Shown here in pieces: positions 1 through 64,000 of a DNA stretch of 64,000 bases. The notes beneath the pieces were generated by a model that was not told where the DNA came from, did no database searches, and saw only the letters and a list, made by a program, of their open reading frames with translations. The DNA is taken from positions 6,298,001-6,362,000 of the forward strand of contig NZ_CP134605.1 of assembly GCF_031844685.1 (NCBI RefSeq), read 5' to 3'. The stretch is from Streptomyces sp. ITFR-21 (GTDB taxonomy: Bacteria > Actinomycetota > Actinomycetes > Streptomycetales > Streptomycetaceae). The stretch's first letter is position 1; the number at the start of each line of letters is the position of its first letter. Position numbers and translations under genes: made by a program.

Positions 1-142
1 CGGGCGACCCGGATCCCGGCTCCGCCCCGGCCTCCTCGTCCGGTGTCAGTGCCTCGGCCTCGGCCCGTCGCGCTCCGTTCACCCGTCCACCGTAACCGGG
101 GCGGCACCGGGACCGGGCCGCGACACCGCGCGGACGCCGTCC

Positions 143-181
143 GGCCGGCCGCGGCCGGGGAAGGCCCGGCCGCGGCCGGCC
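143..181 (-). terminator. strong hairpin downstream of the radical SAM gene
   Basis: A perfect 17-bp G+C inverted repeat (arms 143-159 and 165-181, 5-nt loop) begins 27 nt beyond the stop codon of the minus-strand radical SAM gene. There is no T-run, which is usual for streptomycete terminators. Its position right after the stop is the main support. Confidence 0.6.
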
Positions 182-207
182 GGGGTCCGGGGGCCCCGGC
201 CGGACGG

Positions 208-1890
208 TCAGCCGGTGAGGCCCGCCAGCCGGGCCTCTTCGAAGATGCGCTCGCGGCTGCGCCACCAGGAGTAGTAGGCGCCCTTGTAACCCAGCGCGAC
301 GGCGTACTTCAGGAACGGGTTGTCGGCGTAGTTGTTGTCGTCCTGGCCGTTGCCGCCGAGCGTGGGCAGCGCCACCCGGTAGTGCTCGGACGCCGGGACG
401 TAGTCCTGGAGCCACTCGATGGTCTTCACCCACCTGCCGTCGGGCCGCCCGACCGTCGCCGGGTCTTCGGGGAGGTCCGGCGAGAAGTAGAAGACCGGGC
501 GGATCCGGCCCTGCCCGTCGAACCAGAACTGCCGCTCGTACTCGGTCATCGTCGCGCAGCGGTCGAGGGGCTTGAGGAGGATCGGGCTCCTCGCGGTGTT
601 GGACTGCAGGCCGCGTACGACGGTGTCGCCGCCGGACTCCGCGGCCAGCCGGATGCCGAGCGGGGCGTGCGGGAAGACCTGGAGGCCGAGGGTGTAGCCG
701 ACCACCGTGGTCGGCAGCGCCAGGGAGGCGTCCACGGCCCGCTTGAGGGTGTCGAGGTTTTCACCCGGAAGGCCCAGCAGCAGCTCGGTGGTGATGATGA
801 TGCCGCGGTCCGACAGCAGCTTCGTCACCTTGCGCACGTCGTCCAGCGTGTAGGCCAGCCCGACCCGGCCGCTCGGCGCGTCCCAGACCGCGAGGTCCTC
901 GCGGCCCATGTGCTCGGCCGACAGCGACACCCCCTTGCAGCCCGCCTCGGCGAGCAGGTCGGCGAGTTCCTCGTCGAAGGGCACCGGGTGCGCGTAGATC
1001 CACAGCCGCAGCCTGTGCAGCGGACTGCCGGCGCGGCCGCGGCGCTGGATGATCTCGCGCAGGATCTCCTTGCTGTGCATCGGATTGATGTTGAACTCGC
1101 TGTCGGTGGTGTGGATGTCGTAGATCCCCTGCCCCATCATCGACTCGATCTCGTCGACGACGACGGCCGGAGTGCGCCGCGAGACGACCGCGCCCTTGGC
1201 GTCCGGCTCCACGCAGTGGTTGCAGGCGAAGGGGCAGCCGTTCTTGGTGAGCAGGTTGCCCAGCCCGCCCTTGTCGTAGTACTCGCGGTTGTCGATCCGG
1301 TACGGCACACCCGAATGCCGCTGGTAGCGCGCCGAGATGTGGCGGCCGAGCGTGCTGCCCGCCACCGGGAACCCGACGGTGAGGCCGGCCGCCCGTACGG
1401 TCTGCCCGTCGTACGTCAGGAGTCCCTGCACCGAGTCGGGGCGCCGGCCCGACGCCAGCGCGTCGGCCAGGTCGCAGATGACCACCTCGCCGGGCCCCTT
1501 CACTCCGTAGGGCACCCGGAAGTACTCCATCGCCGCGTACGGCATCGAGGAGAACCCCGCGCCGCCCAGCACGATGGGAGCGCCGGTCAGCGCCCGTACG
1601 GCGTCGATCACCCGTAAGTGGTCGGGTAGGAAGACCCGCTGCTCCTGGGGCTGCACACTTCCCGCGTTGCGCAGGGTGATCCCCACCATCAGGGGGTCGC
1701 GGGTGGCGAAGTACTCGGCGAGCCGCCAGTCGCTCTCCCGGAACGTCAGGTCCAGCACCTCCACCTCGAACCCGGCTACTTCCAGGTGCGAGCAGAGGAT
1801 GTCCAGGGCGTACGGAGTGACGCCCGGTTTGACGAAGTTGGGGTTGATCAGGGTGACCAGGCCCTTTGACGCGCTGGGTGCGAGGTGCAT
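208..1890 (-). CDS. B12-binding domain-containing radical SAM protein
   Basis: This is a predicted 560-residue cytoplasmic radical SAM enzyme. Residues about 1-160 have the alternating strand/helix pattern of a cobalamin-binding Rossmann-like domain, as in class B radical SAM enzymes. The [4Fe-4S] motif CxxxCxxC is visible at C219, C223 and C226, followed by the usual TIM-barrel-like part. The start at 1890 is chosen because AGGAGGAACC lies directly before the ATG; the frame continues 34 codons further upstream but without a ribosome site. It stands alone, followed by a strong hairpin and facing a MarR regulator. Class B members catalyse methylations, ring contractions or rearrangements, but nothing here fixes the substrate. 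Family call is secure; reaction unknown. Confidence 0.85.
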   Translation of the reverse strand: MHLAPSASKGLVTLINPNFVKPGVTPYALDILCSHLEVAGFEVEVLDLTFRESDWRLAEYFATRDPLMVGITLRNAGSVQPQEQRVFLPDHLRVIDAVRALTGAPIVLGGAGFSSMPYAAMEYFRVPYGVKGPGEVVICDLADALASGRRPDSVQGLLTYDGQTVRAAGLTVGFPVAGSTLGRHISARYQRHSGVPYRIDNREYYDKGGLGNLLTKNGCPFACNHCVEPDAKGAVVSRRTPAVVVDEIESMMGQGIYDIHTTDSEFNINPMHSKEILREIIQRRGRAGSPLHRLRLWIYAHPVPFDEELADLLAEAGCKGVSLSAEHMGREDLAVWDAPSGRVGLAYTLDDVRKVTKLLSDRGIIITTELLLGLPGENLDTLKRAVDASLALPTTVVGYTLGLQVFPHAPLGIRLAAESGGDTVVRGLQSNTARSPILLKPLDRCATMTEYERQFWFDGQGRIRPVFYFSPDLPEDPATVGRPDGRWVKTIEWLQDYVPASEHYRVALPTLGGNGQDDNNYADNPFLKYAVALGYKGAYYSWWRSRERIFEEARLAGLTG

Positions 1891-2619
1891 GGTTCCTCCT
1901 AGCCGTGATGGTCGAAGAGGTGCCGAGCCGTTCGCTTGCTCTGCTGCCGGCCCGAGACCGGGGCGCGGACGGTCAGCCGCCGCCCACGTCACGCCTGCGC
2001 CGGGCGCCGTGCCGGGTGCCTGCCCCCGGACCTCCGCCCGCCGCGCGCCCCGCCCGTGTGTCGACTGTAGAAGCCCGAGGCGGATCGGCGCTCGACAACC
2101 GGTGACACCGGTGGCGTCCGCTCCTCCCGGGCTCGGCCAGCCGGCCGGGGTGGTGGTCGTGGGCGTCAGTCCGCTGGTGCTGGTGCTGGTGCTGGTGCTG
2201 GTGCTGGTGCCGTGCGTGCCCGGTTCGACCCGTTCTGCCGTTCTGATTCAGATGATGGCGATCTGCGTCCCCGGGGTCGACCACGGGTGTGCACTCCGGG
2301 AGTGCCGTAGCGGTCGTGAACGGCCCCATACGACCGATGCCCCACGGTACGGGCGTGTTCGCCGCGCATCCTCCTCGAATCGGTGGTGCTGATCGGCTGC
2401 GAAGACCTTCGCCAGGAGGCGGGGTCCGCCGCAAGCCCACTCCGATCGGCTGCCGAGCGGCGACCCGTGACCGGGTCGGGCGACCCGTCCTCGGCCGCCC
2501 CTCAAAGGAACGGCACGGGGGTGTCCGGGTGGTCCCGCCCATCCGCGACAGGGGACGTGCGTCCTGCGCGTTCGGGGGCCCGGTGCGCCGCGCCGCGGCG
2601 AGCCGCACGGGGTATTTAC
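1891..2619. other. 729-bp intergenic region without a supported gene
   Basis: Open frames here on both strands have arginine/proline-rich compositions typical of GC-rich noncoding DNA and match no family I recognise. The only structure seen is a 36-bp hexanucleotide repeat near the middle. The distal end leads into the AT-rich MarR control region. Confidence 0.5.
2173..2208. repeat. hexanucleotide microsatellite, 6 perfect GCTGGT copies
   Basis: Six uninterrupted copies of GCTGGT lie in apparently noncoding DNA between the radical SAM gene and the MarR gene. Perfect short tandem arrays outside coding sequence are uncommon in such genomes and can vary in copy number by replication slippage. 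Confidence 0.9.
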
Positions 2620-2650
2620 GATAGGACTAATATAGTAAGAGCTAATACAG
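2620..2650 (+). promoter_or_regulatory. AT-rich promoter/operator upstream of the MarR gene
   Basis: This island of low GC lies 26 nt before the marR start. It contains the interrupted palindrome ACTA-ATA-TAGT (2626-2636) and a direct repeat CTAATA at 2627-2632 and 2642-2647. MarR proteins bind short AT-rich palindromes and usually autoregulate, so this is the likely operator. Inferred from position and symmetry. Confidence 0.55.
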
Positions 2651-2675
2651 AGGTGGAGCGGAAGGACCTCCCCGG

Positions 2676-3116
2676 GTGGACCTGCGGCGGCTGTTCGACG
2701 ATCTGGTGCGGTTCGAGACCGACCTGTGGAACGCGATGGACGCCCGGGTCCGGCAGGACTGCGGGCTGTCCCTGGGCAGCTTCGACGTGATGTCCGTCGT
2801 CGCCCGCACACCGGCGTGCCGGGTCAACGACATAGCCGCGGCCCTGTCGATCACGGTCGGCGGGGCCAGTCAGGCAGTCGACAGGATCGTCGCGCGCGGC
2901 GGTCTCGTACGCCGTCCGAACCCGGCCGACCGGCGTTCCTCGGTCGTCGAACTCACCCCGGACGGCGCGGAGTCGGTCGAAAGGGCCGGCCGCGTCGTCG
3001 ACCGGGAACTCCGGCGGCGGCTGCGCGGCCCGCTGCCCGCGGCCGAACTCGACCGGCTCGGGGCCGCGCTCGCCGCCCTCCGCGCGGCCAACACACCACG
3101 CACCGGCGACTCCTAG
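2676..3116 (+). CDS. MarR family transcriptional regulator
   Basis: A 146-residue winged-helix repressor of normal MarR length. The DNA-binding region lies at about residues 48-95 (VNDIAAALSIT, then SQAVDRIVARG) and the wing carries the family hallmark DRRSSVVELT. The GTG start at 2676 is preceded by a GGAAGGA ribosome site. An AT-rich palindrome directly upstream suggests autoregulation. The next gene on the same strand, 171 bp downstream, encodes an NAD(P)H:quinone-oxidoreductase-like enzyme. MarR/oxidoreductase pairs of this kind commonly respond to quinones or other electrophiles, so that enzyme is the likely target. The ligand is not evident. Confidence 0.88.
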   Translation: MDLRRLFDDLVRFETDLWNAMDARVRQDCGLSLGSFDVMSVVARTPACRVNDIAAALSITVGGASQAVDRIVARGGLVRRPNPADRRSSVVELTPDGAESVERAGRVVDRELRRRLRGPLPAAELDRLGAALAALRAANTPRTGDS

Positions 3117-3287
3117 GGTCTGTCGCCGGGACCTCCGCGGCGCCGCGGGTCCGGCGCGTACACCCGCCGCGTTCCCGCCGGCCGACGACACGCCACGGCG
3201 CGCCCTCCTCCACCGCGCACCCGCACCCACGGACATCCCGGCGCCAGGCCCCAGCGGCCGGCGCCGCACCTCCCGAAGGAGAGACAG

Positions 3288-4220
3288 ATGAACGACACCA
3301 CGGCCCGAGCGGTCCGCTTCGACCGCTACGGCTCCACCGACGTCCTCTATGTCGCCGACGTGCCCATGCCGGAACCGGCGGCGGGCGAGGTGGTCGTCGC
3401 CGTCAAGGCGGCGGCCGTCAACCCGGGCGAGGCCGCCATCCGCACCGGTGCCCTCCACGACCGGCTGCCCGCCACCTTCCCCTCCGGGGAGGGCAGCGAC
3501 CTCGCCGGCGTGGTCACCGCGGTCGGCGACGGCGTCGGCGAGTTCGCCGTCGGCGACGAGGTGCTGGGCTACTCCTGGACCCGCTCCAGCCACGCCACCC
3601 ACACCGCCGTACCGGCCGGCCAGCTGATCCGCAAGCCGCCGGAGCTCAGCTGGCCGGTCGCCGGCTCCCTCTACGTCGTCGGCTGCACCGCGTACGCGGC
3701 GGTCCGGGCCGTCGACCCGAAACCGGGGGAGACGGTGGCGGTCTCCGCGGCGGCCGGCGGCGTCGGTACGGTCGTCGTACAGCTCCTGGGCGTGCGCGGC
3801 GCGCGGGTGCTCGGCATCGCCTCGTCCGCCAACGCCGACTGGCTCACCGCGCACGGCGCCACCCACGTCCCGTACGGCGAGGGGCTCGCCGAGCGGCTGA
3901 CCGCGGCGGCGCCGGACGGTATCGACGCCTTCATCGACCTGTTCGGCCCCGAGTACGTGCAGCTCGCGGCCGACCTCGGCATCGCACCCGACCGGATCGA
4001 GACCATCATCTCCTACGCGAAGGCGCGAGAACTCGGCGCCAAGGCCGCAGGGAGCGCCGACGCCTCCACCCGCGAGGTGCTGACCGAGGTGGCCGGCCTC
4101 GTCGCCTCCGGCCGGATCGGGATCCCGGTCGCCGCCGCCTACCCGCTCGACAAGGTCGCCGAGGCCTTCGAGGAACTGGAGCGGCGGCACACCCGCGGCA
4201 AGATCGTGCTCGTCCCCTGA
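3288..4220 (+). CDS. NADP-dependent quinone oxidoreductase-like protein (MDR superfamily)
   Basis: A 310-residue medium-chain dehydrogenase/reductase of the zinc-independent quinone oxidoreductase type. The N-terminal GroES-like domain (about residues 1-120) is followed by a Rossmann domain with the nucleotide-binding glycine motif AAAGGVGTVVVQ near residue 155, and a C-terminal segment (YPLDKVAEAFEELE) typical of the family. No structural zinc cysteines are visible. AAGGAG precedes the ATG. It follows the MarR regulator in the same direction, so it probably detoxifies electrophilic carbonyls or quinones under that control. Exact substrate not readable. Confidence 0.85.
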   Translation: MNDTTARAVRFDRYGSTDVLYVADVPMPEPAAGEVVVAVKAAAVNPGEAAIRTGALHDRLPATFPSGEGSDLAGVVTAVGDGVGEFAVGDEVLGYSWTRSSHATHTAVPAGQLIRKPPELSWPVAGSLYVVGCTAYAAVRAVDPKPGETVAVSAAAGGVGTVVVQLLGVRGARVLGIASSANADWLTAHGATHVPYGEGLAERLTAAAPDGIDAFIDLFGPEYVQLAADLGIAPDRIETIISYAKARELGAKAAGSADASTREVLTEVAGLVASGRIGIPVAAAYPLDKVAEAFEELERRHTRGKIVLVP

Positions 4221-4318
4221 GCCGGGGCCCGCTGCCGGGATCCCGCTCCTCCACCGCGCGGATCCGGGCGACGGATCCCCGCCGAGTCTCCCGAGCGCAC
4301 TGAGCGCGCCGAGCACTC

Positions 4319-4366
4319 GGAGCAGGCCGACCCGCCCGGGGGCGAAAGACGGCTTCGGCCTGCTCC
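4319..4366 (+). terminator. candidate terminator after the oxidoreductase
   Basis: A 10-bp perfect inverted repeat (4319-4328 and 4357-4366) encloses a 28-nt interval that itself contains a small CGCCC/GGGCG hairpin. It lies about 100 nt beyond the oxidoreductase stop and before the next control region. Confidence 0.4.
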
Positions 4367-4431
4367 ACGCTTGTGCCAAGTCTTGGTATCCGCGACCTTG
4401 ACTGCGTGAAGGGCCGGAGAGTTCACCGCGG

Positions 4432-4449
4432 TGGGAGAGCGCTCTCCAA
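4432..4449 (+). promoter_or_regulatory. LacI/CebR-type operator upstream of the dead GH3 gene
   Basis: The sequence TGGGAGAGCGCTCTCCAA contains a perfect 14-bp palindrome (4434-4447) of the type bound by LacI-family sugar repressors in streptomycetes; the CebR consensus is TGGGAGCGCTCCCA. It sits about 100 bp before the start of the GH3-like pseudogene. A second palindrome, CCAAGTCTTGG, lies at 4376-4386. No LacI regulator is encoded in the window, so the repressor would act in trans. Confidence 0.65.
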
Positions 4450-4549
4450 GTGGTCGTCGCCCCGACGGTGCCGGCGTCCCGCGGACCCGCGGGCCGGGGC
4501 CCGCGATCCCCCCGCACCCGTCGTCACACGCCCCCACCGTGAGAGAGCC

Positions 4550-5626
4550 ATGCCCTTCAGCCATCGAGCGACCACGCGCGGTCCCAGCGGATCCCGCTCC
4601 ATGGGGGCGGTCGCGGCCGCCGTCCTGGCCTGCTCGCCTCGCTGTCCTGCGCCGGCGGCCCGGCGCACGCCGCCGGGCCTGTCGCAGGGCAGGCCCGCCA
4701 CCGCCTCCTCCACGGAGAACGCCGGCACCTTGGCGTCCGCGGCGGTCGACGGCAACGCGGGCACCCGATGGTCCAGTGCCGCGGCCGACCAGCAGTGGCT
4801 CCAGGTCGACCTCGGCGCCGGCGCCTCGGTGACGCAGGTCGTCCTCCAGCGGGAGGCCGCGTACGCCTCCGGCTTGCAGATCCAGGTCTCCGACAACGGC
4901 ACGACGTGGAACCCGGTTTACTTCACCACCACCACCACCACCGGCACGGGCGGCAAGCAGACCCTCACCGTCTCCGGCACCGGCCGCACATCCGGATGTA
5001 CGGCACCACGCGGGCCACCGGATACGGCTACGCCCGGTGGGAGTTCCAGGTCTACACGGTCGGCGGCGTGACCGCGACCGTTCCGCCGCCGCCGTCCCGG
5101 CCGGCGCCCGGCAACCGCCTCTGGCTCAACTCGACCGCGGCGACCAGCACCCGCGTGGCCCAGCTGACGGGACAGATGACACCGGCCCAGAAGGTCTCGA
5201 TGCTGCACGGCACCGACGCCTCCTTCTGCATCGGCGAGATCATCGGCATCCCGTCGCTCTGCGTCCCGGACGTCGACTTCGGGGACGGCCCGGCCGGCGT
5301 CGGCGACAGCCTCGGCGGAGTCACCCAGATGCCGTCCGGCCTGGTCTCCGCGGCCACCTTCGACACCCAGTACGAGCAGTGGTACGGCGTCGCGGTCGGC
5401 CGGGAGTTCGCCGCCAAGGGGGTGATCGTCGCCCTCGGCCCGACCGTCAACATCGTCCGCGACCCGCGCTGGGGCCGCGCCTACGAGACCTTCGGCGAGG
5501 ACCCCTACCCGTCGGGGCAGACGGGCGCCGCCGACCCAGATCCTGGTCGGCGACTCCTCCCGCAACCTGCCGCTGACCGGCGGCCCGGACCTGAGCGGCG
5601 TGGCCACCGCCAACGCCCGGCCGTAG
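4550..5626 (+). pseudogene. broken secreted beta-glucosidase: F5/8C module plus GH3, frameshifted and internally deleted
   Basis: Reading starts at ATG 4550 behind GAGAGAG. A signal-peptide-like stretch appears to shift frame twice near 4625-4680. An F5/8 type C module follows (SASTENAGTLAS-like start, then WLQVDLGAG), interrupted by a frameshift near 4985. The next frame gives the module end and the beginning of a GH3 domain (LTGQMTPAQKVSMLHG, then YETFGEDPYPSG). Near 5530 the reading jumps in a third frame to LVGDSSRNLPL, the extreme C-terminus of such enzymes, ending at TAG 5624-5626. Most of the catalytic domain, including the nucleophile region, is absent. The upstream LacI-type operator is intact. 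Base-call errors could explain shifts but not the deletion. Confidence 0.85.
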
Positions 5627-5632
5627 CACCCG

Positions 5633-5673
5633 CCGGCGCGGGGGACGGCCGAGCAGGCCGCCCCCCGCGCCGG
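5633..5673. terminator. bidirectional hairpin between the GH3 remnant and zwf
   Basis: Perfect 12-bp arms at 5633-5644 and 5662-5673 flank an inner CGGCC/GGCCG stem. The hairpin begins 6 nt after the GH3 remnant stop and lies 43 nt beyond the zwf stop, so it can serve both convergent transcripts. Confidence 0.65.
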
Positions 5674-5716
5674 GCCCGCCGCCCGGCCCCGGCGTCGCGG
5701 CCGCCGCCGAGGCCGG

Positions 5717-7156
5717 TCAGTTGTCGGGCAGCCGCCAGCCGCGGTCGCCGGCCAGCTCCTCGGCCGCCTTGGGGCCCCAGGAGCCGCGGGCGTAGGGGAG
5801 CGGCTCGGGGCGGTCGCGCTGGACCGGGTCGCAGACCTGCCACAGCCGCTCGATCTCGGCCGCGCCGGTGAACAGCGTCTGGTCGCCGTGCATCGCGTCC
5901 AGCAGCAGCTTCTCGTACGCCTCCAGCGGCTGGACGCCGGGGAAGGCGTCGTCGAACCGCAGTTCAAGGCGCGCGTCGGAGACCAGCAGCTCCGGCCCCG
6001 GCTTCTTGGCGCGCAGGATGACGGACACCTCGGGCTCGTCGGTGAGCTCCAGGACGAGTTCGTTGGGCTCGTTCGGGCGGCAGTCGGCCAGGCCGAACAG
6101 CTCCTGCGGCGGGTTGCGGAAGCCGACGGTCACCACCCGGCGCGACTGCCCCATGGCCTTGCCGGTGCGCAGCAGGAACGGCACGCCCTGCCAGCGCCAG
6201 TTGTCGATCCAGGCCCGGACCGCGACGAACGTCTCGACCGTGGAGCGCGGGTCGACGCCCTCCTCGTCGCGGTAGCCCTCGTACTGCCCGAAGACGACCT
6301 CCTGCGGGTCGAAGGGCCGCACCGATTCGTACAGCTTGTACTTCTCGGCGCGCAGCTCCTGCGCGCCGATCCGCACCGGCGGCTCCAGTGCGACGAACCC
6401 GAGGATCTGGCACAGGTGGGTGGAGACCATGTCACGGAAGGTGCCGGTGCCCTCCATGAAGGACGCGCGGCCCTCGATGCCGATGTCCTCGGGCACGTCG
6501 ATCTGCACGTAGGCGATGTGGTCGCGGTTCCAGGCGGGCTCGAACAGGCCGTTGGCGAAGCGCATCGCCAGGATGTTCTGGACCGCCTCCTTGCCGAGGA
6601 AGTGGTCGATGCGGAAGACCCGTTCCTCCGGTACGACCCGGTGGACGGCCGCGTTCAGCGCGCGGGCGCTCGCCTCGTCGCTGCCGAAGGGCTTCTCCAT
6701 GATGATCGAGGCGTCGGCGGCGATGCCGGTGTCGCCGAGCATCCCGATCATGGACTCCATGGTGGCCGGGGGCACCGACATGTACACCAGGGTGCGCACG
6801 TCGGCCGAGCTGTCCCGCTGCGCCGCCCGTACGGCCGCGGCCAGCTCCGTACCGTCCTCCGCCGACGAGGTCCGGAAGGTGATGTGTTCGGCGAACGCGG
6901 CCCAGGCGTCCTTCTCGAACGCCGCCGCCGCGTGCTCGCGCACCCGCTCGGCCAGCCGGGCGCGGAACTCCCCGTCGGTGCCGGGGGAGTGCCGTCCGGA
7001 GCCGATGACGGCGAACCGCTCCGGCAGCATCCCGGCGCGGAAGAGCCGGTAGAGCCCGGGGAAGAGCTTGCGGCCGGCCAGGTCGCCCGTGGCGCCGAAC
7101 AGGACGAGGACCTGCGGGTCGGTGAGGGCGGGGGGGATCCGGTCGGCAGAGGTCAT
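5717..7156 (-). CDS. zwf: glucose-6-phosphate 1-dehydrogenase
   Basis: A 479-residue enzyme that oxidises glucose 6-phosphate with NADP+ to 6-phosphogluconolactone, the entry to the pentose phosphate pathway. The N-terminal dinucleotide fold shows [10 protein letters not shown] at residues 21-30. The substrate-binding/catalytic signature RIDHFLGKE is at residues 182-190, and length is normal. The ATG at 7156 follows a GAGCGAGAAG-like ribosome site. It is not linked to opcA, tal or pgl, so it is probably an additional isoenzyme rather than the copy of the main pentose phosphate operon. A -10 box and a GATATC-centred palindrome lie upstream. Confidence 0.95.
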
Positions 7157-7227
7157 GTACGTCTTCTCGCTCTCGGGAGGTTCGCACCGCCGTCGGCGCA
7201 GTGCGGCGCGGTCCTGTCCTGCCGGCG

Positions 7228-7256
7228 AGTCTAGGTTTCCCGGACCCCGATATCGG
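7228..7256 (-). promoter_or_regulatory. zwf promoter with palindromic operator over the -35 region
   Basis: On the minus strand a good -10 box TAGACT (7228-7233) lies about 72 nt before the zwf start. The perfect palindrome CCGATATCGG (7247-7256) covers where a -35 would sit. The same core recurs at 15082-15093. Regulator unknown. Confidence 0.45.
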
Positions 7257-7289
7257 TGAGGCGGCGCGCGTGCCGTGTGAGTCCGCCCG

Positions 7290-7436
7290 GACGACGCCGC
7301 CTTCCACGACGGTGAGAACGCCGGCACGGACCTCCGGCTCGCCAACGGCGGCGACGCCGGGACCATCGGCCGCGTCCACGCCACCGTGACCGGCGGCGGC
7401 GTCCTGGCGCTGCACCTCTGCCCCGGCGACGGCTGA
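7290..7436 (+). pseudogene. possible 3' end of a lost secreted-protein gene
   Basis: An open frame without start reads about 48 codons of ordinary, non-shadow composition ([20 protein letters not shown], then GGGVLALHL) and ends at TGA 7434-7436. Just 6 nt later there is a strong terminator-like hairpin. The combination looks like the tail of a deleted gene, but I cannot assign a family. It could also be chance. Confidence 0.3.
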
Positions 7437-7442
7437 CGGCCG

Positions 7443-7480
7443 CGGGGCTCCGGGCGCCCGCGACGGCCCCCGGAGCCCCG
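7443..7480 (+). terminator. hairpin following the 7290-7436 fragment
   Basis: Perfect 12-bp inverted repeat, arms 7443-7454 and 7469-7480, with a 14-nt loop, starting 6 nt after a TGA in the plus direction. The remaining 220 bp up to the next gene contain nothing else recognisable. Confidence 0.5.
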
Positions 7481-7700
7481 GCCGGCCCCGAACCGCCGGC
7501 CGCCGGCGGGGCGGCGGGCCGCGCCCCGGCCGGCGCGGCGGCCCCGGAGCGGGGCCCGCGGGACCTGCCGGTCCCGGCCGGTCCTGCCGGGTCCGGGATC
7601 CGTCGCGGACGCCCGGGTCTGCGGCGTTCGTTCATATGATGAGCGCTTCGCCGGGCCCGATTTTTTGGGGGGTGCCCGGCCTGATGCGCAAGGGATGCCG

Positions 7701-8156
7701 ATGACCCGTTCACGCACATTCGCCGGTGCCGCCGTGGCGGCCGCACTGGCGGGAGCCGCGCTGCTGCCGACCCAGGCGGACGCGGCCGCCGGCTCGGTCC
7801 ACCTGTACCGGATCTACTACGACAGCCCCGGCGTGGACCGCGGCTCGAACGCCAGCCTGAACGCCGAGTGGGTGCAGATAGCCAACACCACCGCGAAGTC
7901 CGTGAGCCTCAAGGGGTGGGTGCTGGCGGACGCCTCGAACCACAAGTACACCTTCGGCACGTACGCCATCGGGGCCCACCGGATCCTGGCCGTGCACACC
8001 GGGAAGGGCAAGGACACCTCGGTGAACCGGTACCAGAACCGGGCGGCCTACGTGTGGAACAACGACAAGGACACCGCCACGCTGAAGAAGGCGAACGGCG
8101 CGAAGGTCGACACCTGCTCGTACAACTCCACCAAGGTCGACTACAAGGCGTGCTGA
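7701..8156 (+). CDS. secreted lamin tail domain (LTD) protein
   Basis: A 151-residue protein with a Sec signal peptide (SRTF, hydrophobic [13 protein letters not shown], then a cleavage site near QADAAA) and one lamin-tail immunoglobulin-like domain (about residues 30-140). Family features include [24 protein letters not shown] and the late [12 protein letters not shown]. In bacteria, small LTD proteins are exported and often accompany nucleases or cell-wall enzymes; this one is free-standing and its role is unknown. The ATG at 7701 is preferred over 7695 because the AAGGGA ribosome site is properly spaced only for 7701. A hairpin follows 11 nt after the stop. Confidence 0.85.
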
Positions 8157-8167
8157 GCCGACCGCTC

Positions 8168-8198
8168 CGCCCCGCCTCCGTGCCACGGAGGCGGGGCG
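8168..8198 (+). terminator. terminator hairpin after the LTD gene
   Basis: A 15-bp perfect inverted repeat (8168-8182 and 8184-8198; the real loop must open a few pairs) lies 11 nt beyond the stop of the lamin-tail-domain gene. Confidence 0.7.
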
Positions 8199-8303
8199 CG
8201 GCCCTGCGGTCGGGTACGCGCTACCACAAAGGCCGGGAACGGACGGGGTGTTCGCGGGCGATTCGGCGCGGCTTCGTCCTGGCCCTGTCTCACACCGCCG
8301 GGC

Positions 8304-9503
8304 ATGGTCATAATGCGGTTCATGGGGTCGGTGATCACCGTGGTGTCCGTCGCGTCGGTGATCGCCGGTGCCGCCGGCGCGCTGCTCTGGCCGATGCGGG
8401 GCCGCCGGGACCTCGGCACCCCCACCGACCGGGCCGCCTTCGCCACCCTGCACGCCGCCTCGCTGGCGGCCCCGCCGCTGCGCGAGGGGCTCACCGCCGC
8501 GTCGGCCCGGCGGGCGGCCCGGCACCTGCGGGACCTGCTCGGCACACCCGCGCTCGCCCTGGTCGGCGACGGCGAACTGCTCGCCTGGGAAGGGCCGGGC
8601 AGACGGCACGCCGCGCGGGCGGTGGCGCACGCCGGGGACGCGATGCGCGCCGGGCGGCCCTGGGTGGTGCCCGCGGAGGTCGTCGACTGCGGCGACCCCG
8701 ACTGCCCGGTCCGCAGCGCCGTCGTGGTGCCGCTGGTGGTGGACGGCCTGGTGGTCGGGGCGCTGTCGGTGTACGCGCGGCAGGTGTCCGCCGGGCTGGT
8801 CAGGGCCGCGGGCGAGGTCGCCCACTGGGTCATCTCCCAGCTGGAACTCGCCGAACTCGACCGCTCCCGCACCCGGATGATGGAGGCCGAACTGCGCGCG
8901 CTGCGGGCCCAGATCTCCCCGCACTTCGTCTACAACTCGCTCACCGCCATCGCTTCCTTCGTCCGTACCGACCCCGACCAGGCCCGCGAGCTGCTGCTGG
9001 AGTTCGCCGAGCTGACCCGCTACAGCCTGCGCAGCCACGGCCAGTTCAGCACGCTGGCCGAGGAACTGCACTCCGTCGACAGCTACTTGCGGCTGGAGCG
9101 GGCCCGCTTCGGCGCCCGGCTGCGGGTCGACCTGCTGATCGCCCCCGAGGTGCTGCCGGTCGCGGTGCCGTTCCTGTGCCTTCAGCCGATCGTGGAGAAC
9201 GCCGTACGGCACGGCCTCGGCCCCAAGCCGGCGCCGGGCCGGATCACCATCCGGGCCGAGGACGCGGGCGCGGAGTGCCGGATCAGCGTGGAGGACGACG
9301 GCGTGGGCATGGACCCTGACAAACTGCGCGCGCTGCTGGCGGGGGAGGCCGACGGGGACTCGCTCGGCCTCGGCAACGTCGACGTGCGGCTGCGCACGGT
9401 CTTCGGCGACGACTACGGCCTGGTGGTGGAGACCGCACCGGGCGCCGGCACCAAGGTCAACGTGCGGGTGCCCAAGTACCGGAACGGAGTGCACCCGTCA
9501 TGA
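8304..9503 (+). CDS. LytS-type sensor histidine kinase
   Basis: A 399-residue kinase of the LytS/YehU group. One N-terminal hydrophobic segment (about residues 8-30) is followed by a GAF-like sensor region (about 40-165), where CGDPDCPVRSAVVVPL is visible. The His_kinase dimerisation region with phosphoacceptor H207 (AQISPHFVYNS) and the HATPase domain (IVENAVRHGLG, then EDDGVGM) come next. Three ATGs (8304, 8313, 8322) compete and none has a clear ribosome site. It overlaps the LytTR regulator by four bases and heads a block of acetate-type transporters. E. coli YpdAB and BtsSR have the same architecture and control pyruvate uptake, so a small carboxylate is a plausible signal. Confidence 0.88.
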   Translation: MVIMRFMGSVITVVSVASVIAGAAGALLWPMRGRRDLGTPTDRAAFATLHAASLAAPPLREGLTAASARRAARHLRDLLGTPALALVGDGELLAWEGPGRRHAARAVAHAGDAMRAGRPWVVPAEVVDCGDPDCPVRSAVVVPLVVDGLVVGALSVYARQVSAGLVRAAGEVAHWVISQLELAELDRSRTRMMEAELRALRAQISPHFVYNSLTAIASFVRTDPDQARELLLEFAELTRYSLRSHGQFSTLAEELHSVDSYLRLERARFGARLRVDLLIAPEVLPVAVPFLCLQPIVENAVRHGLGPKPAPGRITIRAEDAGAECRISVEDDGVGMDPDKLRALLAGEADGDSLGLGNVDVRLRTVFGDDYGLVVETAPGAGTKVNVRVPKYRNGVHPS

Positions 9504-10252
9504 AGCCGCTGCGGATCCTGGCCGTCGACGACGAACCGCCCGCCCTGGAGGACCTGACGTACCTGCTGCGCGGCGACCGGCGGATCGGCCGGGTGCTCGC
9601 CGCCGGCAGCAGTGACGCGGCGCTGCGGCTGCTGGAGCGCGAGACGGTCGACGCGGTCTTCCTCGACATCCGGATGCCCGGCCTGGACGGGCTGGACCTG
9701 GTGCGGGTGCTCGGCCGGTTCGCGGACCGGCCCGCCGTCGTCCTCGTCACCGCCCACGACGACTTCGCGGCGGACGCCTTCACCCTCAAAGTGTGCGACT
9801 ACCTGCTCAAACCGGTACGGCGGGAACGCCTGGCCGAGGCGGTCCGCCGGGTGGCCGCGCTGAACGGCGGGCCGCCGGGCGCCCCGGTCCCGGAGCGGTC
9901 CGCCGAGCGGATACCGGTCGACCTCGGCGGCGTGATCCGGTTCGTCTCCCGGGACGAGGTGGCGTACGCCGAGGCACAGGGCGACTACGTGCGCCTGCAC
10001 ACCGACGGCGAGGCGCCGCTGGTGCGGACCTCCCTCGCGGTGCTGGAGGAGCGCTGGGCGCCGCACGGATTCCTGCGCATCCACCGGCGGTTCCTGGTCT
10101 CGCTGCGGCGGGTGGAGGAACTGCGCTCGGACGCCGGGCACTGGACGGTACGGGTGGCCGGCGGCGACCTCCCGGTCAGCCGGCGGCACGCCCGCGAACT
10201 GCGGGACCTGCTGACCCGGTGGGCGCGGCAGCCCGGCCCCGGTCCCTCGTGA
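9500..10252 (+). CDS. LytTR family response regulator
   Basis: A 250-residue cytoplasmic response regulator. Receiver domain at residues 4-120 with acidic pair D10/D11, phosphoacceptor D56 (VFLDIRMPG) and the conserved lysine in YLLKPVRR. A LytTR DNA-binding domain covers about 135-240 (YAEAQGDYVRLHT, then FLRIHRRFLVSL). It shares ATGA with the kinase stop, which implies translational coupling, and its own stop overlaps the GTG of the next small gene. It presumably activates the downstream symporter operon, satP, or both, by binding direct repeats as LytTR proteins do; I did not locate such repeats. Confidence 0.9.
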   Translation: MKPLRILAVDDEPPALEDLTYLLRGDRRIGRVLAAGSSDAALRLLERETVDAVFLDIRMPGLDGLDLVRVLGRFADRPAVVLVTAHDDFAADAFTLKVCDYLLKPVRRERLAEAVRRVAALNGGPPGAPVPERSAERIPVDLGGVIRFVSRDEVAYAEAQGDYVRLHTDGEAPLVRTSLAVLEERWAPHGFLRIHRRFLVSLRRVEELRSDAGHWTVRVAGGDLPVSRRHARELRDLLTRWARQPGPGPS

Positions 10253-10764
10253 GCGGGCCGCAGCACCCCCGGCAGCCCCCGCCGCGCGTCGCGGTCACCG
10301 CTCCGCGCCGCGACCGGACGGGCGGCTACTCCGCGCGCGCCGGGGCGCGGGACCTGCACGCCCAGCCGCCGCTCGGCCGGGTCTACGTGCGCTCGCTGGT
10401 CCGCGACCAACTGCGGCCGGCACTCGGGGTGCTGGCCGTCCTGGCTGCGGTGCTCGGCGCGACCCCGGCGGCGTTCGCGCTGTCACCGGGGCTGCGGACG
10501 GCGCAGATCTGCGGACTCCGGCCGGCCTGGCTGCTCCCGGCCGTCGTCGCCTACCCGGTGCTGGTGGCTGTCGCCTGGCTCCACGTCCGCCACGCGGAAC
10601 GGGTGGAGCGCGACTTCGCCGAACTCCTCAACGCCCCCGGCCCGCCGGCCGGCCCGGGCGCCGCTTCCGCGCCCGCTTCCGCGCCCGCTTCCGCGCCCGG
10701 ATCCGCCGCCGGTCGGGAACCCGGCGGCGGCTTTCCGCCCGTGCCCGGACCCTGGGGCCGATGA
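10249..10764 (+). CDS. small membrane protein encoded before the symporter
   Basis: A 171-residue protein with a GTG start overlapping the regulator stop (GTGA) and a stop overlapping the symporter start (ATGA). Two hydrophobic segments are visible (LGVLAVLAAVLGATPAAFAL and WLLPAVVAYPVLVAVAWL), followed by RHAERVERDFAELL and a disordered Pro/Ala tail with three SAPA-type repeats. In actinomycetes a two-helix protein, often DUF485-like, precedes acetate/cation symporters and is thought to be an accessory subunit. That assignment rests on layout; sequence similarity to DUF485 is not obvious. Confidence 0.75.
   Translation: MSGPQHPRQPPPRVAVTAPRRDRTGGYSARAGARDLHAQPPLGRVYVRSLVRDQLRPALGVLAVLAAVLGATPAAFALSPGLRTAQICGLRPAWLLPAVVAYPVLVAVAWLHVRHAERVERDFAELLNAPGPPAGPGAASAPASAPASAPGSAAGREPGGGFPPVPGPWGR
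10663..10698 (+). repeat. three 12-bp tandem repeats inside the small membrane protein gene
   Basis: Three perfect GCTTCCGCGCCC units encode the Ala-Ser-Ala-Pro type tail of the membrane protein. In-frame units of 12 bp can change number without disrupting translation. Confidence 0.9.
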
Positions 10765-12575
10765 ACGCCGGGCTCGGCTTCGGCGCGCTGGCGGTCGTCC
10801 TCGCCGCGACCGCCGGCTTCGGCGTGTACGGGCTGCGGCTGTCCCGGGCCACCTCGGACTTCTACGTCGCCTCGCGCGAGGTCTCACCCCTGATGAACGC
10901 CTCGGCGATCGGCGGCGAGTACCTGTCGGCGGCGTCGTTCCTGGGCGTGGCCGGGCTCCTCATGGCGTACGGGGTGGACATGCTCGCCTACCCGGTGGGC
11001 TACACCGCCGGGTACCTGGTGCTGTTGCTGCTGGTCGCGGCCCCGCTGCGGCGCTCGGGCGCGTACACGCTGCCGGACTTCGCCGAGGAGCGGCTCAACT
11101 CCGCGGCGGTGCGGCGGGTGGCGGGCGTGCTGGTCGTCGTCATCGGCTGGCTGTACCTGGTGCCGCAGCTCCAGGGCGCCGGCCTGACGCTCCAGACGGT
11201 GACCGGCGCCCCGCGCTGGGCCGGCGCGCTGGTCGTGGCGGCGGCGGTGGTCGGCGTCGCCACCGCGGGCGGCATGCGCAGCGTCACCCTGGTGCAGGGC
11301 TTCCACTTCTGGCTGAAACTGACCGCCATCGCGGTGCCCGCGCTCTTCCTGGTACTGGCCTGGCGGTCCGCCGGGGCGCCCGCGCTGACCGGTCCCGACG
11401 TGCCGAGGTTCCCGCGCACCACGGTGGTGCGCCTCCAGGACCCGGTCCGCTTCGACGTGCGCTCGCCCGTGACCGCGGTGGTCCGCGGCCGCCTCGACGG
11501 GACGGTGCACCGCCCGCCGGGCGAGCCGGTCCGGCTCGGCGGCGGCGAGCACGCGGCGGAGGCCGGCACCGAACTGACGTTCCCGGCGGGCGCCGTGGTG
11601 CCGCACGCGGCGGGCCTGGCCCCCGCCACCGGCGACCGCTGGGCCGCGCCGCTGTCCGGCGCGGGCGGCCGGCCGCACCCGCTGTACGCGGTGTACTCGA
11701 TCCTGCTGGCCACCTGCCTGGGCACCATGGGCCTGCCGCACGTCCTGGTCCGCTTCTACACCAACCCCGACGGGCACGCGGCCCGGCGCACCACCGTACT
11801 GGTCTTGGTGCTGCTGAGTGTCTTCTACCTGCTGCCGACCGTCTACGGGGCGCTCGGCCGGGTGCTCGCCCCGCAACTGCTGCTCACCGGGCAGACCGAC
11901 ACCGCGGTGCTGGTGATGCCGCAGATCGCGCAGGCGGGCGAGGCCGGGCGGCTGCTCGCGGCGCTGGCCACCGCCGGGGCCTTCGCGGCCTTCGTGTCCA
12001 CCGCCTCGGGGCTGACCGTCTCGGTGGCCGGGGTGGTCGCGCAGGACCTGCTGCGCGGCTCGACCCGCGGCTTCCGCCGGGCCTCGCTGGCCGCGACCGT
12101 ACCGCCGCTGGTGATGGCGGCGGCGACCCCCGGGCTGCCGGTTGCCGACGCCATCGGGCTGGCCTTCGCGGTCGCCGCGTCCTCGTTCTGCCCGCTGCTG
12201 GTGCTCGGCATCTGGTGGCGCGGACTGACCGACCTCGGTGCCCTGGCCGGCCTGGTGGCCGGCGGCGGTCTCGCCGCGCTCGCCGTGGTGGTGACCGGCG
12301 TCCGCGGATCCGGCCGGGGCTGGACCGCGGCCCTGCTCGACCAGCCCGCGGCCTGGACCGTCCCCACGGCGTTCACCGTGATGGTCTCCGTGTCGCTGCT
12401 GACCCGGCGCCGGATCTCCACGGCGGCCGTGGACCGGGTGATGCTGCGCATGCACCTGCCCGAGGAGGTCGGCGCCGTCCCCCCGGCCCCGGGATCCGGC
12501 ACCCTCCCGCCGGCCGCCGACCCGGCCCCTGCGGCGCGGTCACTGCCCGAACCGCCGACCGCTGGGCGCGGCTGA
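10761..12575 (+). CDS. cation/acetate symporter, sodium:solute symporter family
   Basis: A 604-residue integral membrane transporter of the SSS family, related to ActP/MctC-type monocarboxylate symporters. The N-terminus (LGFGALAVVLAATAGFGVYG), the REVSPLMNASAIGGEYLSAASF stretch around residues 36-57 (quoted in part) and GLPHVLVRFYTNPD near residue 323 are characteristic. A soluble insert of about 80 residues (approximately 215-295) before the last helices is typical of actinomycete members. It overlaps the preceding gene by ATGA, so it is in one operon with the LytS/LytTR pair. Likely substrates are acetate, pyruvate or propionate; motif reading cannot separate them. Confidence 0.88.
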   Translation: MNAGLGFGALAVVLAATAGFGVYGLRLSRATSDFYVASREVSPLMNASAIGGEYLSAASFLGVAGLLMAYGVDMLAYPVGYTAGYLVLLLLVAAPLRRSGAYTLPDFAEERLNSAAVRRVAGVLVVVIGWLYLVPQLQGAGLTLQTVTGAPRWAGALVVAAAVVGVATAGGMRSVTLVQGFHFWLKLTAIAVPALFLVLAWRSAGAPALTGPDVPRFPRTTVVRLQDPVRFDVRSPVTAVVRGRLDGTVHRPPGEPVRLGGGEHAAEAGTELTFPAGAVVPHAAGLAPATGDRWAAPLSGAGGRPHPLYAVYSILLATCLGTMGLPHVLVRFYTNPDGHAARRTTVLVLVLLSVFYLLPTVYGALGRVLAPQLLLTGQTDTAVLVMPQIAQAGEAGRLLAALATAGAFAAFVSTASGLTVSVAGVVAQDLLRGSTRGFRRASLAATVPPLVMAAATPGLPVADAIGLAFAVAASSFCPLLVLGIWWRGLTDLGALAGLVAGGGLAALAVVVTGVRGSGRGWTAALLDQPAAWTVPTAFTVMVSVSLLTRRRISTAAVDRVMLRMHLPEEVGAVPPAPGSGTLPPAADPAPAARSLPEPPTAGRG

Positions 12576-12723
12576 CGGGCCGTCCGGCGAGCGGACCGCA
12601 CCGCTGGGCGACCCGCGCCGTCCGCCGGCGGGCCGCGCGGCCGGGGCCCGCCTAGCGTGGCGGAGGCACCGGAACCGCTTCCGGCGTTCCGCCGCCGTTC
12701 CTCGACGAGGAGGGGAAGAGCAG

Positions 12724-13383
12724 ATGAGCACTCCCACGACCACCACGACGCCTCCCGCGGCCCCGGAGACGATCGCCGACCCCGGACCGCTCGGCCTGGC
12801 CGGCTTCGCCGCCACCACCTTCGTCCTCAGCTCCTTCAACGCCGACCTGATAGACGCCGGTCTGCTGACGGTGGTCCTGCCGCTCGCGCTGTTCTACGGC
12901 GGTATCGTCCAACTCCTCGCGGGCATGTGGGAGTTCAGGAAGGGCAACACCTTCGGGGCCACCGCCTTCGGCTCGTACGGCGCCTTCTGGCTGTCGTACG
13001 CGGGCTATGCGAAGTACGTCGCCGGTGGCCTGCCGCCCGCGACCGAGCACCAGGCCACCGGGCTCTTTCTGCTGATCTGGGCGGTGTTCACCGTCTACAT
13101 GACGGTCGCCGCGCTGCGTACCTCAGGCGCCCTGCTGGCGGTCTTCGCCACCTTGGCGGCGACCTTCGTCCTGCTGACCGTCGGCGCGTTCGCCCAGTCC
13201 GCCGACACCACCAAGGCGGGCGGCTGGCTGGGCCTGGTGACCGCGGTCGTCGCCTGGTACGCCTCCTTCGCGGGAGTCACCAACGCCACCTGGAAGCGGC
13301 CCGTCGTCCCGGTCTTCGCCGGGGCCGGCGCCCGCGTGTCCCTCGGCCGCCGCGGCGGGCCGGTGGAGGAAGCGCACCGGTAA
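12724..13383 (+). CDS. satP: GPR1/FUN34/YaaH family acetate transporter
   Basis: A 219-residue protein with six predicted membrane helices. The family signature appears as DPGPLGLAGFA near residue 20, an NPAPLGL-type motif, with FYGGIVQLLAGMWEF and GSYGAFWLSY further in. SatP-type proteins carry acetate and succinate into the cell. GGAGGGGAAGAG precedes the ATG. It lies 148 bp after the symporter with its own possible -10 box TAGCGT (12653-12658), so it may be a second transcription unit of the same regulon. Having two unrelated acetate carriers side by side with a LytS/LytTR pair points to a dedicated small-acid uptake locus. Confidence 0.9.
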   Translation: MSTPTTTTTPPAAPETIADPGPLGLAGFAATTFVLSSFNADLIDAGLLTVVLPLALFYGGIVQLLAGMWEFRKGNTFGATAFGSYGAFWLSYAGYAKYVAGGLPPATEHQATGLFLLIWAVFTVYMTVAALRTSGALLAVFATLAATFVLLTVGAFAQSADTTKAGGWLGLVTAVVAWYASFAGVTNATWKRPVVPVFAGAGARVSLGRRGGPVEEAHR

Positions 13384-13480
13384 CCGCGCCGCCGAGGCGC
13401 GCCGCCGCGCTGACCGGTACCGCCACCGGCCCGCGCGGCACCGGCCGCGGCGCACCCGGGCTCCCCTGCCGGCCGGCGCC

Positions 13481-13860
13481 GCCGTCGCAGGGCCGCGGCG
13501 CCAGCCGGGTGCCGTTGACGTTGCCCGCCGCCTGGTCACCGCGGGTGACGTCCGGGCACAGCCCCGACCGCACACCGGTGACGGTCCCGTCCGGGTTGAG
13601 CCGCCGCTGCCGGTCGGCGCCGCCGTCGCAGGGCCGCGGCGCCAGCTCGGTGCCGGCCGCGGACCGGTTGCCGTACCCGTCCAGGCACCGCGTCCCGCCG
13701 CGGAGCCGCGGTTCACCGGCCGAGGTGCCGGTCACCGCCCGCGGCGCCGCCGCCGCAGGGCCGGATCCCGATCGTGGTGCCGGGGGCGGTCAGGCCGCCC
13801 TCCGCGTCCGGTGCGTACCGGGGACGCGTCGATCCCGGCCGAGCCGAACGCGCCGACGGC
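13481..13860 (-). pseudogene. remnant of a ricin-B type carbohydrate-binding module
   Basis: Read on the minus strand, about 75 residues from 13715 downwards keep the beta-trefoil repeat plan: RCLDGYGNRSAAGTELAPRPC, then LNPDGTVTGVRSGLC, then a second NGTRLAPRPCDGGAG unit. The hallmark QxW triads are lost (DRQRR, GRQGS), and upstream material (DAEGGLTAPGTTIGI) is in another frame. No start or signal peptide remains. It lies just past the stop of the aldo/keto reductase. This is probably the tail of a former secreted glycosidase. Confidence 0.6.
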
Positions 13861-13874
13861 CGGCTGACAGCCGG

Positions 13875-14834
13875 TCAGCTCCAGGGGAGCCGGGACCTGT
13901 GGGCCCAGTACGCGGCGGGGGTCTCGGCCAGCGCGGCGAGGGCGGCCGTCTGGGCGGGGGCGAGTGCGACGGAGGCGGCCCGCAGGTTCGCGTCGAGCTG
14001 GGCGGTGGTCGCGGCGCCGGACAGCACCCGGCCCGCCCACGGCTGGTGCAGGGCGGCGGCCAGCGCGACGGCGTCGTAGGCGACGCCGGCCGCCTCGGCG
14101 ACCGGTCCCAGCACGGGGTCGAGCGCCGGATCGGCCGTGGCGAGGCGGCCGTTGGCGAGCGCCTCCTTGACGATGACCGCGCATCCCGCCCGGTGCGCCT
14201 CGGCCAGGGCCGGGCCGGCCGACGGCTCCAGGATGTTCCAGGTGGCCTGGACGCTGCGGAACAGGGGCGCGCCGTCGACGCTGACCGTCAGGGCGGCGCG
14301 GATCGCCTCGCCCTGGGCGGGCCCGCTGGTCGACAGCCCCACGGTGACGCCGGTCGCGGCCAGACCGGCGAGCCGGCGGTGCAGCACGGGGTCGGTGAGG
14401 GCGGGGCTGTCCGGGGTGACCGAGTGCACCTGGTAGACGTCCAGCCGGTCGCCGAGCAGCCGCCGGGTCTCGGCGAGCTGCCGGTCGTACGTGGCGACGC
14501 CGTGGTCCTTGACCTCGTGCGTCCCGGCCGCCACCCGCCAGTTCGCGGTGTAGGTGTAGCCCCACTTGCTGGAGACGACCAGTCCCGGCCGCTCCCCGCC
14601 GTCGCTCAGCCACTCGGCGAGGAACTCCTCGGCGCGGCCGTACGAACGGGCGGTGTCGATGTGCCGGACGCCGCTCGCCCAGGCGTGGTCGAGCAGTTCG
14701 CGCACCCGCCGGCGCATCGCGTCCACCCCTCGCCCCGGCGGCAGGTCCCGGTCGCGGTCCGGCGTGATGTAGCCGGGGCGGCCGACCGCGGCCAGCCCGA
14801 GTCCGATCCGCCGGACGGGAACCTGGGTCGGCAC
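13875..14834 (-). CDS. aldo/keto reductase
   Basis: A 319-residue TIM-barrel oxidoreductase. The conserved elements are present in order: the substrate/cofactor loop with HIDTARSYGRAEEFL (Asp and Tyr of the catalytic tetrad), the lysine strand VVSSKWGYTY, the histidine strand LDVYQVHSVT and the late NADPH-binding segment near LSGAATTAQLDANL. The GTG at 14834 is chosen because GGAAGGAG precedes it by 6 nt; the longer frame has no ribosome site. A possible -10 TACCGT (complement of 14905-14910) lies upstream. It is monocistronic. Substrate unknown; such enzymes reduce sugar or xenobiotic aldehydes and ketones with NADPH. Confidence 0.88.
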   Translation of the reverse strand: MPTQVPVRRIGLGLAAVGRPGYITPDRDRDLPPGRGVDAMRRRVRELLDHAWASGVRHIDTARSYGRAEEFLAEWLSDGGERPGLVVSSKWGYTYTANWRVAAGTHEVKDHGVATYDRQLAETRRLLGDRLDVYQVHSVTPDSPALTDPVLHRRLAGLAATGVTVGLSTSGPAQGEAIRAALTVSVDGAPLFRSVQATWNILEPSAGPALAEAHRAGCAVIVKEALANGRLATADPALDPVLGPVAEAAGVAYDAVALAAALHQPWAGRVLSGAATTAQLDANLRAASVALAPAQTAALAALAETPAAYWAHRSRLPWS

Positions 14835-15362
14835 GGGAGACTCCTTCCGGACGTGCGCTGCATGACGGACGGTCACGGGTACCGCTCCGCCCCCTCGTGT
14901 GATCACGGTAGCGCCGCGGGCCCGTGCCGCAGCGGCGACCCGGCCGCGCCACCCGGGTGGGCGATGGCCGGCCGCGACCGGCAAGGCGTGATATTGCAAA
15001 TGCATGGTCAAGAATTGAGACCCGAAGGCCGGTTGCGCGGCTATGCGAGGGGAGTGCGGTGCGCGAGGGGTGCGCCGCGGTCCCGATATCGGGTGGGTGG
15101 CCTCATAATGGACCGGGCCTCACGGTGGTCGACCGACGCGAGTCCAACACCTTCTCCGCAGGTCATGTACGGGTTCGTCGAACCGGCTGGATGTCGCCGA
15201 TCGTCGTAAACGGTCGTGCCGGACTATCGTCATGTTGCGATATCTGGTCGATATCTTGTGCACATCTGATCCCGGTGGTTGAGTGACGGCCGCCACGTTG
15301 TGGTGTTCATGATCGGCCACGGGCCCCCGTGCCGATCGGTCGTCACCCTCCGAGGAGCGCAC
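14835..15362. other. 528-bp intergenic control region, partly AT-rich
   Basis: No supported gene. The region is divergent between the aldo/keto reductase and the F5/8C remnant. It contains the palindrome at 15082-15093 and a direct repeat CGATATCT at 15238-15245 and 15249-15256 within locally AT-richer DNA. No convincing small reading frame was found. Confidence 0.5.
15082..15109 (+). promoter_or_regulatory. CCCGATATCGGG palindrome with adjacent -10 box
   Basis: The perfect 12-bp palindrome at 15082-15093 shares its ten-base core with the site upstream of zwf. A CATAAT hexamer follows at 15104-15109 on the plus strand, so the palindrome would cover the -35 region. The transcript would run toward the F5/8C remnant. 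Confidence 0.4.
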
Positions 15363-15862
15363 GTGCTCCCATGCCGGACCCGCGCCGCACGACGTGCCCT
15401 GTCCCGAGCCGTCCCAGCGGCGCGACGACTGGTCACGGGCCCCACCGCCACGGCCGTGACCGCCGCGGTCCCGCTGCCGGCACTGCCCGCCGCCCCGGCG
15501 ACGGCGGCCACCCCCGCGTGGCCGTGCCCTTCACCGAGTACCTGGCCGGCGCCACCACCAACAGCGGCAACAAATGCGTCCGCACCGGCCAGTTCGACCC
15601 GGGGTGGGACTACGGCGTCGGCACCATGTGGCCCTTCGCGCCGCATGTGGTGCCAGGTCGACGTCTCCTGCACCGCCCCGCCACCGACGGCGCCACCTGG
15701 ACCACGCTGAAGGCCGCGACGGGCTGCACCTTCGACCCGGCCACCGGCAACCCGGTCACCGTCACCGTGCCCACCACCCCCGTCCGCTACCCGCGGCTGA
15801 ACGTGACCGCCGACACCGGCTGGCCCGCCGCCCAGCTGTCCGAACTCCAGATCTTCTCCTGA
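15363..15862 (+). pseudogene. decayed secreted protein with F5/8C-like C-terminus
   Basis: A GTG at 15363 behind GAGGAG opens a signal-peptide-like arginine-rich and alanine-rich leader, but the frame is lost within about 50 codons. From about 15520 another frame reads continuously to TGA 15860-15862. It begins VPFTEYLAGATTNSG, resembling the opening of actinobacterial glycosidases, and closes with PVRYPRLNVTADTGWPAAQL, the ending of a galactose-binding F5/8C module. The middle is far too short for a catalytic domain. A perfect terminator hairpin follows. This is a third dead carbohydrate-active gene in the first 16 kb. Confidence 0.7.
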
Positions 15863-15887
15863 CCCGCGGCGCTCCCGTCGATCCGGC

Positions 15888-15929
15888 CGGCCGTGTTCCC
15901 CACCGCAACCGCGGTGGGGAACACGGCCG
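15888..15929 (+). terminator. perfect 19-bp terminator hairpin
   Basis: Arms 15888-15906 and 15911-15929 pair perfectly around a 4-nt loop, 25 nt after the stop of the F5/8C remnant. It insulates the glucanase promoter that follows. Confidence 0.75.
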
Positions 15930-16035
15930 TTCACGTGGTGCCGGCACACCCGTGACGCGTCGCGAGGCGGACGGATCCGGTTCGTCATCTTGACGTGTAC
16001 GCGACGCTCGCTGAGACTCCATCTCGATCCCCGGG

Positions 16036-16049
16036 TGGGAGCGCTTTCA
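16036..16049 (+). promoter_or_regulatory. LacI/CebR-type operator upstream of the GH64 gene
   Basis: TGGGAGCGCTTTCA matches the streptomycete CebR consensus TGGGAGCGCTCCCA at 12 of 14 positions and lies about 85 bp before the GH64 start. It suggests repression by a LacI-family regulator until a glucan-derived oligosaccharide is present. Confidence 0.6.
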
Positions 16050-16134
16050 CGCGCTACCGGCGTGGAAGCCTCTCAAAGGGGCGGCGACCCATCCTCCCGT
16101 TCGCTGCACGAACTCAGAAGGGACCACGTCTCAC

Positions 16135-17682
16135 ATGCGCAGATCCCCCCTTCCGCGCCGCGCGCTGCCCCGTCCGCACCGGCGCCGCGGCGCCGCTGCC
16201 GTCCTGTCCGCCGCCCTGCTGGTCGTCCTCGGACTGCTCGGCCTCACGTCCGTCGCCGGGCCCGCGGCGGCCGACGCGTCCGACTACACCCAGAGCGTCA
16301 CGGCCACCGGTTCCAGCCAGGCGCTGATCACCTTCAGGCCGACCACGCCCGCGAGTTACGTCGACGTCCACTACCTGGTGAACGGCGCGGGCCAGCAGAA
16401 CCTCCGGATGGCGGTCAGCGGCGGCACCTGGACCCAGACGGTCGGCCAGCTCTCCACCGGCACGGTGCTCACCTACTGGTTCACCTACGAGAAGAACGGC
16501 CCCCAGTACGACACCCCGCAGTTCACCTACACCCAGGGCGGCGGCGGTACGACCGGCGGCACGACCGGTGGCGGCGGCACCCAGCCCGTACCGGGCACCA
16601 TCCCGCTGACGATCACCAACAACTCGGGCCGCGCCGACAGCGTCTACCTCTACGACCTGGGCACCGAACTGGCGAGCGGCCGGCAGGGCTGGGCGGACGC
16701 CGACGGCGCCTTCCACGCCTGGCCGGCCGGCGGCAACCCGCCGACCCCCGCCCCCGACGCCTCGATCGCCGGCCCCGCGAGCGGGCAGTCGGTGACGATC
16801 CGGATCCCGAAGTTCTCCGGCCGGGTGTACTTCTCCTACGGCCGCAAGCTGGTCTTCCAGCTGGCCACCGGCGGCCTGGTGCAGCCCGCGGTGCAGAACC
16901 CGGCCGACCCGAACCGCGGCATCCTGTTCAACTGGTCGGAGTACACCCTCAACGACAGCGGCCTGTGGCTCAACAGCACGCAGGTGGACATGTTCTCGGC
17001 GCCCTACGCGGTCGGCGTGCGCTCCACCACCGGCGCCGCCCAGACCACCGGCCACCTCAAGTCCGGCGGCTACAACGCGGTCCTCAACGCGCTGCGCAGC
17101 CAGCCCGGTTGGGGCGGCCTCATCCAGACGGCCGCGGACGGCTCGGTGCTGCGCGCGCTGGCCCCGGGACACGCGGTGGAGGCCGGCGGGCTGTCCGGCG
17201 GCGTCCTGGACGACTACATCAACCGGGTCTGGCAGAAGTACACCACGGCCACGCTGACCGTGACGCCCTTCACCGACCAGCCGAACACCAGGTACTTCGG
17301 CCGCGTCTCGGGGAACGTCATGAACTTCACCGACTCCTCCGGCGCGGTCGTCACCAGCTTCCAGAAGCCCGACGCCGACAGCGTCTTCGGCTGCTACAAG
17401 CTGCTGGACGCGCCCAACGACCTGGTCCGGGGGCCGATCTCACGCACCCTGTGCGCCGGCTACAACCGCTCCACGCTGCTGGTCAACCCCAACCAGCCCG
17501 ACACCGGTGCCGGGAGCTTCTACCAGGACGCGGTGACCAACCAGTACGCCCGCGCCATCCACGCGCAGATGGCGGACGGCAATGCCTACGCGTTCGCCTT
17601 CGACGACGTCGGCCACCACGAGTCCCTCGTCCACGACGGCAGCCCGCAGCAGGCGTCGCTCATCCTCGACCCCTTCAACTGA
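16135..17682 (+). CDS. secreted GH64 endo-beta-1,3-glucanase with N-terminal glucan-binding module
   Basis: A 515-residue exported enzyme. It has an arginine-rich Sec/Tat-like signal (RRSPLPRR, hydrophobic core to about residue 42, AAADA cleavage region). An approximately 95-residue CBM56-like module follows (SYVDVHYLVNGAGQQNLR, YWFTYEKNGPQYDTP), then a Gly/Thr linker. The GH64 domain spans about 160-515 (LTITNNSGRADSVYLYDLG, RVYFSYGRKLVFQL, GILFNWSEYTLN). GH64 enzymes release laminaripentaose from beta-1,3-glucan and lyse fungal walls. A LacI-type operator lies upstream. The next gene, 95 bp on, is a GH16 glucanase whose binding module is almost identical in DNA to this one. Confidence 0.92.
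   Translation: MRRSPLPRRALPRPHRRRGAAAVLSAALLVVLGLLGLTSVAGPAAADASDYTQSVTATGSSQALITFRPTTPASYVDVHYLVNGAGQQNLRMAVSGGTWTQTVGQLSTGTVLTYWFTYEKNGPQYDTPQFTYTQGGGGTTGGTTGGGGTQPVPGTIPLTITNNSGRADSVYLYDLGTELASGRQGWADADGAFHAWPAGGNPPTPAPDASIAGPASGQSVTIRIPKFSGRVYFSYGRKLVFQLATGGLVQPAVQNPADPNRGILFNWSEYTLNDSGLWLNSTQVDMFSAPYAVGVRSTTGAAQTTGHLKSGGYNAVLNALRSQPGWGGLIQTAADGSVLRALAPGHAVEAGGLSGGVLDDYINRVWQKYTTATLTVTPFTDQPNTRYFGRVSGNVMNFTDSSGAVVTSFQKPDADSVFGCYKLLDAPNDLVRGPISRTLCAGYNRSTLLVNPNQPDTGAGSFYQDAVTNQYARAIHAQMADGNAYAFAFDDVGHHESLVHDGSPQQASLILDPFN
16357..16536 (+). repeat. copy 1 of duplicated glucan-binding module DNA
   Basis: Positions 16357-16442 match 19086-19171 at 85 of 86 bases, and 16468-16536 match 19197-19265 at 67 of 69. 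The DNA around both blocks differs clearly. This is much closer than expected for ordinary paralogous modules. Confidence 0.92.
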
Positions 17683-17777
17683 CCGCGGTCCCCGGGGACC
17701 CGCGTCCCCGGGCAACGGCGCGCAGGCGCCGCGAACGATCCCGCGACACACACCCACGCGAAGGGCCACCACCGCTC

Positions 17778-19274
17778 ATGACAGGAAACGCGAACCCCGC
17801 CGCGGCACCCGGCGGCAGGCGCCGGAGGCGGCGGACTCCGCTCGCCGCCCTCGGCGCCCTGCTCCTGCTGGCCGCCGGCGCCCTGGGCCTCACCGTCACC
17901 GGCGGATCGGCCGCCGCGGCGGTACCCGGCGCGCCGACCGGCTGGACCACCGTCTTCAGCGACGACTTCAACGGCGCCTCGGGGACCGGACTGAACCGCG
18001 ACAACTGGCTCTACGACACCGGAATCGGTTACAACTACCCGGGCGCCGCCACCAACTGGGGCACCGGCGAACTGGAGACGGCGACCGACTCGACGGCCAA
18101 CGTCTACCAGGACGGCGCCGGACACCTGGTGATCAAGCCGCTCAAGGACGCCGCCGGGCACTGGACCTCGGGCCGGATCGAGACCCAGCGCACCGACTTC
18201 GCCGCCCCGCCCGGCGGCCAGTTGCAGATCAGTGCGTCCATCCAGCAGCCCAACCCGCAGCACGGCCTCGGCTACTGGCCGGCGTTCTGGGCGATGGGCG
18301 CCGCGGCCCGGCCGGTCGGCGCCACCAACTGGCCCGGCATCGGCGAACTGGACATCTTCGAGGACGTCAACGCGCTGAGCCAGCACTCGACCACCTTCCA
18401 CTGCGGTGTGTGGGCGGGGGAGTGCCACGACCCCGACGGCATCAGCAGCGGCCTGCAACCCTGTGAAGGCTGCCAGACCGGTTTCCACACCTACTCGGTG
18501 ATCGTCGACCGCACCAACACCTCCGCCGAGCAGCTGCGCTTCTACCTCGACGGCGCCCTCACCTACACGGTCAACGAGAACCAGGTGTCCGTCGCCACCT
18601 GGCAGGCCGCCGTCGACCACGGCTTCTTCGCCATCTTCGACGTCGCGATCGGCGGTTCCTACCCCGACAAGGTCTGCGGCTGCACCTCGCCCTCCGCCGA
18701 CATCACCTCCGGCGCCGGCATGTCCGTGGACTGGATGGCCGTCTACCAGACCGGCAACGGCAGCGGCACCACGGACGGCGGTACGACCACGGGCACCACG
18801 GACGGCGGTACGACCACGGGCACCACCACCAACGGGGGCACGACCACGGGCACCACCACGGACGGGGGCACGACCACGGGCACCACCACGGACGGGGGCA
18901 CGACCACGGGCACCACCACGGACGGGGGCACGACCACGGGCACCACCACGGACGGCGGTACGACCACCGGCACCACGGACGGGGGCACGACCGGCGGGAC
19001 CACGACGCCGGACTACGCGCAGAACGCCACCTCGGTCGGCGCCGGCCAGGCCCGGATCTCCTTCACCCCGACCACACCCGCCCAGTACGTCGACGTCCAC
19101 TACCTGGTGAACGGCGCGGGCCAGCAGAACTTCCGGATGGCGGTCAGCGGCGGCACCTGGACCCAGACGGTGAGCGGGCTGTCCGCGGGTTCGGTCCTCA
19201 CCTACTGGTTCACCTACGAGAAGAGCGGCCCCCAGTACGACACCCCGCATTTCACCTACACCCAGAGCAGCTAG
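17778..19274 (+). CDS. secreted GH16 endo-beta-1,3-glucanase (laminarinase) with C-terminal glucan-binding module
   Basis: A 498-residue exported glucanase. Signal peptide with RRRRRR and a hydrophobic core (LAALGALLLLAAGALGLTV). GH16 domain at about residues 55-320 with the laminarinase catalytic motif ELDIFE at 190-195 (nucleophile E190, acid/base E195, beta-bulge form). A long Thr/Gly linker of 9-10-residue repeats covers about 330-412, and a CBM56-like module of about 85 residues ends the protein. It cleaves internal beta-1,3 bonds and so complements the GH64 enzyme 95 bp upstream; the two probably share a transcript. The start at 17778 is the only ATG fitting the signal peptide. The linker DNA is a tandem repeat prone to length change. 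Confidence 0.93.
   Translation: MTGNANPAAAPGGRRRRRRTPLAALGALLLLAAGALGLTVTGGSAAAAVPGAPTGWTTVFSDDFNGASGTGLNRDNWLYDTGIGYNYPGAATNWGTGELETATDSTANVYQDGAGHLVIKPLKDAAGHWTSGRIETQRTDFAAPPGGQLQISASIQQPNPQHGLGYWPAFWAMGAAARPVGATNWPGIGELDIFEDVNALSQHSTTFHCGVWAGECHDPDGISSGLQPCEGCQTGFHTYSVIVDRTNTSAEQLRFYLDGALTYTVNENQVSVATWQAAVDHGFFAIFDVAIGGSYPDKVCGCTSPSADITSGAGMSVDWMAVYQTGNGSGTTDGGTTTGTTDGGTTTGTTTNGGTTTGTTTDGGTTTGTTTDGGTTTGTTTDGGTTTGTTTDGGTTTGTTDGGTTGGTTTPDYAQNATSVGAGQARISFTPTTPAQYVDVHYLVNGAGQQNFRMAVSGGTWTQTVSGLSAGSVLTYWFTYEKSGPQYDTPHFTYTQSS
18784..18960 (+). repeat. 30-bp tandem repeat encoding the Thr/Gly linker
   Basis: Units of about 30 bp (CGACCACGGGCACCACCACG plus ten variable bases) recur at 18811, 18841, 18871, 18901 and 18931, with a 27-bp variant at 18784. 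Four consecutive units are nearly identical. The array encodes TTTGTTTDGG-like repeats of the GH16 linker. Confidence 0.92.
19086..19265 (+). repeat. copy 2 of duplicated glucan-binding module DNA
   Basis: Partner of the block at 16357-16536. Here it forms the C-terminal module of the GH16 enzyme, whereas copy 1 forms the N-terminal module of GH64. Confidence 0.92.
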
Positions 19275-19282
19275 GACCCGCC

Positions 19283-19331
19283 GGAACCGGTCCCGCCGCC
19301 GACCCGCCGGGCCGGGGCAGGGGCCGGTTCC
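19283..19331 (+). terminator. candidate terminator of the glucanase operon
   Basis: GGAACCGG at 19283-19290 pairs with CCGGTTCC at 19324-19331, with G+C-rich material between that can form further pairs. It begins 9 nt after the GH16 stop. Confidence 0.45.
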
Positions 19332-19473
19332 CCGGAGCAGGTCCGGACCGGCGCCGCCGCGGTACGCGGCGCGCCGCCGTCCAGCCGAGGGGATGGTCCG
19401 TGCACTGTGGACGGCGAAGGGGAAAGGAGGCGGAGTACTCACTCCTCGCCGGTCCAAACGTACAGCGTGCCGG

Positions 19474-19492
19474 GGGGCTTGCGGCAAGGCCC
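19474..19492 (+). promoter_or_regulatory. rifamycin-associated element (RAE)
   Basis: GGGGCTTGCGGCAAGGCCC is the 19-bp inverted-repeat RAE described upstream of rifamycin-inducible resistance genes in actinomycetes. It lies 131 bp before the helR start in an otherwise gene-free 349-bp interval. From established work, RAE is needed for induction by rifamycins. Its position also shows that helR cannot begin upstream of it. Confidence 0.9.
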
Positions 19493-19623
19493 CGGTCATG
19501 CCGCACAATCGCGTGCCGAGGAGTCCGCCGAGCGGCCGGCCGGCGGCCCGCACGGGACCGCCGGGCCGGCGAAGACGCCCGCCGCCCTCCTCAGCCGTCC
19601 GGTCGACCGAGAGTCCTGATCCA

Positions 19624-22014
19624 GTGGAGCCAGCTTTGGTCCCTCCCCCACCGTTCCCGCCCGAACTACCGTCAGCCGACCGCGCCGCAGGCGCGCACGG
19701 AGCCGGTGGCGGGACGCACCCGGGCCGCGGCGCCGCCCGGCCCACCGACGACTGGCGGGCCGGCGAGCTGCGAGCGGAGAACGCGTACGTCGGCGCCCTG
19801 TACGACCGCTTCGAAGCCCAGCGCGGACTCGCCGCGGACCGGCTGCGCGAACTCCATCTCCAGGACAGGGGCGGCACGTTCCAGTCCCGTATGGAGCGCG
19901 ACACGCTGGAGATCCACCACACCCGCCGGCTGGCCGAACTGCACGCCGCCGAGTACGGGCTCTGCTTCGGCCGGATCGAAGACGCCGACGGCGAGCGGCG
20001 CTACATCGGCCGGATCGCCCTGGCGGACGACGACCACGAGCCGCTCCTCACCGACTGGCGGGCGCCGGCCGCGGAGCCGTTCTACCGGGCGACGCCCGCC
20101 GCGCCCGGCGGCGTGGTGGCGCGGCGCCACCTGCGGAGCAAGGGCCGGGCCGTCGTCGACTTCGACGACGACGCCTTCGGTGTCGGCGCCGTCGAGGGCC
20201 GCGACAGCTCCGAGCTCAGCGGCGAGGCCGCCCTGCTCGCCTCGCTGACGGCGGCCCGCACCGGGCGGATGGGCGACATCGTCTCCACCATCCAGGCCGA
20301 GCAGGACCGGGTCATCCGCTCCGAACTCGGCGGTGTGCTGGTCGTGCAGGGCGGTCCGGGTACCGGCAAGACCGTGGTCGCCCTGCACCGCGCCGCGTAC
20401 CTGCTCTACACCCACCGCGACCGGCTGGCCAGGAGCGGCGTGCTGGTCATCGGGCCGAACACGACGTTCCTGCGCTACATCGACCAGGTACTGCCCGCGC
20501 TCGGCGAGAGCGAGGTCGTGCTGAGCAGCATCGGCGCGCTCTACCCGGGCGTCACGCCGACCGGCACGGAGACGGCCGAGGCCGCCGCCGTCAAGGGCGA
20601 CGCGCGGATGGCCGGGGTGCTCGCCGCCGCGCTGGAGGGCCTGCGGCAGCTGCCGGAGACGGCGTGGACCGTCACCGTGGGCCGCGGGTCGCACCGGGAG
20701 GAGGAGGTGCGGGTCGGCAGGGCCCTGTGCGAGCGGGCGCAGGCCGTCGCGCGCAGGACCGGCGGGCCCCACAACGCGGCCCGGCCCGAGCTGGTCGAGC
20801 GGCTCTCCGCCGAGCTGGCCCTGCGGCTGGCCAGGGACCGCGGCGGGGACATGGACCTGGACGGCGTGGCGGACCTCGCCGACGCGCTCGTCCGCGAGCC
20901 CGGGTTCCAGGCCGTGGTCGAGCGGCTGTGGCCGCTGCTGAGCCCGGAGCAGCTGCTCACGGCGCTGTTCGGCTCCCCGGAGCTGCTGACCGCCGCCATG
21001 CCGGACTTCTCCGCGGCCGAACGCGCCGCGCTGCTGCGCGCGCGCCCGGCCCAGGGCGGGCCGGCCGCCTCCTGGACCACCGACGACGTCCCGCTGCTGG
21101 ACGAGGCCGCCGAGCTGCTCGGCCCGCCGCCCGGCGGCGGCGCGTCCCGCCGGGCGGCGGCCGCCGCGCGGGCCGCGGACCTGGAATACGCGAAGGTCGT
21201 CCTTGAGGACTTCGGCGAGGGGCTGGTCGAACCGGAGCTGCTGGCCCGGCAGTACCGCGGCGAGGACGCGCTCCGCCCGCTGGCCGAGCGCGCCGCCGAG
21301 GACCGGACCTGGGGCTTCGGGCACGTGATCGTGGACGAGGCGCAGGAACTGTCCCCCATGGCCTGGCGGCTGCTGACCCGCCGCTGCCCCGGCCGTTCCA
21401 TGACGATCGTGGGCGACCTGGCGCAGACCGGCGCGCCGGCCGGGCTGACCTCCTGGGGCGAGGCGCTCGACACCTACACGGCGGGACGCTGGCGTACGGT
21501 CGAACTCACCGTCAACTACCGGACCCCGGCCGAGATCATGCGCGTCACCGAGGGCGTCCTGCGGGCGCTCGACCCGGCGCTCACCGCTCCCGGCGCGGTG
21601 CGCAGCGGCGGGATCCGCCCGTGGAGCCTGCGGATCCCGCGCGACGACCGGGGACCGGCGCTGCGCGCCGCGGTCGGGAAGGAGATCGCGGCGGCGCCGG
21701 ACGGCGGCAGGACGGCGGTCATCCACCCCCCAAAGTGGCCGGCCGAACTGATCGGCGCGCTGGCCGGACTGGACGGCGTCGCCGTCTTCGACGGCCCGTC
21801 GGCGCTGGACGCGCGCGTCGTCCTGTTGACGCCCGCCCAGGCCAAGGGGCTGGAGTTCGACGCGGTCCTGGTCGTGGAGCCCGCGCAGATCCTCGCGGCG
21901 CACAGCCGCGGCGTGAACGACCTCTACGTCGCGCTCACGCGTGCCACCAGGAGCCTCGGGGTCATCCACCGCGGGGAACTGCCGGACATGCTGGCCGGCC
22001 TGGACCCCCGCTGA
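19624..22014 (+). CDS. helR: HelR-type RNA polymerase-associated helicase-like ATPase (rifamycin resistance)
   Basis: A 796-residue superfamily I ATPase of the HelD/HelR class. An N-terminal helical arm (about residues 45-110, RLAELHAAEYGLCFGRI) comes first. Walker A GGPGTGKTVV is near 245 and Walker B VIVDEAQELSPM near 570. Later motifs include IVGDLAQTGAP, VNYRTPAEIM and VALTRATRSL. HelR displaces rifamycin from RNA polymerase and rescues transcription. The RAE upstream makes HelR rather than general HelD the best call. The GTG at 19624 is the first sensible start after the RAE, but its ribosome site is weak, so the start may move. It ends 27 bp from the convergent MerR gene. Confidence 0.9.
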   Translation: MEPALVPPPPFPPELPSADRAAGAHGAGGGTHPGRGAARPTDDWRAGELRAENAYVGALYDRFEAQRGLAADRLRELHLQDRGGTFQSRMERDTLEIHHTRRLAELHAAEYGLCFGRIEDADGERRYIGRIALADDDHEPLLTDWRAPAAEPFYRATPAAPGGVVARRHLRSKGRAVVDFDDDAFGVGAVEGRDSSELSGEAALLASLTAARTGRMGDIVSTIQAEQDRVIRSELGGVLVVQGGPGTGKTVVALHRAAYLLYTHRDRLARSGVLVIGPNTTFLRYIDQVLPALGESEVVLSSIGALYPGVTPTGTETAEAAAVKGDARMAGVLAAALEGLRQLPETAWTVTVGRGSHREEEVRVGRALCERAQAVARRTGGPHNAARPELVERLSAELALRLARDRGGDMDLDGVADLADALVREPGFQAVVERLWPLLSPEQLLTALFGSPELLTAAMPDFSAAERAALLRARPAQGGPAASWTTDDVPLLDEAAELLGPPPGGGASRRAAAAARAADLEYAKVVLEDFGEGLVEPELLARQYRGEDALRPLAERAAEDRTWGFGHVIVDEAQELSPMAWRLLTRRCPGRSMTIVGDLAQTGAPAGLTSWGEALDTYTAGRWRTVELTVNYRTPAEIMRVTEGVLRALDPALTAPGAVRSGGIRPWSLRIPRDDRGPALRAAVGKEIAAAPDGGRTAVIHPPKWPAELIGALAGLDGVAVFDGPSALDARVVLLTPAQAKGLEFDAVLVVEPAQILAAHSRGVNDLYVALTRATRSLGVIHRGELPDMLAGLDPR

Positions 22015-22041
22015 CCGGAGGGCGGGCGCGGGCCGCCGGGC

Positions 22042-22422
22042 TCAGGAGCCGGCCAGGGCGGCCCGCAGGCTCTCCCGGTGGGCCCGCGCCGCCGCCATCA
22101 GGCCGTCGAGGGCGTCGCGGGTGCGGACGAGGTCGTCGATGTGCCCGGAGAGGCGGTCGCGCTCCTGCGCCATCCGCTCCAGCGCGGTGCCGGTGTTGCC
22201 CTCGCTGGGCGAGTCGACGCAGGGCAGCAGCTCGACGATGGTGCGGCTGGACAGCCCCGCGGCGTACAACCGCCGGATGAACGTGACCCGCTCGACGTCG
22301 TCCTCCGCGAAGTACCGCTGCCCGCTGCCGCTGCGGGTGCTGCTGAGCAGGCCCTGCTCCTCGTAGTAGCGCAGCGACCGGACGCTGACCCCGGCCCGCG
22401 ACGCGAGTTCCCCGATGCGCAT
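22042..22422 (-). CDS. MerR family transcriptional regulator
   Basis: A 126-residue MerR regulator. The N-terminal winged helix-turn-helix is clear (MRIGELASRAGVSVRSLRYY, then QRYFAEDDVERVTFI), followed by the long dimerisation helix (about 80-120) and a short C-terminus. The single cysteine (LLPCVDS) is part of a PCxxxxxx segment common in small MerR proteins and does not show a metal site. It is divergent from an Old Yellow Enzyme gene with 119 bp between starts, containing a MerR-like promoter. It probably activates that gene in response to an electrophile or oxidant. Confidence 0.9.
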   Translation of the reverse strand: MRIGELASRAGVSVRSLRYYEEQGLLSSTRSGSGQRYFAEDDVERVTFIRRLYAAGLSSRTIVELLPCVDSPSEGNTGTALERMAQERDRLSGHIDDLVRTRDALDGLMAAARAHRESLRAALAGS

Positions 22423-22463
22423 GCCGCGCCCTCCCGGCTGTGCCGTGCGGTACAGAGCTTGCC

Positions 22464-22490
22464 CTTGACGTCGGTGTCAGGTTCTAGCGT
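22464..22490 (+). promoter_or_regulatory. MerR-controlled promoter of the OYE gene
   Basis: CTTGAC at 22464-22469 and GTCA at 22476-22479 form an interrupted palindrome, followed by -10 box TAGCGT at 22485-22490. The symmetrical element between -35 and -10 is the usual MerR arrangement, although the 15-16-bp spacing I read is shorter than the typical 19. Confidence 0.5.
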
Positions 22491-22541
22491 AGCCGCTGTG
22501 CCCGGGGACCCGGGCGCTCCGTACCACGAAGGAGTACCGCG

Positions 22542-23615
22542 GTGACCACCCTCTTCCACAGCCACCGGCTCGGCGACCTGACGCTGCCGAACCGGGTGGT
22601 GATGGCGCCGATGACGCGGGTGCGGGCCGCCGCCGGCGGTCTGGCGACGGCGTCGATGGCAACGTACTACGCCCAGCGGGCGACGGCCGGCCTGATCGTC
22701 AGCGAGGGCGTGCAGCCGAGCCTGATCGGGCAGTCCAACCCCGGTACGCCGGGGCTGCACACCGACGAGCAGGTCGCCTCGTGGCGGCCGGTGACCGCTG
22801 CCGTGCACACCAACGGCGGACGGATCTTCGCCCAGATCATGCACGGCGGGCGGGTCTCGCACCCCGACACCAACGGCCTGCGTCCGGTCGGGCCCTCGGC
22901 GGTCCCCGCCGTCGGCGACGTCTTCACCCCGACCGGACCGCGGCCCGCGCCCGTACCGCGTGCCCTGGAGACCGCCGAAGTGCCCGAGCACGCCCTGTCG
23001 TACGCCGAGGCCGCCCGCCGGGCCGTCGACGCCGGCTTCGACGGCGTGGAGCTGCACGGCGCCAACGGCTATCTGATCTCGCAGTTCCTCTCCACCAACG
23101 CCAACCTGCGAACGGACCGCTACGGAGGCCCGGTCGCCAACCGGATCCGGTTCGCCGTCGAGGCGGTGTCCGCCACGGTCGAGGCCGTGGGCAAGGCCAG
23201 GACCGGTATCCGCCTCTCCCCGGGCGCGACGATCTGGGGCGTCCGGGAGAGCGACGTCCCCGAGCTCTACGCCGCCCTGCTGGCCGAACTCGCCCGCCTG
23301 GAGGTGGCCTACGTCCACCTCGAGGCCACCGCCGAGGAGCGGATACTGCTCGGGCTGCGCCGCGCGTGGCCCGGCACCCTCATCGTGAACCCGGTGCCTC
23401 CGATGGGCCCGAAGCAGACCGGCCGGGCCGACGCCGACCACTGGCTCGGGCTGGGGGCCGACCTCATCAGCTTCGGCCGCGCCTTCGTCGCCAACCCCGA
23501 CCTGGTCGAGCGGCTGCGGACCGGACTGCCGATCGCCCCCGTCGACGAGGCCACGTACTACCAGGGCGGTGACGCGGGCTACCTCACCTACCCGGCGTAC
23601 CGGCACACGGTCTGA
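22542..23615 (+). CDS. alkene reductase, Old Yellow Enzyme family
   Basis: A 357-residue FMN-dependent TIM-barrel reductase like NemA/XenA. Seen in order: LTLPNRVVMAPMTRVRA at the N-terminus, the barrel loop QIMHGGRVSHPDTNG with its histidine, FDGVELHGANGYLISQFLS, the RYGG loop and the late phosphate-binding segment near LGADLISFGRAFVANPDL. Such enzymes reduce activated C=C bonds in enones or nitro compounds with NAD(P)H. The GTG at 22542 has GAAGGAG upstream. Divergent from the MerR regulator, hence probably inducible by electrophiles. Confidence 0.93.
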   Translation: MTTLFHSHRLGDLTLPNRVVMAPMTRVRAAAGGLATASMATYYAQRATAGLIVSEGVQPSLIGQSNPGTPGLHTDEQVASWRPVTAAVHTNGGRIFAQIMHGGRVSHPDTNGLRPVGPSAVPAVGDVFTPTGPRPAPVPRALETAEVPEHALSYAEAARRAVDAGFDGVELHGANGYLISQFLSTNANLRTDRYGGPVANRIRFAVEAVSATVEAVGKARTGIRLSPGATIWGVRESDVPELYAALLAELARLEVAYVHLEATAEERILLGLRRAWPGTLIVNPVPPMGPKQTGRADADHWLGLGADLISFGRAFVANPDLVERLRTGLPIAPVDEATYYQGGDAGYLTYPAYRHTV

Positions 23616-23909
23616 CCCCGCCGGTCCCCGCCCGGCCGGGCCGTCGCCCGGCGCCGCGCCTTCGGTGCCACGCGCCGCATGCCGTACCGGGGCCCGTACG
23701 GCGCCCCACGCCGCGCGCTGTGGCGTCCCGTCGGGGCGGCGCGTGCCCGACGGCCGCGGCCTGCGTCGCCGGGGTTCCCCTGCCCTCGTTCCCGCCCCCG
23801 GACCGCCGCACGCGGGGACGCGGCGGCCGTCGCCCCCGGACGGACGGCTGCTCGAACGGGTGGACAGACGCGCCCGTGGTGGCCCGGCGGTTGCCGCTAG
23901 CATCGGGCG

Positions 23910-25160
23910 ATGCCGTCCAAGCGCGTGGTCCTGTACGCGGTGAGCTGTCTGGCCACCGGCGCCCTCCTGTCCGGCTGCGGCGCGTCCGGCGGCCCGGCCG
24001 GCGCGAGCGGGCAGGTGACAACGCCCGCCGCCATGACCACCGCGGCCGTACCGCCGACCGGCCGCGTACCGGACCCGACCGGTACGGCGACCACCGCGCG
24101 GCCGACCCGTCCGCCCCGGCACGAAGGCGCGCCCATGTCCCGCGCGCCGCGGCCCACAGCGCCGCCGGCGGCGTTCGAGGCCGGGAACCCGCGGGGGAAC
24201 GCGCCGGTGCCGGCCGCCGCGCGGGCCGTGGACACCTCGCACCCGACCCGGACGATCGGCGACGGCACACCGGCCGGCTGCACTTCGGCGGCCGTGGTGG
24301 CGGCGGTCGCCGCCGGGGGAGTCATCACCTTCTCCTGCGGGCCGGCCCCCGTGGTGATCACCATGAAGGCCACCGCCAAGGTGCGCAACGCCAGTGCGCG
24401 GGTCGTCCTGGACGGCGGCGGGAAGGTGACGCTGAGCGGCGCGGGACAGCGGCGCATCCTTTACATGGACACCTGCGACCAGGCCCAGGGCTGGACCACG
24501 TCGCACTGCCAGGACCAGAGCGCTCCCGAACTCACCGTGCAGAACCTGACCTTCGCCGACGGCGACTCCACCGGGGACACCGCGGAGGGCGGGGGCGGCG
24601 GCGCGGTGCTGGTCCGCGGCGGCCGGTTCAAGGTGGCCGACTCCCGCTTCGTCCGCAACCGCTGCGACGGGACCGGGCCGGACCTCGGCGGCGCGGCGAT
24701 CCGCGTGCTCGACCAGTACCAGGACCTGCCGGTCTACGTCACCGGCAGCACCTTCGGCGGCGCACCCGGGCAGGGCGGCTCCTGCTCCAACGGCGGGGCG
24801 CTCAGCAGCATCGGCGTGTCCTGGGTCGTGCTCAACAGCGTCCTGACCTACAACTCCGCGGTCGGCCACGGCGCGAACCCCGCCCGCGGCGGCACCCCCG
24901 GCGGCGGCAGCGGCGGGGCGGTCTACACCGACGGCAACCAGTACACCGTGCGCGTCGAGGGCTCGCTCATCGCCCACAACGACGCCAAGGAGGGCGGCGG
25001 CGCCTTCTTCTACGTGAGCAACGACCGCACCGGCACGCTCGCCGTCCACTCCTCGACCCTGCGGGCGAACCCCAGCCACGGCTTCGAGACGGCCGGCTTC
25101 CCCGGTGTCTTCTTCATCGGCGCGGGGAAGCCGGACGTCTCCGGCGCCGCGCTGAGTTGA
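23910..25160 (+). CDS. secreted lipoprotein with right-handed beta-helix
   Basis: A 416-residue predicted lipoprotein. The signal peptide ends in lipobox LSGC (Cys about residue 23). A Pro/Thr/Ala-rich disordered spacer runs to about residue 100, then a parallel beta-helix domain with repeated short turns such as GGGGGAVLVRGGRFKVADS and GGGSGGAVYTDGNQYTV, as in polymorphic-outer-membrane-protein-like repeats. Such folds are often surface adhesins or polysaccharide-active, but no catalytic residues are recognisable. A -10 box TAGCAT at 23898-23903 puts the transcript start at the ATG, and no ribosome site is present, so it is probably leaderless. Confidence 0.8.
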   Translation: MPSKRVVLYAVSCLATGALLSGCGASGGPAGASGQVTTPAAMTTAAVPPTGRVPDPTGTATTARPTRPPRHEGAPMSRAPRPTAPPAAFEAGNPRGNAPVPAAARAVDTSHPTRTIGDGTPAGCTSAAVVAAVAAGGVITFSCGPAPVVITMKATAKVRNASARVVLDGGGKVTLSGAGQRRILYMDTCDQAQGWTTSHCQDQSAPELTVQNLTFADGDSTGDTAEGGGGGAVLVRGGRFKVADSRFVRNRCDGTGPDLGGAAIRVLDQYQDLPVYVTGSTFGGAPGQGGSCSNGGALSSIGVSWVVLNSVLTYNSAVGHGANPARGGTPGGGSGGAVYTDGNQYTVRVEGSLIAHNDAKEGGGAFFYVSNDRTGTLAVHSSTLRANPSHGFETAGFPGVFFIGAGKPDVSGAALS

Positions 25161-25679
25161 GCTGACACCCCCAGGAGCGCGGCCCGCCCGAACCGTCGCC
25201 CGCGCCGCGCCGGCCGTTCCCCGGCACCGCCCGCCCCGGCGCCGGGACCACCCGCCGGCACCCTGCCCGACCTGTTGAAAAGCCGCCTGAGCGGGTCGGC
25301 GGGGATCCGCCGCCGCGCCAACCCGAACCTTTCGGTACGTACCACTCGCGCCGCGGACGTCGAGCCTGGCCCGCCCGGCGGATCCCGCGCACTGTTGCCT
25401 GAGGCGAAAGGGCGGGACGGGCGCGGGGGGCGCCCGGTCGCAGGGCAGGGCAGGCGGTGCCGGAGGTGCTGGGACTCGGCCACTGGCAGGCCGGCGCTAT
25501 GTGGCGGACGGGCTCACCGAGAGCGGGGCGGCCGTGGTCCGCCGCGCCCGCCGCGGCGGCACCGCCGGAGGAGGGACTTTTGGAAGGGGGCGGACGGGGC
25601 AACCGCCCTGAAGGACGGGAATCGCCGAGCGGGTGTTCGAGTGACATCCCCAGCAGCCGTCCGACGGAAGGAAGTTCCC
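25161..25679. other. 519-bp intergenic region upstream of the 24-residue peptide gene
   Basis: I see no supported gene here. The stretch likely contains the promoter of the small membrane peptide, but no clear -35/-10 pair was identified. Short reading frames lack start sites and family resemblance. Confidence 0.45.
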
Positions 25680-25754
25680 ATGTACATCGGTCTCGGCACC
25701 ATCGTTCTCGTCATCGTCATCGTGGCCGTCGTGATGATGCTGCGGCGCGGCTGA
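25680..25754 (+). CDS. 24-residue single-helix membrane peptide
   Basis: A very short gene: ATG at 25680 preceded at good spacing by GGAAGGAAG, ending at TGA 25752-25754. The product is MYIGLG followed by a hydrophobic helix of about 14 residues (TIVLVIVIVAVVMM) and a basic LRRG end, consistent with one membrane span with a cytoplasmic tail. Very small hydrophobic proteins of this form are common in streptomycetes and often stress-induced, but I cannot tie this one to a named family. The strong ribosome site and the proteinlike design are the support. Confidence 0.65.
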   Translation: MYIGLGTIVLVIVIVAVVMMLRRG

Positions 25755-26396
25755 CCGGCGGGGGCGTGCGGCCCCGCCGGCCGCACCCCGCCCCGCCCGC
25801 ACCGCGCCGACCGCGCGCCTGCGCCCTGTTGAGGACGATCTCCTCCGGCGGCCGGCGCCGACCGAGCCGGCCGGCAGGGAACCCGCGAACGGCGGCGTGG
25901 CACCGGGTCCCGGGTGCGCCGCCGCGAAGAGCCCGCGGCTGAGCCGTACGTCCACGCGCGCCGGCCTCTCGCCGCGGCCACTGCCGCCGCCCGCCCTCCA
26001 CGGCTACCGAGCAGGCCGAGGGCCCCCGCCCAGCTTCCGCGGACTCCGCCCCGACCGCGCTTCCGCGTCTCCACCGGGTCCCCGGCCCCGGCCCGGCCTC
26101 CTACCGAGCCGAGCGTCCTGCGCCACCCTCCGTGCCCGCCGCGCCGCAGGTCCGGTTTTGCCGGCCGAGCCCGGCCCGCTTCCCCCGCCGCCGGCCGAGC
26201 CCGCCCCGCCCCGCTTCGCCGCCGTCGGCCGCCGCCCGGCCAGCCGCCGCGGGTCGGCCCCGCTTCCCCCACGGGCACCATTTGTGCCCTGTACACCAGC
26301 CTTCTCGGGACAGCTCAGCAAAACCACTCCCGCTCTTCTTGCGGGCGGAATTCCAGCCCACCGGGGAGAGGCTCCGACCGGCCCATCAACGGTGTT
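25755..26396. other. 642-bp intergenic region, no supported gene
   Basis: Very G+C-rich from 25755 to about 26300, with only proline/arginine/alanine-rich chance frames. GC falls from about 26300 onward, where control sequences of the catabolic block begin. No RNA gene or repeat recognised. Confidence 0.45.
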
Positions 26397-26414
26397 TGTT
26401 CCACTGGTGGAACA
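26397..26414 (+). promoter_or_regulatory. 18-bp perfect palindrome, likely IclR operator
   Basis: TGTTCCACTGGTGGAACA is fully symmetrical and lies 117 bp before the IclR start. A TTGACA hexamer follows at 26463-26468 with a loose GACTCT -10 at 26487-26492. IclR-family proteins bind such palindromes, so this is the probable control point for the regulator and perhaps for the 21-kb block behind it. Confidence 0.6.
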
Positions 26415-26530
26415 GTGTCGGCGCGACTTTCCGCTCCGGTCGGGTTCACCCGGTCCGCAGTCTTGACACATGGCTGAAACCGGATGGACTCTGGCTCTAC
26501 TTGTCCCACTGGAGGACCGGAGTACCACAT

Positions 26531-27316
26531 ATGGAACAGGGCCACAGCCCGTCCGTCGACTCGGCGTCCCGAATCCTGAAGCTGCTCTCGCGTTACAGAA
26601 CGGCGCACGCATCGCTCACCCAGATATGCACCGAACTGCAACTTCCGAAATCCAGCTGCTCGCGTATTCTCAGGACGCTGGAATCGCACGGGCTGCTCAG
26701 ATACGACTCGCTGACGCATCTGTACTCCCTCGGTCCGTACGCCATCGTGCTCGGCGCGCGGGCCGAGGAGAACACGGACTACTTCGCGGACCTGAAACCG
26801 GTCATGCGCGAGGCCGCCGAGCGGACGAACATGACCGCGGCCTGGATCCAGCAGGTGGACGCACGGCGGATGATGTACGTCGCCAAGCACGAGGGCGCGG
26901 CCCTGCACCGGGTGACCATCTCCATCGGCAACCGCTTCCCGATCACCGAGGTCTCCTACGGCCAGTGGGTGGTGGCCTTCGCCGACCAGGCACAACGCCA
27001 GTGTTTACTGGGCGGCGGGCTGCGCGCGATGACGCCGGCCACCATCACGGACACCGAGCTGTACCGCGAGCACCTGGAGCGGATCCAGGAGGCGGGCGTG
27101 CTGGTCAGCCGGGGCGAGTACGTCCCCGGGGTGTGCGCCGTCTCCTGCCCGGTCCTCAATCCGCGCGGCGAACTGCTCGGCGTGCTCGCGGTACTCGGGC
27201 TGATGCCCACGATGACGGAGTCCGACTATTCCCTGGCCATCAAGGTGATGGTCGAGATCGGCGCCCGCACCCAATTCCACCCGGACCACAGGGCCCGGAC
27301 CGAGCGGACCCACTGA
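26531..27316 (+). CDS. IclR family transcriptional regulator
   Basis: A 261-residue regulator of normal IclR length. Winged helix-turn-helix at about residues 10-65 (SLTQICTELQLPKSSCSRIL) and a ligand-binding GAF-like IclR domain at about 75-250 (VSYGQWVVAFAD, EYVPGVCAVSCPVLNPRGEL). It starts at ATG 26531 with GGAG a few bases upstream. First gene of a 21-gene codirectional block for acyl-CoA metabolism and ABC uptake, whose next gene begins 57 bp later. IclR proteins in such settings respond to the pathway substrate or an early intermediate, as activators or repressors. A perfect palindrome upstream suggests autoregulation. Confidence 0.92.
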   Translation: MEQGHSPSVDSASRILKLLSRYRTAHASLTQICTELQLPKSSCSRILRTLESHGLLRYDSLTHLYSLGPYAIVLGARAEENTDYFADLKPVMREAAERTNMTAAWIQQVDARRMMYVAKHEGAALHRVTISIGNRFPITEVSYGQWVVAFADQAQRQCLLGGGLRAMTPATITDTELYREHLERIQEAGVLVSRGEYVPGVCAVSCPVLNPRGELLGVLAVLGLMPTMTESDYSLAIKVMVEIGARTQFHPDHRARTERTH

Positions 27317-27373
27317 ACCGGCGGCGGTCGCCTCCGCCGAATTCCCGCACAGGACAGGGAGGAGTAATCAGCA

Positions 27374-28174
27374 ATGGCAGAAACCGTTGTCTACCGGCGT
27401 GACGGCCGTATCGGCCTGATCGGACTCAACCGCCCCGAGAAACTGAACGCCATCAATGGCCAACTCATCGCCGACTACCATGCCGCACTGGATGAGTTCA
27501 CCCGGGACGAAGAAGCCCGGGTGGGAATCCTGTACGGCGAGGGGCGCGCTTTCTGCGTCGGAATGGACCTCAGTCCCGACGGCGGTTACGTCCGCGCCGA
27601 CGCCGCCGAAGACCGCACCCACATCGAGGAGTTGGCGAAGGGCTGGCTGCGGCTGTGGGACTGTCCGAAGCCGATTATCGCCCAGGTCCACGGCTATTGT
27701 TTCGCCGGCGGAACACAGCTCCCGGTCTGCTGCGACGTCGTCGCGGTGGCCGAGGAGACCCGGCTCGGCTGGCCCAAGATGCCGGTCGGCGCGGGCTGGA
27801 TCTCGCCCATGTGGAGTTTCCTGGTCGGGACGCAGCGCGCGAAGCTCATGTCGTACCAGGTGGGCAGCACCATCACCGGCCGGGAGGCGTACGAGTGGGG
27901 CTACGCGGGACTGGTCTTCCCGCAGGACCGGCTCGCCGAGGAGGTCCGCAAGATCGCCGAGAACATGGCGAAGCTGCCCTCGGACATGCTGCGGATCAAG
28001 AAGTACGCCAACAACCGGGTGCTCGAAGGGCAGGGGTTCAGGACCGCGGTGCTGGCCGGCGCCGAGTGGGACGCCGTCGCGCACACCACGCGGACGGTGG
28101 CGGACGCCCGCGGCTGGATCAAGGAGCACACCCTCAAAGGCGCGATAGCCAAGTTCGCCCGGGAGGGAATGTGA
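27374..28174 (+). CDS. enoyl-CoA hydratase/isomerase (crotonase) family protein
   Basis: A 266-residue crotonase-fold protein. The oxyanion-hole segments are visible: GRAFCVGMDL near residue 60 and CFAGGTQLPVCCD near 115. Both glutamates used by classical enoyl-CoA hydratases appear substituted: the usual GGGxEL reads GGTQL and the PE position reads GWPKMPVG. A simple hydration is therefore doubtful; isomerase, hydrolase, C-C lyase or another crotonase reaction is more likely. GGGAGGAG precedes the ATG. The stop overlaps the GTG of the next acyl-CoA dehydrogenase, so they are translationally coupled. Confidence 0.88.
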   Translation: MAETVVYRRDGRIGLIGLNRPEKLNAINGQLIADYHAALDEFTRDEEARVGILYGEGRAFCVGMDLSPDGGYVRADAAEDRTHIEELAKGWLRLWDCPKPIIAQVHGYCFAGGTQLPVCCDVVAVAEETRLGWPKMPVGAGWISPMWSFLVGTQRAKLMSYQVGSTITGREAYEWGYAGLVFPQDRLAEEVRKIAENMAKLPSDMLRIKKYANNRVLEGQGFRTAVLAGAEWDAVAHTTRTVADARGWIKEHTLKGAIAKFAREGM

Positions 28175-29343
28175 ACGCCGTCCAGGAATCCCCCGGGGCC
28201 GAGCGGCTCGCGTACTTCACCCCGCCGGACACCTTGCAGCGCCGTGCGGCGCTGGCGTCGATGCTGACCCGTGAGCTGGACTTCGACAACGTCCGGCCGC
28301 AGCTGCTCGGCGACCAGCCGTACGACACAAGGCTGTGGAAGACCCTGATCGGCGAGGTCGGGCTGGGCGGAGTCCTGGCACCCGAGTCGGCCGGTGGACT
28401 CCAACTCCGGTTCGAGGATTTCGCGACGACCACCGCCGAACTCGGCCGGCGGCTGTACCCCGGCCCGCACTTCGGCAGCGTCACGCTGGCGCTCGGCGCG
28501 CTGACACCGCTGCTGGAGACGGCGGCCGGTGAGCGGCCGGCGGCCGGGACCGTACCGGAGCTCGCCGCCTCGGTCGTCTCCGGGGACGTAATCGCCGCCC
28601 TCGCCTTCATGGACGACGCCGGCTCCTGGCCACCCGACGGCGCCGGCGTCACCGCGGCCCGCGGTCCGGACGGCGGATGGACGCTCACCGGCACCCGCGG
28701 CCTGGTGGTCAACGCCTCCCAGGCCGGCACCCTCGTCGTACTGGCCGACGCCGACGGGGAGCCCGCGCTCCTCGCGGTAAACACCTCCGCCGCGCGGCTC
28801 ACCGACCTCGACAGCATCGACCCGACCCGCCCGCTGGCCCGGGTCGCCCTCGACGCCGCCCCGGGCGTCCTGCTCGCCTCCGGCCCGCAGGCGGTCCGCG
28901 CCGTCGAGCACGCCGTCACCGTGGCCCGCGTCGCCATCGCCGCCGAGGCCGTCGGCGGCGCGGAGGCCGCCCTGCACGAAGCGGTCGACTACTCCCTGCA
29001 ACGCCGCCAGTTCAACCGGCCCATCGGCGGCTTCCAGTCGATCAAGCACCTGTGCGCCGACGGGCTGATCGCCACCCAGGCGGCCATCGCCGCGCTCTCC
29101 TACGCCACCTGGGCGCTGGACGACGGCTCGGCGGAGGCGCCCGCCGCGCTCCTGGCGGCCAAGATCGCCGCCACCGACACCTACCTCAAGGTCGCCGCCG
29201 ACTGCATCCACATCCATGGGACGTACGGCTACACGCGCGACCTCGTGAGCCAGTGCCACTACCGGCGGGCCAAGTGGCTCTCGCTGTTCCTCGGGACGAA
29301 CAGCGAAGACCGCCGCCGCCTGGCCGCACTGCTGGAGGTCTGA
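28171..29343 (+). CDS. acyl-CoA dehydrogenase (first of an adjacent pair)
   Basis: A 390-residue FAD-dependent acyl-CoA dehydrogenase-fold protein starting at GTG 28171, overlapping the crotonase stop. The C-terminal helical domain shows YSLQRRQFNRPIGGFQSIKH and HIHGTYGYTRDL, but the N-terminal middle domain is weakly conserved and the usual YEGT-type catalytic Glu region reads LFLGTNSEDRR. It ends 3 bp before a second dehydrogenase. Side-by-side unlike subunits of this kind form alpha2-beta2 enzymes in actinobacterial steroid side-chain degradation, where the active site is shared. This may be the non-canonical partner subunit. Confidence 0.88.
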   Translation: MNAVQESPGAERLAYFTPPDTLQRRAALASMLTRELDFDNVRPQLLGDQPYDTRLWKTLIGEVGLGGVLAPESAGGLQLRFEDFATTTAELGRRLYPGPHFGSVTLALGALTPLLETAAGERPAAGTVPELAASVVSGDVIAALAFMDDAGSWPPDGAGVTAARGPDGGWTLTGTRGLVVNASQAGTLVVLADADGEPALLAVNTSAARLTDLDSIDPTRPLARVALDAAPGVLLASGPQAVRAVEHAVTVARVAIAAEAVGGAEAALHEAVDYSLQRRQFNRPIGGFQSIKHLCADGLIATQAAIAALSYATWALDDGSAEAPAALLAAKIAATDTYLKVAADCIHIHGTYGYTRDLVSQCHYRRAKWLSLFLGTNSEDRRRLAALLEV

Positions 29344-29346
29344 CCG

Positions 29347-30528
29347 ATGACCGAGCCGCACCCGCTCACCACGCACGGCGCCCGGCCGCGCGGCGAGTCC
29401 ACCACCTTGTTCAACGTCCGCCTGCCCGGCGACGACGACCCCCGCCGGCAGGCCGTGCGCCGCTGGCTCCAGGAGCACCCGCGGCCGAGCGGCCCCGAAC
29501 TGCTCGACGCCGGCTACATGGTCCCGCACTGGCCGCGGCCGTGGGGCATCGACGCCTCCGGCGGCCACGTACTGGTCATCGACGAGGAGCTGCGCCGGGC
29601 CGGCGTCACCCGCCCCGACTTCCCGCTGTCCCGCGGCTACGTGGGTCCGCTGGTGCTCGAAGTCGGCACCCCGGCGCAGATCGACCGCTACCTGCGCCCG
29701 ATGCTGACCGGCGAGGAGGTCTGGTGCCAGCTGTTCAGCGAGCCGGAGGCCGGCTCCGACCTCGCCTCCCTCACCACCCGGGCCGAACGGGACGGCACCG
29801 ACTACGTGGTCAACGGCACCAAGATCTGGACCACTCACGGCCACCTGTCCCAGTACGGCCTGCTGCTGGCCCGCACCAGCGCCGAGGGCGCCAAGCACCA
29901 GGGCATCTCGGTCTTCATCTGCCCGATGGACCACCCCGCGGTGACGCTGCACCCCATCCACAACATGGAGGGGGAGCACAAATGGAACATGGTCTACTTC
30001 AACGACCTGCGGCTGCCCGCGGAGAACCTGCTCGGTGTGGAGAACGACGGCTGGCCGATGGCCCGCCGGGTGCTGGCCAATGAGCGGATGCAGATGTCGA
30101 GCCTGGACGGGCTCGCCTGGGGGCACGGGCCGTCGTACACCGACCTGCTCCGCTACGCCCGCGCCGCGTACGGCGGGAAGCCGCTGCCCGACGACCTCAG
30201 GCAGCGGATCACCGACGGCTACACGCAGGCGCTGTCGCTGCACGTGATGCGCGTCCAGGCGCTCGGCCGGGTCGGGTACCGGCCGGAGACCGGCGTCGTG
30301 CCCGAGGTCCGCAGGACGCTCGCCGACGACCACGGGCAGCGGATGCTCGAACTCTGGCGTGACCTGCACGGAGCCGCCGGCGTGGTCCTCGCGCCCGGCG
30401 ACGACCCGGCCGGGCTGCCCTTCGCCGAGAACTACTTCTACGCCCGCGCCCTGACGATCGGCGGCGGCACGGCCCAGATCCAGCGCAACGTCCTGGCCGA
30501 GCGGGTCCTCGGCATGCCCCGCGGCTGA
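29347..30528 (+). CDS. acyl-CoA dehydrogenase (second of an adjacent pair)
   Basis: A 393-residue acyl-CoA dehydrogenase. The middle domain is canonical: WCQLFSEPEAGSDLASL near residue 125-141 and VNGTKIWTTHGH near 158, which contact FAD and substrate. The C-terminus reads TIGGGTAQIQRNVLAERVLG, with Gly where many family members have the catalytic Glu of YEGT. It follows its partner by 3 bp. The pair probably introduces a double bond into a CoA-linked side chain. Codirectional with the ABC transporter genes that follow after 90 bp. Confidence 0.9.
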   Translation: MTEPHPLTTHGARPRGESTTLFNVRLPGDDDPRRQAVRRWLQEHPRPSGPELLDAGYMVPHWPRPWGIDASGGHVLVIDEELRRAGVTRPDFPLSRGYVGPLVLEVGTPAQIDRYLRPMLTGEEVWCQLFSEPEAGSDLASLTTRAERDGTDYVVNGTKIWTTHGHLSQYGLLLARTSAEGAKHQGISVFICPMDHPAVTLHPIHNMEGEHKWNMVYFNDLRLPAENLLGVENDGWPMARRVLANERMQMSSLDGLAWGHGPSYTDLLRYARAAYGGKPLPDDLRQRITDGYTQALSLHVMRVQALGRVGYRPETGVVPEVRRTLADDHGQRMLELWRDLHGAAGVVLAPGDDPAGLPFAENYFYARALTIGGGTAQIQRNVLAERVLGMPRG

Positions 30529-30618
30529 CCCGCCGCCCGGCCCGCCCCGCCGGTGCCCCGCGGCACACCACACGCAGCCCAGCACACCCACCTGTCAACG
30601 TCGCTAGGGGATGAGCAG

Positions 30619-31929
30619 ATGAACACAACCATGCGCGGACGCGTCGGCCCACGGTCCAGACGCAGCCGCCTGATGTACACGGTGGCGGCCCCGGCGCTGG
30701 CCCTCGTGGTCCTCACCGCGTGCGGCGGCTCCGGGTCCGGCTCCGGGTCCGGCTCCGCCAGCAGCTCCGGTTCGGGCGGCGGATCCGGCACCATACCGCT
30801 CGGCCTGGTCGCTCCCAGGTCCGGCTCACTCGCGGAGTTCGGCACCAACCTGGACCAGGGCGCGCAGATCGCCGTCGACGAGATCAACGCCAAGGGCGGG
30901 GTGCTCGGCAAGAAGCTGTCCATCGACTGGCGCGACGACCAGAGCACCGCCCCCGGCATGACCTCCGCGGTCCGCTCGCTGGCGTCGGCCGGACACAAGC
31001 TGATGTTCGGCTTCACCAACAGCGCCGCCTGTCTGTCCGCGCTGCCGATCGCCGACTCGCTCGGCGCCTCGATGGTCGGCGTCTGCGCCGCCGCCGGCCT
31101 GACCGGCCCGGACCGCGTCGCCAAGAACTACTACAACATCTCCAACACCACCCACGCGTACGCAGTGGCGGAGGCGCAGGTCATCGCCAAGAAGGTGCCG
31201 ACGGCCTCCGACTGGTACGAGTTCGGCTTCGACTACGTCACGGGACACGACGAGGCGGACAGCTTCTTCGGCGAACTCAAGGCGCAAGGCCAGCAGTTCA
31301 CCCTCAAGGGGTCCACCTATGTGCCGCTGCTCCAGCAGGACTACACCACGCAGGTCAACGCCCTCGCGCAGAAGCTGACCCCGGCCGGCGCCGACCACCG
31401 CGCGCTGTTCCTGGGCACCTACGGCGCCGGCACCATCGCCTTCATGCAGGAGGCCCGGCAGGTCGGCCTGCTGAAGGACTTCTCCACCATCGTCACCGGC
31501 GGCAACTACTGGTCCAGCGCGACCACTCTCAAGGAGAACGCGCCGCAGGCGTGGAACGCGTACGACTTCTACTACGACATGCCGGGCAACACCCCCGCCG
31601 CCGCGACCTTCGTCGCGTCGTTCCAGGCGAAGTTCCACAAGCTGCCGTTCTCCTGGAACTCCGAGGGCTACCAGAGCGTGTACGCCTACGCCTCGGCGAT
31701 CAAGGCGGCCGGCTCCGCCGACGCCGCGAAGGTGACGGCCGCGCTCGCCGACGTGAAGGTCGACGGACTGACCGGCACCTACGGCTTCGACCCCACCACG
31801 CACACCCCCAACCAGGCCATCGCGGTGACCCTCACCGGCGGCGACAAGTCCGCCCCCGAAGGCGTCAAGCTGCTCGACTCCGCCCTCGTCCCGGCCGCCA
31901 CGTACAACGACCCGAAGGCGAAGCTCTGA
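30619..31929 (+). CDS. ABC transporter substrate-binding lipoprotein, branched-chain amino acid (LivK) type
   Basis: A 436-residue exported lipoprotein. The signal peptide ends at a VLTAC lipobox (Cys about residue 35), followed by a Gly/Ser-rich flexible tether and a type I periplasmic-binding fold (IPLGLVAPRSGSLAEFG, then VDEINAKGGVLGKK). This subfamily (Peripla_BP_6) binds not only amino acids but aromatic and alicyclic acids, amides and urea. Here the surrounding CoA-catabolic genes argue for a carboxylic acid. AGGGG lies upstream of the ATG. A stem-loop after the stop probably gives this gene more transcript than the permeases. Confidence 0.92.
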   Translation: MNTTMRGRVGPRSRRSRLMYTVAAPALALVVLTACGGSGSGSGSGSASSSGSGGGSGTIPLGLVAPRSGSLAEFGTNLDQGAQIAVDEINAKGGVLGKKLSIDWRDDQSTAPGMTSAVRSLASAGHKLMFGFTNSAACLSALPIADSLGASMVGVCAAAGLTGPDRVAKNYYNISNTTHAYAVAEAQVIAKKVPTASDWYEFGFDYVTGHDEADSFFGELKAQGQQFTLKGSTYVPLLQQDYTTQVNALAQKLTPAGADHRALFLGTYGAGTIAFMQEARQVGLLKDFSTIVTGGNYWSSATTLKENAPQAWNAYDFYYDMPGNTPAAATFVASFQAKFHKLPFSWNSEGYQSVYAYASAIKAAGSADAAKVTAALADVKVDGLTGTYGFDPTTHTPNQAIAVTLTGGDKSAPEGVKLLDSALVPAATYNDPKAKL

Positions 31930-31943
31930 CCCGGTAGCCGGTC

Positions 31944-31974
31944 TCCACGGCGACGCCCGCGACGCCGCCGTGGA
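31944..31974 (+). terminator. stem-loop between binding-protein and permease genes
   Basis: TCCACGGCG (31944-31952) pairs with CGCCGTGGA (31966-31974) around a 13-nt loop, 14 nt after the binding-protein stop. Such structures typically cause partial termination or stabilise the upstream message so that the binding protein is made in excess over the membrane subunits. Confidence 0.5.
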
Positions 31975-32034
31975 CCCCGGGCCCGGAGTTCGAGCAAATC
32001 CTGATCGGGTCCTGACACGAGAGGAGGTGGATCG

Positions 32035-32901
32035 GTGTCCACCCTCGTCGGAGCACTGCTGAACGGCATCCTGACCGCGGTACCCATCTTCCTGGTGGCG
32101 AGCGGGCTGACCATCGTCTACGGGACGATGCGGGTGCTGAACTTCGCCCACGGAGCCCTGTTCATGGTGGGCGCGTTCCTGCTCAGCCAGTTTCTCGGGG
32201 CGAAAGCGGTGAGCTGGTACGCCTTCCTGCTCGCCGCCCTGCTCTGCGGACTGTGCGTCGCGGTTCTGGCGGCCGTCATCGAGGTGGGGGTGTTCCGGCG
32301 GCTGTACGCCAAACCCCACATCGTCGGGCTGCTCGCCTCCTTCGCCATCCTGTTCGCCGCCCAGGGCGCCGCCCAGCTCATCTGGGGCCTGGTGCCGCTG
32401 TCCCAGCAGCCGCCCAGGGGCGTCACCGGACCGGTGCACCTGCTCGGCACGGTGATCAGCCGCTACAGCATCGCCGAAGCCGTCGTCGGCGCCGTCGTCG
32501 CGGTCGGGCTGTGGCTGCTGCTCAAACGCAGCCGGCTGGGCCGCCTGCTGCGCGCGGTCGCCGACGACCGGGAGATGGCCGAGGCGCTCGGCATCCGGGC
32601 CGACCGGATGGGGCTGACCGCCTTCGCGCTCAGCGGCTTCCTGGCCGGGATCGCCGGCAGCCTGCTCGCGCCCGTCTCGTCCATCGACATCTCGCTGGCG
32701 CAGACGTACCTGATCCTGAGCTTCGCCGTGATCATCCTCGGCCGGCCCGGTTCACTGCGCGGCGCACTCCTCGCCGCCCTCGGGCTCGGCGTCTTCAACA
32801 GCCTGCTCTCCAGCTACGTGCCGGACCTGCTGGCCTTCGGCACGTACATCGGCCTCGCCGCGGGCCTGCTCATCCGACGCAGAGAGGCGATCACGGCATG
32901 A
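32035..32901 (+). CDS. branched-chain amino acid-type ABC transporter permease (LivH-like)
   Basis: A 288-residue permease with about eight hydrophobic segments. LivH hallmarks include LTIVYGTMRVLNFAHGALFMVG at residues about 23-44 (given here as family landmark region), ALGIRADRMGLTAFALSG and ILGRPGSLRGALLAALGLG. GTG start at 32035 with AGAGGAGG upstream. Its stop overlaps the next permease start (ATGA). It forms one half of the heterodimeric membrane channel for the Liv-type importer encoded by the five genes 30619-35534. Confidence 0.92.
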   Translation: MSTLVGALLNGILTAVPIFLVASGLTIVYGTMRVLNFAHGALFMVGAFLLSQFLGAKAVSWYAFLLAALLCGLCVAVLAAVIEVGVFRRLYAKPHIVGLLASFAILFAAQGAAQLIWGLVPLSQQPPRGVTGPVHLLGTVISRYSIAEAVVGAVVAVGLWLLLKRSRLGRLLRAVADDREMAEALGIRADRMGLTAFALSGFLAGIAGSLLAPVSSIDISLAQTYLILSFAVIILGRPGSLRGALLAALGLGVFNSLLSSYVPDLLAFGTYIGLAAGLLIRRREAITA

Positions 32902-33968
32902 AGAAGCACATGACGCCGGTCCGCCCGGCGCGGGTCCGCCCCGCACCGCGGCCGCCCGGCCACCGCGGCCGCTGGACCCGGCCCGCGCTCACCGCGACCC
33001 CGCTGGTGTGCTGCGTGCTGCTGGCACTGGTGCTCTACCAGGGGCGTAGCTCCTCCGGCCTGTTCGTCTGGGAGATCGCCGCCACCTACGTGCTGTTCGC
33101 GGCCGGCACCAAGTTCGTCTTCGCCGTCGCCGGGGTGTTCACCTTCGGCCAGGCGGCGGCCTTCGGCACCGGCGCGTACACCGTCGCGCTGCTCGGCCGG
33201 ATCCCCGTCAGCGGCCTGCAGGCGGTGCTGCTCGCCGGCTGCGCGGCGGCCCTGGTCTGCCTGGCGGTGTCCACCGCGATGCTGCGCACCACCGGAATCG
33301 GCTTCGCCATGGTGACCCTCGCCAGCGGCCAGGTACTGAACCAGCTCACCTACAAGGTGCACACCTTCGGCGGCGAGAACGGCCTGCCCGGGATCGTCCC
33401 CGGCCGGCTCTTCGGCCTCGACCTGACACTCCAGCGGCACCTGTGGTGGTATGTCTTCCTCGTCGTCGGCGTCTGCCTGGCCCTGCTCGCGGCCCTGGAG
33501 CGCAGCCAGTTCGGCGCCACCCTGCGCGGCCTGCGGGACAACCCGGTACTGGCCGAGGCCACCGGCGTCCCGGTGGTGCGGGCCCGGATGACCGCCTTCG
33601 CGGTGGCCGGCTTCTTCGGCGGCGTGGCCGGCGGGCTGCTGGCCCAGGTCCAGCTGAGCGTCACCCCCGACCTGCTGGACTTCAGCGTCTCGGGAACCGT
33701 GATCGTGATGTGCCTGCTCGGCGGCACCCCCTGGTTCGTCGGCGCGCCGCTCGGCGCGGTGATCTACATCTGGGGCCAGCAGCGCCTGGCCGACGGCGGC
33801 CAGAACGTCCTGCTCTGGACCGGGCTCGCCTTCCTCGCCGTGGTGCTGTTCGCCCCCGACGGCCTGACCGGCCTCGCCGTCCAAGGGGCCCGCGGCGCCG
33901 GCGCGCGCCGGGACCGGCGCGGGCGCCCGCGACAGCCCCGCGACGACGCGGAAGGGGACCCGTCATGA
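32898..33968 (+). CDS. branched-chain amino acid-type ABC transporter permease (LivM-like)
   Basis: A 356-residue permease with a basic N-terminal extension of about 30 residues and roughly nine hydrophobic helices. LivM landmarks include FGQAAAFGTGAYTVALLG, the cytoplasmic coupling segment LRGLRDNPVLAEATGVPV and MTAFAVAGFFGGVAGGLLAQ. ATG 32898 overlaps the LivH stop and its own stop overlaps the first ATPase gene, as in tightly coupled operons. The C-terminus carries an Arg/Gly-rich tail of about 25 residues that is not part of the fold. Confidence 0.92.
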   Translation: MKKHMTPVRPARVRPAPRPPGHRGRWTRPALTATPLVCCVLLALVLYQGRSSSGLFVWEIAATYVLFAAGTKFVFAVAGVFTFGQAAAFGTGAYTVALLGRIPVSGLQAVLLAGCAAALVCLAVSTAMLRTTGIGFAMVTLASGQVLNQLTYKVHTFGGENGLPGIVPGRLFGLDLTLQRHLWWYVFLVVGVCLALLAALERSQFGATLRGLRDNPVLAEATGVPVVRARMTAFAVAGFFGGVAGGLLAQVQLSVTPDLLDFSVSGTVIVMCLLGGTPWFVGAPLGAVIYIWGQQRLADGGQNVLLWTGLAFLAVVLFAPDGLTGLAVQGARGAGARRDRRGRPRQPRDDAEGDPS

Positions 33969-34774
33969 GCGCCGCAACCACCGCGGCCGAGCACGCGGAA
34001 GGCTTCACCATGCCCGGCGCCCAACTCGAACTGACCGGCGTCAGCAAGCGGTTCGGCCCGATACGGGCCGTCGACCGGGTGTCCTTCGGCGTCGCGCCCG
34101 GCGAACTGCTCGCGCTGCTCGGCGCGAACGGCGCCGGAAAGTCCACCCTCTTCGAGGTCATCGGCGGCCAACAGCGCGCCACCGAGGGGCGGATCGTGCT
34201 CGGCGGCACCGACATCACCCGCCGCAGCGCCCACGCCATCGCCCGCATGGGGCTGCTGCGCAGCTTCCAGGTGGCCAAGGTCTTCGACACCTACACCGTG
34301 CGGCAGAACATCGTGCTGTCCCTGCTCGGCGCCAGCTCCCGCGCGTTCGGACTGCGCGGGGCGCTGCGGATCTCGGCCGCCGAGCGGGCCGGCGTCGACT
34401 CCGCGCTGGAGCGCGCCGGACTGGGCGCCCACGCCGACCGTCCCTGCGCCGGCATCAGCGAGAGCGACCGCAAACGGCTCGACATCGCCCGGGTGCTGGT
34501 GCGGCCCGCGAAGGTCGTCCTGCTCGACGAGCCGACCGCCGGCCTGAGCACCGAGGACATCGACCGGATGATCACGCTGATCCGGCAGCTGCGCCGGGAC
34601 CAGCCCGATCTGAGCATCGTGCTGACCGCGCACGACATGAACGTGGTCCGGCAGCTCGCCGACCGGGCGCTGCTGCTGGTCGGCGGCCGCGGCCGGGTCG
34701 CCGGACCGGTCGTGGACGTCCTGCGCCACCCGGAGACCATCAGCACCTATCTGGGAGAGTCCGATGGCGAGTGA
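33965..34774 (+). CDS. ABC transporter ATP-binding protein (LivG-like) with degenerate signature motif
   Basis: A 269-residue ATPase. Walker A GANGAGKST near residue 55, Q-loop region LLRSFQVAKVFDTYTV, Walker B VVLLDEPTAGLS and the switch histidine in LTAHDMN are all present. The ABC signature, normally LSxGQ/LAYGQ before the RRLEIAR helix, reads GISESDRKRLDIAR: the conserved glycine is replaced by serine and Gln by Asp. In a heterodimer with the normal LivF subunit this would leave one of two ATP sites impaired, as in asymmetric ABC proteins. Starts at ATG 33965, overlapping the permease stop. Confidence 0.92.
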   Translation: MSAATTAAEHAEGFTMPGAQLELTGVSKRFGPIRAVDRVSFGVAPGELLALLGANGAGKSTLFEVIGGQQRATEGRIVLGGTDITRRSAHAIARMGLLRSFQVAKVFDTYTVRQNIVLSLLGASSRAFGLRGALRISAAERAGVDSALERAGLGAHADRPCAGISESDRKRLDIARVLVRPAKVVLLDEPTAGLSTEDIDRMITLIRQLRRDQPDLSIVLTAHDMNVVRQLADRALLLVGGRGRVAGPVVDVLRHPETISTYLGESDGE

Positions 34775-35534
34775 GCCACTGCTCGACGTGGACGGCCTCG
34801 ACGCCCACTACGGCAAGACGCAGGCGCTCTTCGGGGTGTCCCTCCAGGTCCGGCCCGGCGAGCGGGTCGCGCTGCTCGGCCGCAACGGCGCCGGCAAGAC
34901 CACCACGCTGCTGTCGGTCATGGGTGTCGCGGTCCGCCGCAGCGGCCGGGTCCGGGTGGACGGCCGGGACGTGGTCCGGATGCGGACCCCGGAGATCAGC
35001 CGGCTCGGCATCGCCTGGGTCCCCGACACCCGCCGGGTCTTCAAGAGCATGTCGGTCCGGGAGAACATCCAGGTCGCCGCCCGCGGCAACCCGGCCCAGG
35101 TGCTCGACCAGGTCGTCGCGGAGTTCCCGCTGCTGGAGCCCCTGCTGGCGCGGGACGCCGGCAACCTGTCCGGCGGCGAGCAGCAGGTACTGGCGATCGG
35201 CCGGGCGCTGGCCACCCGGCCGCGGGTGCTGCTGCTGGACGAACCCACCGAGGGCCTGGCCCCCGTGGTGACCGAACAGCTGCGGGAGTCGCTGGTCCGG
35301 CTCGGCGGCGGTGACATGGCGATCGTGCTCGCCGAGCAGAGCGTCAGCTTCGCCCTGGGGTTCTGCAGCCGGGTCTACATCTTCGAGGTCGGCCGGGTCG
35401 TCTACGGCGGTACCTCCCGCGAGGTGACCGAGAACCGCGAGCAGTGGCAGCGCTACATCGTCGAGGGCGGTGCCATCCCGGCGGCCGGCCGCCCCGCTCA
35501 GAACGACAACGACAGGAACGAGGTGCCACGGTGA
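34764..35534 (+). CDS. ABC transporter ATP-binding protein (LivF-like)
   Basis: A 256-residue ATPase with a full motif set: Walker A GRNGAGKTTT near residue 39, signature NLSGGEQQVLAIGRAL, Walker B VLLLDEPTEGLAP, and LAEQSVSFAL in the switch region, as usual for LivF (Gln rather than His). Its start overlaps the LivG-like gene by 11 bp and its stop overlaps the GTG of the cyclase gene. It completes the importer. With LivG showing a degenerate signature, this subunit contributes the intact one. Confidence 0.93.
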   Translation: MASEPLLDVDGLDAHYGKTQALFGVSLQVRPGERVALLGRNGAGKTTTLLSVMGVAVRRSGRVRVDGRDVVRMRTPEISRLGIAWVPDTRRVFKSMSVRENIQVAARGNPAQVLDQVVAEFPLLEPLLARDAGNLSGGEQQVLAIGRALATRPRVLLLDEPTEGLAPVVTEQLRESLVRLGGGDMAIVLAEQSVSFALGFCSRVYIFEVGRVVYGGTSREVTENREQWQRYIVEGGAIPAAGRPAQNDNDRNEVPR

Positions 35535-36565
35535 CCCCATCGGCGTCAGCATCCGCATCGCCCGCGTCCGGGCCGGCCGGACCGGAACCGGCCCCGCCCG
35601 CACCCGCCCCGCCCGGGACCGCCCGGCCGCCGTTCGACCGGCTGCCCCGGCTGCCCGGCTCCGGACTGCCCCACGCCTGGGACGTCTACGGCCCGGACGA
35701 CGAGTCGGGGACCGTCAACCTGCTCGACGGGCCCACCGTGGCCGCCGCGCTGGCCCGGCCCCGGTCCGGCCGCCGGATCGCGCTCAGCCTGCCCGTCACC
35801 CTCCCCGACCCGCCGCTGTTCAAGCGCCGCCCGGTCCGGCACGAGGTCTTCCCCACCGGGCGCAACACCTGGGACGACCGGCTCGACGGCCTGTACCTCC
35901 AGGCGTCCAGCCAGTGGGACAGCCTGCGGCACGTCCGGGCCCGCGAGGACGGCTTCTACGGCGGCTGGCAGGGCGACCCGGACCAGCACCCCACCCGGCT
36001 CGGCATCCAGAACTGGGCGTCCGGCATCGTCGGCAGGGGCGTCCTGGTCGACATCGCCGCCGAGCTGGCCGACGAGCCCGGCTACGACCCGTTCGACCGG
36101 TTCCGGATCGAAACCGACCACCTCAAGGCGGCGCTCGCCCGCCAGGGCACCGAGCTGGTACCCGGCGACATCCTGTGCCTGCGCACCGGCTGGATGGACC
36201 GCTACCTGGCCATGGACACCGACGACCGTACGGCCCACGCGCGCCTCTACGAGGACGTCGACAGCCGCCGCTGGGCCGGGCTGTCGGGCGGCGAGGACAT
36301 GAGCCGCTACCTGTGGGACTCCGGCGTGTCCGCCGTCGTCGCCGACAACCCCGCCGTCGAGTACTCGCCCGGCGAGCCCTGGCTCGGCTCGCTGCACCGC
36401 CGGCTCATCCCCTGCCTCGGCTTCGCGCTGGGCGAGCTGTTCACCCTCGGCGAGCTGGCCGCCGCCTGCCGGGCGGCCGGCGCGTACGACTTCCTCTTCG
36501 TCGCGGTCCCGCTCAACCTGCCGGGCGGTGTCGGCTCGCCGGCCAACGCCATGGCCGTCGTCTGA
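35531..36565 (+). CDS. cyclase family protein (kynurenine formamidase-like metal hydrolase)
   Basis: A 344-residue protein with a disordered Pro/Ala N-terminus (about 45 residues) and a cyclase-fold domain. The family metal motif HxGTHxDxxxH is represented by the variant QASSQWDSLRH (around residues 116-126), the form found in the longer actinobacterial branch; later landmarks are LCLRTGWMDRYL and FLFVAVPLNLPGGVGSP. Members hydrolyse formamides, cyclic amides or lactone-like rings. GTG 35531 overlaps the LivF stop. Directly behind the importer, it may open a ring of the imported compound or cleave an ester or amide before CoA activation. Confidence 0.85.
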   Translation: MTPSASASASPASGPAGPEPAPPAPAPPGTARPPFDRLPRLPGSGLPHAWDVYGPDDESGTVNLLDGPTVAAALARPRSGRRIALSLPVTLPDPPLFKRRPVRHEVFPTGRNTWDDRLDGLYLQASSQWDSLRHVRAREDGFYGGWQGDPDQHPTRLGIQNWASGIVGRGVLVDIAAELADEPGYDPFDRFRIETDHLKAALARQGTELVPGDILCLRTGWMDRYLAMDTDDRTAHARLYEDVDSRRWAGLSGGEDMSRYLWDSGVSAVVADNPAVEYSPGEPWLGSLHRRLIPCLGFALGELFTLGELAAACRAAGAYDFLFVAVPLNLPGGVGSPANAMAVV

Positions 36566-36632
36566 GGGTCCCCCGAGGACTCCCGCCGCGGGCCGTGCCC
36601 TCCCGGCCCGTACCGTCGAAAGGAACACCCCC

Positions 36633-38684
36633 ATGAAGCACGGCATCGCGGTCGTCGGCGCCTCCGACCACAACTTCTGGTCGGGCCACGTACGCAGCAA
36701 CGTCGGCCAGTCCGGCTACACCGGCCAGGTCTGGCCGGTCAACCCGAACTACGAGACGGTGGGCGGCGTCCCCGCCTTCGCCTCGCTGTCCCGGATCGAC
36801 GGCGTGATCGACGCGGTCGTGGTGGCGGTGGCCGCCCACCGCTGCCCGGACATCGTCCGGGAGGCCGTCGGCCTCGGCGTCGCCGACATCGTCGTGGTCT
36901 CCGACGGCTTCGCCGAGCGCGGCCCCGACGGCCCCGGCGCCGCCCTGCAACGGCAGCTGGTCGACGCCTGCCAGGACGGCACCCGCCTCTACGGGCCGAA
37001 CTGCGTCGGCTTCGCCGACTTCCGGCGCGACCTGCGGCTGATCGCCGAGCCGATCCCGGCCGTCACCGAACCCGGCGCGATCAGCATCGTGTCGCAGAGC
37101 GGCGCCCTGCTGTCCACCCTGATGGCCGCGGTCGTCGAGGACGGCGGCTCGTTCGACTGGTGCGCCTCGCTCGGCAACGCCGCGCGGTTCGACGTGGCCC
37201 GCGCCATCGACTACGTCTGCGAGCGCGGCACCACCCGCTCGCTCATCGTCTACGCCGAGACGCTCGGCGAGGACATCCCCCGGCTGCGGGCCGCGCTCAC
37301 CCGGGCCAGGGACGAGAACGTGGCGGTGGTCATGCTCAAGGCCGGCCGGTCCGCGGTCGCCACCAAGATCGCGTACTCGCACACCGCGAGCGTCGCCGGG
37401 GACGACGCCGAGATCGACGCCTTCCTCAGCTCCTTCGGCGTGCTGCGCGTGGACTCGCTGGAGGAGATGGCCCGCGTCGCGGTCCTGGCGCCGCTGGTCC
37501 GCCGCGACCGCGGCGACGGCGTCGCCGTCATCGGCAGCTCCGGCGGGCAGGCGGCGATCGCCGGCGACCTCGCCCAGCGCGACCGGATGAAGCTGGCCCG
37601 GCTGACCGGCGACACCATGACGCTGCTGCGGGCCTCGGCCGCGTCGGGCTCGTTCATCGAGAACCCCTTCGACCTGGTCGGCCGCCCCGGCGCGAGGACG
37701 ACCACCGACGAGATATTCGAGGCCGTCTGGAGCGACCCGACCGTGGGCTTCACGCTCTCGCCCTGGTCGGTGATCTTCCCCGACGACTCGCCGGGACGGC
37801 AGGTGCACCGGGACTCGATCTCGCTCGCCGTCCGCACCGCGCGCCGGACCGGCACCCCCACGGTGATCTCCGCGCTGGTCAACGTCCCCTGGACGGACTG
37901 GGTGCTGGAGACCCGCCGCGCCAACCCCGGGGTCGCCGTCGTGCGCGGCCTGGAGAACACCATCCGGGCGCTGTCCCGGCTCTTCCCCGACCACCGCCCG
38001 GCCGCCGGCCACGCCGAGCCCGCCGCCGGACCGGTGGCTCCGGCCGCCGCGGTCACCGGCGAGATCGAGGGCCGCCGGGTGCTGGCCGCACTCGGGCTGC
38101 CGGTCGTCGCCGGCGAGGTCTGCGGCTCCGCCGAGGAGGCCGGCGCGGCGACACTGCGGCTGACCGGCCCCTACGTCGTCAAGGCGGACGTGGCGGGCGT
38201 GGCCCACAAGGCGCGCCTGGGCCTGGTCGTGGTCGGCTGCGAGGACCGGGCAGCGGTCGAGGCCGCGGTCAAGGGGTTCGAGGAGACCTTCAAGGAGCAC
38301 GGCATCCCCGCCTCGGCGCTGGCCGGCTACCTGGTGGAGGAGATGGCGACCGGCACCGAGCTGCTGGTCGGCCTCACCCGCTCCGCGCTCGGGTCGTTCC
38401 TCACCGTCGCGCTCGGCGGCGTCGCGGCCGGCGCCGGGACCGCGGCCGGCACCGTCCTGCTGCCCGCCGGGGAGGCGCGGATCATGGAGCTCCTCGGCCG
38501 GCACCTTCCGCTGCCACCGCAGGCACCCGGATTCCGGGCCGCGGCCGAGGCGGTGGCCAGGCTGTGCGCCGCGTTCGACACGGCGCCGCTCGACGCGTAC
38601 CGCGACATCGAGGTCAACCCGATGATGGTCGCCGCCGACCGCGCCGCCGTCGTCGACGCCCTCCTCGTGGCAAGGGAGGCGTGA
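36633..38684 (+). CDS. acyl-CoA synthetase, NDP-forming (acetate--CoA ligase family)
   Basis: A 683-residue fused ligase of the ADP-forming acyl-CoA synthetase type. It has a CoA-binding Rossmann domain (about 1-130, GIAVVGASDHNFWSG), a succinyl-CoA synthetase-like flavodoxin pair (about 145-460) with SIVSQSGALLS and phosphohistidine segment KIAYSHTASVAGDDAE, and a C-terminal ATP-grasp domain (about 470-683, GPYVVKADVAGVAHKARLG). It makes the CoA thioester of a carboxylic acid, or runs in reverse to conserve energy as ATP. AAAGGA precedes the ATG; the next gene starts 4 bp after the stop. Substrate unknown; probably the imported acid. Confidence 0.92.
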   Translation: MKHGIAVVGASDHNFWSGHVRSNVGQSGYTGQVWPVNPNYETVGGVPAFASLSRIDGVIDAVVVAVAAHRCPDIVREAVGLGVADIVVVSDGFAERGPDGPGAALQRQLVDACQDGTRLYGPNCVGFADFRRDLRLIAEPIPAVTEPGAISIVSQSGALLSTLMAAVVEDGGSFDWCASLGNAARFDVARAIDYVCERGTTRSLIVYAETLGEDIPRLRAALTRARDENVAVVMLKAGRSAVATKIAYSHTASVAGDDAEIDAFLSSFGVLRVDSLEEMARVAVLAPLVRRDRGDGVAVIGSSGGQAAIAGDLAQRDRMKLARLTGDTMTLLRASAASGSFIENPFDLVGRPGARTTTDEIFEAVWSDPTVGFTLSPWSVIFPDDSPGRQVHRDSISLAVRTARRTGTPTVISALVNVPWTDWVLETRRANPGVAVVRGLENTIRALSRLFPDHRPAAGHAEPAAGPVAPAAAVTGEIEGRRVLAALGLPVVAGEVCGSAEEAGAATLRLTGPYVVKADVAGVAHKARLGLVVVGCEDRAAVEAAVKGFEETFKEHGIPASALAGYLVEEMATGTELLVGLTRSALGSFLTVALGGVAAGAGTAAGTVLLPAGEARIMELLGRHLPLPPQAPGFRAAAEAVARLCAAFDTAPLDAYRDIEVNPMMVAADRAAVVDALLVAREA

Positions 38685-38688
38685 GCTC

Positions 38689-39135
38689 ATGGACACCACC
38701 GTTCCCGGCGCCCCGGCGACCCTGATCACCCGCGAGGCGATCCGCCGGTTCGCGGTCACACTCGGCACCCTCAACCCGATCCACCACGACGTGGCGACCG
38801 CCCGCCGGCGCGGCTTCCGCGACCTGGTGGCACCGCCGTTCTTCTTCACCACCGTCGGCATGTCGATGGGCCGGCTCACCACCTCCGACCGGTTGCGCGC
38901 GGACGGCATGCCGCTGGAGGACGAGCTCACCGGCCGGGTGGTGGCGGGCGAGACCAGCGTCCGCTGGTACGGGCCCATCGTCGCCGGCGACGAGGTCTCG
39001 GCCCACCAGGAGCTGCGGAGCGAGCAGCGCAAGACCGGCCGCAGCGGGCCGCTGACCCTCTTCACGTACTCCAAAACCTACTTCGTCGACGACCGGCTCG
39101 TCGTCGCCGAGACGCTCGTCAGGATCGGCCGGTGA
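38689..39135 (+). CDS. MaoC-like dehydratase, small subunit 1 (FAS1-type N-terminal half)
   Basis: A 148-residue single-hotdog protein. The segment TLGTLNPIHHDVATARRRGF corresponds to the R-hydratase motif (GDxNPxH), but the catalytic Asp position reads Thr while the His is kept. The region LTGRVVAGETSVRWYGPIVAGDE is typical of MaoC N-terminal halves. It overlaps the next MaoC-like gene by GTGA. In steroid degradation two such half-size proteins form a heterodimeric enoyl-CoA hydratase in which only one subunit is catalytic, which fits this pair. Confidence 0.85.
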   Translation: MDTTVPGAPATLITREAIRRFAVTLGTLNPIHHDVATARRRGFRDLVAPPFFFTTVGMSMGRLTTSDRLRADGMPLEDELTGRVVAGETSVRWYGPIVAGDEVSAHQELRSEQRKTGRSGPLTLFTYSKTYFVDDRLVVAETLVRIGR

Positions 39136-39638
39136 CGGCCGGCGCGCCGGACTCCGAGCCGGCCCCGCAGATCGCCCGCACCCTGCTGGTCTCCCGCACC
39201 TGGCGGCCCGACGAGGTCGACCTGTTCATGTACAGCGCGGTGACCTGGCTGACCCACCGGATCCACTTCGACCAGCGCTACGCCCGCAGCGAGGGCTACG
39301 ACGGCGTGCTGGTGCACGGCCCGCTCCAGGGCTCGTACCTCGGCCAGATGCTGTTCGACTACGCCGACCCGCGCGGCGGTTCGCTGACCGGCATCTCCTA
39401 CCGCCACCACCGGCCGGTGTACTGCAACGACACGCTGACCTGTTTGGCGCACGCGGTCGCCGCGGAGACCGGCCCCGACGGCTGCGTCCTGCGGGTCGAG
39501 CTGGAGATCCGCGACGGCCGCGGCACGCCGGCCACCTCCGGCACCGCGACGCTCGACCTGCCGGGCGGCTGGGACCCCGCCGAGGCGCCGGCCAACCCGC
39601 CCCGGCCGGCCGTCGTCGAATCGCCGGAGGCCGGCTGA
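39132..39638 (+). CDS. MaoC-like dehydratase, small subunit 2 (C-terminal half)
   Basis: A 168-residue hotdog-fold protein. The segment MYSAVTWLTHRIHFDQRYA around residues 36-54 aligns with the FRFSALTFNAHRIHYD-type hydratase motif; the histidine pair is retained, while the Asn/Asp-equivalent position looks like Leu. Further on EGYDGVLVHGPLQGSYL is standard for the family. GTG start overlaps subunit 1 and the stop overlaps the thiolase-like gene (TGATG). Together the two MaoC halves should hydrate an enoyl-CoA with a bulky or branched substituent, supplying a beta-hydroxyacyl-CoA to the aldolase-like protein encoded next. Confidence 0.85.
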   Translation: MTAGAPDSEPAPQIARTLLVSRTWRPDEVDLFMYSAVTWLTHRIHFDQRYARSEGYDGVLVHGPLQGSYLGQMLFDYADPRGGSLTGISYRHHRPVYCNDTLTCLAHAVAAETGPDGCVLRVELEIRDGRGTPATSGTATLDLPGGWDPAEAPANPPRPAVVESPEAG

Positions 39639-40777
39639 TGGTCGCGGTGACAGGCGTGGGGGAATCCGCCTACTCCCGGCGCAGCGGCCGGTCGGTCCAG
39701 GCGCTGGCCGCCGCGGCCGGCCGGGCGGCACTGCGGGACGCCGGACTGACGGCCGAGGACGTCGACGGGGTGATCCCGCTGGGCGGCTCGCTGTTCACCG
39801 AGGACCTGATCGCCGCGCTCGGGCTGCCGCTCCAGCTCACCGACGCGACGCCGCCGCCCGGCGGCAACGCCGCGGTCACCGCGCTGCGGCTGGCCACCGC
39901 CCTGATCGAGGCCGGCCGGGCCACCGTCGTCCTGGTCATCCTGGCCAGGAACGGGTCCTCCGCCAAACGCATCGACCAGCGGGTCGGCGAACTGCCGGGC
40001 CCCCAGTTCCGCCGGCAGCTGGAGCACCCGCACGGCTGGAGCACCCCCGCCGAGTGGTACGCGATGATCTGCCGGCGCCACATGCTGGAGTACGGCACCA
40101 CCAAGCGGCAGCTGGCCGCGGTCGCGCTGGCCGCCAACCGCTACGCGCAGCTCAACCCGCGGGCGATGCGCTTCGGCCGGCCACTGTCGTACGAGGACTA
40201 CCGGCGGGCGCCGATGATCGCCGAGCCGTACCAGCTCTACGACTGCTGCCTGGAGACCGACGGCGCCGCCGCCGTGCTGGTCACCGACGAGGAGCATGCG
40301 CTGCGTGCCGGCCCGCGGGCGGTACGGCTGCTGGCGGTGGAGACCGCGCGGCCGGAGAGCCCGGACGACCTGACCAACCGCCAGGACTGGCAGCGGGTGG
40401 GGCTGTCCCACGCGGCCCCGGCCGCCTACGAGAGCGCCGGGCTCGGGCCGCGGGACATGGACGCGGCCATGGTCTACGACTGCTTCTCCTTCGAGGTGAT
40501 CCACCAGCTCGAAGCGGCCGGGTTCTGCCCGCCGGGGGAGGGCGGCCGGTTCGTGGCGTCGGGCGCGCTGGAACCGGACGGCGCGCTCCCGCTCAACACC
40601 CACGGCGGCCTGCTCGCCGAGGGCCATCTCGGCGGCCTCAACCACGTCATCGAGGCCGTCCGGCAGCTGCGTGGCGAGGCGGGCGCCGCCCAGCTGGCAA
40701 AGGCCCGTCACATCGCGGTGACCGGCTGGGGCGACTGGGGCGACGGCTCGCTGGCGATCCTCGGAGGTACCAGGTGA
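39638..40777 (+). CDS. thiolase-superfamily protein, Ltp2-like (probable acyl-CoA retro-aldolase)
   Basis: A 379-residue thiolase-fold protein of the lipid-transfer/SCPx group. The nucleophile Cys of true thiolases is absent (GGNAAVTAL at that position) and so is the second Cys (GWGDWGDGSLAIL near the C-terminus), while the His of LLAEGHLGGLNHV remains. The segment VYDCFSFEVIHQLEAAGFC and the ending resemble Ltp proteins, some of which (Ltp2) cleave tertiary beta-hydroxyacyl-CoA by retro-aldol reaction. ATG overlaps the MaoC stop; GTG of the DUF35 partner overlaps its own stop. This suggests release of propionyl-CoA or acetyl-CoA by aldol rather than Claisen cleavage. Confidence 0.88.
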   Translation: MVAVTGVGESAYSRRSGRSVQALAAAAGRAALRDAGLTAEDVDGVIPLGGSLFTEDLIAALGLPLQLTDATPPPGGNAAVTALRLATALIEAGRATVVLVILARNGSSAKRIDQRVGELPGPQFRRQLEHPHGWSTPAEWYAMICRRHMLEYGTTKRQLAAVALAANRYAQLNPRAMRFGRPLSYEDYRRAPMIAEPYQLYDCCLETDGAAAVLVTDEEHALRAGPRAVRLLAVETARPESPDDLTNRQDWQRVGLSHAAPAAYESAGLGPRDMDAAMVYDCFSFEVIHQLEAAGFCPPGEGGRFVASGALEPDGALPLNTHGGLLAEGHLGGLNHVIEAVRQLRGEAGAAQLAKARHIAVTGWGDWGDGSLAILGGTR

Positions 40778-41295
40778 GCGCCCTCGTGCCGCCCCCCGGC
40801 ACCCCGCTGCCCAACGTCGACGAGCCGGACTTCGCCCCGTTCTGGGCAGGCTGCCGGCTGGGCCGGCTGCTGCTGCCCCGGTGCGCCGAGGGGCATCTGA
40901 ACTGGCCGCCGCGGCCGGTGTGCCGCACCTGCCGGGCCGACATCACCGACTGGACGCAGGTGCCGGGCCGCGGCCGGCTCTTCTCCTGGACCGTGGTCCA
41001 CCGCACCCGGCTGCGCGGATACGCGGACCTGACGCCGTACACCGTCGTCATCGTCGCCCTCGACCAGGACCCCGCCATCCGGCTGCTCGGCCGCTGCGTC
41101 CGCCCGCCGGCCCGGCCGGCCCAGGGCATGCCGATGGAGACCGAGTACGTGCCGGCCGCGGAGGGCGTCGTGCTGCCGTTCTGGCGGCCCGCCGCCGAGA
41201 GCGCCCCCGGGGCCGGCGAACCCGCGTCCGCCGAGCCGCCCGCGCCCGCCGGCGAACCCGCGCCCGCCGCCCCGCCCGCGCGCACCGACCACTGA
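40774..41295 (+). CDS. OB-fold Zn-ribbon (DUF35) partner of the Ltp-like protein
   Basis: A 173-residue protein with an N-terminal rubredoxin-like zinc ribbon (RCAEGH, then VCRTC, about residues 30-50) and an OB-fold (GRLFSWTVVHRTR, TVVIVALDQDPAIRLLGR), followed by an Ala/Pro/Glu-rich tail. One metal ligand pair appears as Cys and His rather than CxxC. DUF35 proteins form obligatory complexes with thiolase-like partners; the Ltp2-ChsH2 complex in mycobacterial steroid catabolism is the model. The GTG overlaps the thiolase-like stop, which fits stoichiometric co-synthesis. Confidence 0.9.
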   Translation: MSALVPPPGTPLPNVDEPDFAPFWAGCRLGRLLLPRCAEGHLNWPPRPVCRTCRADITDWTQVPGRGRLFSWTVVHRTRLRGYADLTPYTVVIVALDQDPAIRLLGRCVRPPARPAQGMPMETEYVPAAEGVVLPFWRPAAESAPGAGEPASAEPPAPAGEPAPAAPPARTDH

Positions 41296-41308
41296 GAGGA
41301 CTGATCCG

Positions 41309-42334
41309 ATGCAGCTGTCCGTCGTACTGCCCGGCCCGGTGAGCGACCGCCTGCCGGAAGCGGCCCAGGAGAGCGAGAAGGCCGGCCTGTACCGGCTGTG
41401 GACCACCGAGTCGCCCGGCCGGGACGCGGTGCTGCGGGCCAGCGTGCTGCTGGGCGCCACCCGTACGCTCGCCGCCGGCACCGGTATCAGCTTCGCCTTC
41501 GCCCGGCAGCCGCTGGCGGCGGCCGGACTGGCCGCCGACGCCTACGAGCTGTCCGGCGGCCGGTTCAGCCTGGGCCTCGGCGCCGGCACCCGCGGCCAAC
41601 GCCGCTGGTACGGGGTGGACTTCGACCACCCCGCGGCCCGGATGGCCGACTACGTGCGGGCGCTGCGGGCGATCTGGGCCGGCGACGGCCGGGCCCGCTA
41701 CCAGGGGCCCTTCTACGACATCGACGTGCCGCGCGTGCAGTTGGCGGGCACCCCCGCCTCACGCGCCGGCCTGAAGGTGTACGGCGGCGGCCTGCACCCG
41801 CGGATGCTCCGCGCCGTCGCGGACAGCTGCGACGGCGTCGTGCTGCACCCGCTGGCCGGCGGGCCGCGCTACCTCGACGACGTGGTGCTGCCCGCGATCG
41901 CGGCCGCGCCGGACCGGGCGCCCGGTTTCCGGCTGGTGGTCTGGTGCCCGCTCAGCGTCGACTTTGACGCGGAGCTCGCCCGGCGGCGGGCGGCCGAACA
42001 ACTGGCCTTCTACTTCGCCACCCCCAGCTACCGGGACGTCGCCGGCAGCGCCGGGTACGGCGCGGTGGCCGACGAGTTGGTCGACCGGTTCAACAACGGC
42101 GGGGCGGGCTTCGCGGAACTCGCCCCGCTGATCCCCGACGGCATGCTGGACCACTTCGTGGTGCACGGCACCCCGGCGCAGGTCGCCGACCGGCTCGCCG
42201 CCCGCCGCACCGCGTGGGCCGAGCGGGGGGTGGACGAGGTCGCCCTCCAGATACCGGCCCAGTCCGTCACCTCCGACAGCCTGCTCGACAGCATCGGGCA
42301 GCTCGCCGCGACCGTCCTGCCGAGGTTCGCGTGA
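41309..42334 (+). CDS. LLM class flavin-dependent oxidoreductase
   Basis: A 341-residue luciferase-like TIM-barrel protein (MQLSVVLPGPVSDRL, AGTGISFAFARQPLAAA, ELSGGRFSLGLGAGTRGQR, GGLHPRMLRAVADSCDGV). Members use FMN or coenzyme F420 for monooxygenation or hydride transfer. In streptomycetes F420 is available, but this subfamily cannot be assigned to either by eye. GAGAGGA precedes the ATG. Its stop overlaps the GTG of the MBL hydrolase. In this pathway it could oxidise a ketone to an ester/lactone or hydroxylate the substrate, ahead of hydrolysis by the neighbouring hydrolases. Confidence 0.88.
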   Translation: MQLSVVLPGPVSDRLPEAAQESEKAGLYRLWTTESPGRDAVLRASVLLGATRTLAAGTGISFAFARQPLAAAGLAADAYELSGGRFSLGLGAGTRGQRRWYGVDFDHPAARMADYVRALRAIWAGDGRARYQGPFYDIDVPRVQLAGTPASRAGLKVYGGGLHPRMLRAVADSCDGVVLHPLAGGPRYLDDVVLPAIAAAPDRAPGFRLVVWCPLSVDFDAELARRRAAEQLAFYFATPSYRDVAGSAGYGAVADELVDRFNNGGAGFAELAPLIPDGMLDHFVVHGTPAQVADRLAARRTAWAERGVDEVALQIPAQSVTSDSLLDSIGQLAATVLPRFA

Positions 42335-43398
42335 GCGGCGGCGCCGGCAGCGCGACCAGCAGGCACGACTGGACGCTGCCCGGCCTGTACGAGGTCGCCG
42401 ACGGCGTCTTCCGGATCCCGCTGCCGCTGCCGAACGACGGTCTGCGGGCGGTCAACGTCTACGTGGTCGTGGACGGCGGACAGCTCGTCCTGGTCGACTC
42501 CGGATGGGCGCTCGACGCGGCCGTCACCGAACTCGAACTGCGCCTGAAACAGCTCGGCTTCAGCGGCGAGGCGATCACCCGGGTCCTGGTCACGCACGCC
42601 CACCGCGACCACTACACGCTGGCGACCAGGCTGCGCCGCCGCTACGGCTCCGCCCTGGCGCTCGGCGCCGGCGAACGGCACTACCTGCGGGCCGTCCGCG
42701 ACGGCAGCGCCCAGGCCACCCGCGCCGCCCGGCTGCGCGCCCACGGCGCAACCGACCTCGCCGACCGCGCCGCCCGCCCGGCCCCCCGCCCGGACCTCGC
42801 CGAATGGGCCGACCCCGACGACTGGCTGACCGCCCCCGGCACGGTGGCGCTGCGGGAGCGCGAGCTGGCCGTCGTCGCCACCCCCGGGCACACCCGCGGC
42901 CACGTGGTCTTCGCCGACCACCGGCACGGGCTGCTCTTCGCCGGCGACCACGTGCTGCCGCACATCACCCCTTCGCTGTCGGTGGAGCCCGAACCCGCCG
43001 CGCTGCCGCTGCGCGACTACCTGCGCTCGCTGCGGCTGACGAAGACCCTGCCCGAGATGCGGCTGCTGCCCGGACACGGTCCGGTCACCGCCGGCTTCCA
43101 CGACCGGGTCGACGAACTGCTCGCCCACCACGACCGCCGGCTGCGCGCCGCCCTGGACGTCGTCCGCGACCGGGCGGGCGCCACCACGGCCAACACCGTC
43201 GCCACGCTGCTGCCGTGGACCCGCCACAACCGGACCTTCGCCCAACTCGACCCGGGCAACCGGACCCTGGCGGTGCTGGAGACGGCCGTGCACCTCGACG
43301 TACTGGTCGAGGACGGTCTGCTCACCACGGCCGACCGGCTCGGCGTCCGGTACTACGAGCCAGCCGGCCCGCACCGGCCGACGACCGGGGAGGACTGA
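42331..43398 (+). CDS. MBL fold metallo-hydrolase
   Basis: A 355-residue metallo-beta-lactamase-fold hydrolase. The zinc motif HxHxDH appears as THAHRDHY near residue 90, with further ligands in TPGHTRGHVVF, FAGDHVLPHITP and LLPGHGPV; a helical C-terminal extension (about 265-340) is typical of MBL proteins found in acyl-CoA clusters. GTG 42331 overlaps the LLM gene stop. Likely activities are thioester, ester or lactone hydrolysis; the location next to a flavin oxidase-like protein and before a 4-hydroxyacid-type dehydrogenase/kinase module makes a lactonase attractive but unproven. It is not expected to be a beta-lactam resistance enzyme. Confidence 0.9.
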   Translation: MSGGAGSATSRHDWTLPGLYEVADGVFRIPLPLPNDGLRAVNVYVVVDGGQLVLVDSGWALDAAVTELELRLKQLGFSGEAITRVLVTHAHRDHYTLATRLRRRYGSALALGAGERHYLRAVRDGSAQATRAARLRAHGATDLADRAARPAPRPDLAEWADPDDWLTAPGTVALRERELAVVATPGHTRGHVVFADHRHGLLFAGDHVLPHITPSLSVEPEPAALPLRDYLRSLRLTKTLPEMRLLPGHGPVTAGFHDRVDELLAHHDRRLRAALDVVRDRAGATTANTVATLLPWTRHNRTFAQLDPGNRTLAVLETAVHLDVLVEDGLLTTADRLGVRYYEPAGPHRPTTGED

Positions 43399-43402
43399 CC
43401 CC

Positions 43403-44587
43403 ATGGATCTCAGCTACGCACCCGCCACCACCGAACTCGCCGCCAGGACCCGGGCGTTCGTTGCCGAGGTGGTCCTCCCGGCAGAGGACCGGCACGCGGG
43501 CGCGGCACCGGACGGCGACCGGTGGCGTACCGAACTGCAGGCCGCAGCCAAGGCCGCCGGGGTCTTCGGGCCCCAACTGCCCGCCGAATACGGCGGACAC
43601 GGCCTGGGCATGGTCGAGCGGGCACCGGTCTTCGAGGAGGCCGGCTACTCCCTGTTCGGCCCGATCGCGGTCAACTGCGCGGCGCCCGACGAGGGCAACC
43701 TCCACCTGCTCGCCGAAGTCGCCGACGAGGAGCAGAAGCACCGCTACCTCGGCCCGCTGGCCCGCGGTGAGATCCGCTCGGCGTTCGCGATGACCGAACC
43801 GGCCCCCGGTGCCGGCTCCGACCCGAGGGCGCTGGCCACCACGGCCGTCCGGGCCGGCGGCGGCTGGCGCATCGACGGCCGCAAGCGGTTCATCACCGGC
43901 GCCGACGGAGCCGCCTTCCTCATCGTGATGGCCCGCACCTGCGGCGCGCCCGGGGACGCGGGCGGCGCGACGATGTTCCTGGTCGACGCGGACAACCCCG
44001 GGGTGCGGATCGAGCGCCACATCCCGACGATGGACCGCAGCATGGCCGGCGGCCACTGCGAGGTGCGCTTCGACCGCTGTACGGTCCCGGACGCGGCCGT
44101 GCTCGGCGCGGCCGACCAGGGCTTCTCGTTCGCCCAGGTCCGGCTGGGACCGGCCCGCACCACCCACTGCATGCGCTGGCTGGGCGCCGCCCGCCGGGCC
44201 CACGAGGTCGCGGTGGGCTACGCGGTCGGGCGCGGGATGTTCACCACCCGGCTCGCCGACCTGGGCATGGCCCAGCAGATGGTCGCCGACTCCGAGATCG
44301 ACCTCGCGGCCTGCCGCGCGCTGATCCTGCGGGCCTGCTGGGACCTGGACACCGGGGCGCCGAGCGCCGACTCGACCTCCATCGCGAAGACCTTCGTGTC
44401 GGAGGCGGTCGGCCGGATCGTCGACCGGTCGGTGCAGATCTGCGGCGGCCTCGGCGTCAGCGAGGACCTGCCGCTGGCCCGGATCCACCGCGAGGTGCGG
44501 CCGTTCCGGATCTACGACGGCCCCTCCGAGACCCACCGCTGGGCGCTCGCCCGCCGCGCCGCCCGCCGGGCGCAGGGGGCCCGGTGA
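43403..44587 (+). CDS. acyl-CoA dehydrogenase, ACAD10/11-like
   Basis: A 394-residue FAD enzyme. AFAMTEPAPGAGSDPRAL (about residues 128-145) and the RIDGRKRFITGA segment define the middle domain; QICGGLGVSEDLPLARIHR and IYDGPSETHRWALARR the C-terminus. The DGPSETH ending, in place of YEGTxxIQ, is characteristic of the ACAD10/11 branch, whose members act with an APH-type kinase on 4-hydroxyacyl-CoA substrates. An APH-like gene lies at 46873-47895, three genes downstream. Stop overlaps the GTG of the SDR. Assignment to the branch is from the ending motif and context. Confidence 0.9.
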   Translation: MDLSYAPATTELAARTRAFVAEVVLPAEDRHAGAAPDGDRWRTELQAAAKAAGVFGPQLPAEYGGHGLGMVERAPVFEEAGYSLFGPIAVNCAAPDEGNLHLLAEVADEEQKHRYLGPLARGEIRSAFAMTEPAPGAGSDPRALATTAVRAGGGWRIDGRKRFITGADGAAFLIVMARTCGAPGDAGGATMFLVDADNPGVRIERHIPTMDRSMAGGHCEVRFDRCTVPDAAVLGAADQGFSFAQVRLGPARTTHCMRWLGAARRAHEVAVGYAVGRGMFTTRLADLGMAQQMVADSEIDLAACRALILRACWDLDTGAPSADSTSIAKTFVSEAVGRIVDRSVQICGGLGVSEDLPLARIHREVRPFRIYDGPSETHRWALARRAARRAQGAR

Positions 44588-45330
44588 CCACGGCCGGCCG
44601 GCCCAGCGCGTTGATCACCGGCGGCTCGCGCGGCATCGGCCTCGGCGTCGCCTCCGCCCTCGCGGCCCGCGGCTGGGGGCTGACCCTCTGCGCCCGCGAC
44701 CCCGCCCGGCTGGCCGCCGCCGGCGCCGAACTGCGCTCCCTGGGCGGCCGGGTGGAGAGCGTGGCCGGCGACGCGGCGGACGAGGCGTGCCTGGCCGCGG
44801 CCGTCGACCGGCACGAAGCAGCCTACGGGTCGATGAACGCGCTGGTGCTGGCGGCCGGCGTCGGCTCCGCCGGACCGCTGGCCGGATACCCGGTGCGCCG
44901 GATCGACAAGCAGTTCGCGGTCAACGTACGGGCGCCGTTCGTGCTGGTCGGCCGGGCGCTGCCGCTGCTGCGGGCCGGCGCGCGCGACGACCCCGCCCGC
45001 GGCGGCCGGATCGTCGCCCTCACCTCAATCGAGGGCGTCCATCCCGAACCGGGTCTGGCCGTCTACGGCGCCTCCAAGGCGGCGCTGATCTCGCTCGTAC
45101 GGTCGGTCAACGCCGAGGAGGCGGCCCGCGGGGTGACCGCCTCGGCCATCTCGCCCGGCTACGTCGACACCGACATGAGCGCCTGGGTCGCCGACCGGAT
45201 CCCGCCGGGCTCGATGATCACCGTCGCGGACATCGTGCGGACCGTCGACCTCGTCCTCTCGCTCTCCCCGTCGGCCGTCATCCCGCACCTGGTCATCAAC
45301 CGGGTCGGCGGCGGCCCCTACCGCGCGTGA
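44584..45330 (+). CDS. SDR family oxidoreductase
   Basis: A 248-residue Rossmann-fold short-chain dehydrogenase. Cofactor motif [10 protein letters not shown] near residue 13, basic residue ARD favouring NADP(H), catalytic Ser in ALTSIEG and YGASK near residue 160. The usual NNAG reads LAAG. The stop is 34 bp before the CoA-transferase start. In the neighbourhood of an ACAD10/11-like dehydrogenase and an APH-like kinase it could interconvert a 4-keto- and 4-hydroxyacyl-CoA, as LvaD does in levulinate catabolism, or serve as a beta-hydroxyacyl-CoA dehydrogenase for the MaoC product. Confidence 0.9.
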
Positions 45331-45364
45331 CCGACAGCGGTCCGCCTCAAGGAGGTTCAACGCC

Positions 45365-46876
45365 ATGGACAAGGTGGTCAGCAGTGTCGCCGAGGCCCTC
45401 GACGGTATCGGTGACGGAGCCACCCTCGCGGTCGGGGGGTTCGGCCTGTGCGGCATCCCCAGCGTCCTCATCGCGGGGCTGCTGGCGAAAGGGGTGACCG
45501 GCCTGGAGGCGGTCTCCAACAACTGCGGGGTCGACGACTGGGGACTGGGACTGCTGCTGAAGCAGAAGCGGATCCGCCGGATGGTGGCCAGCTACGTGGG
45601 CGAGAACAAGGAGTTCGAGCGCCAGTACCTCAGGGGCGAACTGGAGGTGGAGCTGGTGCCGCAGGGCACCCTCGCGGAGAAGCTGCGGGCGGGCGGCTGC
45701 GGGATCCCCGCCTTCTACACCGCCACCGGCGTCGGCAGCCAGGTCGCGGAAGGCGGCCTGCCTCGGCGGTTCGCCGCCGACGGAAGCGTCGCCCTGGCCA
45801 GCCCGGCCAAGGACACCGCGCTGTTCACGTTCGACGGCCGGGAGCGTACGTACGTCCTGGAGAAGGCGATCACCTGCGAGTTCGGACTCGTCCGGGCCTG
45901 GAGGGGCGACCGGCACGGCAACCTGGTCTTCCGCGAGTCGGCCCGCAACTTCAACCCGCTCGCCGCCATGGCCGCCCGCCTGACGGTCGCGGAGGTCGAG
46001 GAACTGGTCGAGCCCGGCGAGATCGACCCGGCCCAGGTGCACCTGCCCGGGATCTACGTGCACCGGGTGCTGGCGCTGACACCGCGGCAGGCGGCGGACA
46101 AGCGGATCGAGAAGCTGACCACCCGCAGCCGCAGGCCGCCCGCCGACGGCGGACAGCCGATGCCCGCCGGCCCGCCGGAGCCGGAACCGCTACCCGCGGA
46201 CGGCGCCCCGCCGGGACGCCTCGGGCTGACCCGGCGCCAGATGGCGGCCCGCGCCGCCCGCGAGCTGTCCGACGGCGACTACGTCAACCTGGGCATCGGC
46301 CTGCCCACGCTGGTACCGGAGTTCGTGCCGGACGACGTGGAGATCGTGCTGCAGTCGGAGAACGGGGTGCTGGGCACCGGCCAGTACCCGTACGAGGGCG
46401 AGGAGGACGCCGACCTGGTGAACGCCGGCAAGGCCACCGTCACGGTCCGGCCCGGCGCCTCGATCTTCGACTCCGCCGCCAGCTTCGGCATGATCAGGGG
46501 CGGCCGGATCGACACCGCGATCCTCGGCGCGATGCAGGTCTCCGCCGCCGGGGACATCGCGAACTGGATGATCCCCGGCAGAATGATCAAGGGCATGGGC
46601 GGCGGCATGGACCTGGTGGCCGGCGCCCGGCGGGTGGTGGTCCTCATGGAGCACGTCGCCAGGGACGGCAGCCTCAAGATCGTCGACGCCTGCTCGCTGC
46701 CGATCACCGGCCTGGGCGTGGTGCACCGGATCATCACCGACCTGTGCGTCCTCGACGTCACCGGACAGGGCCTGGTCCTGCGGGAATTGGCGCCCGGCGT
46801 GACCGAGGAGCAGGTACGGGCCAGGACCGGCCCCGACCTCACCGTGGCGCTGCGGGCGCCGGCGGACCCGTCGTGA
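45365..46876 (+). CDS. fused 3-oxoacid CoA-transferase (A and B subunits in one chain)
   Basis: A 503-residue type I CoA-transferase in which the A subunit (about 1-240, [18 protein letters not shown]) and the B subunit (about 285-495, [16 protein letters not shown]) are joined by a Pro/Gly/Arg-rich linker near residues 250-285. The catalytic Glu is in SENGVLGTG. Such enzymes move CoA from succinyl- or acetyl-CoA to an oxo-acid. AAGGAGG lies upstream of the ATG. Stop overlaps the kinase-like gene GTG. It offers a second, ATP-free route to a CoA thioester in addition to the NDP-forming ligase. Confidence 0.93.
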
Positions 46877-47895
46877 CCGCCGTGCTCCAGGGCCTGGACC
46901 TGCCCGCGCTCCAGCGCTGGTTCGACCGGCAGGTGCCCGAGGCCGCCGGGCCGATCCGCGCCGAGCCGCTGCACGGCGGCCGGTCCAACCTCACCTACCG
47001 CGTCACCGACGGCACCGCCTGCTGGGTGCTGCGCCGCCCGCCACTGGGCGGACTCACCCCGTCCGCGCACGACATGGGCCGCGAGTACCGGGTGGTGGCC
47101 GCCCTCCAGGGCACCGGGGTGCCCGTCGCCCGCACGGTGGCGCTGTGCGAGGACCCCGCTGTGCTCGGCGTGCCCTTCTCGGTCGTCGCCCACGTGGACG
47201 GCACGGTGATCCGCACCCGGGAGGACCTGGCGCGCCTGTCCCCGGAACAGGCCGCACAGCGCGCGTACGGCCTGGTGGACGCCATGGCCGCGTTGCACGC
47301 GGTGCCCTACCGGGACGTCGGCCTGGGCGGCTTCGGCCGTCCGGCCGGCTACCTCGGCCGACAGGTGCGCCGCTGGCACGACCAGTGGCACCGGGTCGCC
47401 ACCCGCGAACTCCCCGACATCCGGCGGCTGCACGCCGCCCTGGCGGCGGACGTCCCGGCCGAGTCGGGGGCCTCGGTCGTACACGGCGACGTCAGGATCG
47501 ACAACGCCATCCTCGCGCCCGAGGACCCCGGCCGGGTGCGGGCCCTGGTCGACTGGGAGATGGCCGCGCTCGGCGACCCGCTGGCAGACCTCGGCCTGCA
47601 CCTGGTCTACCGTGACCCCGCGTTCGAACCCGTGCTGGCCGGATCCGCCGCGTCGGTGAGCGACCGGTACCCGCCGGCCGCCGCGCTGGCCGAGCGGTAC
47701 GCCCGCGCCAGCGGGCACGACCTGGGGCGCCTGGACTTCTACCTGGGCCTGGGCTACTTCAAGATCGCGGTCATCGCCGAGGGCATCCACGCCCGCCACA
47801 CGGGCGGCCTCACGGTCGGCCCCGGCTTCGACACGGTGGGCGAGGCGGTCCCCCGGCTGGCCGCGGCCGGCCTCGCGGCACTGGCGTCCGGCTGA
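46873..47895 (+). CDS. phosphotransferase family protein, ACAD10/LvaA-like (APH fold)
   Basis: A 340-residue kinase-fold protein. Nucleotide-binding start [15 protein letters not shown] (about 30-45), catalytic loop [10 protein letters not shown] (about 208-217) and metal loop [17 protein letters not shown] are intact, so it should be an active kinase. The subfamily is the one fused to or paired with ACAD10/11 dehydrogenases, and matches LvaA of the Pseudomonas levulinate pathway, which phosphorylates the 4-hydroxyl of 4-hydroxyacyl-CoA. It is the last gene of the block; a large hairpin follows. An aminoglycoside-resistance role is unlikely in this setting. Confidence 0.9.
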
Positions 47896-47898
47896 GGG

Positions 47899-47946
47899 GG
47901 CGCCCGGCCGGGCCGGCGGCCGGGGGCGGCCGGGGCCCCGGGCGCC
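47899..47946. terminator. hairpin closing the catabolic block and the conservon operon
   Basis: GGCGCCCGG (47899-47907) pairs with CCGGGCGCC (47938-47946), and the G+C-rich interior can pair further. It lies directly after the kinase-like gene stop and 24 nt beyond the minus-strand methyltransferase stop, so it can act on both convergent transcripts. Confidence 0.6.
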
Positions 47947-47969
47947 GGCGGACCGGGGCGGGCCCGCGC

Positions 47970-48782
47970 TCAGGGTTTGACGGCGACGCGGCCCTCGTCC
48001 ATGCGCAGCAGCAGCAGACGCGCGCCGGTCTTCTCCAGGAACTCGTCCACCGCCTCCCGCGAGCCCTGCCACCAGCCGTAGTCGTCGATCAGCAGGACAC
48101 CGCCGGGCGCCAGCCGCGGGTACAGGTGCTCCAGCTCGTGCTTGGTCGAGGCATACCAGTCGGTGTCCAGCCGCAGGATCGCGATCTGCTCCGGCGCCCG
48201 GCCGGGGATGGTCTCCTCGACCAGGCCCTGGACGTAGTGGACGCGCTCCTTGGGGTACGGGACGTGCGAGAAGCCCTCCTGGACGTCCTCCAGACCGGCG
48301 ACCGCCCAGATCGGGCGGTCCCTCTCCTGGCGGGCCAGCAGGTCCGCCGCGCTCTCCCCGTCGCGCCTCCTGTCCCGGTCGGTGGGCGGCGGCATGCCCT
48401 CGAAGGTGTCGAACAGGTACAGGTCCCGCCCGGTGTCGCCGACCGACAGCAGGGTGCGGGCGGCGGCCTGCATGCTGCCCCCGCGCCAGACCCCGCACTC
48501 GACCACGGCGCCGGGTATTCGGTGCTTGACGACGTACCGGACCGCCAGGATGAAGGCGTTCAGCCGTTCGGGCGAGGTCATCGTGTACGGGCGGACCGCC
48601 TGGATGACCTCGCGCGCCTCTTCGTCGTAGTCGGCCGGCAGCTTGAGGGGACGCGGCTCGGCCGGCGCGGTGCCCGCCGCCGCGGCGGCGACGGCGGGGC
48701 GCGGCACCGGCGGCTTGGACTTGCGCAGCTCGTAGCCGGTCAGCTTCGTCAAAAGTTCGTTGAGAGTTCGTTTCCAGGCCAT
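47970..48782 (-). CDS. TylF/MycF family macrocin-type O-methyltransferase
   Basis: A 270-residue SAM-dependent methyltransferase. Landmarks are ECGVWRGGSMQAAART (SAM loop, about residues 97-112), LFDTFEGMP, RLDTDWYASTKHELEHLYPRL and LLIDDYGWWQ, where the Asp cluster binds the metal used to orient a sugar or catechol diol. Family members methylate deoxysugar hydroxyls of macrolides, but many are found outside known antibiotic clusters. The ATG at 48782 is favoured over 48818 because it fits the family N-terminus, although neither has a good ribosome site. It is 51 bp after the crotonase gene and may be the last gene of the conservon transcript. Confidence 0.88.
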   Translation of the reverse strand: MAWKRTLNELLTKLTGYELRKSKPPVPRPAVAAAAAGTAPAEPRPLKLPADYDEEAREVIQAVRPYTMTSPERLNAFILAVRYVVKHRIPGAVVECGVWRGGSMQAAARTLLSVGDTGRDLYLFDTFEGMPPPTDRDRRRDGESAADLLARQERDRPIWAVAGLEDVQEGFSHVPYPKERVHYVQGLVEETIPGRAPEQIAILRLDTDWYASTKHELEHLYPRLAPGGVLLIDDYGWWQGSREAVDEFLEKTGARLLLLRMDEGRVAVKP

Positions 48783-48833
48783 GGGGGGGAAACTACCCCG
48801 GTTGGCCGACCCCCGCATGGGTGTGCGCCACAG

Positions 48834-49643
48834 TCACCGGTGCGGTCCCGCCTCCGGATCGGTGCGGCGGTGGGCCGCCAGCGCGGTGGCGAACAGGTGG
48901 GAGTCCAGGAGGGTGCCGTCCATGAAGCGGCCGGCCTTCGCGTAGGCGTTCAGCATGAGCTTGGCCAGCCGCAGCGCCTCGGGCGGGCGGCGGACGAGCG
49001 GTTTGACCCAGTTCTCGACGGTGGTGTCGAGTTCGGCGGCCAGTACCACCCGGTGCACGATCGACAGCGTGAACGCGGTGGACGCGTCGAAGGTGGCGCC
49101 GGTGATGACCAGCTCCCGGACCCTGGCGGCGCCCACCTCCGCCAGCAGCCGGGGCAGCATCCCGCCCCAGGCCGGGGGGAGGCCGAGGGCCAGTTCCGGC
49201 AGCCGGAAGCGGCTGCTGTCCGCCGCGGCGCGCAGGTCGCAGAACAGGGCCAGTCCGACACCGGCGCCGATCACCCTGCCGTGCAGCCGGGCGATGGTGA
49301 CGGCGTGGGTGTTCTCCAGCGCCTCGCAGACCCGGCGGGCCTTCTCGCCGAGGCCGCGCAGCTGCGCGCCGCGCGGATCGGTGTCCAGCGCCGACTCCAG
49401 GTCGACCCGGTCGGCACCGACGCAGAAGTCGTCGCCCGCGCCGGACAGGACCAGCACCCGCACCTCGGGGGACTCGCGCAGCCCGTCGAGGAGGGCGAGC
49501 AGCTCGTCCAGTGTGGTGCCGGTGAGCGCGTTGCCGGTGCCGGGGCTGTTCAGTTCGGCCCGCAGCACCGGCCCCGAACGGGTCACCCGCAGCTCTTTGT
49601 AGGGGACTTGCGGGAATTCCGTGATGTCTGTGGTCACACGCAC
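48834..49643 (-). CDS. enoyl-CoA hydratase/isomerase family protein in the conservon operon
   Basis: A 269-residue crotonase-fold protein. The oxyanion-hole segments DDFCVGADRVD and GRVIGAGVGLALFCD are visible. The first catalytic Glu of hydratases is Gly here (GAGVGL), while the second is kept (RLPELALGLPP), a pattern found in isomerases and lyases. Its GTG lies 1 bp after the P450 stop, so translation is coupled to the conservon P450. An acyl-CoA enzyme is not a standard conservon partner and suggests the system modifies a CoA- or carrier-linked molecule. Confidence 0.85.
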   Translation of the reverse strand: MRVTTDITEFPQVPYKELRVTRSGPVLRAELNSPGTGNALTGTTLDELLALLDGLRESPEVRVLVLSGAGDDFCVGADRVDLESALDTDPRGAQLRGLGEKARRVCEALENTHAVTIARLHGRVIGAGVGLALFCDLRAAADSSRFRLPELALGLPPAWGGMLPRLLAEVGAARVRELVITGATFDASTAFTLSIVHRVVLAAELDTTVENWVKPLVRRPPEALRLAKLMLNAYAKAGRFMDGTLLDSHLFATALAAHRRTDPEAGPHR

Positions 49644-49644
49644 C

Positions 49645-50919
49645 TCATGCTGGGGTTACGACGACAGGGAGGGTCATGACGCGGCGGAAGGCGACCCGGG
49701 GCGCCCACTCGGGGTCGCGGGCCAAGGAGAGGTACGGCAGCCGGTTCAGCAGCCCGTGCAGCAGCGACTGGGCTTCCAGCCGGGCCAGCGGCGCGCCGAG
49801 GCAGTAGTGGATGCCGTTGCTGAAGCTGAGGTGGGTGGCCTTGCGGCGTACGTCGAAGAGGTGGGCGTCCAGGTGCTTGTCGGGGTCGTGGTTGGCCGCC
49901 CCCACCATCAGGTGCACCATCTCGTCGGCCCCCACCGGCCAGTCGGCGATCGCGGTGTCGGTCTTCGCCACGCGGCTGATCACATGGGTGGGGGAGTCGT
50001 AGCGCAGTACCTCCTCGACGGCCCCGGGCACGTGGTCGGGGTGGGCGCGCAGCCAGTCCCACTGCCGGGGGTGCTTGAGCAGCAGCCACATCATCGTGGA
50101 CAGCAGCGTCGAGGTCGTCTCCAGGGCGGCCAGCAGGACGAACAGGGCCAGGAAGTAGACCGCCTCGTCGGCGGCCTCGCGGTCGGACTCCATCGTGTCC
50201 CAGACCCGGATCCAGCCGGAGACCGGGTCGGCGCCGGGGGCGGCCCTGCGTTCCCGGACCAGGGCGATGAAATAGTCGCGGAGCTGCCTCGTCGCGGCGT
50301 CCGAGCGGGCGAGCTGACTGGCGGACGGCAGCAATTCCTGCGCGAACACCTGTTCATGGGTCAGCTCCCGTAAATACGGGTAATCGGCGGGCGGAAGTCC
50401 CAGCCAGCGCCCGATGGTGAGGACCGGGAGTTCCTCGCTGACCAGGTCGTGGAAATCCGCCTCACCGTCGTGCAGCCGTTCGGTGAGCCGGTCCACAAGG
50501 CCGCTGGTGATATCGGTTATCGACGTGCGCAGCGCCGACAGCGCCGTCCGGTCGAACATGTTGCCCACGGAACGGCGCACCCGGGTGTGGTCGGGCGGGT
50601 TGAGCCCGGCCAGCGTCCTGCCCATCTCCTGGGAGGAAACGGCACTCCAGCGTGTCGCCTCCCCCTGCCGTGCGCGCCACTGCGTGTCGGGCTCCAACCA
50701 GTCCCTGCTGCGCAGAATCCGGTCGCAGAGATCGAAGGAGGTGACGAGGCGACCGCCCCAGGGCGCCGGCACGACACCGCCCATCGACCGGAGCTCACGG
50801 TAAAGCTGGGAAGGATTCGTCTGCCCTTTTGCGGTCCGAAGCCGGGAGAAGATCGATACCACTGAACGCCGATCGATGTGCGGAGTTATCGCGGGCTCCA
50901 CGACGTAAGGCTCCTTCAC
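49645..50919 (-). CDS. cytochrome P450 (second conservon P450)
   Basis: A 424-residue soluble bacterial P450 with a complete motif set: I-helix AALETTS, K-helix ExxR as EEVLRYDSP, and the heme loop FSNGIHYCLG with proximal cysteine C373. It would hydroxylate or otherwise oxidise an unknown small molecule with electrons from ferredoxin partners not encoded here. GTG 50919 lies 88 bp after the first P450 gene. In other streptomycete conservons a CYP157 is followed by a CYP154-type P450; this position matches, but I cannot place it in CYP154 by eye. Confidence 0.92.
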   Translation of the reverse strand: MKEPYVVEPAITPHIDRRSVVSIFSRLRTAKGQTNPSQLYRELRSMGGVVPAPWGGRLVTSFDLCDRILRSRDWLEPDTQWRARQGEATRWSAVSSQEMGRTLAGLNPPDHTRVRRSVGNMFDRTALSALRTSITDITSGLVDRLTERLHDGEADFHDLVSEELPVLTIGRWLGLPPADYPYLRELTHEQVFAQELLPSASQLARSDAATRQLRDYFIALVRERRAAPGADPVSGWIRVWDTMESDREAADEAVYFLALFVLLAALETTSTLLSTMMWLLLKHPRQWDWLRAHPDHVPGAVEEVLRYDSPTHVISRVAKTDTAIADWPVGADEMVHLMVGAANHDPDKHLDAHLFDVRRKATHLSFSNGIHYCLGAPLARLEAQSLLHGLLNRLPYLSLARDPEWAPRVAFRRVMTLPVVVTPA

Positions 50920-51007
50920 GGGATCAAGGGGGGGATGGGCTGGACGTTCCTACCCCTCTGGTTGAACACTCACGCGGTGGTGCCCGGGTGCATCCTTGTC
51001 GTCTGGG

Positions 51008-52360
51008 TCACACGCCTCCGTTGAGCCAGGTGAGGAACTTGCTCCAGCGGGTGTTCTTGGCCGGCTGGGCAGGCCCAGCGGACCTCGCCGCGGACCCGCC
51101 CTGGGCGGACGCGAGCGGCGGCTGCACGGGCTGCGCCTTGGGCGTGAAGCGCACCGGAAGCGTGATGAGCGAGCGGCTCCACGGCGCCGGCACCCAGCTC
51201 AGGTCCTTGAGGTCGATCCGCAGCTCGATGTCCGGCAGCCGGTTCAGCAGCGTCTCGATGGCGGTGATCGCGATCACCAGCGCCGGGTCCTTGGCCGGGC
51301 AGACGTGTGGTCCCGCGCCGAACGCGAGGTGCGCCCGCCCGCCGGTCAGCGACCGGTCCTGCGCCATCGCGGGGTCGGTGTTCGCCGCCGCGAAGCTGAT
51401 CACCACCGGGTCGTCGGCCCGCAGCACCTTGCCGTCCACCTCCACGTCGTGCACCGGGTAGTGCACCGCGTAGTTGGCGATCGGGGCGTAGTTCCACAGC
51501 ACTTCGCTGACCGCGTCCTCGACCAGCAGGCCCGACGAGTGCTGGGTCTGCGCATAGCGGTCGTCGCCGAGCATCAGCGCCGAGCCGACGCTGATCAGCG
51601 ACTGCAGCGGCGCGGTGCCGCCGGAGAGCAGCGTCACCAGCTGGTTGGCCATCTCGGCGTCGGACAGTCCCGACGGGTGCTGCATCATCCGGGACGTCAC
51701 ATCGTCGCCCGGGTGCCGCCGCTTGAGCGCGATCAGCTCCATCAGGGCGCCGCCGAGAATCTCGTTGGCGCCGTCGGCGCCCTCGAAGATGCCGCTGATG
51801 CCGAGGATGATCCGGTCGCCGATGTCCGCGGGGCAGCCGAACAGGTCGCTGTAGACCAGCAGCGGCAGCTGCTGGGCGTAGTCGGCCACCAGGTCGGCGT
51901 TGCCGATCCGCCGGCCGCTGAACTGGCTGATCAGGTACTCGGCGACCCGCTGGACCAGCCGGGTCAACCGGTGCTCGTCCACGGTCGCCAGACTGTCCGT
52001 CACCGCGTTCCGCAGCCGGGCGTGGGCCGCGCCGTCGGAGAACAGCGCGTTGGGCCGGTAGCCCATCATGGGCAGCGCCGGGCTGTCGGCGGGTATCCGG
52101 CCCTCGTTCAGGTCACGCCAGCGGCGCGAGTCCCGGACGAAGGTGCTCGGGTTCTGCAGGATGCGCAGGGCCGTGGAGTAACTGGTGACGAGCTCCACGG
52201 GGACGCCGGGCGCGATCTCGACCGGCGCCGTCGGCCCGAAACTCCGCAGGTACGCGTAGTGGGCATCCGGGTCGGCGCCGAACTCCGGACCGTACAGCGG
52301 GGTCCTGCCGTGCGCGGGGCATCCGGGCGGCGGTTCTTGGTCGCCGGCGTGCTGGGGCAT
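51008..52360 (-). CDS. cvnE: cytochrome P450 of the conservon, CYP157-like (lacks ExxR)
   Basis: A 450-residue P450. The heme loop is FGAGPHVCPAKD with the proximal cysteine at C354. The K-helix motif reads EVLW (residues 286-289) where nearly all P450s have ExxR, and the I-helix reads GGTAPLQ without the usual acid-alcohol pair. Loss of ExxR is the documented peculiarity of the CYP157 family, which is linked to conservons, so this is very probably CvnE. A Pro/Ala-rich C-terminal tail of about 35 residues is extra. The AGGAG ribosome site overlaps the cvnD stop codon, 11 bp before the ATG. Confidence 0.9.
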   Translation of the reverse strand: MPQHAGDQEPPPGCPAHGRTPLYGPEFGADPDAHYAYLRSFGPTAPVEIAPGVPVELVTSYSTALRILQNPSTFVRDSRRWRDLNEGRIPADSPALPMMGYRPNALFSDGAAHARLRNAVTDSLATVDEHRLTRLVQRVAEYLISQFSGRRIGNADLVADYAQQLPLLVYSDLFGCPADIGDRIILGISGIFEGADGANEILGGALMELIALKRRHPGDDVTSRMMQHPSGLSDAEMANQLVTLLSGGTAPLQSLISVGSALMLGDDRYAQTQHSSGLLVEDAVSEVLWNYAPIANYAVHYPVHDVEVDGKVLRADDPVVISFAAANTDPAMAQDRSLTGGRAHLAFGAGPHVCPAKDPALVIAITAIETLLNRLPDIELRIDLKDLSWVPAPWSRSLITLPVRFTPKAQPVQPPLASAQGGSAARSAGPAQPAKNTRWSKFLTWLNGGV

Positions 52361-52371
52361 TCGGGTGACTC

Positions 52372-52965
52372 CTAATCGAGGCGGGACTGAAGGTAGGTCA
52401 CGAGGGTGATCAGAGCTTGGACCGCGGAGTTCCGGTCACGTACATCGCAGGGCACTATGGGCGTTTCCGCCGGAAGGTTCAAGGCCTCGCGGACCTCGTC
52501 TATGGGATAGGGCTCGCTGCCCTCGAAGTGGTTCACCCCGACGGCACACGGCAGTGCGTACTGCTCGATCAGATCCAGTACCGGGAAGGACTCGCCCAGT
52601 CGCTTGGGGTCGACCAGTACCAGCGCCCCCAGGGCGCCAATGGACAGGTCCTCCCACAGTTCCTTGAAACGCTCCTGCCCCGGCGTGCCGAACAGATAGA
52701 GCACCAGGTTGTCGCTGAGTGTGAGCCGCCCGAAGTCCATGGCGACCGTGGTTGTCTTCTTGTCGGGCGTACCGGAGAGGTCGTCGATACCCGTACTCGC
52801 CTGGGTGATGACCTCTTCGGTGCGCAGCGGTTCGATCTCCGAGATCTTCCCGATGTAGGTCGTCTTCCCGACGCCGAAATGGCCGACGACGAGCACTTTG
52901 ACGAGAGTGTGGACCTGCGACCCTACGTACACGCCATCACGCTCCGAAACGATCCTTGAGGCCAT
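52372..52965 (-). CDS. cvnD: conservon GTPase CvnD (MglA/Ras-like)
   Basis: A 197-residue small GTPase. P-loop GHFGVGKTT near residue 28, switch-II region LFGTPGQERF (Phe-Gly where Ras has Asp-Thr) and GVNHFEG in place of NKxD. The ATG at 52965 is chosen because GAGG precedes it and the length then equals other CvnD proteins; it overlaps the cvnC end. In conservons CvnD acts with the sensor-like CvnA and the Roadblock protein CvnB at the membrane, in a G-protein-like relay affecting development and antibiotic production. Confidence 0.93.
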   Translation of the reverse strand: MASRIVSERDGVYVGSQVHTLVKVLVVGHFGVGKTTYIGKISEIEPLRTEEVITQASTGIDDLSGTPDKKTTTVAMDFGRLTLSDNLVLYLFGTPGQERFKELWEDLSIGALGALVLVDPKRLGESFPVLDLIEQYALPCAVGVNHFEGSEPYPIDEVREALNLPAETPIVPCDVRDRNSAVQALITLVTYLQSRLD

Positions 52966-53317
52966 TGAGTACATCCTCGAGAAGTTTTCTGTCGGTGCGC
53001 TGGGCGAGGGGGACCGCTGCACGCGTATTGATAAGGCGCCGCTCCGCCAGTTGGGCCAGCACGATCCTGACCACGCCCAGGGGCAGGCCGGTGTGGCCTG
53101 CCACCTCCACGACCGAGAGGTAACCCCCGGCGCACAGATCCAGGATGTGCTGGCTCTCCGGGGCGAGGATCCGGCTCCCCGGCGCGTCCTCGGTCGCCAT
53201 GACCAGGGTGGTCATCGAGAACTGCTCGTCGGAGGGCAGGTCCTGCCCGTTGGTGATGACGTAGGGCCTGACTAACGCGCCGGTCAGATCCAGATCCAGA
53301 TCCGGTTCGTCCGTCAC
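52937..53317 (-). CDS. cvnC: conservon DUF742 protein CvnC
   Basis: A 126-residue DUF742 protein with a winged-helix-like core (VRPYVITNGQD, HILDLCAGGYLSVVEVAGH, LPLGVVRIVLAQLAERRLI). GTG 53317 overlaps the cvnB stop (GTGA), and the cvnD start lies inside its 3' end. CvnC is a soluble component of the conservon complex whose biochemical role is not established; DNA binding is often assumed from the fold. Confidence 0.93.
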   Translation of the reverse strand: MTDEPDLDLDLTGALVRPYVITNGQDLPSDEQFSMTTLVMATEDAPGSRILAPESQHILDLCAGGYLSVVEVAGHTGLPLGVVRIVLAQLAERRLINTRAAVPLAQRTDRKLLEDVLNGLKDRFGA

Positions 53318-53721
53318 GTGTTGTCAGCCATCTCGCGAGGGAGCGTCATCAGTTCCTTGCCCAGCCTCGACACCAACTGGTGCATACGGAAGGTGATCTC
53401 CTGCATGTCGATGTCGGGAGCGGCGGCGACGGCGAGGTAGGCGCCCTGGCCCGCGGCGATCAGGAAGATCCAGCCGTGCTTGAACTCGATGACCGTCTGC
53501 TGCCACTTCGGGGCGTCGTCGGGGCCCGCGAAGCGCGCGGTGGCGCGGCTGAGGGACTGCATACCGCTCATGGCGGCGGAGATCGTGTCCGCCAGGTCGG
53601 CGCTCATGCCATTCGTCGTACCGCGGCGCAGACCGTCGGCCGACAGGAGAATGGCGTGCCGCGCCCCTGACACGTTGGAAACGATGTCCTCAAGCATCCA
53701 CGACAGATCTTGTGTGGTCAC
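53314..53721 (-). CDS. cvnB: conservon Roadblock/LC7 protein CvnB
   Basis: A 135-residue Roadblock/LC7-domain protein (LSWMLEDIVSNVSGARHAILL, SADLADTISAAMSGMQSLS, GWIFLIAAGQGAYLAV). These domains regulate small GTPases, and CvnB is thought to bridge CvnA and CvnD. GTG start overlaps the cvnA stop and the stop overlaps cvnC, the canonical conservon coupling. Confidence 0.94.
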   Translation of the reverse strand: MTTQDLSWMLEDIVSNVSGARHAILLSADGLRRGTTNGMSADLADTISAAMSGMQSLSRATARFAGPDDAPKWQQTVIEFKHGWIFLIAAGQGAYLAVAAAPDIDMQEITFRMHQLVSRLGKELMTLPREMADNT

Positions 53722-54857
53722 TTTGGCTCGGACCCCTCACGGTTTGCGGCGGTGGGCTGACGTCCCGACCGGGTGCCTTGCTGGAGCGCCGCCATGCGCG
53801 CGGCGGCGATCGCACTGTCGTCCTCGGACGGCGCGTCGTGTCCGGCGTTCGCGGGCACCCGGACGATCGACATGGGCGCCTGCCGGGCGGCCCGCTTGGG
53901 CAGGCCGTTCGCGGTGCGCCCGGCGGGCTCCGACAGGTCGGGAGCCGGGGCCACGGGGCTGATCACGGACGGGGCGGACGCGCCGGGCTCCACGATCTGC
54001 TCGGTCAGAAGATCCTCCGGAAGCCGGACCACGGCCCGTACCCCCCCATAAGGAGACGTGCTGCTGACATCGACGCTGAACCCGTAACGTCGGGAAAGTT
54101 CCGCGATCACCGGGAAGCCGAACTGCGGCGGGTTTCCGAGCTCCGACATCGCCGGTATGTACTCGCCCGACAGCATTTTGCCGGCCTTCTGCTTCTGTTC
54201 GTCACTCATACCGACGCCGAAGTCGTCGACGATGACGCAGAGCCCGTTGTGCACGGGCTGGATGTTGACCTCGATCGCCGTGTCGGGGCGCGAGTAATTG
54301 GCGGCGTTGGCGAGCAGTTCCGCCAGTGCCAGCGAAATACCGCTGATCGCCTTCGCCTCGATACCGAAACCGCTCTGCGACCGGATCTGCACCCGCTCGA
54401 AGTTGCGGATCTGGCCCTGCGCGCTGCGGATGACGTCGTAGACGCTCGCCGCGTCCTTGCGGCGTCCCAGGAACCCGCCGCAGATCACCGCGATGGCCTG
54501 CGCGCGGCGTGCGAACTGCGCGTTGGCGTGGTTCACCTCCAGCAGCTCGTGCAGCACCGGGTGACCGCCGTACTTGCGCTGCAGGTCCTCGATCACCACC
54601 TGCTGCTCGCCGGCCAGGCTCTGCAGCGTACGGGTGGCGGATTTCAGCACCGTCTTCGTCCGCTCCTCGGCCGCCGCCTCGGCGTCACCGATGGACCTCT
54701 CGTGCTGCACCGCCTGCTCGGCCAGCCGGTCCTCCCATTGTGCTAACTGCTCGCCCTGTACCGAAATGACTCTCCTGTTTCTACGAATTATCGCGGCGCC
54801 GATCAGCACAGCCGCGATCACGCACCAAAACGCTGGATCCTGCAGAAGGTTGGTCAT
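53718..54857 (-). CDS. cvnA: conservon histidine kinase-like sensor CvnA
   Basis: A 379-residue membrane-anchored ATPase. One N-terminal transmembrane helix (PAFWCVIAAVLIGAAII, about residues 8-24) is followed by a coiled coil (about 30-90) and a HATPase_c domain (about 195-310) with LALAELLANAANYSRPDT and VIVDDFGVGMSDEQ. A histidine dimerisation box of the ordinary type is not evident, consistent with a sensor that signals through the G-protein-like partners. A Pro/Ala/Arg-rich tail ends the protein. GGAAAGAG lies before the ATG. This is the first gene of the operon; its promoter must be in the 287-bp interval shared with the divergent DUF2252 remnant. Confidence 0.93.
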   Translation of the reverse strand: MTNLLQDPAFWCVIAAVLIGAAIIRRNRRVISVQGEQLAQWEDRLAEQAVQHERSIGDAEAAAEERTKTVLKSATRTLQSLAGEQQVVIEDLQRKYGGHPVLHELLEVNHANAQFARRAQAIAVICGGFLGRRKDAASVYDVIRSAQGQIRNFERVQIRSQSGFGIEAKAISGISLALAELLANAANYSRPDTAIEVNIQPVHNGLCVIVDDFGVGMSDEQKQKAGKMLSGEYIPAMSELGNPPQFGFPVIAELSRRYGFSVDVSSTSPYGGVRAVVRLPEDLLTEQIVEPGASAPSVISPVAPAPDLSEPAGRTANGLPKRAARQAPMSIVRVPANAGHDAPSEDDSAIAAARMAALQQGTRSGRQPTAANREGSEPK

Positions 54858-55144
54858 GAGTCTCTTTCCTGGCTTTTACCTGCCCGGCCGAAGGTGAACC
54901 CGGAGTTATGCACACAACACGTTTAGACCAAGGAAGCAGGCGCGACGATGTTACCACCGGAGCTGAGGCTGTCCCTGCGGTCGGTCTGTCCTATTCCGGG
55001 GGGATTCTGATCTTTAATTCGCGGAATTGGCTTCTTTGCCCCGGATATGCCCGGGGCATGACGGCCGCCCGCTGCGGCCGTCCGGCCGGCGCGCGCGGCG
55101 GGCCGCGTGCCAGCGCCATGAGGCAGGGAACGAGGAGGTACCGG

Positions 55145-56267
55145 GTGAGCACCCAGAGCGGCACACCCGCAGGGCCGCGGCTGTCCCCCGGGGGAGCGGG
55201 CCGCCCGGGGGAAGGCGGCGCGGACCGGGGCGCCCAGATCCAGCCACGAGGAGTTCGAGCCGGTGCCGGGGCGCTTCGACCCGGTGAACCTCATCGAGGA
55301 CCAGTCGGCCGACCGGGTCCCGGAGCTGGTGCCGATCCGGTACGCCCGGATGTCGGAGTCCCCGTTCCGCTGCTACCGGGGCGCCCCCGGCGTCATGGCG
55401 GCCGATCTCGCGGCCACCCCCGTCTCCGGGCCGCGGGTCCAACTCTGCGGCGACGCCCACATGCTGAACTCCCGGCTGCCGGCCTCCCCGGAACGGCACC
55501 TGCTCTTCGACATCAACGACTTCGACGAGACGCTGCCCGGCCCGTGGGAGTGGGACGTCAAGCGGCTGGCCACCAGCCTGGTCATCGCCGGACGCGAGAA
55601 CGGCTACACCGACCGCGAGCGCGCCCGCGTCGTGCGCGCCGCCGTCCGCTGCCACCGCGAGCAGATGCGCCGCTTCGCCGGGATGCGCGACCTCGACGTC
55701 TGGTACGCCCGCCAGGACGTGGACCCGTTGCGGGCCGTCGGGTCCGGCGCGCTGCGCGCCCGGGGCCGCAGGCAGGTCGCCGCGGCGCTGGCCAAGGCGC
55801 GTACCCGCGGCAGCCTCCAGGCGAAGGCGGCCGGCGCGTCGGTGCTGGCCGCCCACGTGGGCGCCGGCGGACACGCGACCGATGGGGAACGGGTGGTCGC
55901 CGGACAGCGGCTGATGCAGGCCGCCAGCGACATCTTCCTCGGCTGGCAGCGCACCCAGGGCCTCGACGGCCGGGAACGGGACTTCTACGTACGGCAGCTG
56001 CGTGACTGGAAGGGCGTCGCCGAGCCGTCGCTGATGGTGCCGCCGGGCAAGGGGAAGTTCGGCGAACTGTGCGGCGCCACCCTCGCCCGCGCGCAACCCA
56101 GGCCCGGCGACCGGATCGCCCTGGCCGCCCACCTGGGCCGCGGTGCCGTGCTCGACTGGGCCGTGACCCGCTTCGCCGAGAGCTACGCCGACCAGAACGA
56201 GCGCGATCACCGGGCCCTGCTCGACGCGGCCGGAACCGGCCGGGTGCGAACCGCCCGGGCGGCGTGA
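55145..56267 (+). pseudogene. DUF2252 family gene with frameshift and internal deletion
   Basis: GTG 55145 has a strong AGGAGG site, but its frame is lost in a C5G5 run near 55185-55194. Removing one C restores LSPGERAARGKAAR and RSSHEEFEP, the expected beginning. The remaining frame (an uninterrupted part from 55263) reads VPELVPIRYARM, VQLCGDAHMLN, LLFDINDFDETLPGPWEWDVKRL and ends normally with YADQNERDH. In the middle, LAKARTRGS is followed at once by LQAKAAGASVL, whereas family members have roughly 80-90 residues between, including the GVGSVGTR region. Two independent lesions make a non-functional gene likely; the frameshift alone could be a sequencing error. Confidence 0.75.
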
Positions 56268-56325
56268 GCGGTTCGGGCGGCTCGCACCCGCGGCGGCGGG
56301 GACGCGCGCCGGCGCGCCGGCCGGA

Positions 56326-56856
56326 TCAGGACGGAGCGCCGCCCATCGTCCGCGCGAAGGTGTTCGGGTCGGCGTCGAAGCCGCGCACGAACGGGTGGAA
56401 CTCCCACTCGCCGCCCCCGTACCGGACGAACTCGGCGACGGTCGCGGCGGTCGACCCGGCCACCTCGCCGAAGTCGCCAGCGGACAGCTCCGTGTAGCCC
56501 TCGACGATCCGGAACTCGGGGTTCAGTATGTCGCCGAACACCATCCGCCCGTTGTGCTGCTGGATCGCGACACCGACGACGACCCGGCCGTAGCCGTCGC
56601 CGAGCCGGTTCAGCTCCAGGGTCATCGACTCGTCGATGCCGAAGCCCCTGCCGTTCGTACTGTCCCGGTTGAGAGTGATGGTGCCGTCCGGCGACCTGCT
56701 GTCGAAGTACACCAGGTACGCGGGCGCACCGTGCGTGTCGCCCGTCGTGTAGGTGGCGGCGATGATGTCCAGATCGCTGTCCGGCGCGCCCAGCGGGCTC
56801 GGGTCCCATTTGAGCTGCACTTCCACTTTCCCGGTCCCCTTGTTGAAGCTGTGCAC
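56326..56856 (-). CDS. TerD family protein
   Basis: A 176-residue TerD-domain protein (VQLKWDPSPLGAPDSDLDII at the N-terminus, then GDILNPEFRIVEGYTELSAG). The paired acidic clusters of the domain bind calcium. TerD proteins in actinomycetes are stress-linked and associated with development and tellurite resistance, usually in ter clusters; this one stands alone. It starts at GTG 56856 with GGGGGAAC upstream. The C-terminus EFHPFVRGFDADP is usual for the family. Confidence 0.9.
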   Translation of the reverse strand: MHSFNKGTGKVEVQLKWDPSPLGAPDSDLDIIAATYTTGDTHGAPAYLVYFDSRSPDGTITLNRDSTNGRGFGIDESMTLELNRLGDGYGRVVVGVAIQQHNGRMVFGDILNPEFRIVEGYTELSAGDFGEVAGSTAATVAEFVRYGGGEWEFHPFVRGFDADPNTFARTMGGAPS

Positions 56857-57199
56857 CGAGCTGTTCCCCCTGCCTGACCGTGTCCCTGACCACCGGTCAG
56901 GGTCTCACGACGATTAACCACGTCACCGCTCCCGCTGTCCACACCGATCCGGCGGCGCCGCGCCGCGGGGGGCGGCTTCCGGCCACACCGGGAGCGTCGG
57001 CCGGACGGGGCGCCGGGCGCCCGGCGCCCCGTCCGGGGGGAGTGCTCCGCCGCTCGGACCGGCCGCCGCCGCGGGCGGCCGAGCCGTCCCGGCCGGCCTG
57101 CCGCGGCCCCGGACGCCGGGCCGAAGGGCCGGACGCGGCGGCCGTTCCGCCCAAACGGAACACCCGGCCGGGCGGAACGGGACGGGCGAAGGGGTTCCC
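56857..57199. other. 343-bp intergenic region
   Basis: Between the TerD gene (minus) and the SDR fragment (plus). No gene supported; G+C-rich Pro/Arg chance frames only. The TerD promoter is presumably within the first 100 bp. Confidence 0.45.
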
Positions 57200-57340
57200 G
57201 TGACCGCTCCGAACGCTGCCACCGGCGCCGCCGCGCCGCGGATCGCGATCGTCACCGGGGCGGACGGTGGCGGGCGGGCCGGCCGCGGGCGGCCGGCGGT
57301 GTGCGGGTCGTCGCGCTACACCGGCCGGGCGTCGCAGGCG
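57200..57340 (+). pseudogene. truncated 5' end of a short-chain dehydrogenase gene
   Basis: GTG 57200 has AAGGGG at correct spacing and opens MTAPNAATGAAAPRIAIVTG, the classical start of an SDR up to the first glycine of the cofactor loop (TGADGG). The frame then degrades; another frame gives VRVVALHRPG, which resembles the second strand of the same fold. The convergent sigma-factor gene ends at 57349, so nothing else of the enzyme can remain. Confidence 0.5.
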
Positions 57341-57348
57341 GCCCGCGC

Positions 57349-58269
57349 TCAGCGCTCGGTGAGCATGCCCGCGCGCAGCCGGGCCAGCGTGCGGGAGAGG
57401 ATGCGCGAGACGTGCATCTGGGAGTAGCCGAGTTCCTCGCCGATCCGGGCCTGCGTCATCTCCTGGCCGAAACGCATCTCCAGGATGACGCGCTCCCGGC
57501 GGTCCAGCCGCTCCAGCAGGGGCGCCAGGGAGTGGAAGTCCTCGACGAGTTCCATGGCCGGGTCGCAGGCACCGATGGTGTCGGCGTAGGAGCGGCCGGA
57601 GTCGGCCCCGGCGTCCTCGTTGTCGCCGGTCAGCAGGTCGATGGAGCCGGCGGTGTAGCCGTTGGAGGCCACCAGCCCGTCGATGACCTCTTCCTCGCTG
57701 AGCCCCAGGTAGACGGCCAGTTCCCGCACGGTGGGCTGGGCGTCCAGCACGGCGGCCAGGTGGTCGCGGGCCTTGGCAAGTTCCACCCGCAGCTCCTGGA
57801 GCCGGCGCGGAACGTGCACCGCCCAGGTCGTGTCGCGGAAGAACCGCTTCATCTCGCCGACGATGTACGGGACGGCGAAGGTGGTGAACTCCACCTCGCG
57901 GCTCAGGTCGAACCGGTCGATGGCCTTGATCAGCCCGATGGTGCCGACCTGGAGGATGTCCTCCATCTCCTCGGGGCCGCGGCCGCGGAAGCGGCGGGCG
58001 CTGAAGCGCACCAGCGACATGTTCATCTCGATCAGCGTGTTGCGCGCGTAGCTGTACTCGGGGGTGCCCTCTTCCAGGGTCGCCAGCCGGTCGAAGAACA
58101 GCTTCGACAGGATCCGCGCGTTCGCCGGGGTGACCTTGCCGGTGTCCGCGATCCACGGCAGTTCGCCGGCGTGCGCCGCCTCGCCGCTCGCGCCGACGGG
58201 CGCCCGACCGGTCCGGGCGGACTGGACGGACGTTCTCGCGTAGTGCGTGGATACCGTCACGTCATTCAC
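57349..58269 (-). CDS. RNA polymerase sigma factor, SigB/SigF/SigG family
   Basis: A 306-residue group 3 sigma factor. Region 2 shows RNTLIEMNMSLVRFSARRF and DILQVGTIGLIKAIDRFD, region 3 TTWAVHVPRRLQEL, and region 4 LEMRFGQEMTQARIGEELGYSQ with its helix-turn-helix. A disordered 45-residue N-terminus precedes. Members in streptomycetes govern osmotic/oxidative stress and sporulation and are controlled by anti-sigma factors; none is adjacent, so control is in trans. GTG 58269 is the start with a weak ribosome site. The TerD gene nearby is a type of gene often under such sigma factors. Confidence 0.92.
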   Translation of the reverse strand: MNDVTVSTHYARTSVQSARTGRAPVGASGEAAHAGELPWIADTGKVTPANARILSKLFFDRLATLEEGTPEYSYARNTLIEMNMSLVRFSARRFRGRGPEEMEDILQVGTIGLIKAIDRFDLSREVEFTTFAVPYIVGEMKRFFRDTTWAVHVPRRLQELRVELAKARDHLAAVLDAQPTVRELAVYLGLSEEEVIDGLVASNGYTAGSIDLLTGDNEDAGADSGRSYADTIGACDPAMELVEDFHSLAPLLERLDRRERVILEMRFGQEMTQARIGEELGYSQMHVSRILSRTLARLRAGMLTER

Positions 58270-58941
58270 CTTAAATTAGCGGGTCTGCCAAGCCCCTCGT
58301 ACCCTGCTTCCGGCATCTCACGCATTCTGTGCCCCTTCGCCCCGCAGGCCGGCCGCGGCGGACCCGGCGGTACCCGGGGCGGGCGGCCCCGTGGGGGTGA
58401 CGGTCGTGGGACCGCTTCCCGTCGCACTGCTTCCCGCGCTGGTCCCGTTCGGCGCCGCTTCGGGCTGAACGCGGCGTGGGCGGGTCGCCGTCGTGGCGCG
58501 CTGCCGTGGCGGCTCGGCTTCGCCGCCGCCCCCGCGCCGCGGCCCGGCGTCGGCCCGCCGGTGCCGGTGGTACCTCTGGCAGCGGGTCCGCCGAGCCGGG
58601 GCGGCGCGTATCGCTCGTACCGCTGGTGCGGCTGGTGCGGCGCCCGGCCGGGACGAACCGGCCGGGCGCCGCCGCGTCCGGCCGCCCGGCGGCCGGCCCG
58701 GCGGCCAGGGACGGCTCCACCGGCCGTTCGGCCACCCCGCGGACGCCGGGAACACCCCCGCGGACACGGCGGGACCGGCGACCCTGCGTAACGTATCCGC
58801 CGGGCCGCCCCGGCGTCCCTGGTCCCGGCGTCCCTCGGCCCCGCGCCGCGGCGGTTCCCGGGCACGCGGATGCGTACGCCCCGGATGTGGGCGAAGGTGA
58901 GAGCGGAGAACGAGCCGGCCGCGCGCCAAGGAGCACCACTG
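58270..58941. other. 672-bp divergent intergenic region with a strong hairpin
   Basis: No gene supported. Contains the 15-bp hairpin at 58637-58672 and promoter space for the sigma-factor gene (minus) and the acyl-CoA dehydrogenase-like operon (plus). Small arginine-rich frames look like chance reading. Confidence 0.45.
58637..58672. terminator. 15-bp perfect hairpin in a divergent intergenic region
   Basis: Arms 58637-58651 and 58658-58672 with a GACGAA loop. A terminator-like structure between divergent genes is unexpected; it may end an unrecognised small transcript or be left from a deleted gene. Confidence 0.4.
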
Positions 58942-60132
58942 ATGCACAGCGCCACGCACCAGAACCGGCCGGCCCCGCCGGCCACGGGAGACGCCGTGAC
59001 CGGGGACGCCGGAACCGGGACCGAATCCCCCGTGACCGCGACCGCCGCCGGGGACCCGAACCCCCGCGTGGTGGAAGCCGGGGGAGCCGGAGCGGAAGCG
59101 GCGCACTCCTCCGAGGAGGACGCCGGCGCCGAAACCGAGGGCTTCCGCGCCGCGGCGGCCCGCCGGCGGACCGCCGCCCGCTTCGCCCGGCAGGTGGCCG
59201 AGCTGTCCGCCGGCGCCTTCGACTGCCCGCTTCCGGGCTCGGGGCGGACCGCTGAGCGGTTCGCCGCGCTCACCGCGGTGGCCGAACAGGACCTGTGCCT
59301 GGCGCGGCTGGTGGAGGGCCACGTGGACGCGGTGGCGATCCTGGCCGAACTCGGCGGCCCGCCGCCGGGACCCGGGGAACGCTGGGGCGTGTGGGCCGCG
59401 GAATCGCCGGGGGAGGGGCTCACCGCCACCCGCACCGACCGGGGCTGGACGCTCAGCGGCCTCAAGCCCTACTGCTCGGGCGCGCACAGCTGCACCCACG
59501 CCCTGGTCACCGCGAACGCCGGGGACGGCCGCCGGCTCTTCGCCGTCCGGACCGGGGCGGCCGGCGACGGCACCGGCTGCCGGCCGGTCGCGGGCAGCTG
59601 GCAGGCCCTCGGCATGGCCGGCAGCGACACCCCCGACGTGCGCTTCCACACCGTGCCCGCCGAACCCGTCGGCGCCGTGGCGCGGTATCTGACCAGGCCC
59701 GGCTTCCAGCACGGCGGCATCGGCGTGGCCGCGTGCTGGTACGGCGGGGCCCGCGCCGTGGCCGCCGTACTGGTCGAGACGGCGTCCCGCCGCGGCCCCG
59801 ATCCGCTCACCGACGCCCACCTGGGCGCCGTCGACATGCGGCTGCACGCGGCGGGCGCCGTCCTGCGGCAGGCCGCCGCGGAGATCGACCGCGACCCGTA
59901 CGACACCGAGGGCGCCGCCCGGGTCCGCGGCCTGCGGGTGCGCGCCTTCGTCGAGTCGGTCTGCGCCGACGTCCTGACCCACGTCGGGCGCGCCACCGGG
60001 GCCGGGCCGCTCTGCCACGACGAGCGGCACGCCCGCAACACGGCCGACCTGGCCGTCTACATCCGCCAGCACCACGCCGAACGCAGCCTCGCCGAGCTGG
60101 GCGGCCTCGCCGTGCGCAAGGAGTCATCGTGA
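58942..60132 (+). CDS. acyl-CoA dehydrogenase family protein of a four-gene cassette
   Basis: A 396-residue protein of acyl-CoA dehydrogenase fold, with a disordered acidic/Ala-rich N-terminus of about 75 residues. The C-terminal part (LCHDERHARNTADLAVYIRQ followed by HHAERSLAELG) belongs to a branch near DszC/monooxygenase-like ACADs rather than fatty-acid dehydrogenases, and the standard TEPxxGSD segment reads AAESPGEG. ATG 58942 is chosen for its AAGGAG site; an in-frame ATG 72 nt upstream has none. It overlaps the PIG-L gene by GTGA and is thus the first gene of a tightly coupled set. Confidence 0.85.
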   Translation: MHSATHQNRPAPPATGDAVTGDAGTGTESPVTATAAGDPNPRVVEAGGAGAEAAHSSEEDAGAETEGFRAAAARRRTAARFARQVAELSAGAFDCPLPGSGRTAERFAALTAVAEQDLCLARLVEGHVDAVAILAELGGPPPGPGERWGVWAAESPGEGLTATRTDRGWTLSGLKPYCSGAHSCTHALVTANAGDGRRLFAVRTGAAGDGTGCRPVAGSWQALGMAGSDTPDVRFHTVPAEPVGAVARYLTRPGFQHGGIGVAACWYGGARAVAAVLVETASRRGPDPLTDAHLGAVDMRLHAAGAVLRQAAAEIDRDPYDTEGAARVRGLRVRAFVESVCADVLTHVGRATGAGPLCHDERHARNTADLAVYIRQHHAERSLAELGGLAVRKESS

Positions 60133-60902
60133 CCGAGCGCCCCGGGCCCCGGCAGCCCGTCTACGCCAACCCCATCCAGGCCCCCGGCACCGACGAGAGC
60201 CACTGGCGGGCCTGGGACGGCTGGGAGAAACTCCCCGTCGTACGGCTGCCCGGCTCGGGACGGGTCGTGGTCGTGGCCGCCCACCCGGACGACGAGGTGC
60301 TGGGCGCCGGCGGCGTGATCGCGATGCTCGCCGAGGCGGGGGTGTCCGTCACCGTCGTGTCCGTCACCGACGGCGAGCGCTCCCACGAAGCCGGCAGGAG
60401 CGTCACTCCCGGCCGGCTGGCCGACATCCGGGCCGCGGAACTGCGCGACGCGCTCGCCGAACTGGGCGCGGGCGAGGCCGCCGTGGTCCGGCTGAAGGTG
60501 CCCGACACCGAGGTCGCCTTCCACGAGGACGCCGTGATCGCCGACCTCGGCAACCTGCTGCGCGGTGCCCGGCTGTGCCTGGCGCCCTGGATCGGCGACA
60601 TCCACGGCGACCACGAGGCCGCCGGCCGGTCCGCGCTCGCCGCCTGCCGGGAGGCCGACGTGCCCTGCCTGATGTACCCGGTGTGGATGTGGCACTGGGC
60701 CCGGCCCGACGACCCCCGCGTCCCGTGGTCGTCCGCCCGCCGCATCCTCCTCACCGAGACCGCGCGGGCCCGGAAACGGACCGCCGCCGAACGTTTTACC
60801 AGCCAGATCCGGCCACTGGGACCGGACCCGGAGGACGCGGCGGTCCTGCCGCCCGGCGAGCTCGCCCACCACCTGCGCGACATCGAGGTGGTCTTCGCGT
60901 GA
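60129..60902 (+). CDS. PIG-L family deacetylase
   Basis: A 257-residue zinc-dependent N-acetyl hydrolase of the LmbE/PIG-L family. Metal motif AHPDDE with H52, D54 and D55, and the second ligand HxxH as GDIHGDH near residue 155. Members remove acetyl from GlcNAc linked to lipid, inositol or glycopeptide. GTG 60129 overlaps the preceding stop; its stop overlaps the methyltransferase start. In this cassette it probably deacetylates a sugar transferred by the GT2 encoded two genes downstream, freeing an amine for methylation or acylation. Confidence 0.92.
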   Translation: MTERPGPRQPVYANPIQAPGTDESHWRAWDGWEKLPVVRLPGSGRVVVVAAHPDDEVLGAGGVIAMLAEAGVSVTVVSVTDGERSHEAGRSVTPGRLADIRAAELRDALAELGAGEAAVVRLKVPDTEVAFHEDAVIADLGNLLRGARLCLAPWIGDIHGDHEAAGRSALAACREADVPCLMYPVWMWHWARPDDPRVPWSSARRILLTETARARKRTAAERFTSQIRPLGPDPEDAAVLPPGELAHHLRDIEVVFA

Positions 60903-61657
60903 GCGCGGCGGATCCGGACGCGGCGGATCCGGACGGCGGTACGGGCCCGGGGAGTACGGACACCGGCGGCGCCGCGGGCCCAAACGGCACGGGGCCGGAC
61001 CGCCGTCCGGGAGCGCGCCGCGGCCCGGACCCGGGTGGCGCGGGTACGCCCGCCTCGTACTTCGACGGCATGTACGAGCGCGCCGACGACCCCTGGCACC
61101 TGGCCGAACGCTGGTATGAGCGGCGCAAGTACGACCTGACGGTGGCCGCGCTGCCGCTGCCCCGCTACCGACGGGCCTTCGAGCCGGCCTGCTCGGTCGG
61201 CGAACTGACCCGGCGGCTGGCCGGCCGCTGCGAGGAGCTGCTCGCCTGCGACCGGGTCGGGTCCGCCGTGGCGACCGCCCGGCGGCGTACGGCCGGACTG
61301 CCGCAGGTCACCGTCCGCCGGCTGACCCTGCCCGACGAGTGGCCCGACGGCACCTTCGACCTGATCGCGCTCTGCGAGCTGCTCTACTACTTCGACGGCC
61401 AGGACCTGGACCGGCTGCTGGCCCGCGCGGTGGCCGCGCTGGAACCCGGCGGCACCCTGGTCACCGCGCACTGGAACCACCCGGTGCCCGAGCACCTGCG
61501 CACCGGCGCCGACATCGCCGAGAGGCTCGCCGCCGTGGCCGGCCTCGGCCTGCTCACCGACCACCGCGAGGACGACTTCGTGCTCCAGACCCACGCGCGG
61601 CTCCTGCCCGACGGACGCCGGCCGCCGAGCCCCGCCGGACGGGATGGCCTGGTGTGA
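60899..61657 (+). CDS. SAM-dependent methyltransferase, NodS-like
   Basis: A 252-residue class I methyltransferase with a disordered Gly/Asp/Pro N-terminus of about 50 residues. SAM loop EPACSVGELTRRLAG, post-strand acid CDRVGSA and the motif CELLYYFDGQDL, which resembles the NodS group of N-methyltransferases. In rhizobia NodS methylates the free amine left by NodB deacetylation; the adjacent deacetylase gene makes a similar order plausible here. GTGA overlaps on both sides. Confidence 0.9.
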   Translation: MSAADPDAADPDGGTGPGSTDTGGAAGPNGTGPDRRPGARRGPDPGGAGTPASYFDGMYERADDPWHLAERWYERRKYDLTVAALPLPRYRRAFEPACSVGELTRRLAGRCEELLACDRVGSAVATARRRTAGLPQVTVRRLTLPDEWPDGTFDLIALCELLYYFDGQDLDRLLARAVAALEPGGTLVTAHWNHPVPEHLRTGADIAERLAAVAGLGLLTDHREDDFVLQTHARLLPDGRRPPSPAGRDGLV

Positions 61658-62358
61658 GCGTCAGGGCCGTCGCCGTCGTCATACCCGCCCACAACGAGGA
61701 GGCGCTGCTGCCCGCGGCGCTGGACGGCGTCGCCCTGGCCGCCCGGCACCCGGACCTCGCGGGCGTCCGGGTGCTCACCGTGGTGGTCGCCGACTCCTGC
61801 CGGGACCGCACGGCCGACGTGGCCGGCCGGGCGGGCGCCCTCGTCGTCGCGGCGGACTGCCGCAACCCGGGCCGGGCCCGCGCGGCCGGCACCGAACGGG
61901 CGCTGCGCGAACTCGGCGCCGGCGGTACCTGGATCGCGGCCACCGACGCCGACAGCGTCGTCCCCCCGTCCTGGCTCGCCTACCACCGCGCCCGCGCCCG
62001 CGAGGGCTGGGAAGCGGTCGTCGGCACCGTCACCCTTCCCGCCACCACCCCGGTCCCACTCGGTGCCCGCCACCGGGCCCACTACGAGGCCACCCGGCCG
62101 GCCGACGGCGCCTTCTGGCACCACCCGCACATCCACGGCGCCAACCTCGGGCTGACCGGCGACGCCTACCGCGCGGCGGGCGGCTTCCCGCCCCTCGGCG
62201 TCGGCGAGGACCGGGCGCTGGTCGACGCCCTGGAACGGCTCGGCCACCGCGTCCTGCGCACCCCCGACTGCCCCGTCGTCACCTCCGACCGCCTGCGCGC
62301 CCGCGCCCGCGGCGGCTTCGCCGACCACCTGGCGGCGCTCACCGAACCGCCCGCCTAG
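61654..62358 (+). CDS. family 2 glycosyltransferase
   Basis: A 234-residue GT-A fold glycosyltransferase. N-terminal VVIPAHNEEALLPAAL, metal-binding DADSVVPPSWL (DxD-like) near residue 105 and acceptor loop GFPPLGVGEDRALVDAL. No membrane helix, so the acceptor is cytosolic or membrane-surface. GTG 61654 overlaps the methyltransferase stop. Last gene of the cassette ACAD-like/PIG-L/NodS-like/GT2, together suggesting assembly of a modified amino-sugar conjugate whose identity is unknown. Confidence 0.92.
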   Translation: MSVRAVAVVIPAHNEEALLPAALDGVALAARHPDLAGVRVLTVVVADSCRDRTADVAGRAGALVVAADCRNPGRARAAGTERALRELGAGGTWIAATDADSVVPPSWLAYHRARAREGWEAVVGTVTLPATTPVPLGARHRAHYEATRPADGAFWHHPHIHGANLGLTGDAYRAAGGFPPLGVGEDRALVDALERLGHRVLRTPDCPVVTSDRLRARARGGFADHLAALTEPPA

Positions 62359-62389
62359 GACGCGCCCAGGACATGCCGTACCGGGCGGG

Positions 62390-63220
62390 TCACTCCGCTA
62401 TGCCCCGGGTCAGCAGCACCGCCGTGACGAACGTCCGGTACAGGCGGATCGGGTCCTCGTCCGTCATGTGGACGGTCAGCGGGTCGGCCGGGTCGGCCTC
62501 GATCCCGCTGATCCAGGTGGCCATCTCGGCCAGGTCCGGGTTCCGCATCCGTACCGAGAGGGTGGCCGGCAGCTCGATCCGCGGCGGCGCGGCGGACGGC
62601 AGCGCCTCGACCGCCCGGCGGGCCGCGTCGTGGATCAGCTCGCGGGCCTCGGCCGGGTGCAGGCTGTCGGCGGCGAACCGGGAGACCGACGACTTCACGA
62701 CCGCGCCGACCGCGGCCGGGCTGAACGGCCGCAGCTCGGCGGCCGTGGTCTCGTCGCCGGTGATCAGCAGCACCGGCACGCCGTGGCCGAGCGCCACCAG
62801 CGCGTTGACGCCGCTCTCTCCGGCCACCACGCCGTTCAGCCGCACCTCGCCGATCGCCGCCGGGTTGTAGGTGTGCGAGAGCGTCGCGTGCGGGCCGGAC
62901 ATCGAGCCGTGGTAGGAGACGAGGAAGACGCCGTCGAAGGAGGCGTCCAGACCCTGCATCATGTACAGCGGCTTGTGCCGGCCCGACAGGTAGCGCGCCC
63001 GGCCGGACAGCGCGTCGGGGCGCAGGTTGGCCATCGTGGAGTGCGAGTCGTTGACCAGGAACCGGGTGGCCCCGGCGGCCATCGCGCCCTCGATGGCCGC
63101 GTTGACCTCCTTCTGCAGCAGGAGGCGGTAGTACTCGTACTCGGGCTGGCCCTGGCGGCACTGCGACCAGTCGACCACACCCGCGGTGCCCTCCATATCG
63201 GAGGAGACGAAGATCTTCAC
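62390..63220 (-). CDS. M55 family metallopeptidase (DppA-like D-aminopeptidase)
   Basis: A 276-residue zinc peptidase. The N-terminal metal motif SSDMEGTAGV (residues about 6-15), NDSHSTMANL near 57, the loop VSYHGSMSGP and GESGVNALVALGHGVPV are all typical of DppA, which removes N-terminal D-amino acids from peptides. GTG 63220 overlaps the stop of the isoaspartyl peptidase gene by GTGA. The pair suggests salvage of non-standard peptide bonds, D-residues and isoaspartyl links, from cell-wall or aged peptides. Confidence 0.92.
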   Translation of the reverse strand: MKIFVSSDMEGTAGVVDWSQCRQGQPEYEYYRLLLQKEVNAAIEGAMAAGATRFLVNDSHSTMANLRPDALSGRARYLSGRHKPLYMMQGLDASFDGVFLVSYHGSMSGPHATLSHTYNPAAIGEVRLNGVVAGESGVNALVALGHGVPVLLITGDETTAAELRPFSPAAVGAVVKSSVSRFAADSLHPAEARELIHDAARRAVEALPSAAPPRIELPATLSVRMRNPDLAEMATWISGIEADPADPLTVHMTDEDPIRLYRTFVTAVLLTRGIAE

Positions 63221-64000
63221 AGCACGCTCCGCGGCCGGAACTCCGGCTCGGTGGAGGCGTCGGTCATCAGCGCGTAGACACTGCCCTGCTGGCCGGCCGC
63301 CCCGCCGTGCCGGCCGTCCGGGGTGAGGGCCAGCGCCCGCAGCTCGGCGCGGAAGTCGTCCGGCAGTGTCGCCGCGTCGGCCAGCGCCGCCCGGCAGGCG
63401 TCCGACGGGTCCTGCCCGGCCGCCAGCAGGTCGACGATCGTCCGGGCGGTGCCGCCGCGCATGCTCAGCTCGCCGCGGCCGGTGCAGGCGGCGCCGCCGG
63501 CCCGCAGGTCGCACCAGTTGCCGGCGCCCGGCAGCGCCGAGTCGCCCACCCGGCCGGGGTACTTGTACGGGTAGCCGGAGGTGGAGACCCCGACGCACAT
63601 CTCGCCGGAGGCGTCCAGCGCGATGATGTTGATGGTCCCCCACGGCCCCTCGTGCGGCGCCAGCCGGCGGATCAGCTCGAGCGCGCTCTCCCGGTACCGC
63701 GCGTCGCCGTCGGTGGCGGCGGTGTTCTCGCCCTCCACCGACTCCCGGGACTGGGTGACCTGTTTGCGCCACAGCTCCCGCGACGCGTCGGTGAGCAGCT
63801 CGGCGGTGGTGAAGCCGTTCTCCGCGGCGAAGAGCGCTGCGCCCTCGCCCACCAGCAGGCTGTGCTGCGGCAGCCTCTCCAGCACCGCCCTGGCCACCGA
63901 GATCGGGTTCGGGTAGCCGCGCAGCGCGGCCACCGCCCCGAACTGCCGCCCGGAGCCCAGCATCAAGGAGGCGTCCAGCTCCACCACGCCCTGCGCGTTG
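63217..64000 (-). CDS. isoaspartyl peptidase/L-asparaginase, N-terminally cut by the window edge
   Basis: The visible part encodes about 260 residues of an Ntn-hydrolase asparaginase. Seen: GVVELDASLMLGSG near the edge, the autoproteolysis site WGTINIIALDASGEMCVG, where Thr becomes the N-terminal nucleophile, the substrate loop GRVGDSALPGAGNW, and GRGELSMRGGTARTIVDLL. Two-thirds of a usual enzyme is present; the N-terminus lies beyond 64000. It hydrolyses isoaspartyl dipeptides or beta-aspartyl amides. Coupled by overlap to the M55 peptidase. Confidence 0.92.
   Translation of the reverse strand, partial: NAQGVVELDASLMLGSGRQFGAVAALRGYPNPISVARAVLERLPQHSLLVGEGAALFAAENGFTTAELLTDASRELWRKQVTQSRESVEGENTAATDGDARYRESALELIRRLAPHEGPWGTINIIALDASGEMCVGVSTSGYPYKYPGRVGDSALPGAGNWCDLRAGGAACTGRGELSMRGGTARTIVDLLAAGQDPSDACRAALADAATLPDDFRAELRALALTPDGRHGGAAGQQGSVYALMTDASTEPEFRPRSVL

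Follow-up and report, generated by a model that had tools for sequence, protein, structure and literature searches.

A candidate 4-hydroxyacyl-CoA dehydroxylation module combining LvaC-branch and ACAD10/11-branch enzymes in a long Streptomyces directon

Which reactions do the four genes at 43403-47895 of this Streptomyces sp. ITFR-21 window (the whole analyzed stretch of 64,000 nucleotides) encode, and what could supply their substrate? They specify a dehydrogenase, an SDR, a fused CoA-transferase and an APH-fold kinase, all on the plus strand like every other window feature named below. Removal of the hydroxyl from 4-hydroxy acids by such enzymes is already known in bacteria and mammals. What differs here, judging from the sequence, is the mix of enzyme lineages and the location in a long breakdown operon that could supply a 4-oxo acid.

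The four genes and their lineages

All four genes had been proposed by a sequence-only reading of the window, and each one matched Pfam above cut-off (Acyl-CoA_dh N, M and 1, best 120 bits; adh_short, 145 bits; CoA_trans, 382 bits; APH, 163 bits). The dehydrogenase-SDR and CoA-transferase-kinase junctions are 4-base overlaps, and the gap from the SDR to the CoA-transferase is 34 bases. The first gene (43403-44587) encodes a predicted 4-phosphoacyl-CoA dehydrogenase that by sequence is a member of the LvaC branch. It has a 48% identity over 395 residues with LvaC of the plasmid p12939-PER lva operon (L173) versus 36% with mouse ACAD11, and it is separated from the ACAD11 branch by a 100/100 split; an AU test disfavors uniting the two (p 0.0105). 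ACAD11 residues R626, H634, R637 and D753 are described as required for 4-phosphoacyl-CoA turnover (PMC12440821). The phosphate site of the mouse enzyme (R626, H634, R637) and its catalytic D753 correspond here to R247, H255, R258 and D372, within a set comprising R247, R252, H255-C-M-R258 and D372. The DGPSETH ending, previously pointed out as an ACAD10/11 hallmark, is indeed present at residues 372-378, and its informative letter is the catalytic Asp372. The Arg-His-Arg-Asp set is kept in 99/99 close relatives, in three of six intermediate ones and in none of 42 distant dehydrogenases. A conserved helix-breaking Pro has also been described for ACAD10/11-LvaC dehydrogenases, equivalent to human ACAD11 Pro463 (PMC11342911).

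The kinase (46873-47895) is a candidate 4-hydroxyacyl-CoA kinase, assigned to the ACAD10/11 branch by its Pfam APH match, motifs and tree. As had been claimed, its catalytic residues are intact, with HGDVRIDN at 204 and VDWE at 226; D206 and N211 of the former are equivalent to the catalytic D220 and N225 of ACAD11. It matches the mouse ACAD11 kinase domain at 32% over 336 residues, and its nearest solved chains are 3dxp and 9o56. The kinase tree, split with 100/100 support, places it with ACAD10/11, which rules out an LvaA-like identity. In the phylogeny suggested earlier as a check, the dehydrogenase therefore falls with LvaC and the kinase with ACAD10/11. That the kinase and the dehydrogenase carry the residues enabling 4-phosphoacyl-CoA chemistry is well supported by sequence comparison. 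The generic Pfam names, and the weak scores that the kinase obtains with the Mph(A) and APH(3') models (25 bits with either), would also fit an ordinary beta-oxidation dehydrogenase lying by chance beside an unrelated resistance-type phosphotransferase. This is very improbable, because it is contradicted by the residue and neighborhood counts: the Asp for Glu and the R..H.MR signature are not jointly present in any of the 42 distant dehydrogenases, and 79 of 98 dehydrogenase relatives have a same-strand kinase at most four genes away. The best PDB matches of both proteins also include ACAD11.

The SDR (44584-45330; adh_short, YGASK at 161) is a candidate 4-oxoacyl-CoA reductase. It shows only a 31% identity with LvaD versus 53-55% with another SDR type, and was therefore rejected as an LvaD ortholog; an SDR of this non-LvaD type adjoins the dehydrogenase in 15 of the 98 relatives. 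The CoA-transferase (45365-46876) is a fused SCOT-family 3-oxoacid enzyme passing both curated cut-offs (TIGR02428, 316 bits against 243.55; TIGR02429, 226 bits against 128.5), with a SENG motif at 331 whose Glu332 is presumably the catalytic residue. The name of its family refers to 3-oxo acids instead of 4-oxo ones. A 65-70% relative lies in a second aldolase cluster of the same genome, which has no kinase or dehydrogenase of this type, so the CoA-transferase may belong with the aldolase core. The activating gene that had been proposed is present, but it scores as a 3-oxoacid enzyme.

Comparison with known systems and relatives

The Pseudomonas lva operon (LvaABCDE), which serves levulinate, shares with this module an LvaC-branch dehydrogenase adjoined by an SDR and an APH-fold kinase. 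However, it has an LvaA-branch kinase, LvaB (DUF6285) and the LvaD SDR, all three missing here, and instead of its AMP-forming LvaE, DUF485 and acetate-type symporter genes the present operon carries LIV-type transporter genes and the fused CoA-transferase. At E 1e-3, no match to LvaE was obtained with the CoA-transferase or with the CoA ligase of the directon, and identity with the lva operon was rejected. LvaB (PF19802) was not found in the ITFR-21 genome; PF19802 is present in 2 of the 23 genomes searched, and among 14 control genomes in two. LvaB is described as needed for growth of P. putida on levulinate, and an lva-type cluster without lvaB has been published for Pseudomonas citronellolis (PMC6692424). 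In the mammalian ACAD10 and ACAD11 the kinase branch is common with ours, LvaB is absent and the R, H, R and D residues are equal, but kinase and dehydrogenase are fused, whereas here they are separate proteins and the dehydrogenase lies outside the ACAD11 branch. Concerning the LvaA, LvaC and LvaD roles previously assigned, the dehydrogenase assignment and the residues of both enzymes fit, but the kinase is not LvaA-like, the SDR is not an LvaD ortholog and LvaB is missing.

A streptomycete version attached to an Ltp2-type cleavage module had been considered new. As such, a streptomycete version is not rare: a close dehydrogenase occurs in 21 of 394 sampled family genomes, our own included (E <= 1e-90). 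The hybrid pair of an LvaC-branch dehydrogenase with an ACAD10/11-branch kinase was found in 76 of the 98 sampled relatives, so this pairing is not unique. No called kinase was found nearby in 19/98, and for about 12 Streptomyces loci, some near a contig end, tblastn did not find one either. A second dehydrogenase-kinase pair is present in the same genome (C1:999852-1002155), its dehydrogenase being 54% identical to ACAD11. The dehydrogenase-kinase-SDR trio recurs in other Actinobacteria. In Rhodococcus sp. ZPP (plasmid pRZP2, 787311-790284) it is found in that order, with identities of 65% (dehydrogenase), 56% (kinase) and 53% (SDR), its surroundings being AtuA, biotin carboxylase and thiolase genes and not an aldolase operon; a Rhodococcus trio relative also lies 9 kb from an annotated limC.

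The whole operon was not found in any relative. Its arrangement is seen in none of 80 dehydrogenase loci, some of them cut by contig ends, and 61 of the 80 contain no aldolase relative. The evidence for linking the aldolase with the trio therefore comes mainly from a single genome and two partial analogues. At L054, the locus of the closest dehydrogenase found (71%), a kinase adjoins it and a same-strand YDCF aldolase follows 3 kb downstream, with an opposite-strand gene in between. Plasmid pRZP2 also has one directon with a YDCF aldolase, DUF35, cyclase, CoA-transferase and LvaA-like kinase. At one of the 80 loci (L092) a CoA-transferase relative (42 and 50%) lies about 3 kb past the trio. 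A Nocardioides locus (L117) was rejected as an analogue: the thiolase-like protein near its kinase and dehydrogenase has the nucleophile Cys and no YD motif.

The directon and its aldolase

The module is the 3' end of a directon of 21 same-strand genes, with a maximal gap of 144 bases and overlaps at 10 of 20 junctions. This setting is the unusual part, comprising a LIV-type transporter, an ADP-forming-type CoA ligase, two-subunit dehydrogenases, MaoC hydratases and a Sal-like aldolase. The first gene (26531-27316) encodes an IclR-family regulator (IclR_C, HTH_IclR), followed by a crotonase-family enoyl-CoA hydratase (27374-28174; ECH_1, 136 bits). The small-subunit type acyl-CoA dehydrogenase (28171-29343) has the C-terminal dehydrogenase domain only in Pfam and is IpdE2/PimD-like, although its NCBIfam scores with IpdE2 (117 bits) and with pimD (80 bits) do not reach the cut-off; the PimC-like large-subunit type (29347-30528) matches pimC_large at 163 bits, also below cut-off, and has 6wy8, 6wy9 and 4x28 as top PDB matches. 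The transporter consists of a substrate-binding protein (30673-31929; Peripla_BP_6, 184 bits; PDB matches weak, top 61 bits) and of permeases and ATPases at 32035-35534, named by reading gene order and translations: LivH (32035-32901), LivM (32898-33968), LivG (34010-34774) and LivF (34764-35534). The CoA ligase (36633-38684; CoA_binding, Succ_CoA_lig, ATP-grasp_5) has only below-cut-off NCBIfam matches, the best being acetate--CoA ligase alpha (237 bits), and 4-hydroxybutyrate and 3-hydroxypropionate CoA ligases also being among them. Two hydratase subunits follow, one MaoC/HadA-like (38689-39135; FAS1_DH_region, 77 bits) and one MaoC-like (39132-39638; 27.9 bits, cut-off 27). A luciferase-like (LLM) oxidoreductase is located at 41309-42334 (Pfam, 163 bits; TIGR03617, 175 bits, below cut-off).

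The thiolase-fold aldolase (39638-40777) carries YDCF at 280 and a His in place of Ltp2 Tyr344, and Cys is missing from the aligned nucleophile position. Its DUF35 partner of the ChsH2-C type (40774-41295; OB_ChsH2_C, 49 bits; zf-ChsH2, 38 bits) carries a C37-x3-H-x8-C-x2-C zinc finger of C3H1 spacing. Both genes resemble the steroid aldolases Ltp2-ChsH2 and Sal-Shy in the thiolase fold, the DUF35 partner gene and the YD.F/Y motif. Ltp2 has YDHF and a second catalytic Tyr344 (PMC12329534). The cleavage module that had been called Ltp2-type exists, together with its DUF35 partner, but the Ltp2 type itself was rejected because YDCF and His replace YDHF and Tyr344. YDCF is described as the TbSLP form, whereas Sal has YDCY, and C3H1 spacing is described for Shy. 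By these active-site residues (the Tyr-Cys dyad, YDC) and the zinc finger the aldolase is, on sequence, Sal-like rather than Ltp2-like, although over its whole length it still scores better against 4u4e and 6ok1 (TcLtp2) than against 9myr, which is a lipid-transfer protein and is taken here to be Sal. The aldolase is rare: a search of 392 phylum genomes found it in six, our own counted (E <= 1e-70), and a search of 388 family genomes found it in ours alone (E <= 1e-75).

Could the directon degrade a cyclic isoprenoid or steroid-like compound, the kinase and dehydrogenase acting on a ring-derived 4-hydroxyacyl-CoA and not on a short 4-oxo acid? IpdE2 and 6wy8, the best named match of the small subunit and the best PDB match of the large one, presumably have roles in steroid breakdown, the aldolase dyad and the zinc finger of its partner are like those of Sal and Shy, which are bile-acid enzymes, and the Rhodococcus neighbors (AtuA, biotin carboxylase, limC) point the same way. 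We nonetheless consider this unlikely: the family matches fall far below curated cut-offs, the best named match of the large subunit is the dicarboxylate-type PimC, and the Pfam search, which covered 17 of the 21 genes, returned no ring-opening oxygenase or ketosteroid dehydrogenase.

A possible route and its meaning

In the route that we favor, the two-subunit dehydrogenase (28171, 29347) would desaturate a CoA-activated, beta-branched acid and the MaoC pair would hydrate it. The aldolase and its DUF35 protein would then cleave the product to acetyl-CoA (or propionyl-CoA) and a ketone, which is favored as the product because no aldehyde dehydrogenase was found among the 17 genes searched. If this ketone also bears a carboxylate it would be a free 4-oxo acid, e.g., levulinate from a 3-methyladipate-type substrate. 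The CoA-transferase would activate it, the SDR would reduce the 4-oxoacyl-CoA to 4-hydroxyacyl-CoA, the kinase would phosphorylate the 4-hydroxyl and the LvaC-type dehydrogenase would expel the phosphate, giving a 2-enoyl-CoA for beta-oxidation. Gene order, intact active-site motifs and family placement are read directly from the sequence. From these, the kinase and dehydrogenase reactions are very likely as proposed, and the SDR step and aldolase activity are fairly probable. That the four genes close a single catabolic operon as its dehydroxylating arm is an evenly balanced proposition. Only tentatively do we propose that the aldolase supplies a 4-oxo acid to the CoA-transferase and trio, or name the substrate. 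The second aldolase cluster of ITFR-21, which combines a CoA-transferase with no such dehydrogenase or kinase, speaks against this coupling. Less likely than not, as a whole, is the complete reading in which a Sal-like retro-aldolase cuts two carbons off a beta-branched dicarboxyl-CoA (e.g., 3-hydroxy-3-methyladipyl-CoA), the SCOT-family transferase re-activates the freed 4-oxo acid (e.g., levulinate), and the LvaC-type dehydrogenase with an LvaB-independent ACAD10/11-type kinase dehydroxylates it into beta-oxidation. In the searches made, these two branch-handling chemistries were found described only separately.

The upstream hydrolases bear on another explanation. Two hydrolases able to open gamma-lactones had been suggested. 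The metallo-beta-lactamase-fold protein (42331-43398; 101 bits) is intact in its metal motifs, HAHRDH and GHTRGH, and ends 4 bases 5' of the dehydrogenase, but the PF04199 cyclase-family protein (35531-36565; 53 bits) lies about 7 kb upstream of the module. The usual metal motif of that family is HxGTHxDxPxH, and here QASSQWDSLRH stands in its place. The four genes might form a stand-alone 4-hydroxyacid or gamma-lactone module. A lactone would be opened by the hydrolases, the resulting 4-hydroxy or 4-oxo acid would be activated by the CoA-transferase, and SDR, kinase and dehydrogenase would finish the conversion; the aldolase genes would then have some other step or substrate. The absence of an aldolase relative from 61 of 80 loci would fit, as would the adjoining intact hydrolase and its 47-51% relative just past the kinase region, on the opposite strand, in 12/80 loci, all Streptomyces. 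We find it rather improbable, given the degenerate cyclase motif and the directon shared with the aldolase. Furthermore, in the 34 kb examined of a distant genome (G764), a metallo-beta-lactamase relative (29%) clusters with aldolase, DUF35 and LLM genes in the absence of the trio, so that the hydrolase would be tied to the aldolase too.

These data suggest that bacterial 4-hydroxyacyl-CoA dehydroxylation draws on one dehydrogenase lineage together with kinases of at least two lineages; the LvaB dependence seen in P. putida is therefore probably not general, as the P. citronellolis cluster without lvaB already hints (PMC6692424). Retro-aldol cleavage of beta-branched acids is a possible source of cellular 4-oxo and 4-hydroxy acids. 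The actinobacterial "acyl-CoA dehydrogenase plus phosphotransferase" pairs carry only generic names in the public records examined, and both points, if true, would aid their annotation.

Gene organization of the module

The four genes lie on the + strand at 43403-44587, 44584-45330, 45365-46876 and 46873-47895, with two of the three junctions being 4-base overlaps and the third a 34-base gap. Their Pfam matches, all above the cut-offs, are to acyl-CoA dehydrogenase, short-chain dehydrogenase (SDR), CoA-transferase and APH phosphotransferase, and coordinates and families together confirm the module that a sequence-only reading had placed at 43403-47895. They are the last genes of a 21-gene same-strand run (genes called by a codon-position script), whose first gene, at 26531, encodes an IclR regulator. 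Overlaps occur at 10 of its 20 junctions and its widest gap measures 144 bases; the genome itself comprises 7.36 Mb in four contigs. Upstream of the module this directon encodes a crotonase, small and large dehydrogenase subunits (best named models IpdE2 and PimC, both below cut-off), a LIV-type transporter, a cyclase-family hydrolase (35531-36565), an ADP-forming-type CoA ligase, two MaoC proteins, a thiolase-fold protein (39638-40777, the putative aldolase) with its DUF35 partner (40774-41295), an LLM oxidoreductase and a metallo-beta-lactamase-fold hydrolase. The Pfam search covered 17 of the 21 genes, LivH, LivM, LivG and LivF being named by reading, and the PDB matches of the LIV-type binding protein were too weak for naming a ligand. 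The metal motif of the cyclase-family hydrolase has a Gln at a position where the family presumably has His. Convergent to the end of the directon, a TylF-type methyltransferase gene and a gene of the enoyl-CoA hydratase family occupy 47970-49643 on the - strand. Next to them on this strand, at 49645-54710, is a conservon-like set (sensor ATPase, roadblock protein, DUF742 protein, GTPase-like protein), after which come two cytochrome P450-like genes, one of them just below the Pfam cut-off.

Dehydrogenase and kinase branches

The best four of 102 PDB sequences matched by the dehydrogenase were 4hr3 and three ACAD11 chains. In mouse ACAD11, Asp753 is catalytic, while R626, H634 and R637 bind the phosphate and are required for turnover, H634 and R637 being part of an HCMR motif (PMC12440821). 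The window dehydrogenase carries R247, R252, H255-C-M-R258 and D372. Among 147 dehydrogenase-like proteins from 104 fetched loci, the Arg, His, Arg and Asp are present in 99/99 high-scoring proteins (10 of which have HVMR instead of HCMR), in 3/6 intermediate ones (Tyr replaces His in the other three) and in 0/42 low-scoring ones. The kinase retains HGDVRIDN and VDWE, and its Asp206 and Asn211 correspond to D220 and N225, named as ACAD11 kinase residues in PMC12440821. Judged from these kinase motifs and from R247, H255, R258 and D372, the enzyme roles originally proposed for the module are very likely right.

References for LvaA, B, C, D and E came from an lva-type operon with an annotated lvaB on a Pseudomonas aeruginosa plasmid (p12939-PER, L173); "LvaC branch" here denotes the branch of this plasmid LvaC. 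With the plasmid LvaC the window dehydrogenase shares 48% identity, against 36% with mouse ACAD11. A 42-row tree puts it in an 11-row set whose other rows are all actinobacterial (98/95), ACAD11, 4hr3 and the second dehydrogenase of the window genome being separate at 100/100, and the AU test speaks against joining it to the ACAD11 group (p 0.0105). The same placement came from a quick 57-row tree that included three outgroup rows; this larger tree drew on 39 hand-picked loci, the 5 of 12 further named loci and 2 of 6 outgroup loci that the gene caller yielded, and the window large-subunit dehydrogenase, and the 42-row tree omits the three outgroups and 12 hand-picked rows, mostly near-duplicates. 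The plasmid LvaC is only 34% identical to mouse ACAD11, whereas the ACAD10 and ACAD11 domains are given as 62% and 56% identical to P. putida KT2440 LvaC (PMC11342911); if KT2440 LvaC fell in the ACAD11 branch, the branch wording would change and the residue result would stay. A second kinase-dehydrogenase pair of the window genome (contig C1:999852-1002155, L159) has a dehydrogenase 54% identical to mouse ACAD11, so the genome carries both dehydrogenase branches.

The window kinase aligns at 32% identity over 336 residues with the ACAD11 kinase domain and at 30% over only 195 residues with LvaA. A 42-row kinase tree (30 hand-picked loci) splits at 100/100 into a group of LvaA, its relatives from Massilia and Thermus and a Rhodococcus LvaA-like kinase, and a group of all other 38 rows, among them the window kinase, ACAD11, 3dxp and 9o56. 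On this split LvaA orthology was rejected, and on the PDB matches together with the tree placement so was a resistance kinase. LvaB reportedly binds LvaA and is required for growth of P. putida on levulinate (PMC6692424). Its family, DUF6285, was detected in three LvaB-like proteins but not in the window genome; of the 23 genomes covered, 2 have it, and among 14 named genomes used as a control it was detected in 2, Caulobacter and Thermus. A profile search of the 104 loci found LvaB-like proteins only in the three loci with LvaA-type kinases, the profile having been built from those very proteins. With an LvaC-branch dehydrogenase, an ACAD10/11-branch kinase and no LvaB, the module is thus a hybrid. 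Its kinase branch was known before, since bacterial kinases closer to ACAD10/11 than LvaA is are already mentioned in PMC11342911. The trees place the dehydrogenase in the LvaC branch, away from ACAD11, and the kinase in the ACAD10/11 branch, away from LvaA. The label of a levulinate (lva) operon is not right: the kinase is not of the LvaA branch, the SDR is not an LvaD ortholog (rejected on identity comparison) and LvaB/DUF6285 is absent from the genome.

Distribution of the dehydrogenase-kinase-SDR trio

Homologues of lvaABCD have been found in Alpha-, Beta- and Gammaproteobacteria (PMC6692424, citing Rand et al., 2017). Close dehydrogenases, window genome included, occur in 21/394 family and 20/396 phylum genomes (E <= 1e-90 each) and in 2/35 genus genomes (E <= 1e-80). 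Relatives chosen for closeness to the window dehydrogenase numbered 98 distinct (99 listed from 104 loci), the top match, L054, lying outside them owing to an incomplete gene call. A same-strand kinase lies within four genes in 79 of the 98 (76 ACAD11-type, 3 LvaA-type), and some loci scored without one reach a contig edge or had it missed by the gene caller (L071, L077 and L154 do show a kinase). The neighbouring SDR is closest to the window type in 15 and to LvaD in 48; the other 35 have no called SDR nearby. The trio is thus widespread, with examples on Rhodococcus and Georgenia plasmids. The window's additions to the trio are the surrounding operon and a fused CoA-transferase gene placed between those for the SDR and the kinase; a CoA-transferase relative stands a few kb beyond the trio in 1 of 80 loci (L092). 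On Rhodococcus plasmid pRZP2 (L172) the trio adjoins AtuA and biotin-carboxylase genes. Twelve Streptomyces-type loci (L108, L111, L112, L115, L118, L120, L126, L129, L131, L132, L145 and L146) have a dehydrogenase of 63-69% identity with all phosphate-site residues, and no kinase was found within these fetched loci, a few of which are near a contig end.

Among the matches listed (open-licence papers) on levulinate and its actinobacterial catabolism, LvaA/LvaB, ACAD10/11, phosphotransferases with acyl-CoA dehydrogenases in Actinobacteria, valerolactone and retro-aldol, no paper deals by title or abstract start with an actinobacterial trio of this kind or with an aldolase joined to one. A streptomycete version is in itself not rare, given the family counts above; its setting beside the aldolase genes is unusual.

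A putative Sal-like aldolase and its possible coupling to the trio

At what we take to be the position of the thiolase nucleophile, the thiolase-fold protein lacks the Cys that its homologue in a Nocardioides locus (L117) has; the Cys of this homologue rules out L117 as an analogue. That locus (8940-18274) contains two kinase-dehydrogenase pairs, one per dehydrogenase branch, arranged around a set of thiolase, DUF35 and two-subunit dehydrogenase genes; in the second pair Tyr replaces the phosphate-site His. According to PMC12329534, Ltp2 relies on YDHF and Tyr344 and Sal on a Tyr-Cys dyad (YDCY), the motif reading YDCF in TbSLP. Among DUF35 domains, only those of Shy, the partner of Sal, conserve the His of a C-x3-H-x8-C-x2-C zinc finger (PMC12329534). 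Although nearer to 6ok1 (TcLtp2) by PDB score, the window aldolase differs from Ltp2 in having YDCF and a His at the Tyr344 position, which rules out a plain Ltp2 label and corrects the "Ltp2-type" cleavage module of the sequence-only reading. The window pair shares with Sal/Shy the Tyr-Cys dyad and the C3H1-spaced finger, whose spacing is exact in the DUF35 protein (C37, H41, C50, C53), so the aldolase is Sal-like by residues. Searches with the aldolase in genomes and plasmids, and with the small dehydrogenase or CoA ligase in plasmids, did not recover the operon elsewhere.

A second cluster of the window genome (C1:233042-247852; L160, L161) encodes a 55% relative of this rare aldolase, a DUF35 protein, an LLM gene (Pfam), cyclase-family and IclR-type relatives and split CoA-transferase subunits (65 and 70%), and has no dehydrogenase or kinase of the module type, which suggests that the CoA-transferase belongs with the aldolase core. 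An NMT1-type binding protein is also encoded there. In Rhodococcus sp. ZPP a YDCF aldolase, DUF35, a cyclase, another CoA-transferase type and an LvaA-like kinase share one directon, and at L054 (71% dehydrogenase identity) a kinase adjoins and a YDCF aldolase lies 3 kb downstream with an opposite-strand gene between. Such loci are the reason for associating the aldolase half with the trio half; against this, 61 of 80 dehydrogenase loci have no aldolase relative. The Rhodococcus directon with the LvaA-like kinase (L179) is on pRZP2, 200 kb from the trio, and also encodes a 118-residue protein that matches no Pfam family.

Alternatively, the module may serve lactones, with the metallo-beta-lactamase-fold hydrolase as part of a 4-hydroxyacid route. 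Its relative accompanies the trio without an aldolase in 12 Streptomyces loci, which suit this reading better than a link to the aldolase, and recurrence past the dehydrogenase-kinase pair suggests that the hydrolase may belong to such a route. These relatives (47-51%) lie on the opposite strand just beyond the pair (L094, L095, L096, L104, L106, L107, L113, L114, L116, L123, L124 and L128). Coupling of the trio to the Sal-like aldolase, the most interesting feature of the directon and seen in one genome with two partial analogues, is plausible.

Chemically such a coupling is attractive. Retro-aldol cleavage of a tertiary beta-hydroxyacyl-CoA yields a ketone, and if this ketone ends in a suitably spaced carboxylate, it is released as a free 4-oxo acid. 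Such an acid would need the CoA-transferase before the SDR, kinase and LvaC-type enzyme could act; our own example would be 3-hydroxy-3-methyladipyl-CoA giving levulinate and acetyl-CoA. Concerning 3-methyladipate catabolism, those of the listed literature matches that use the word deal by title with human or mouse metabolism.
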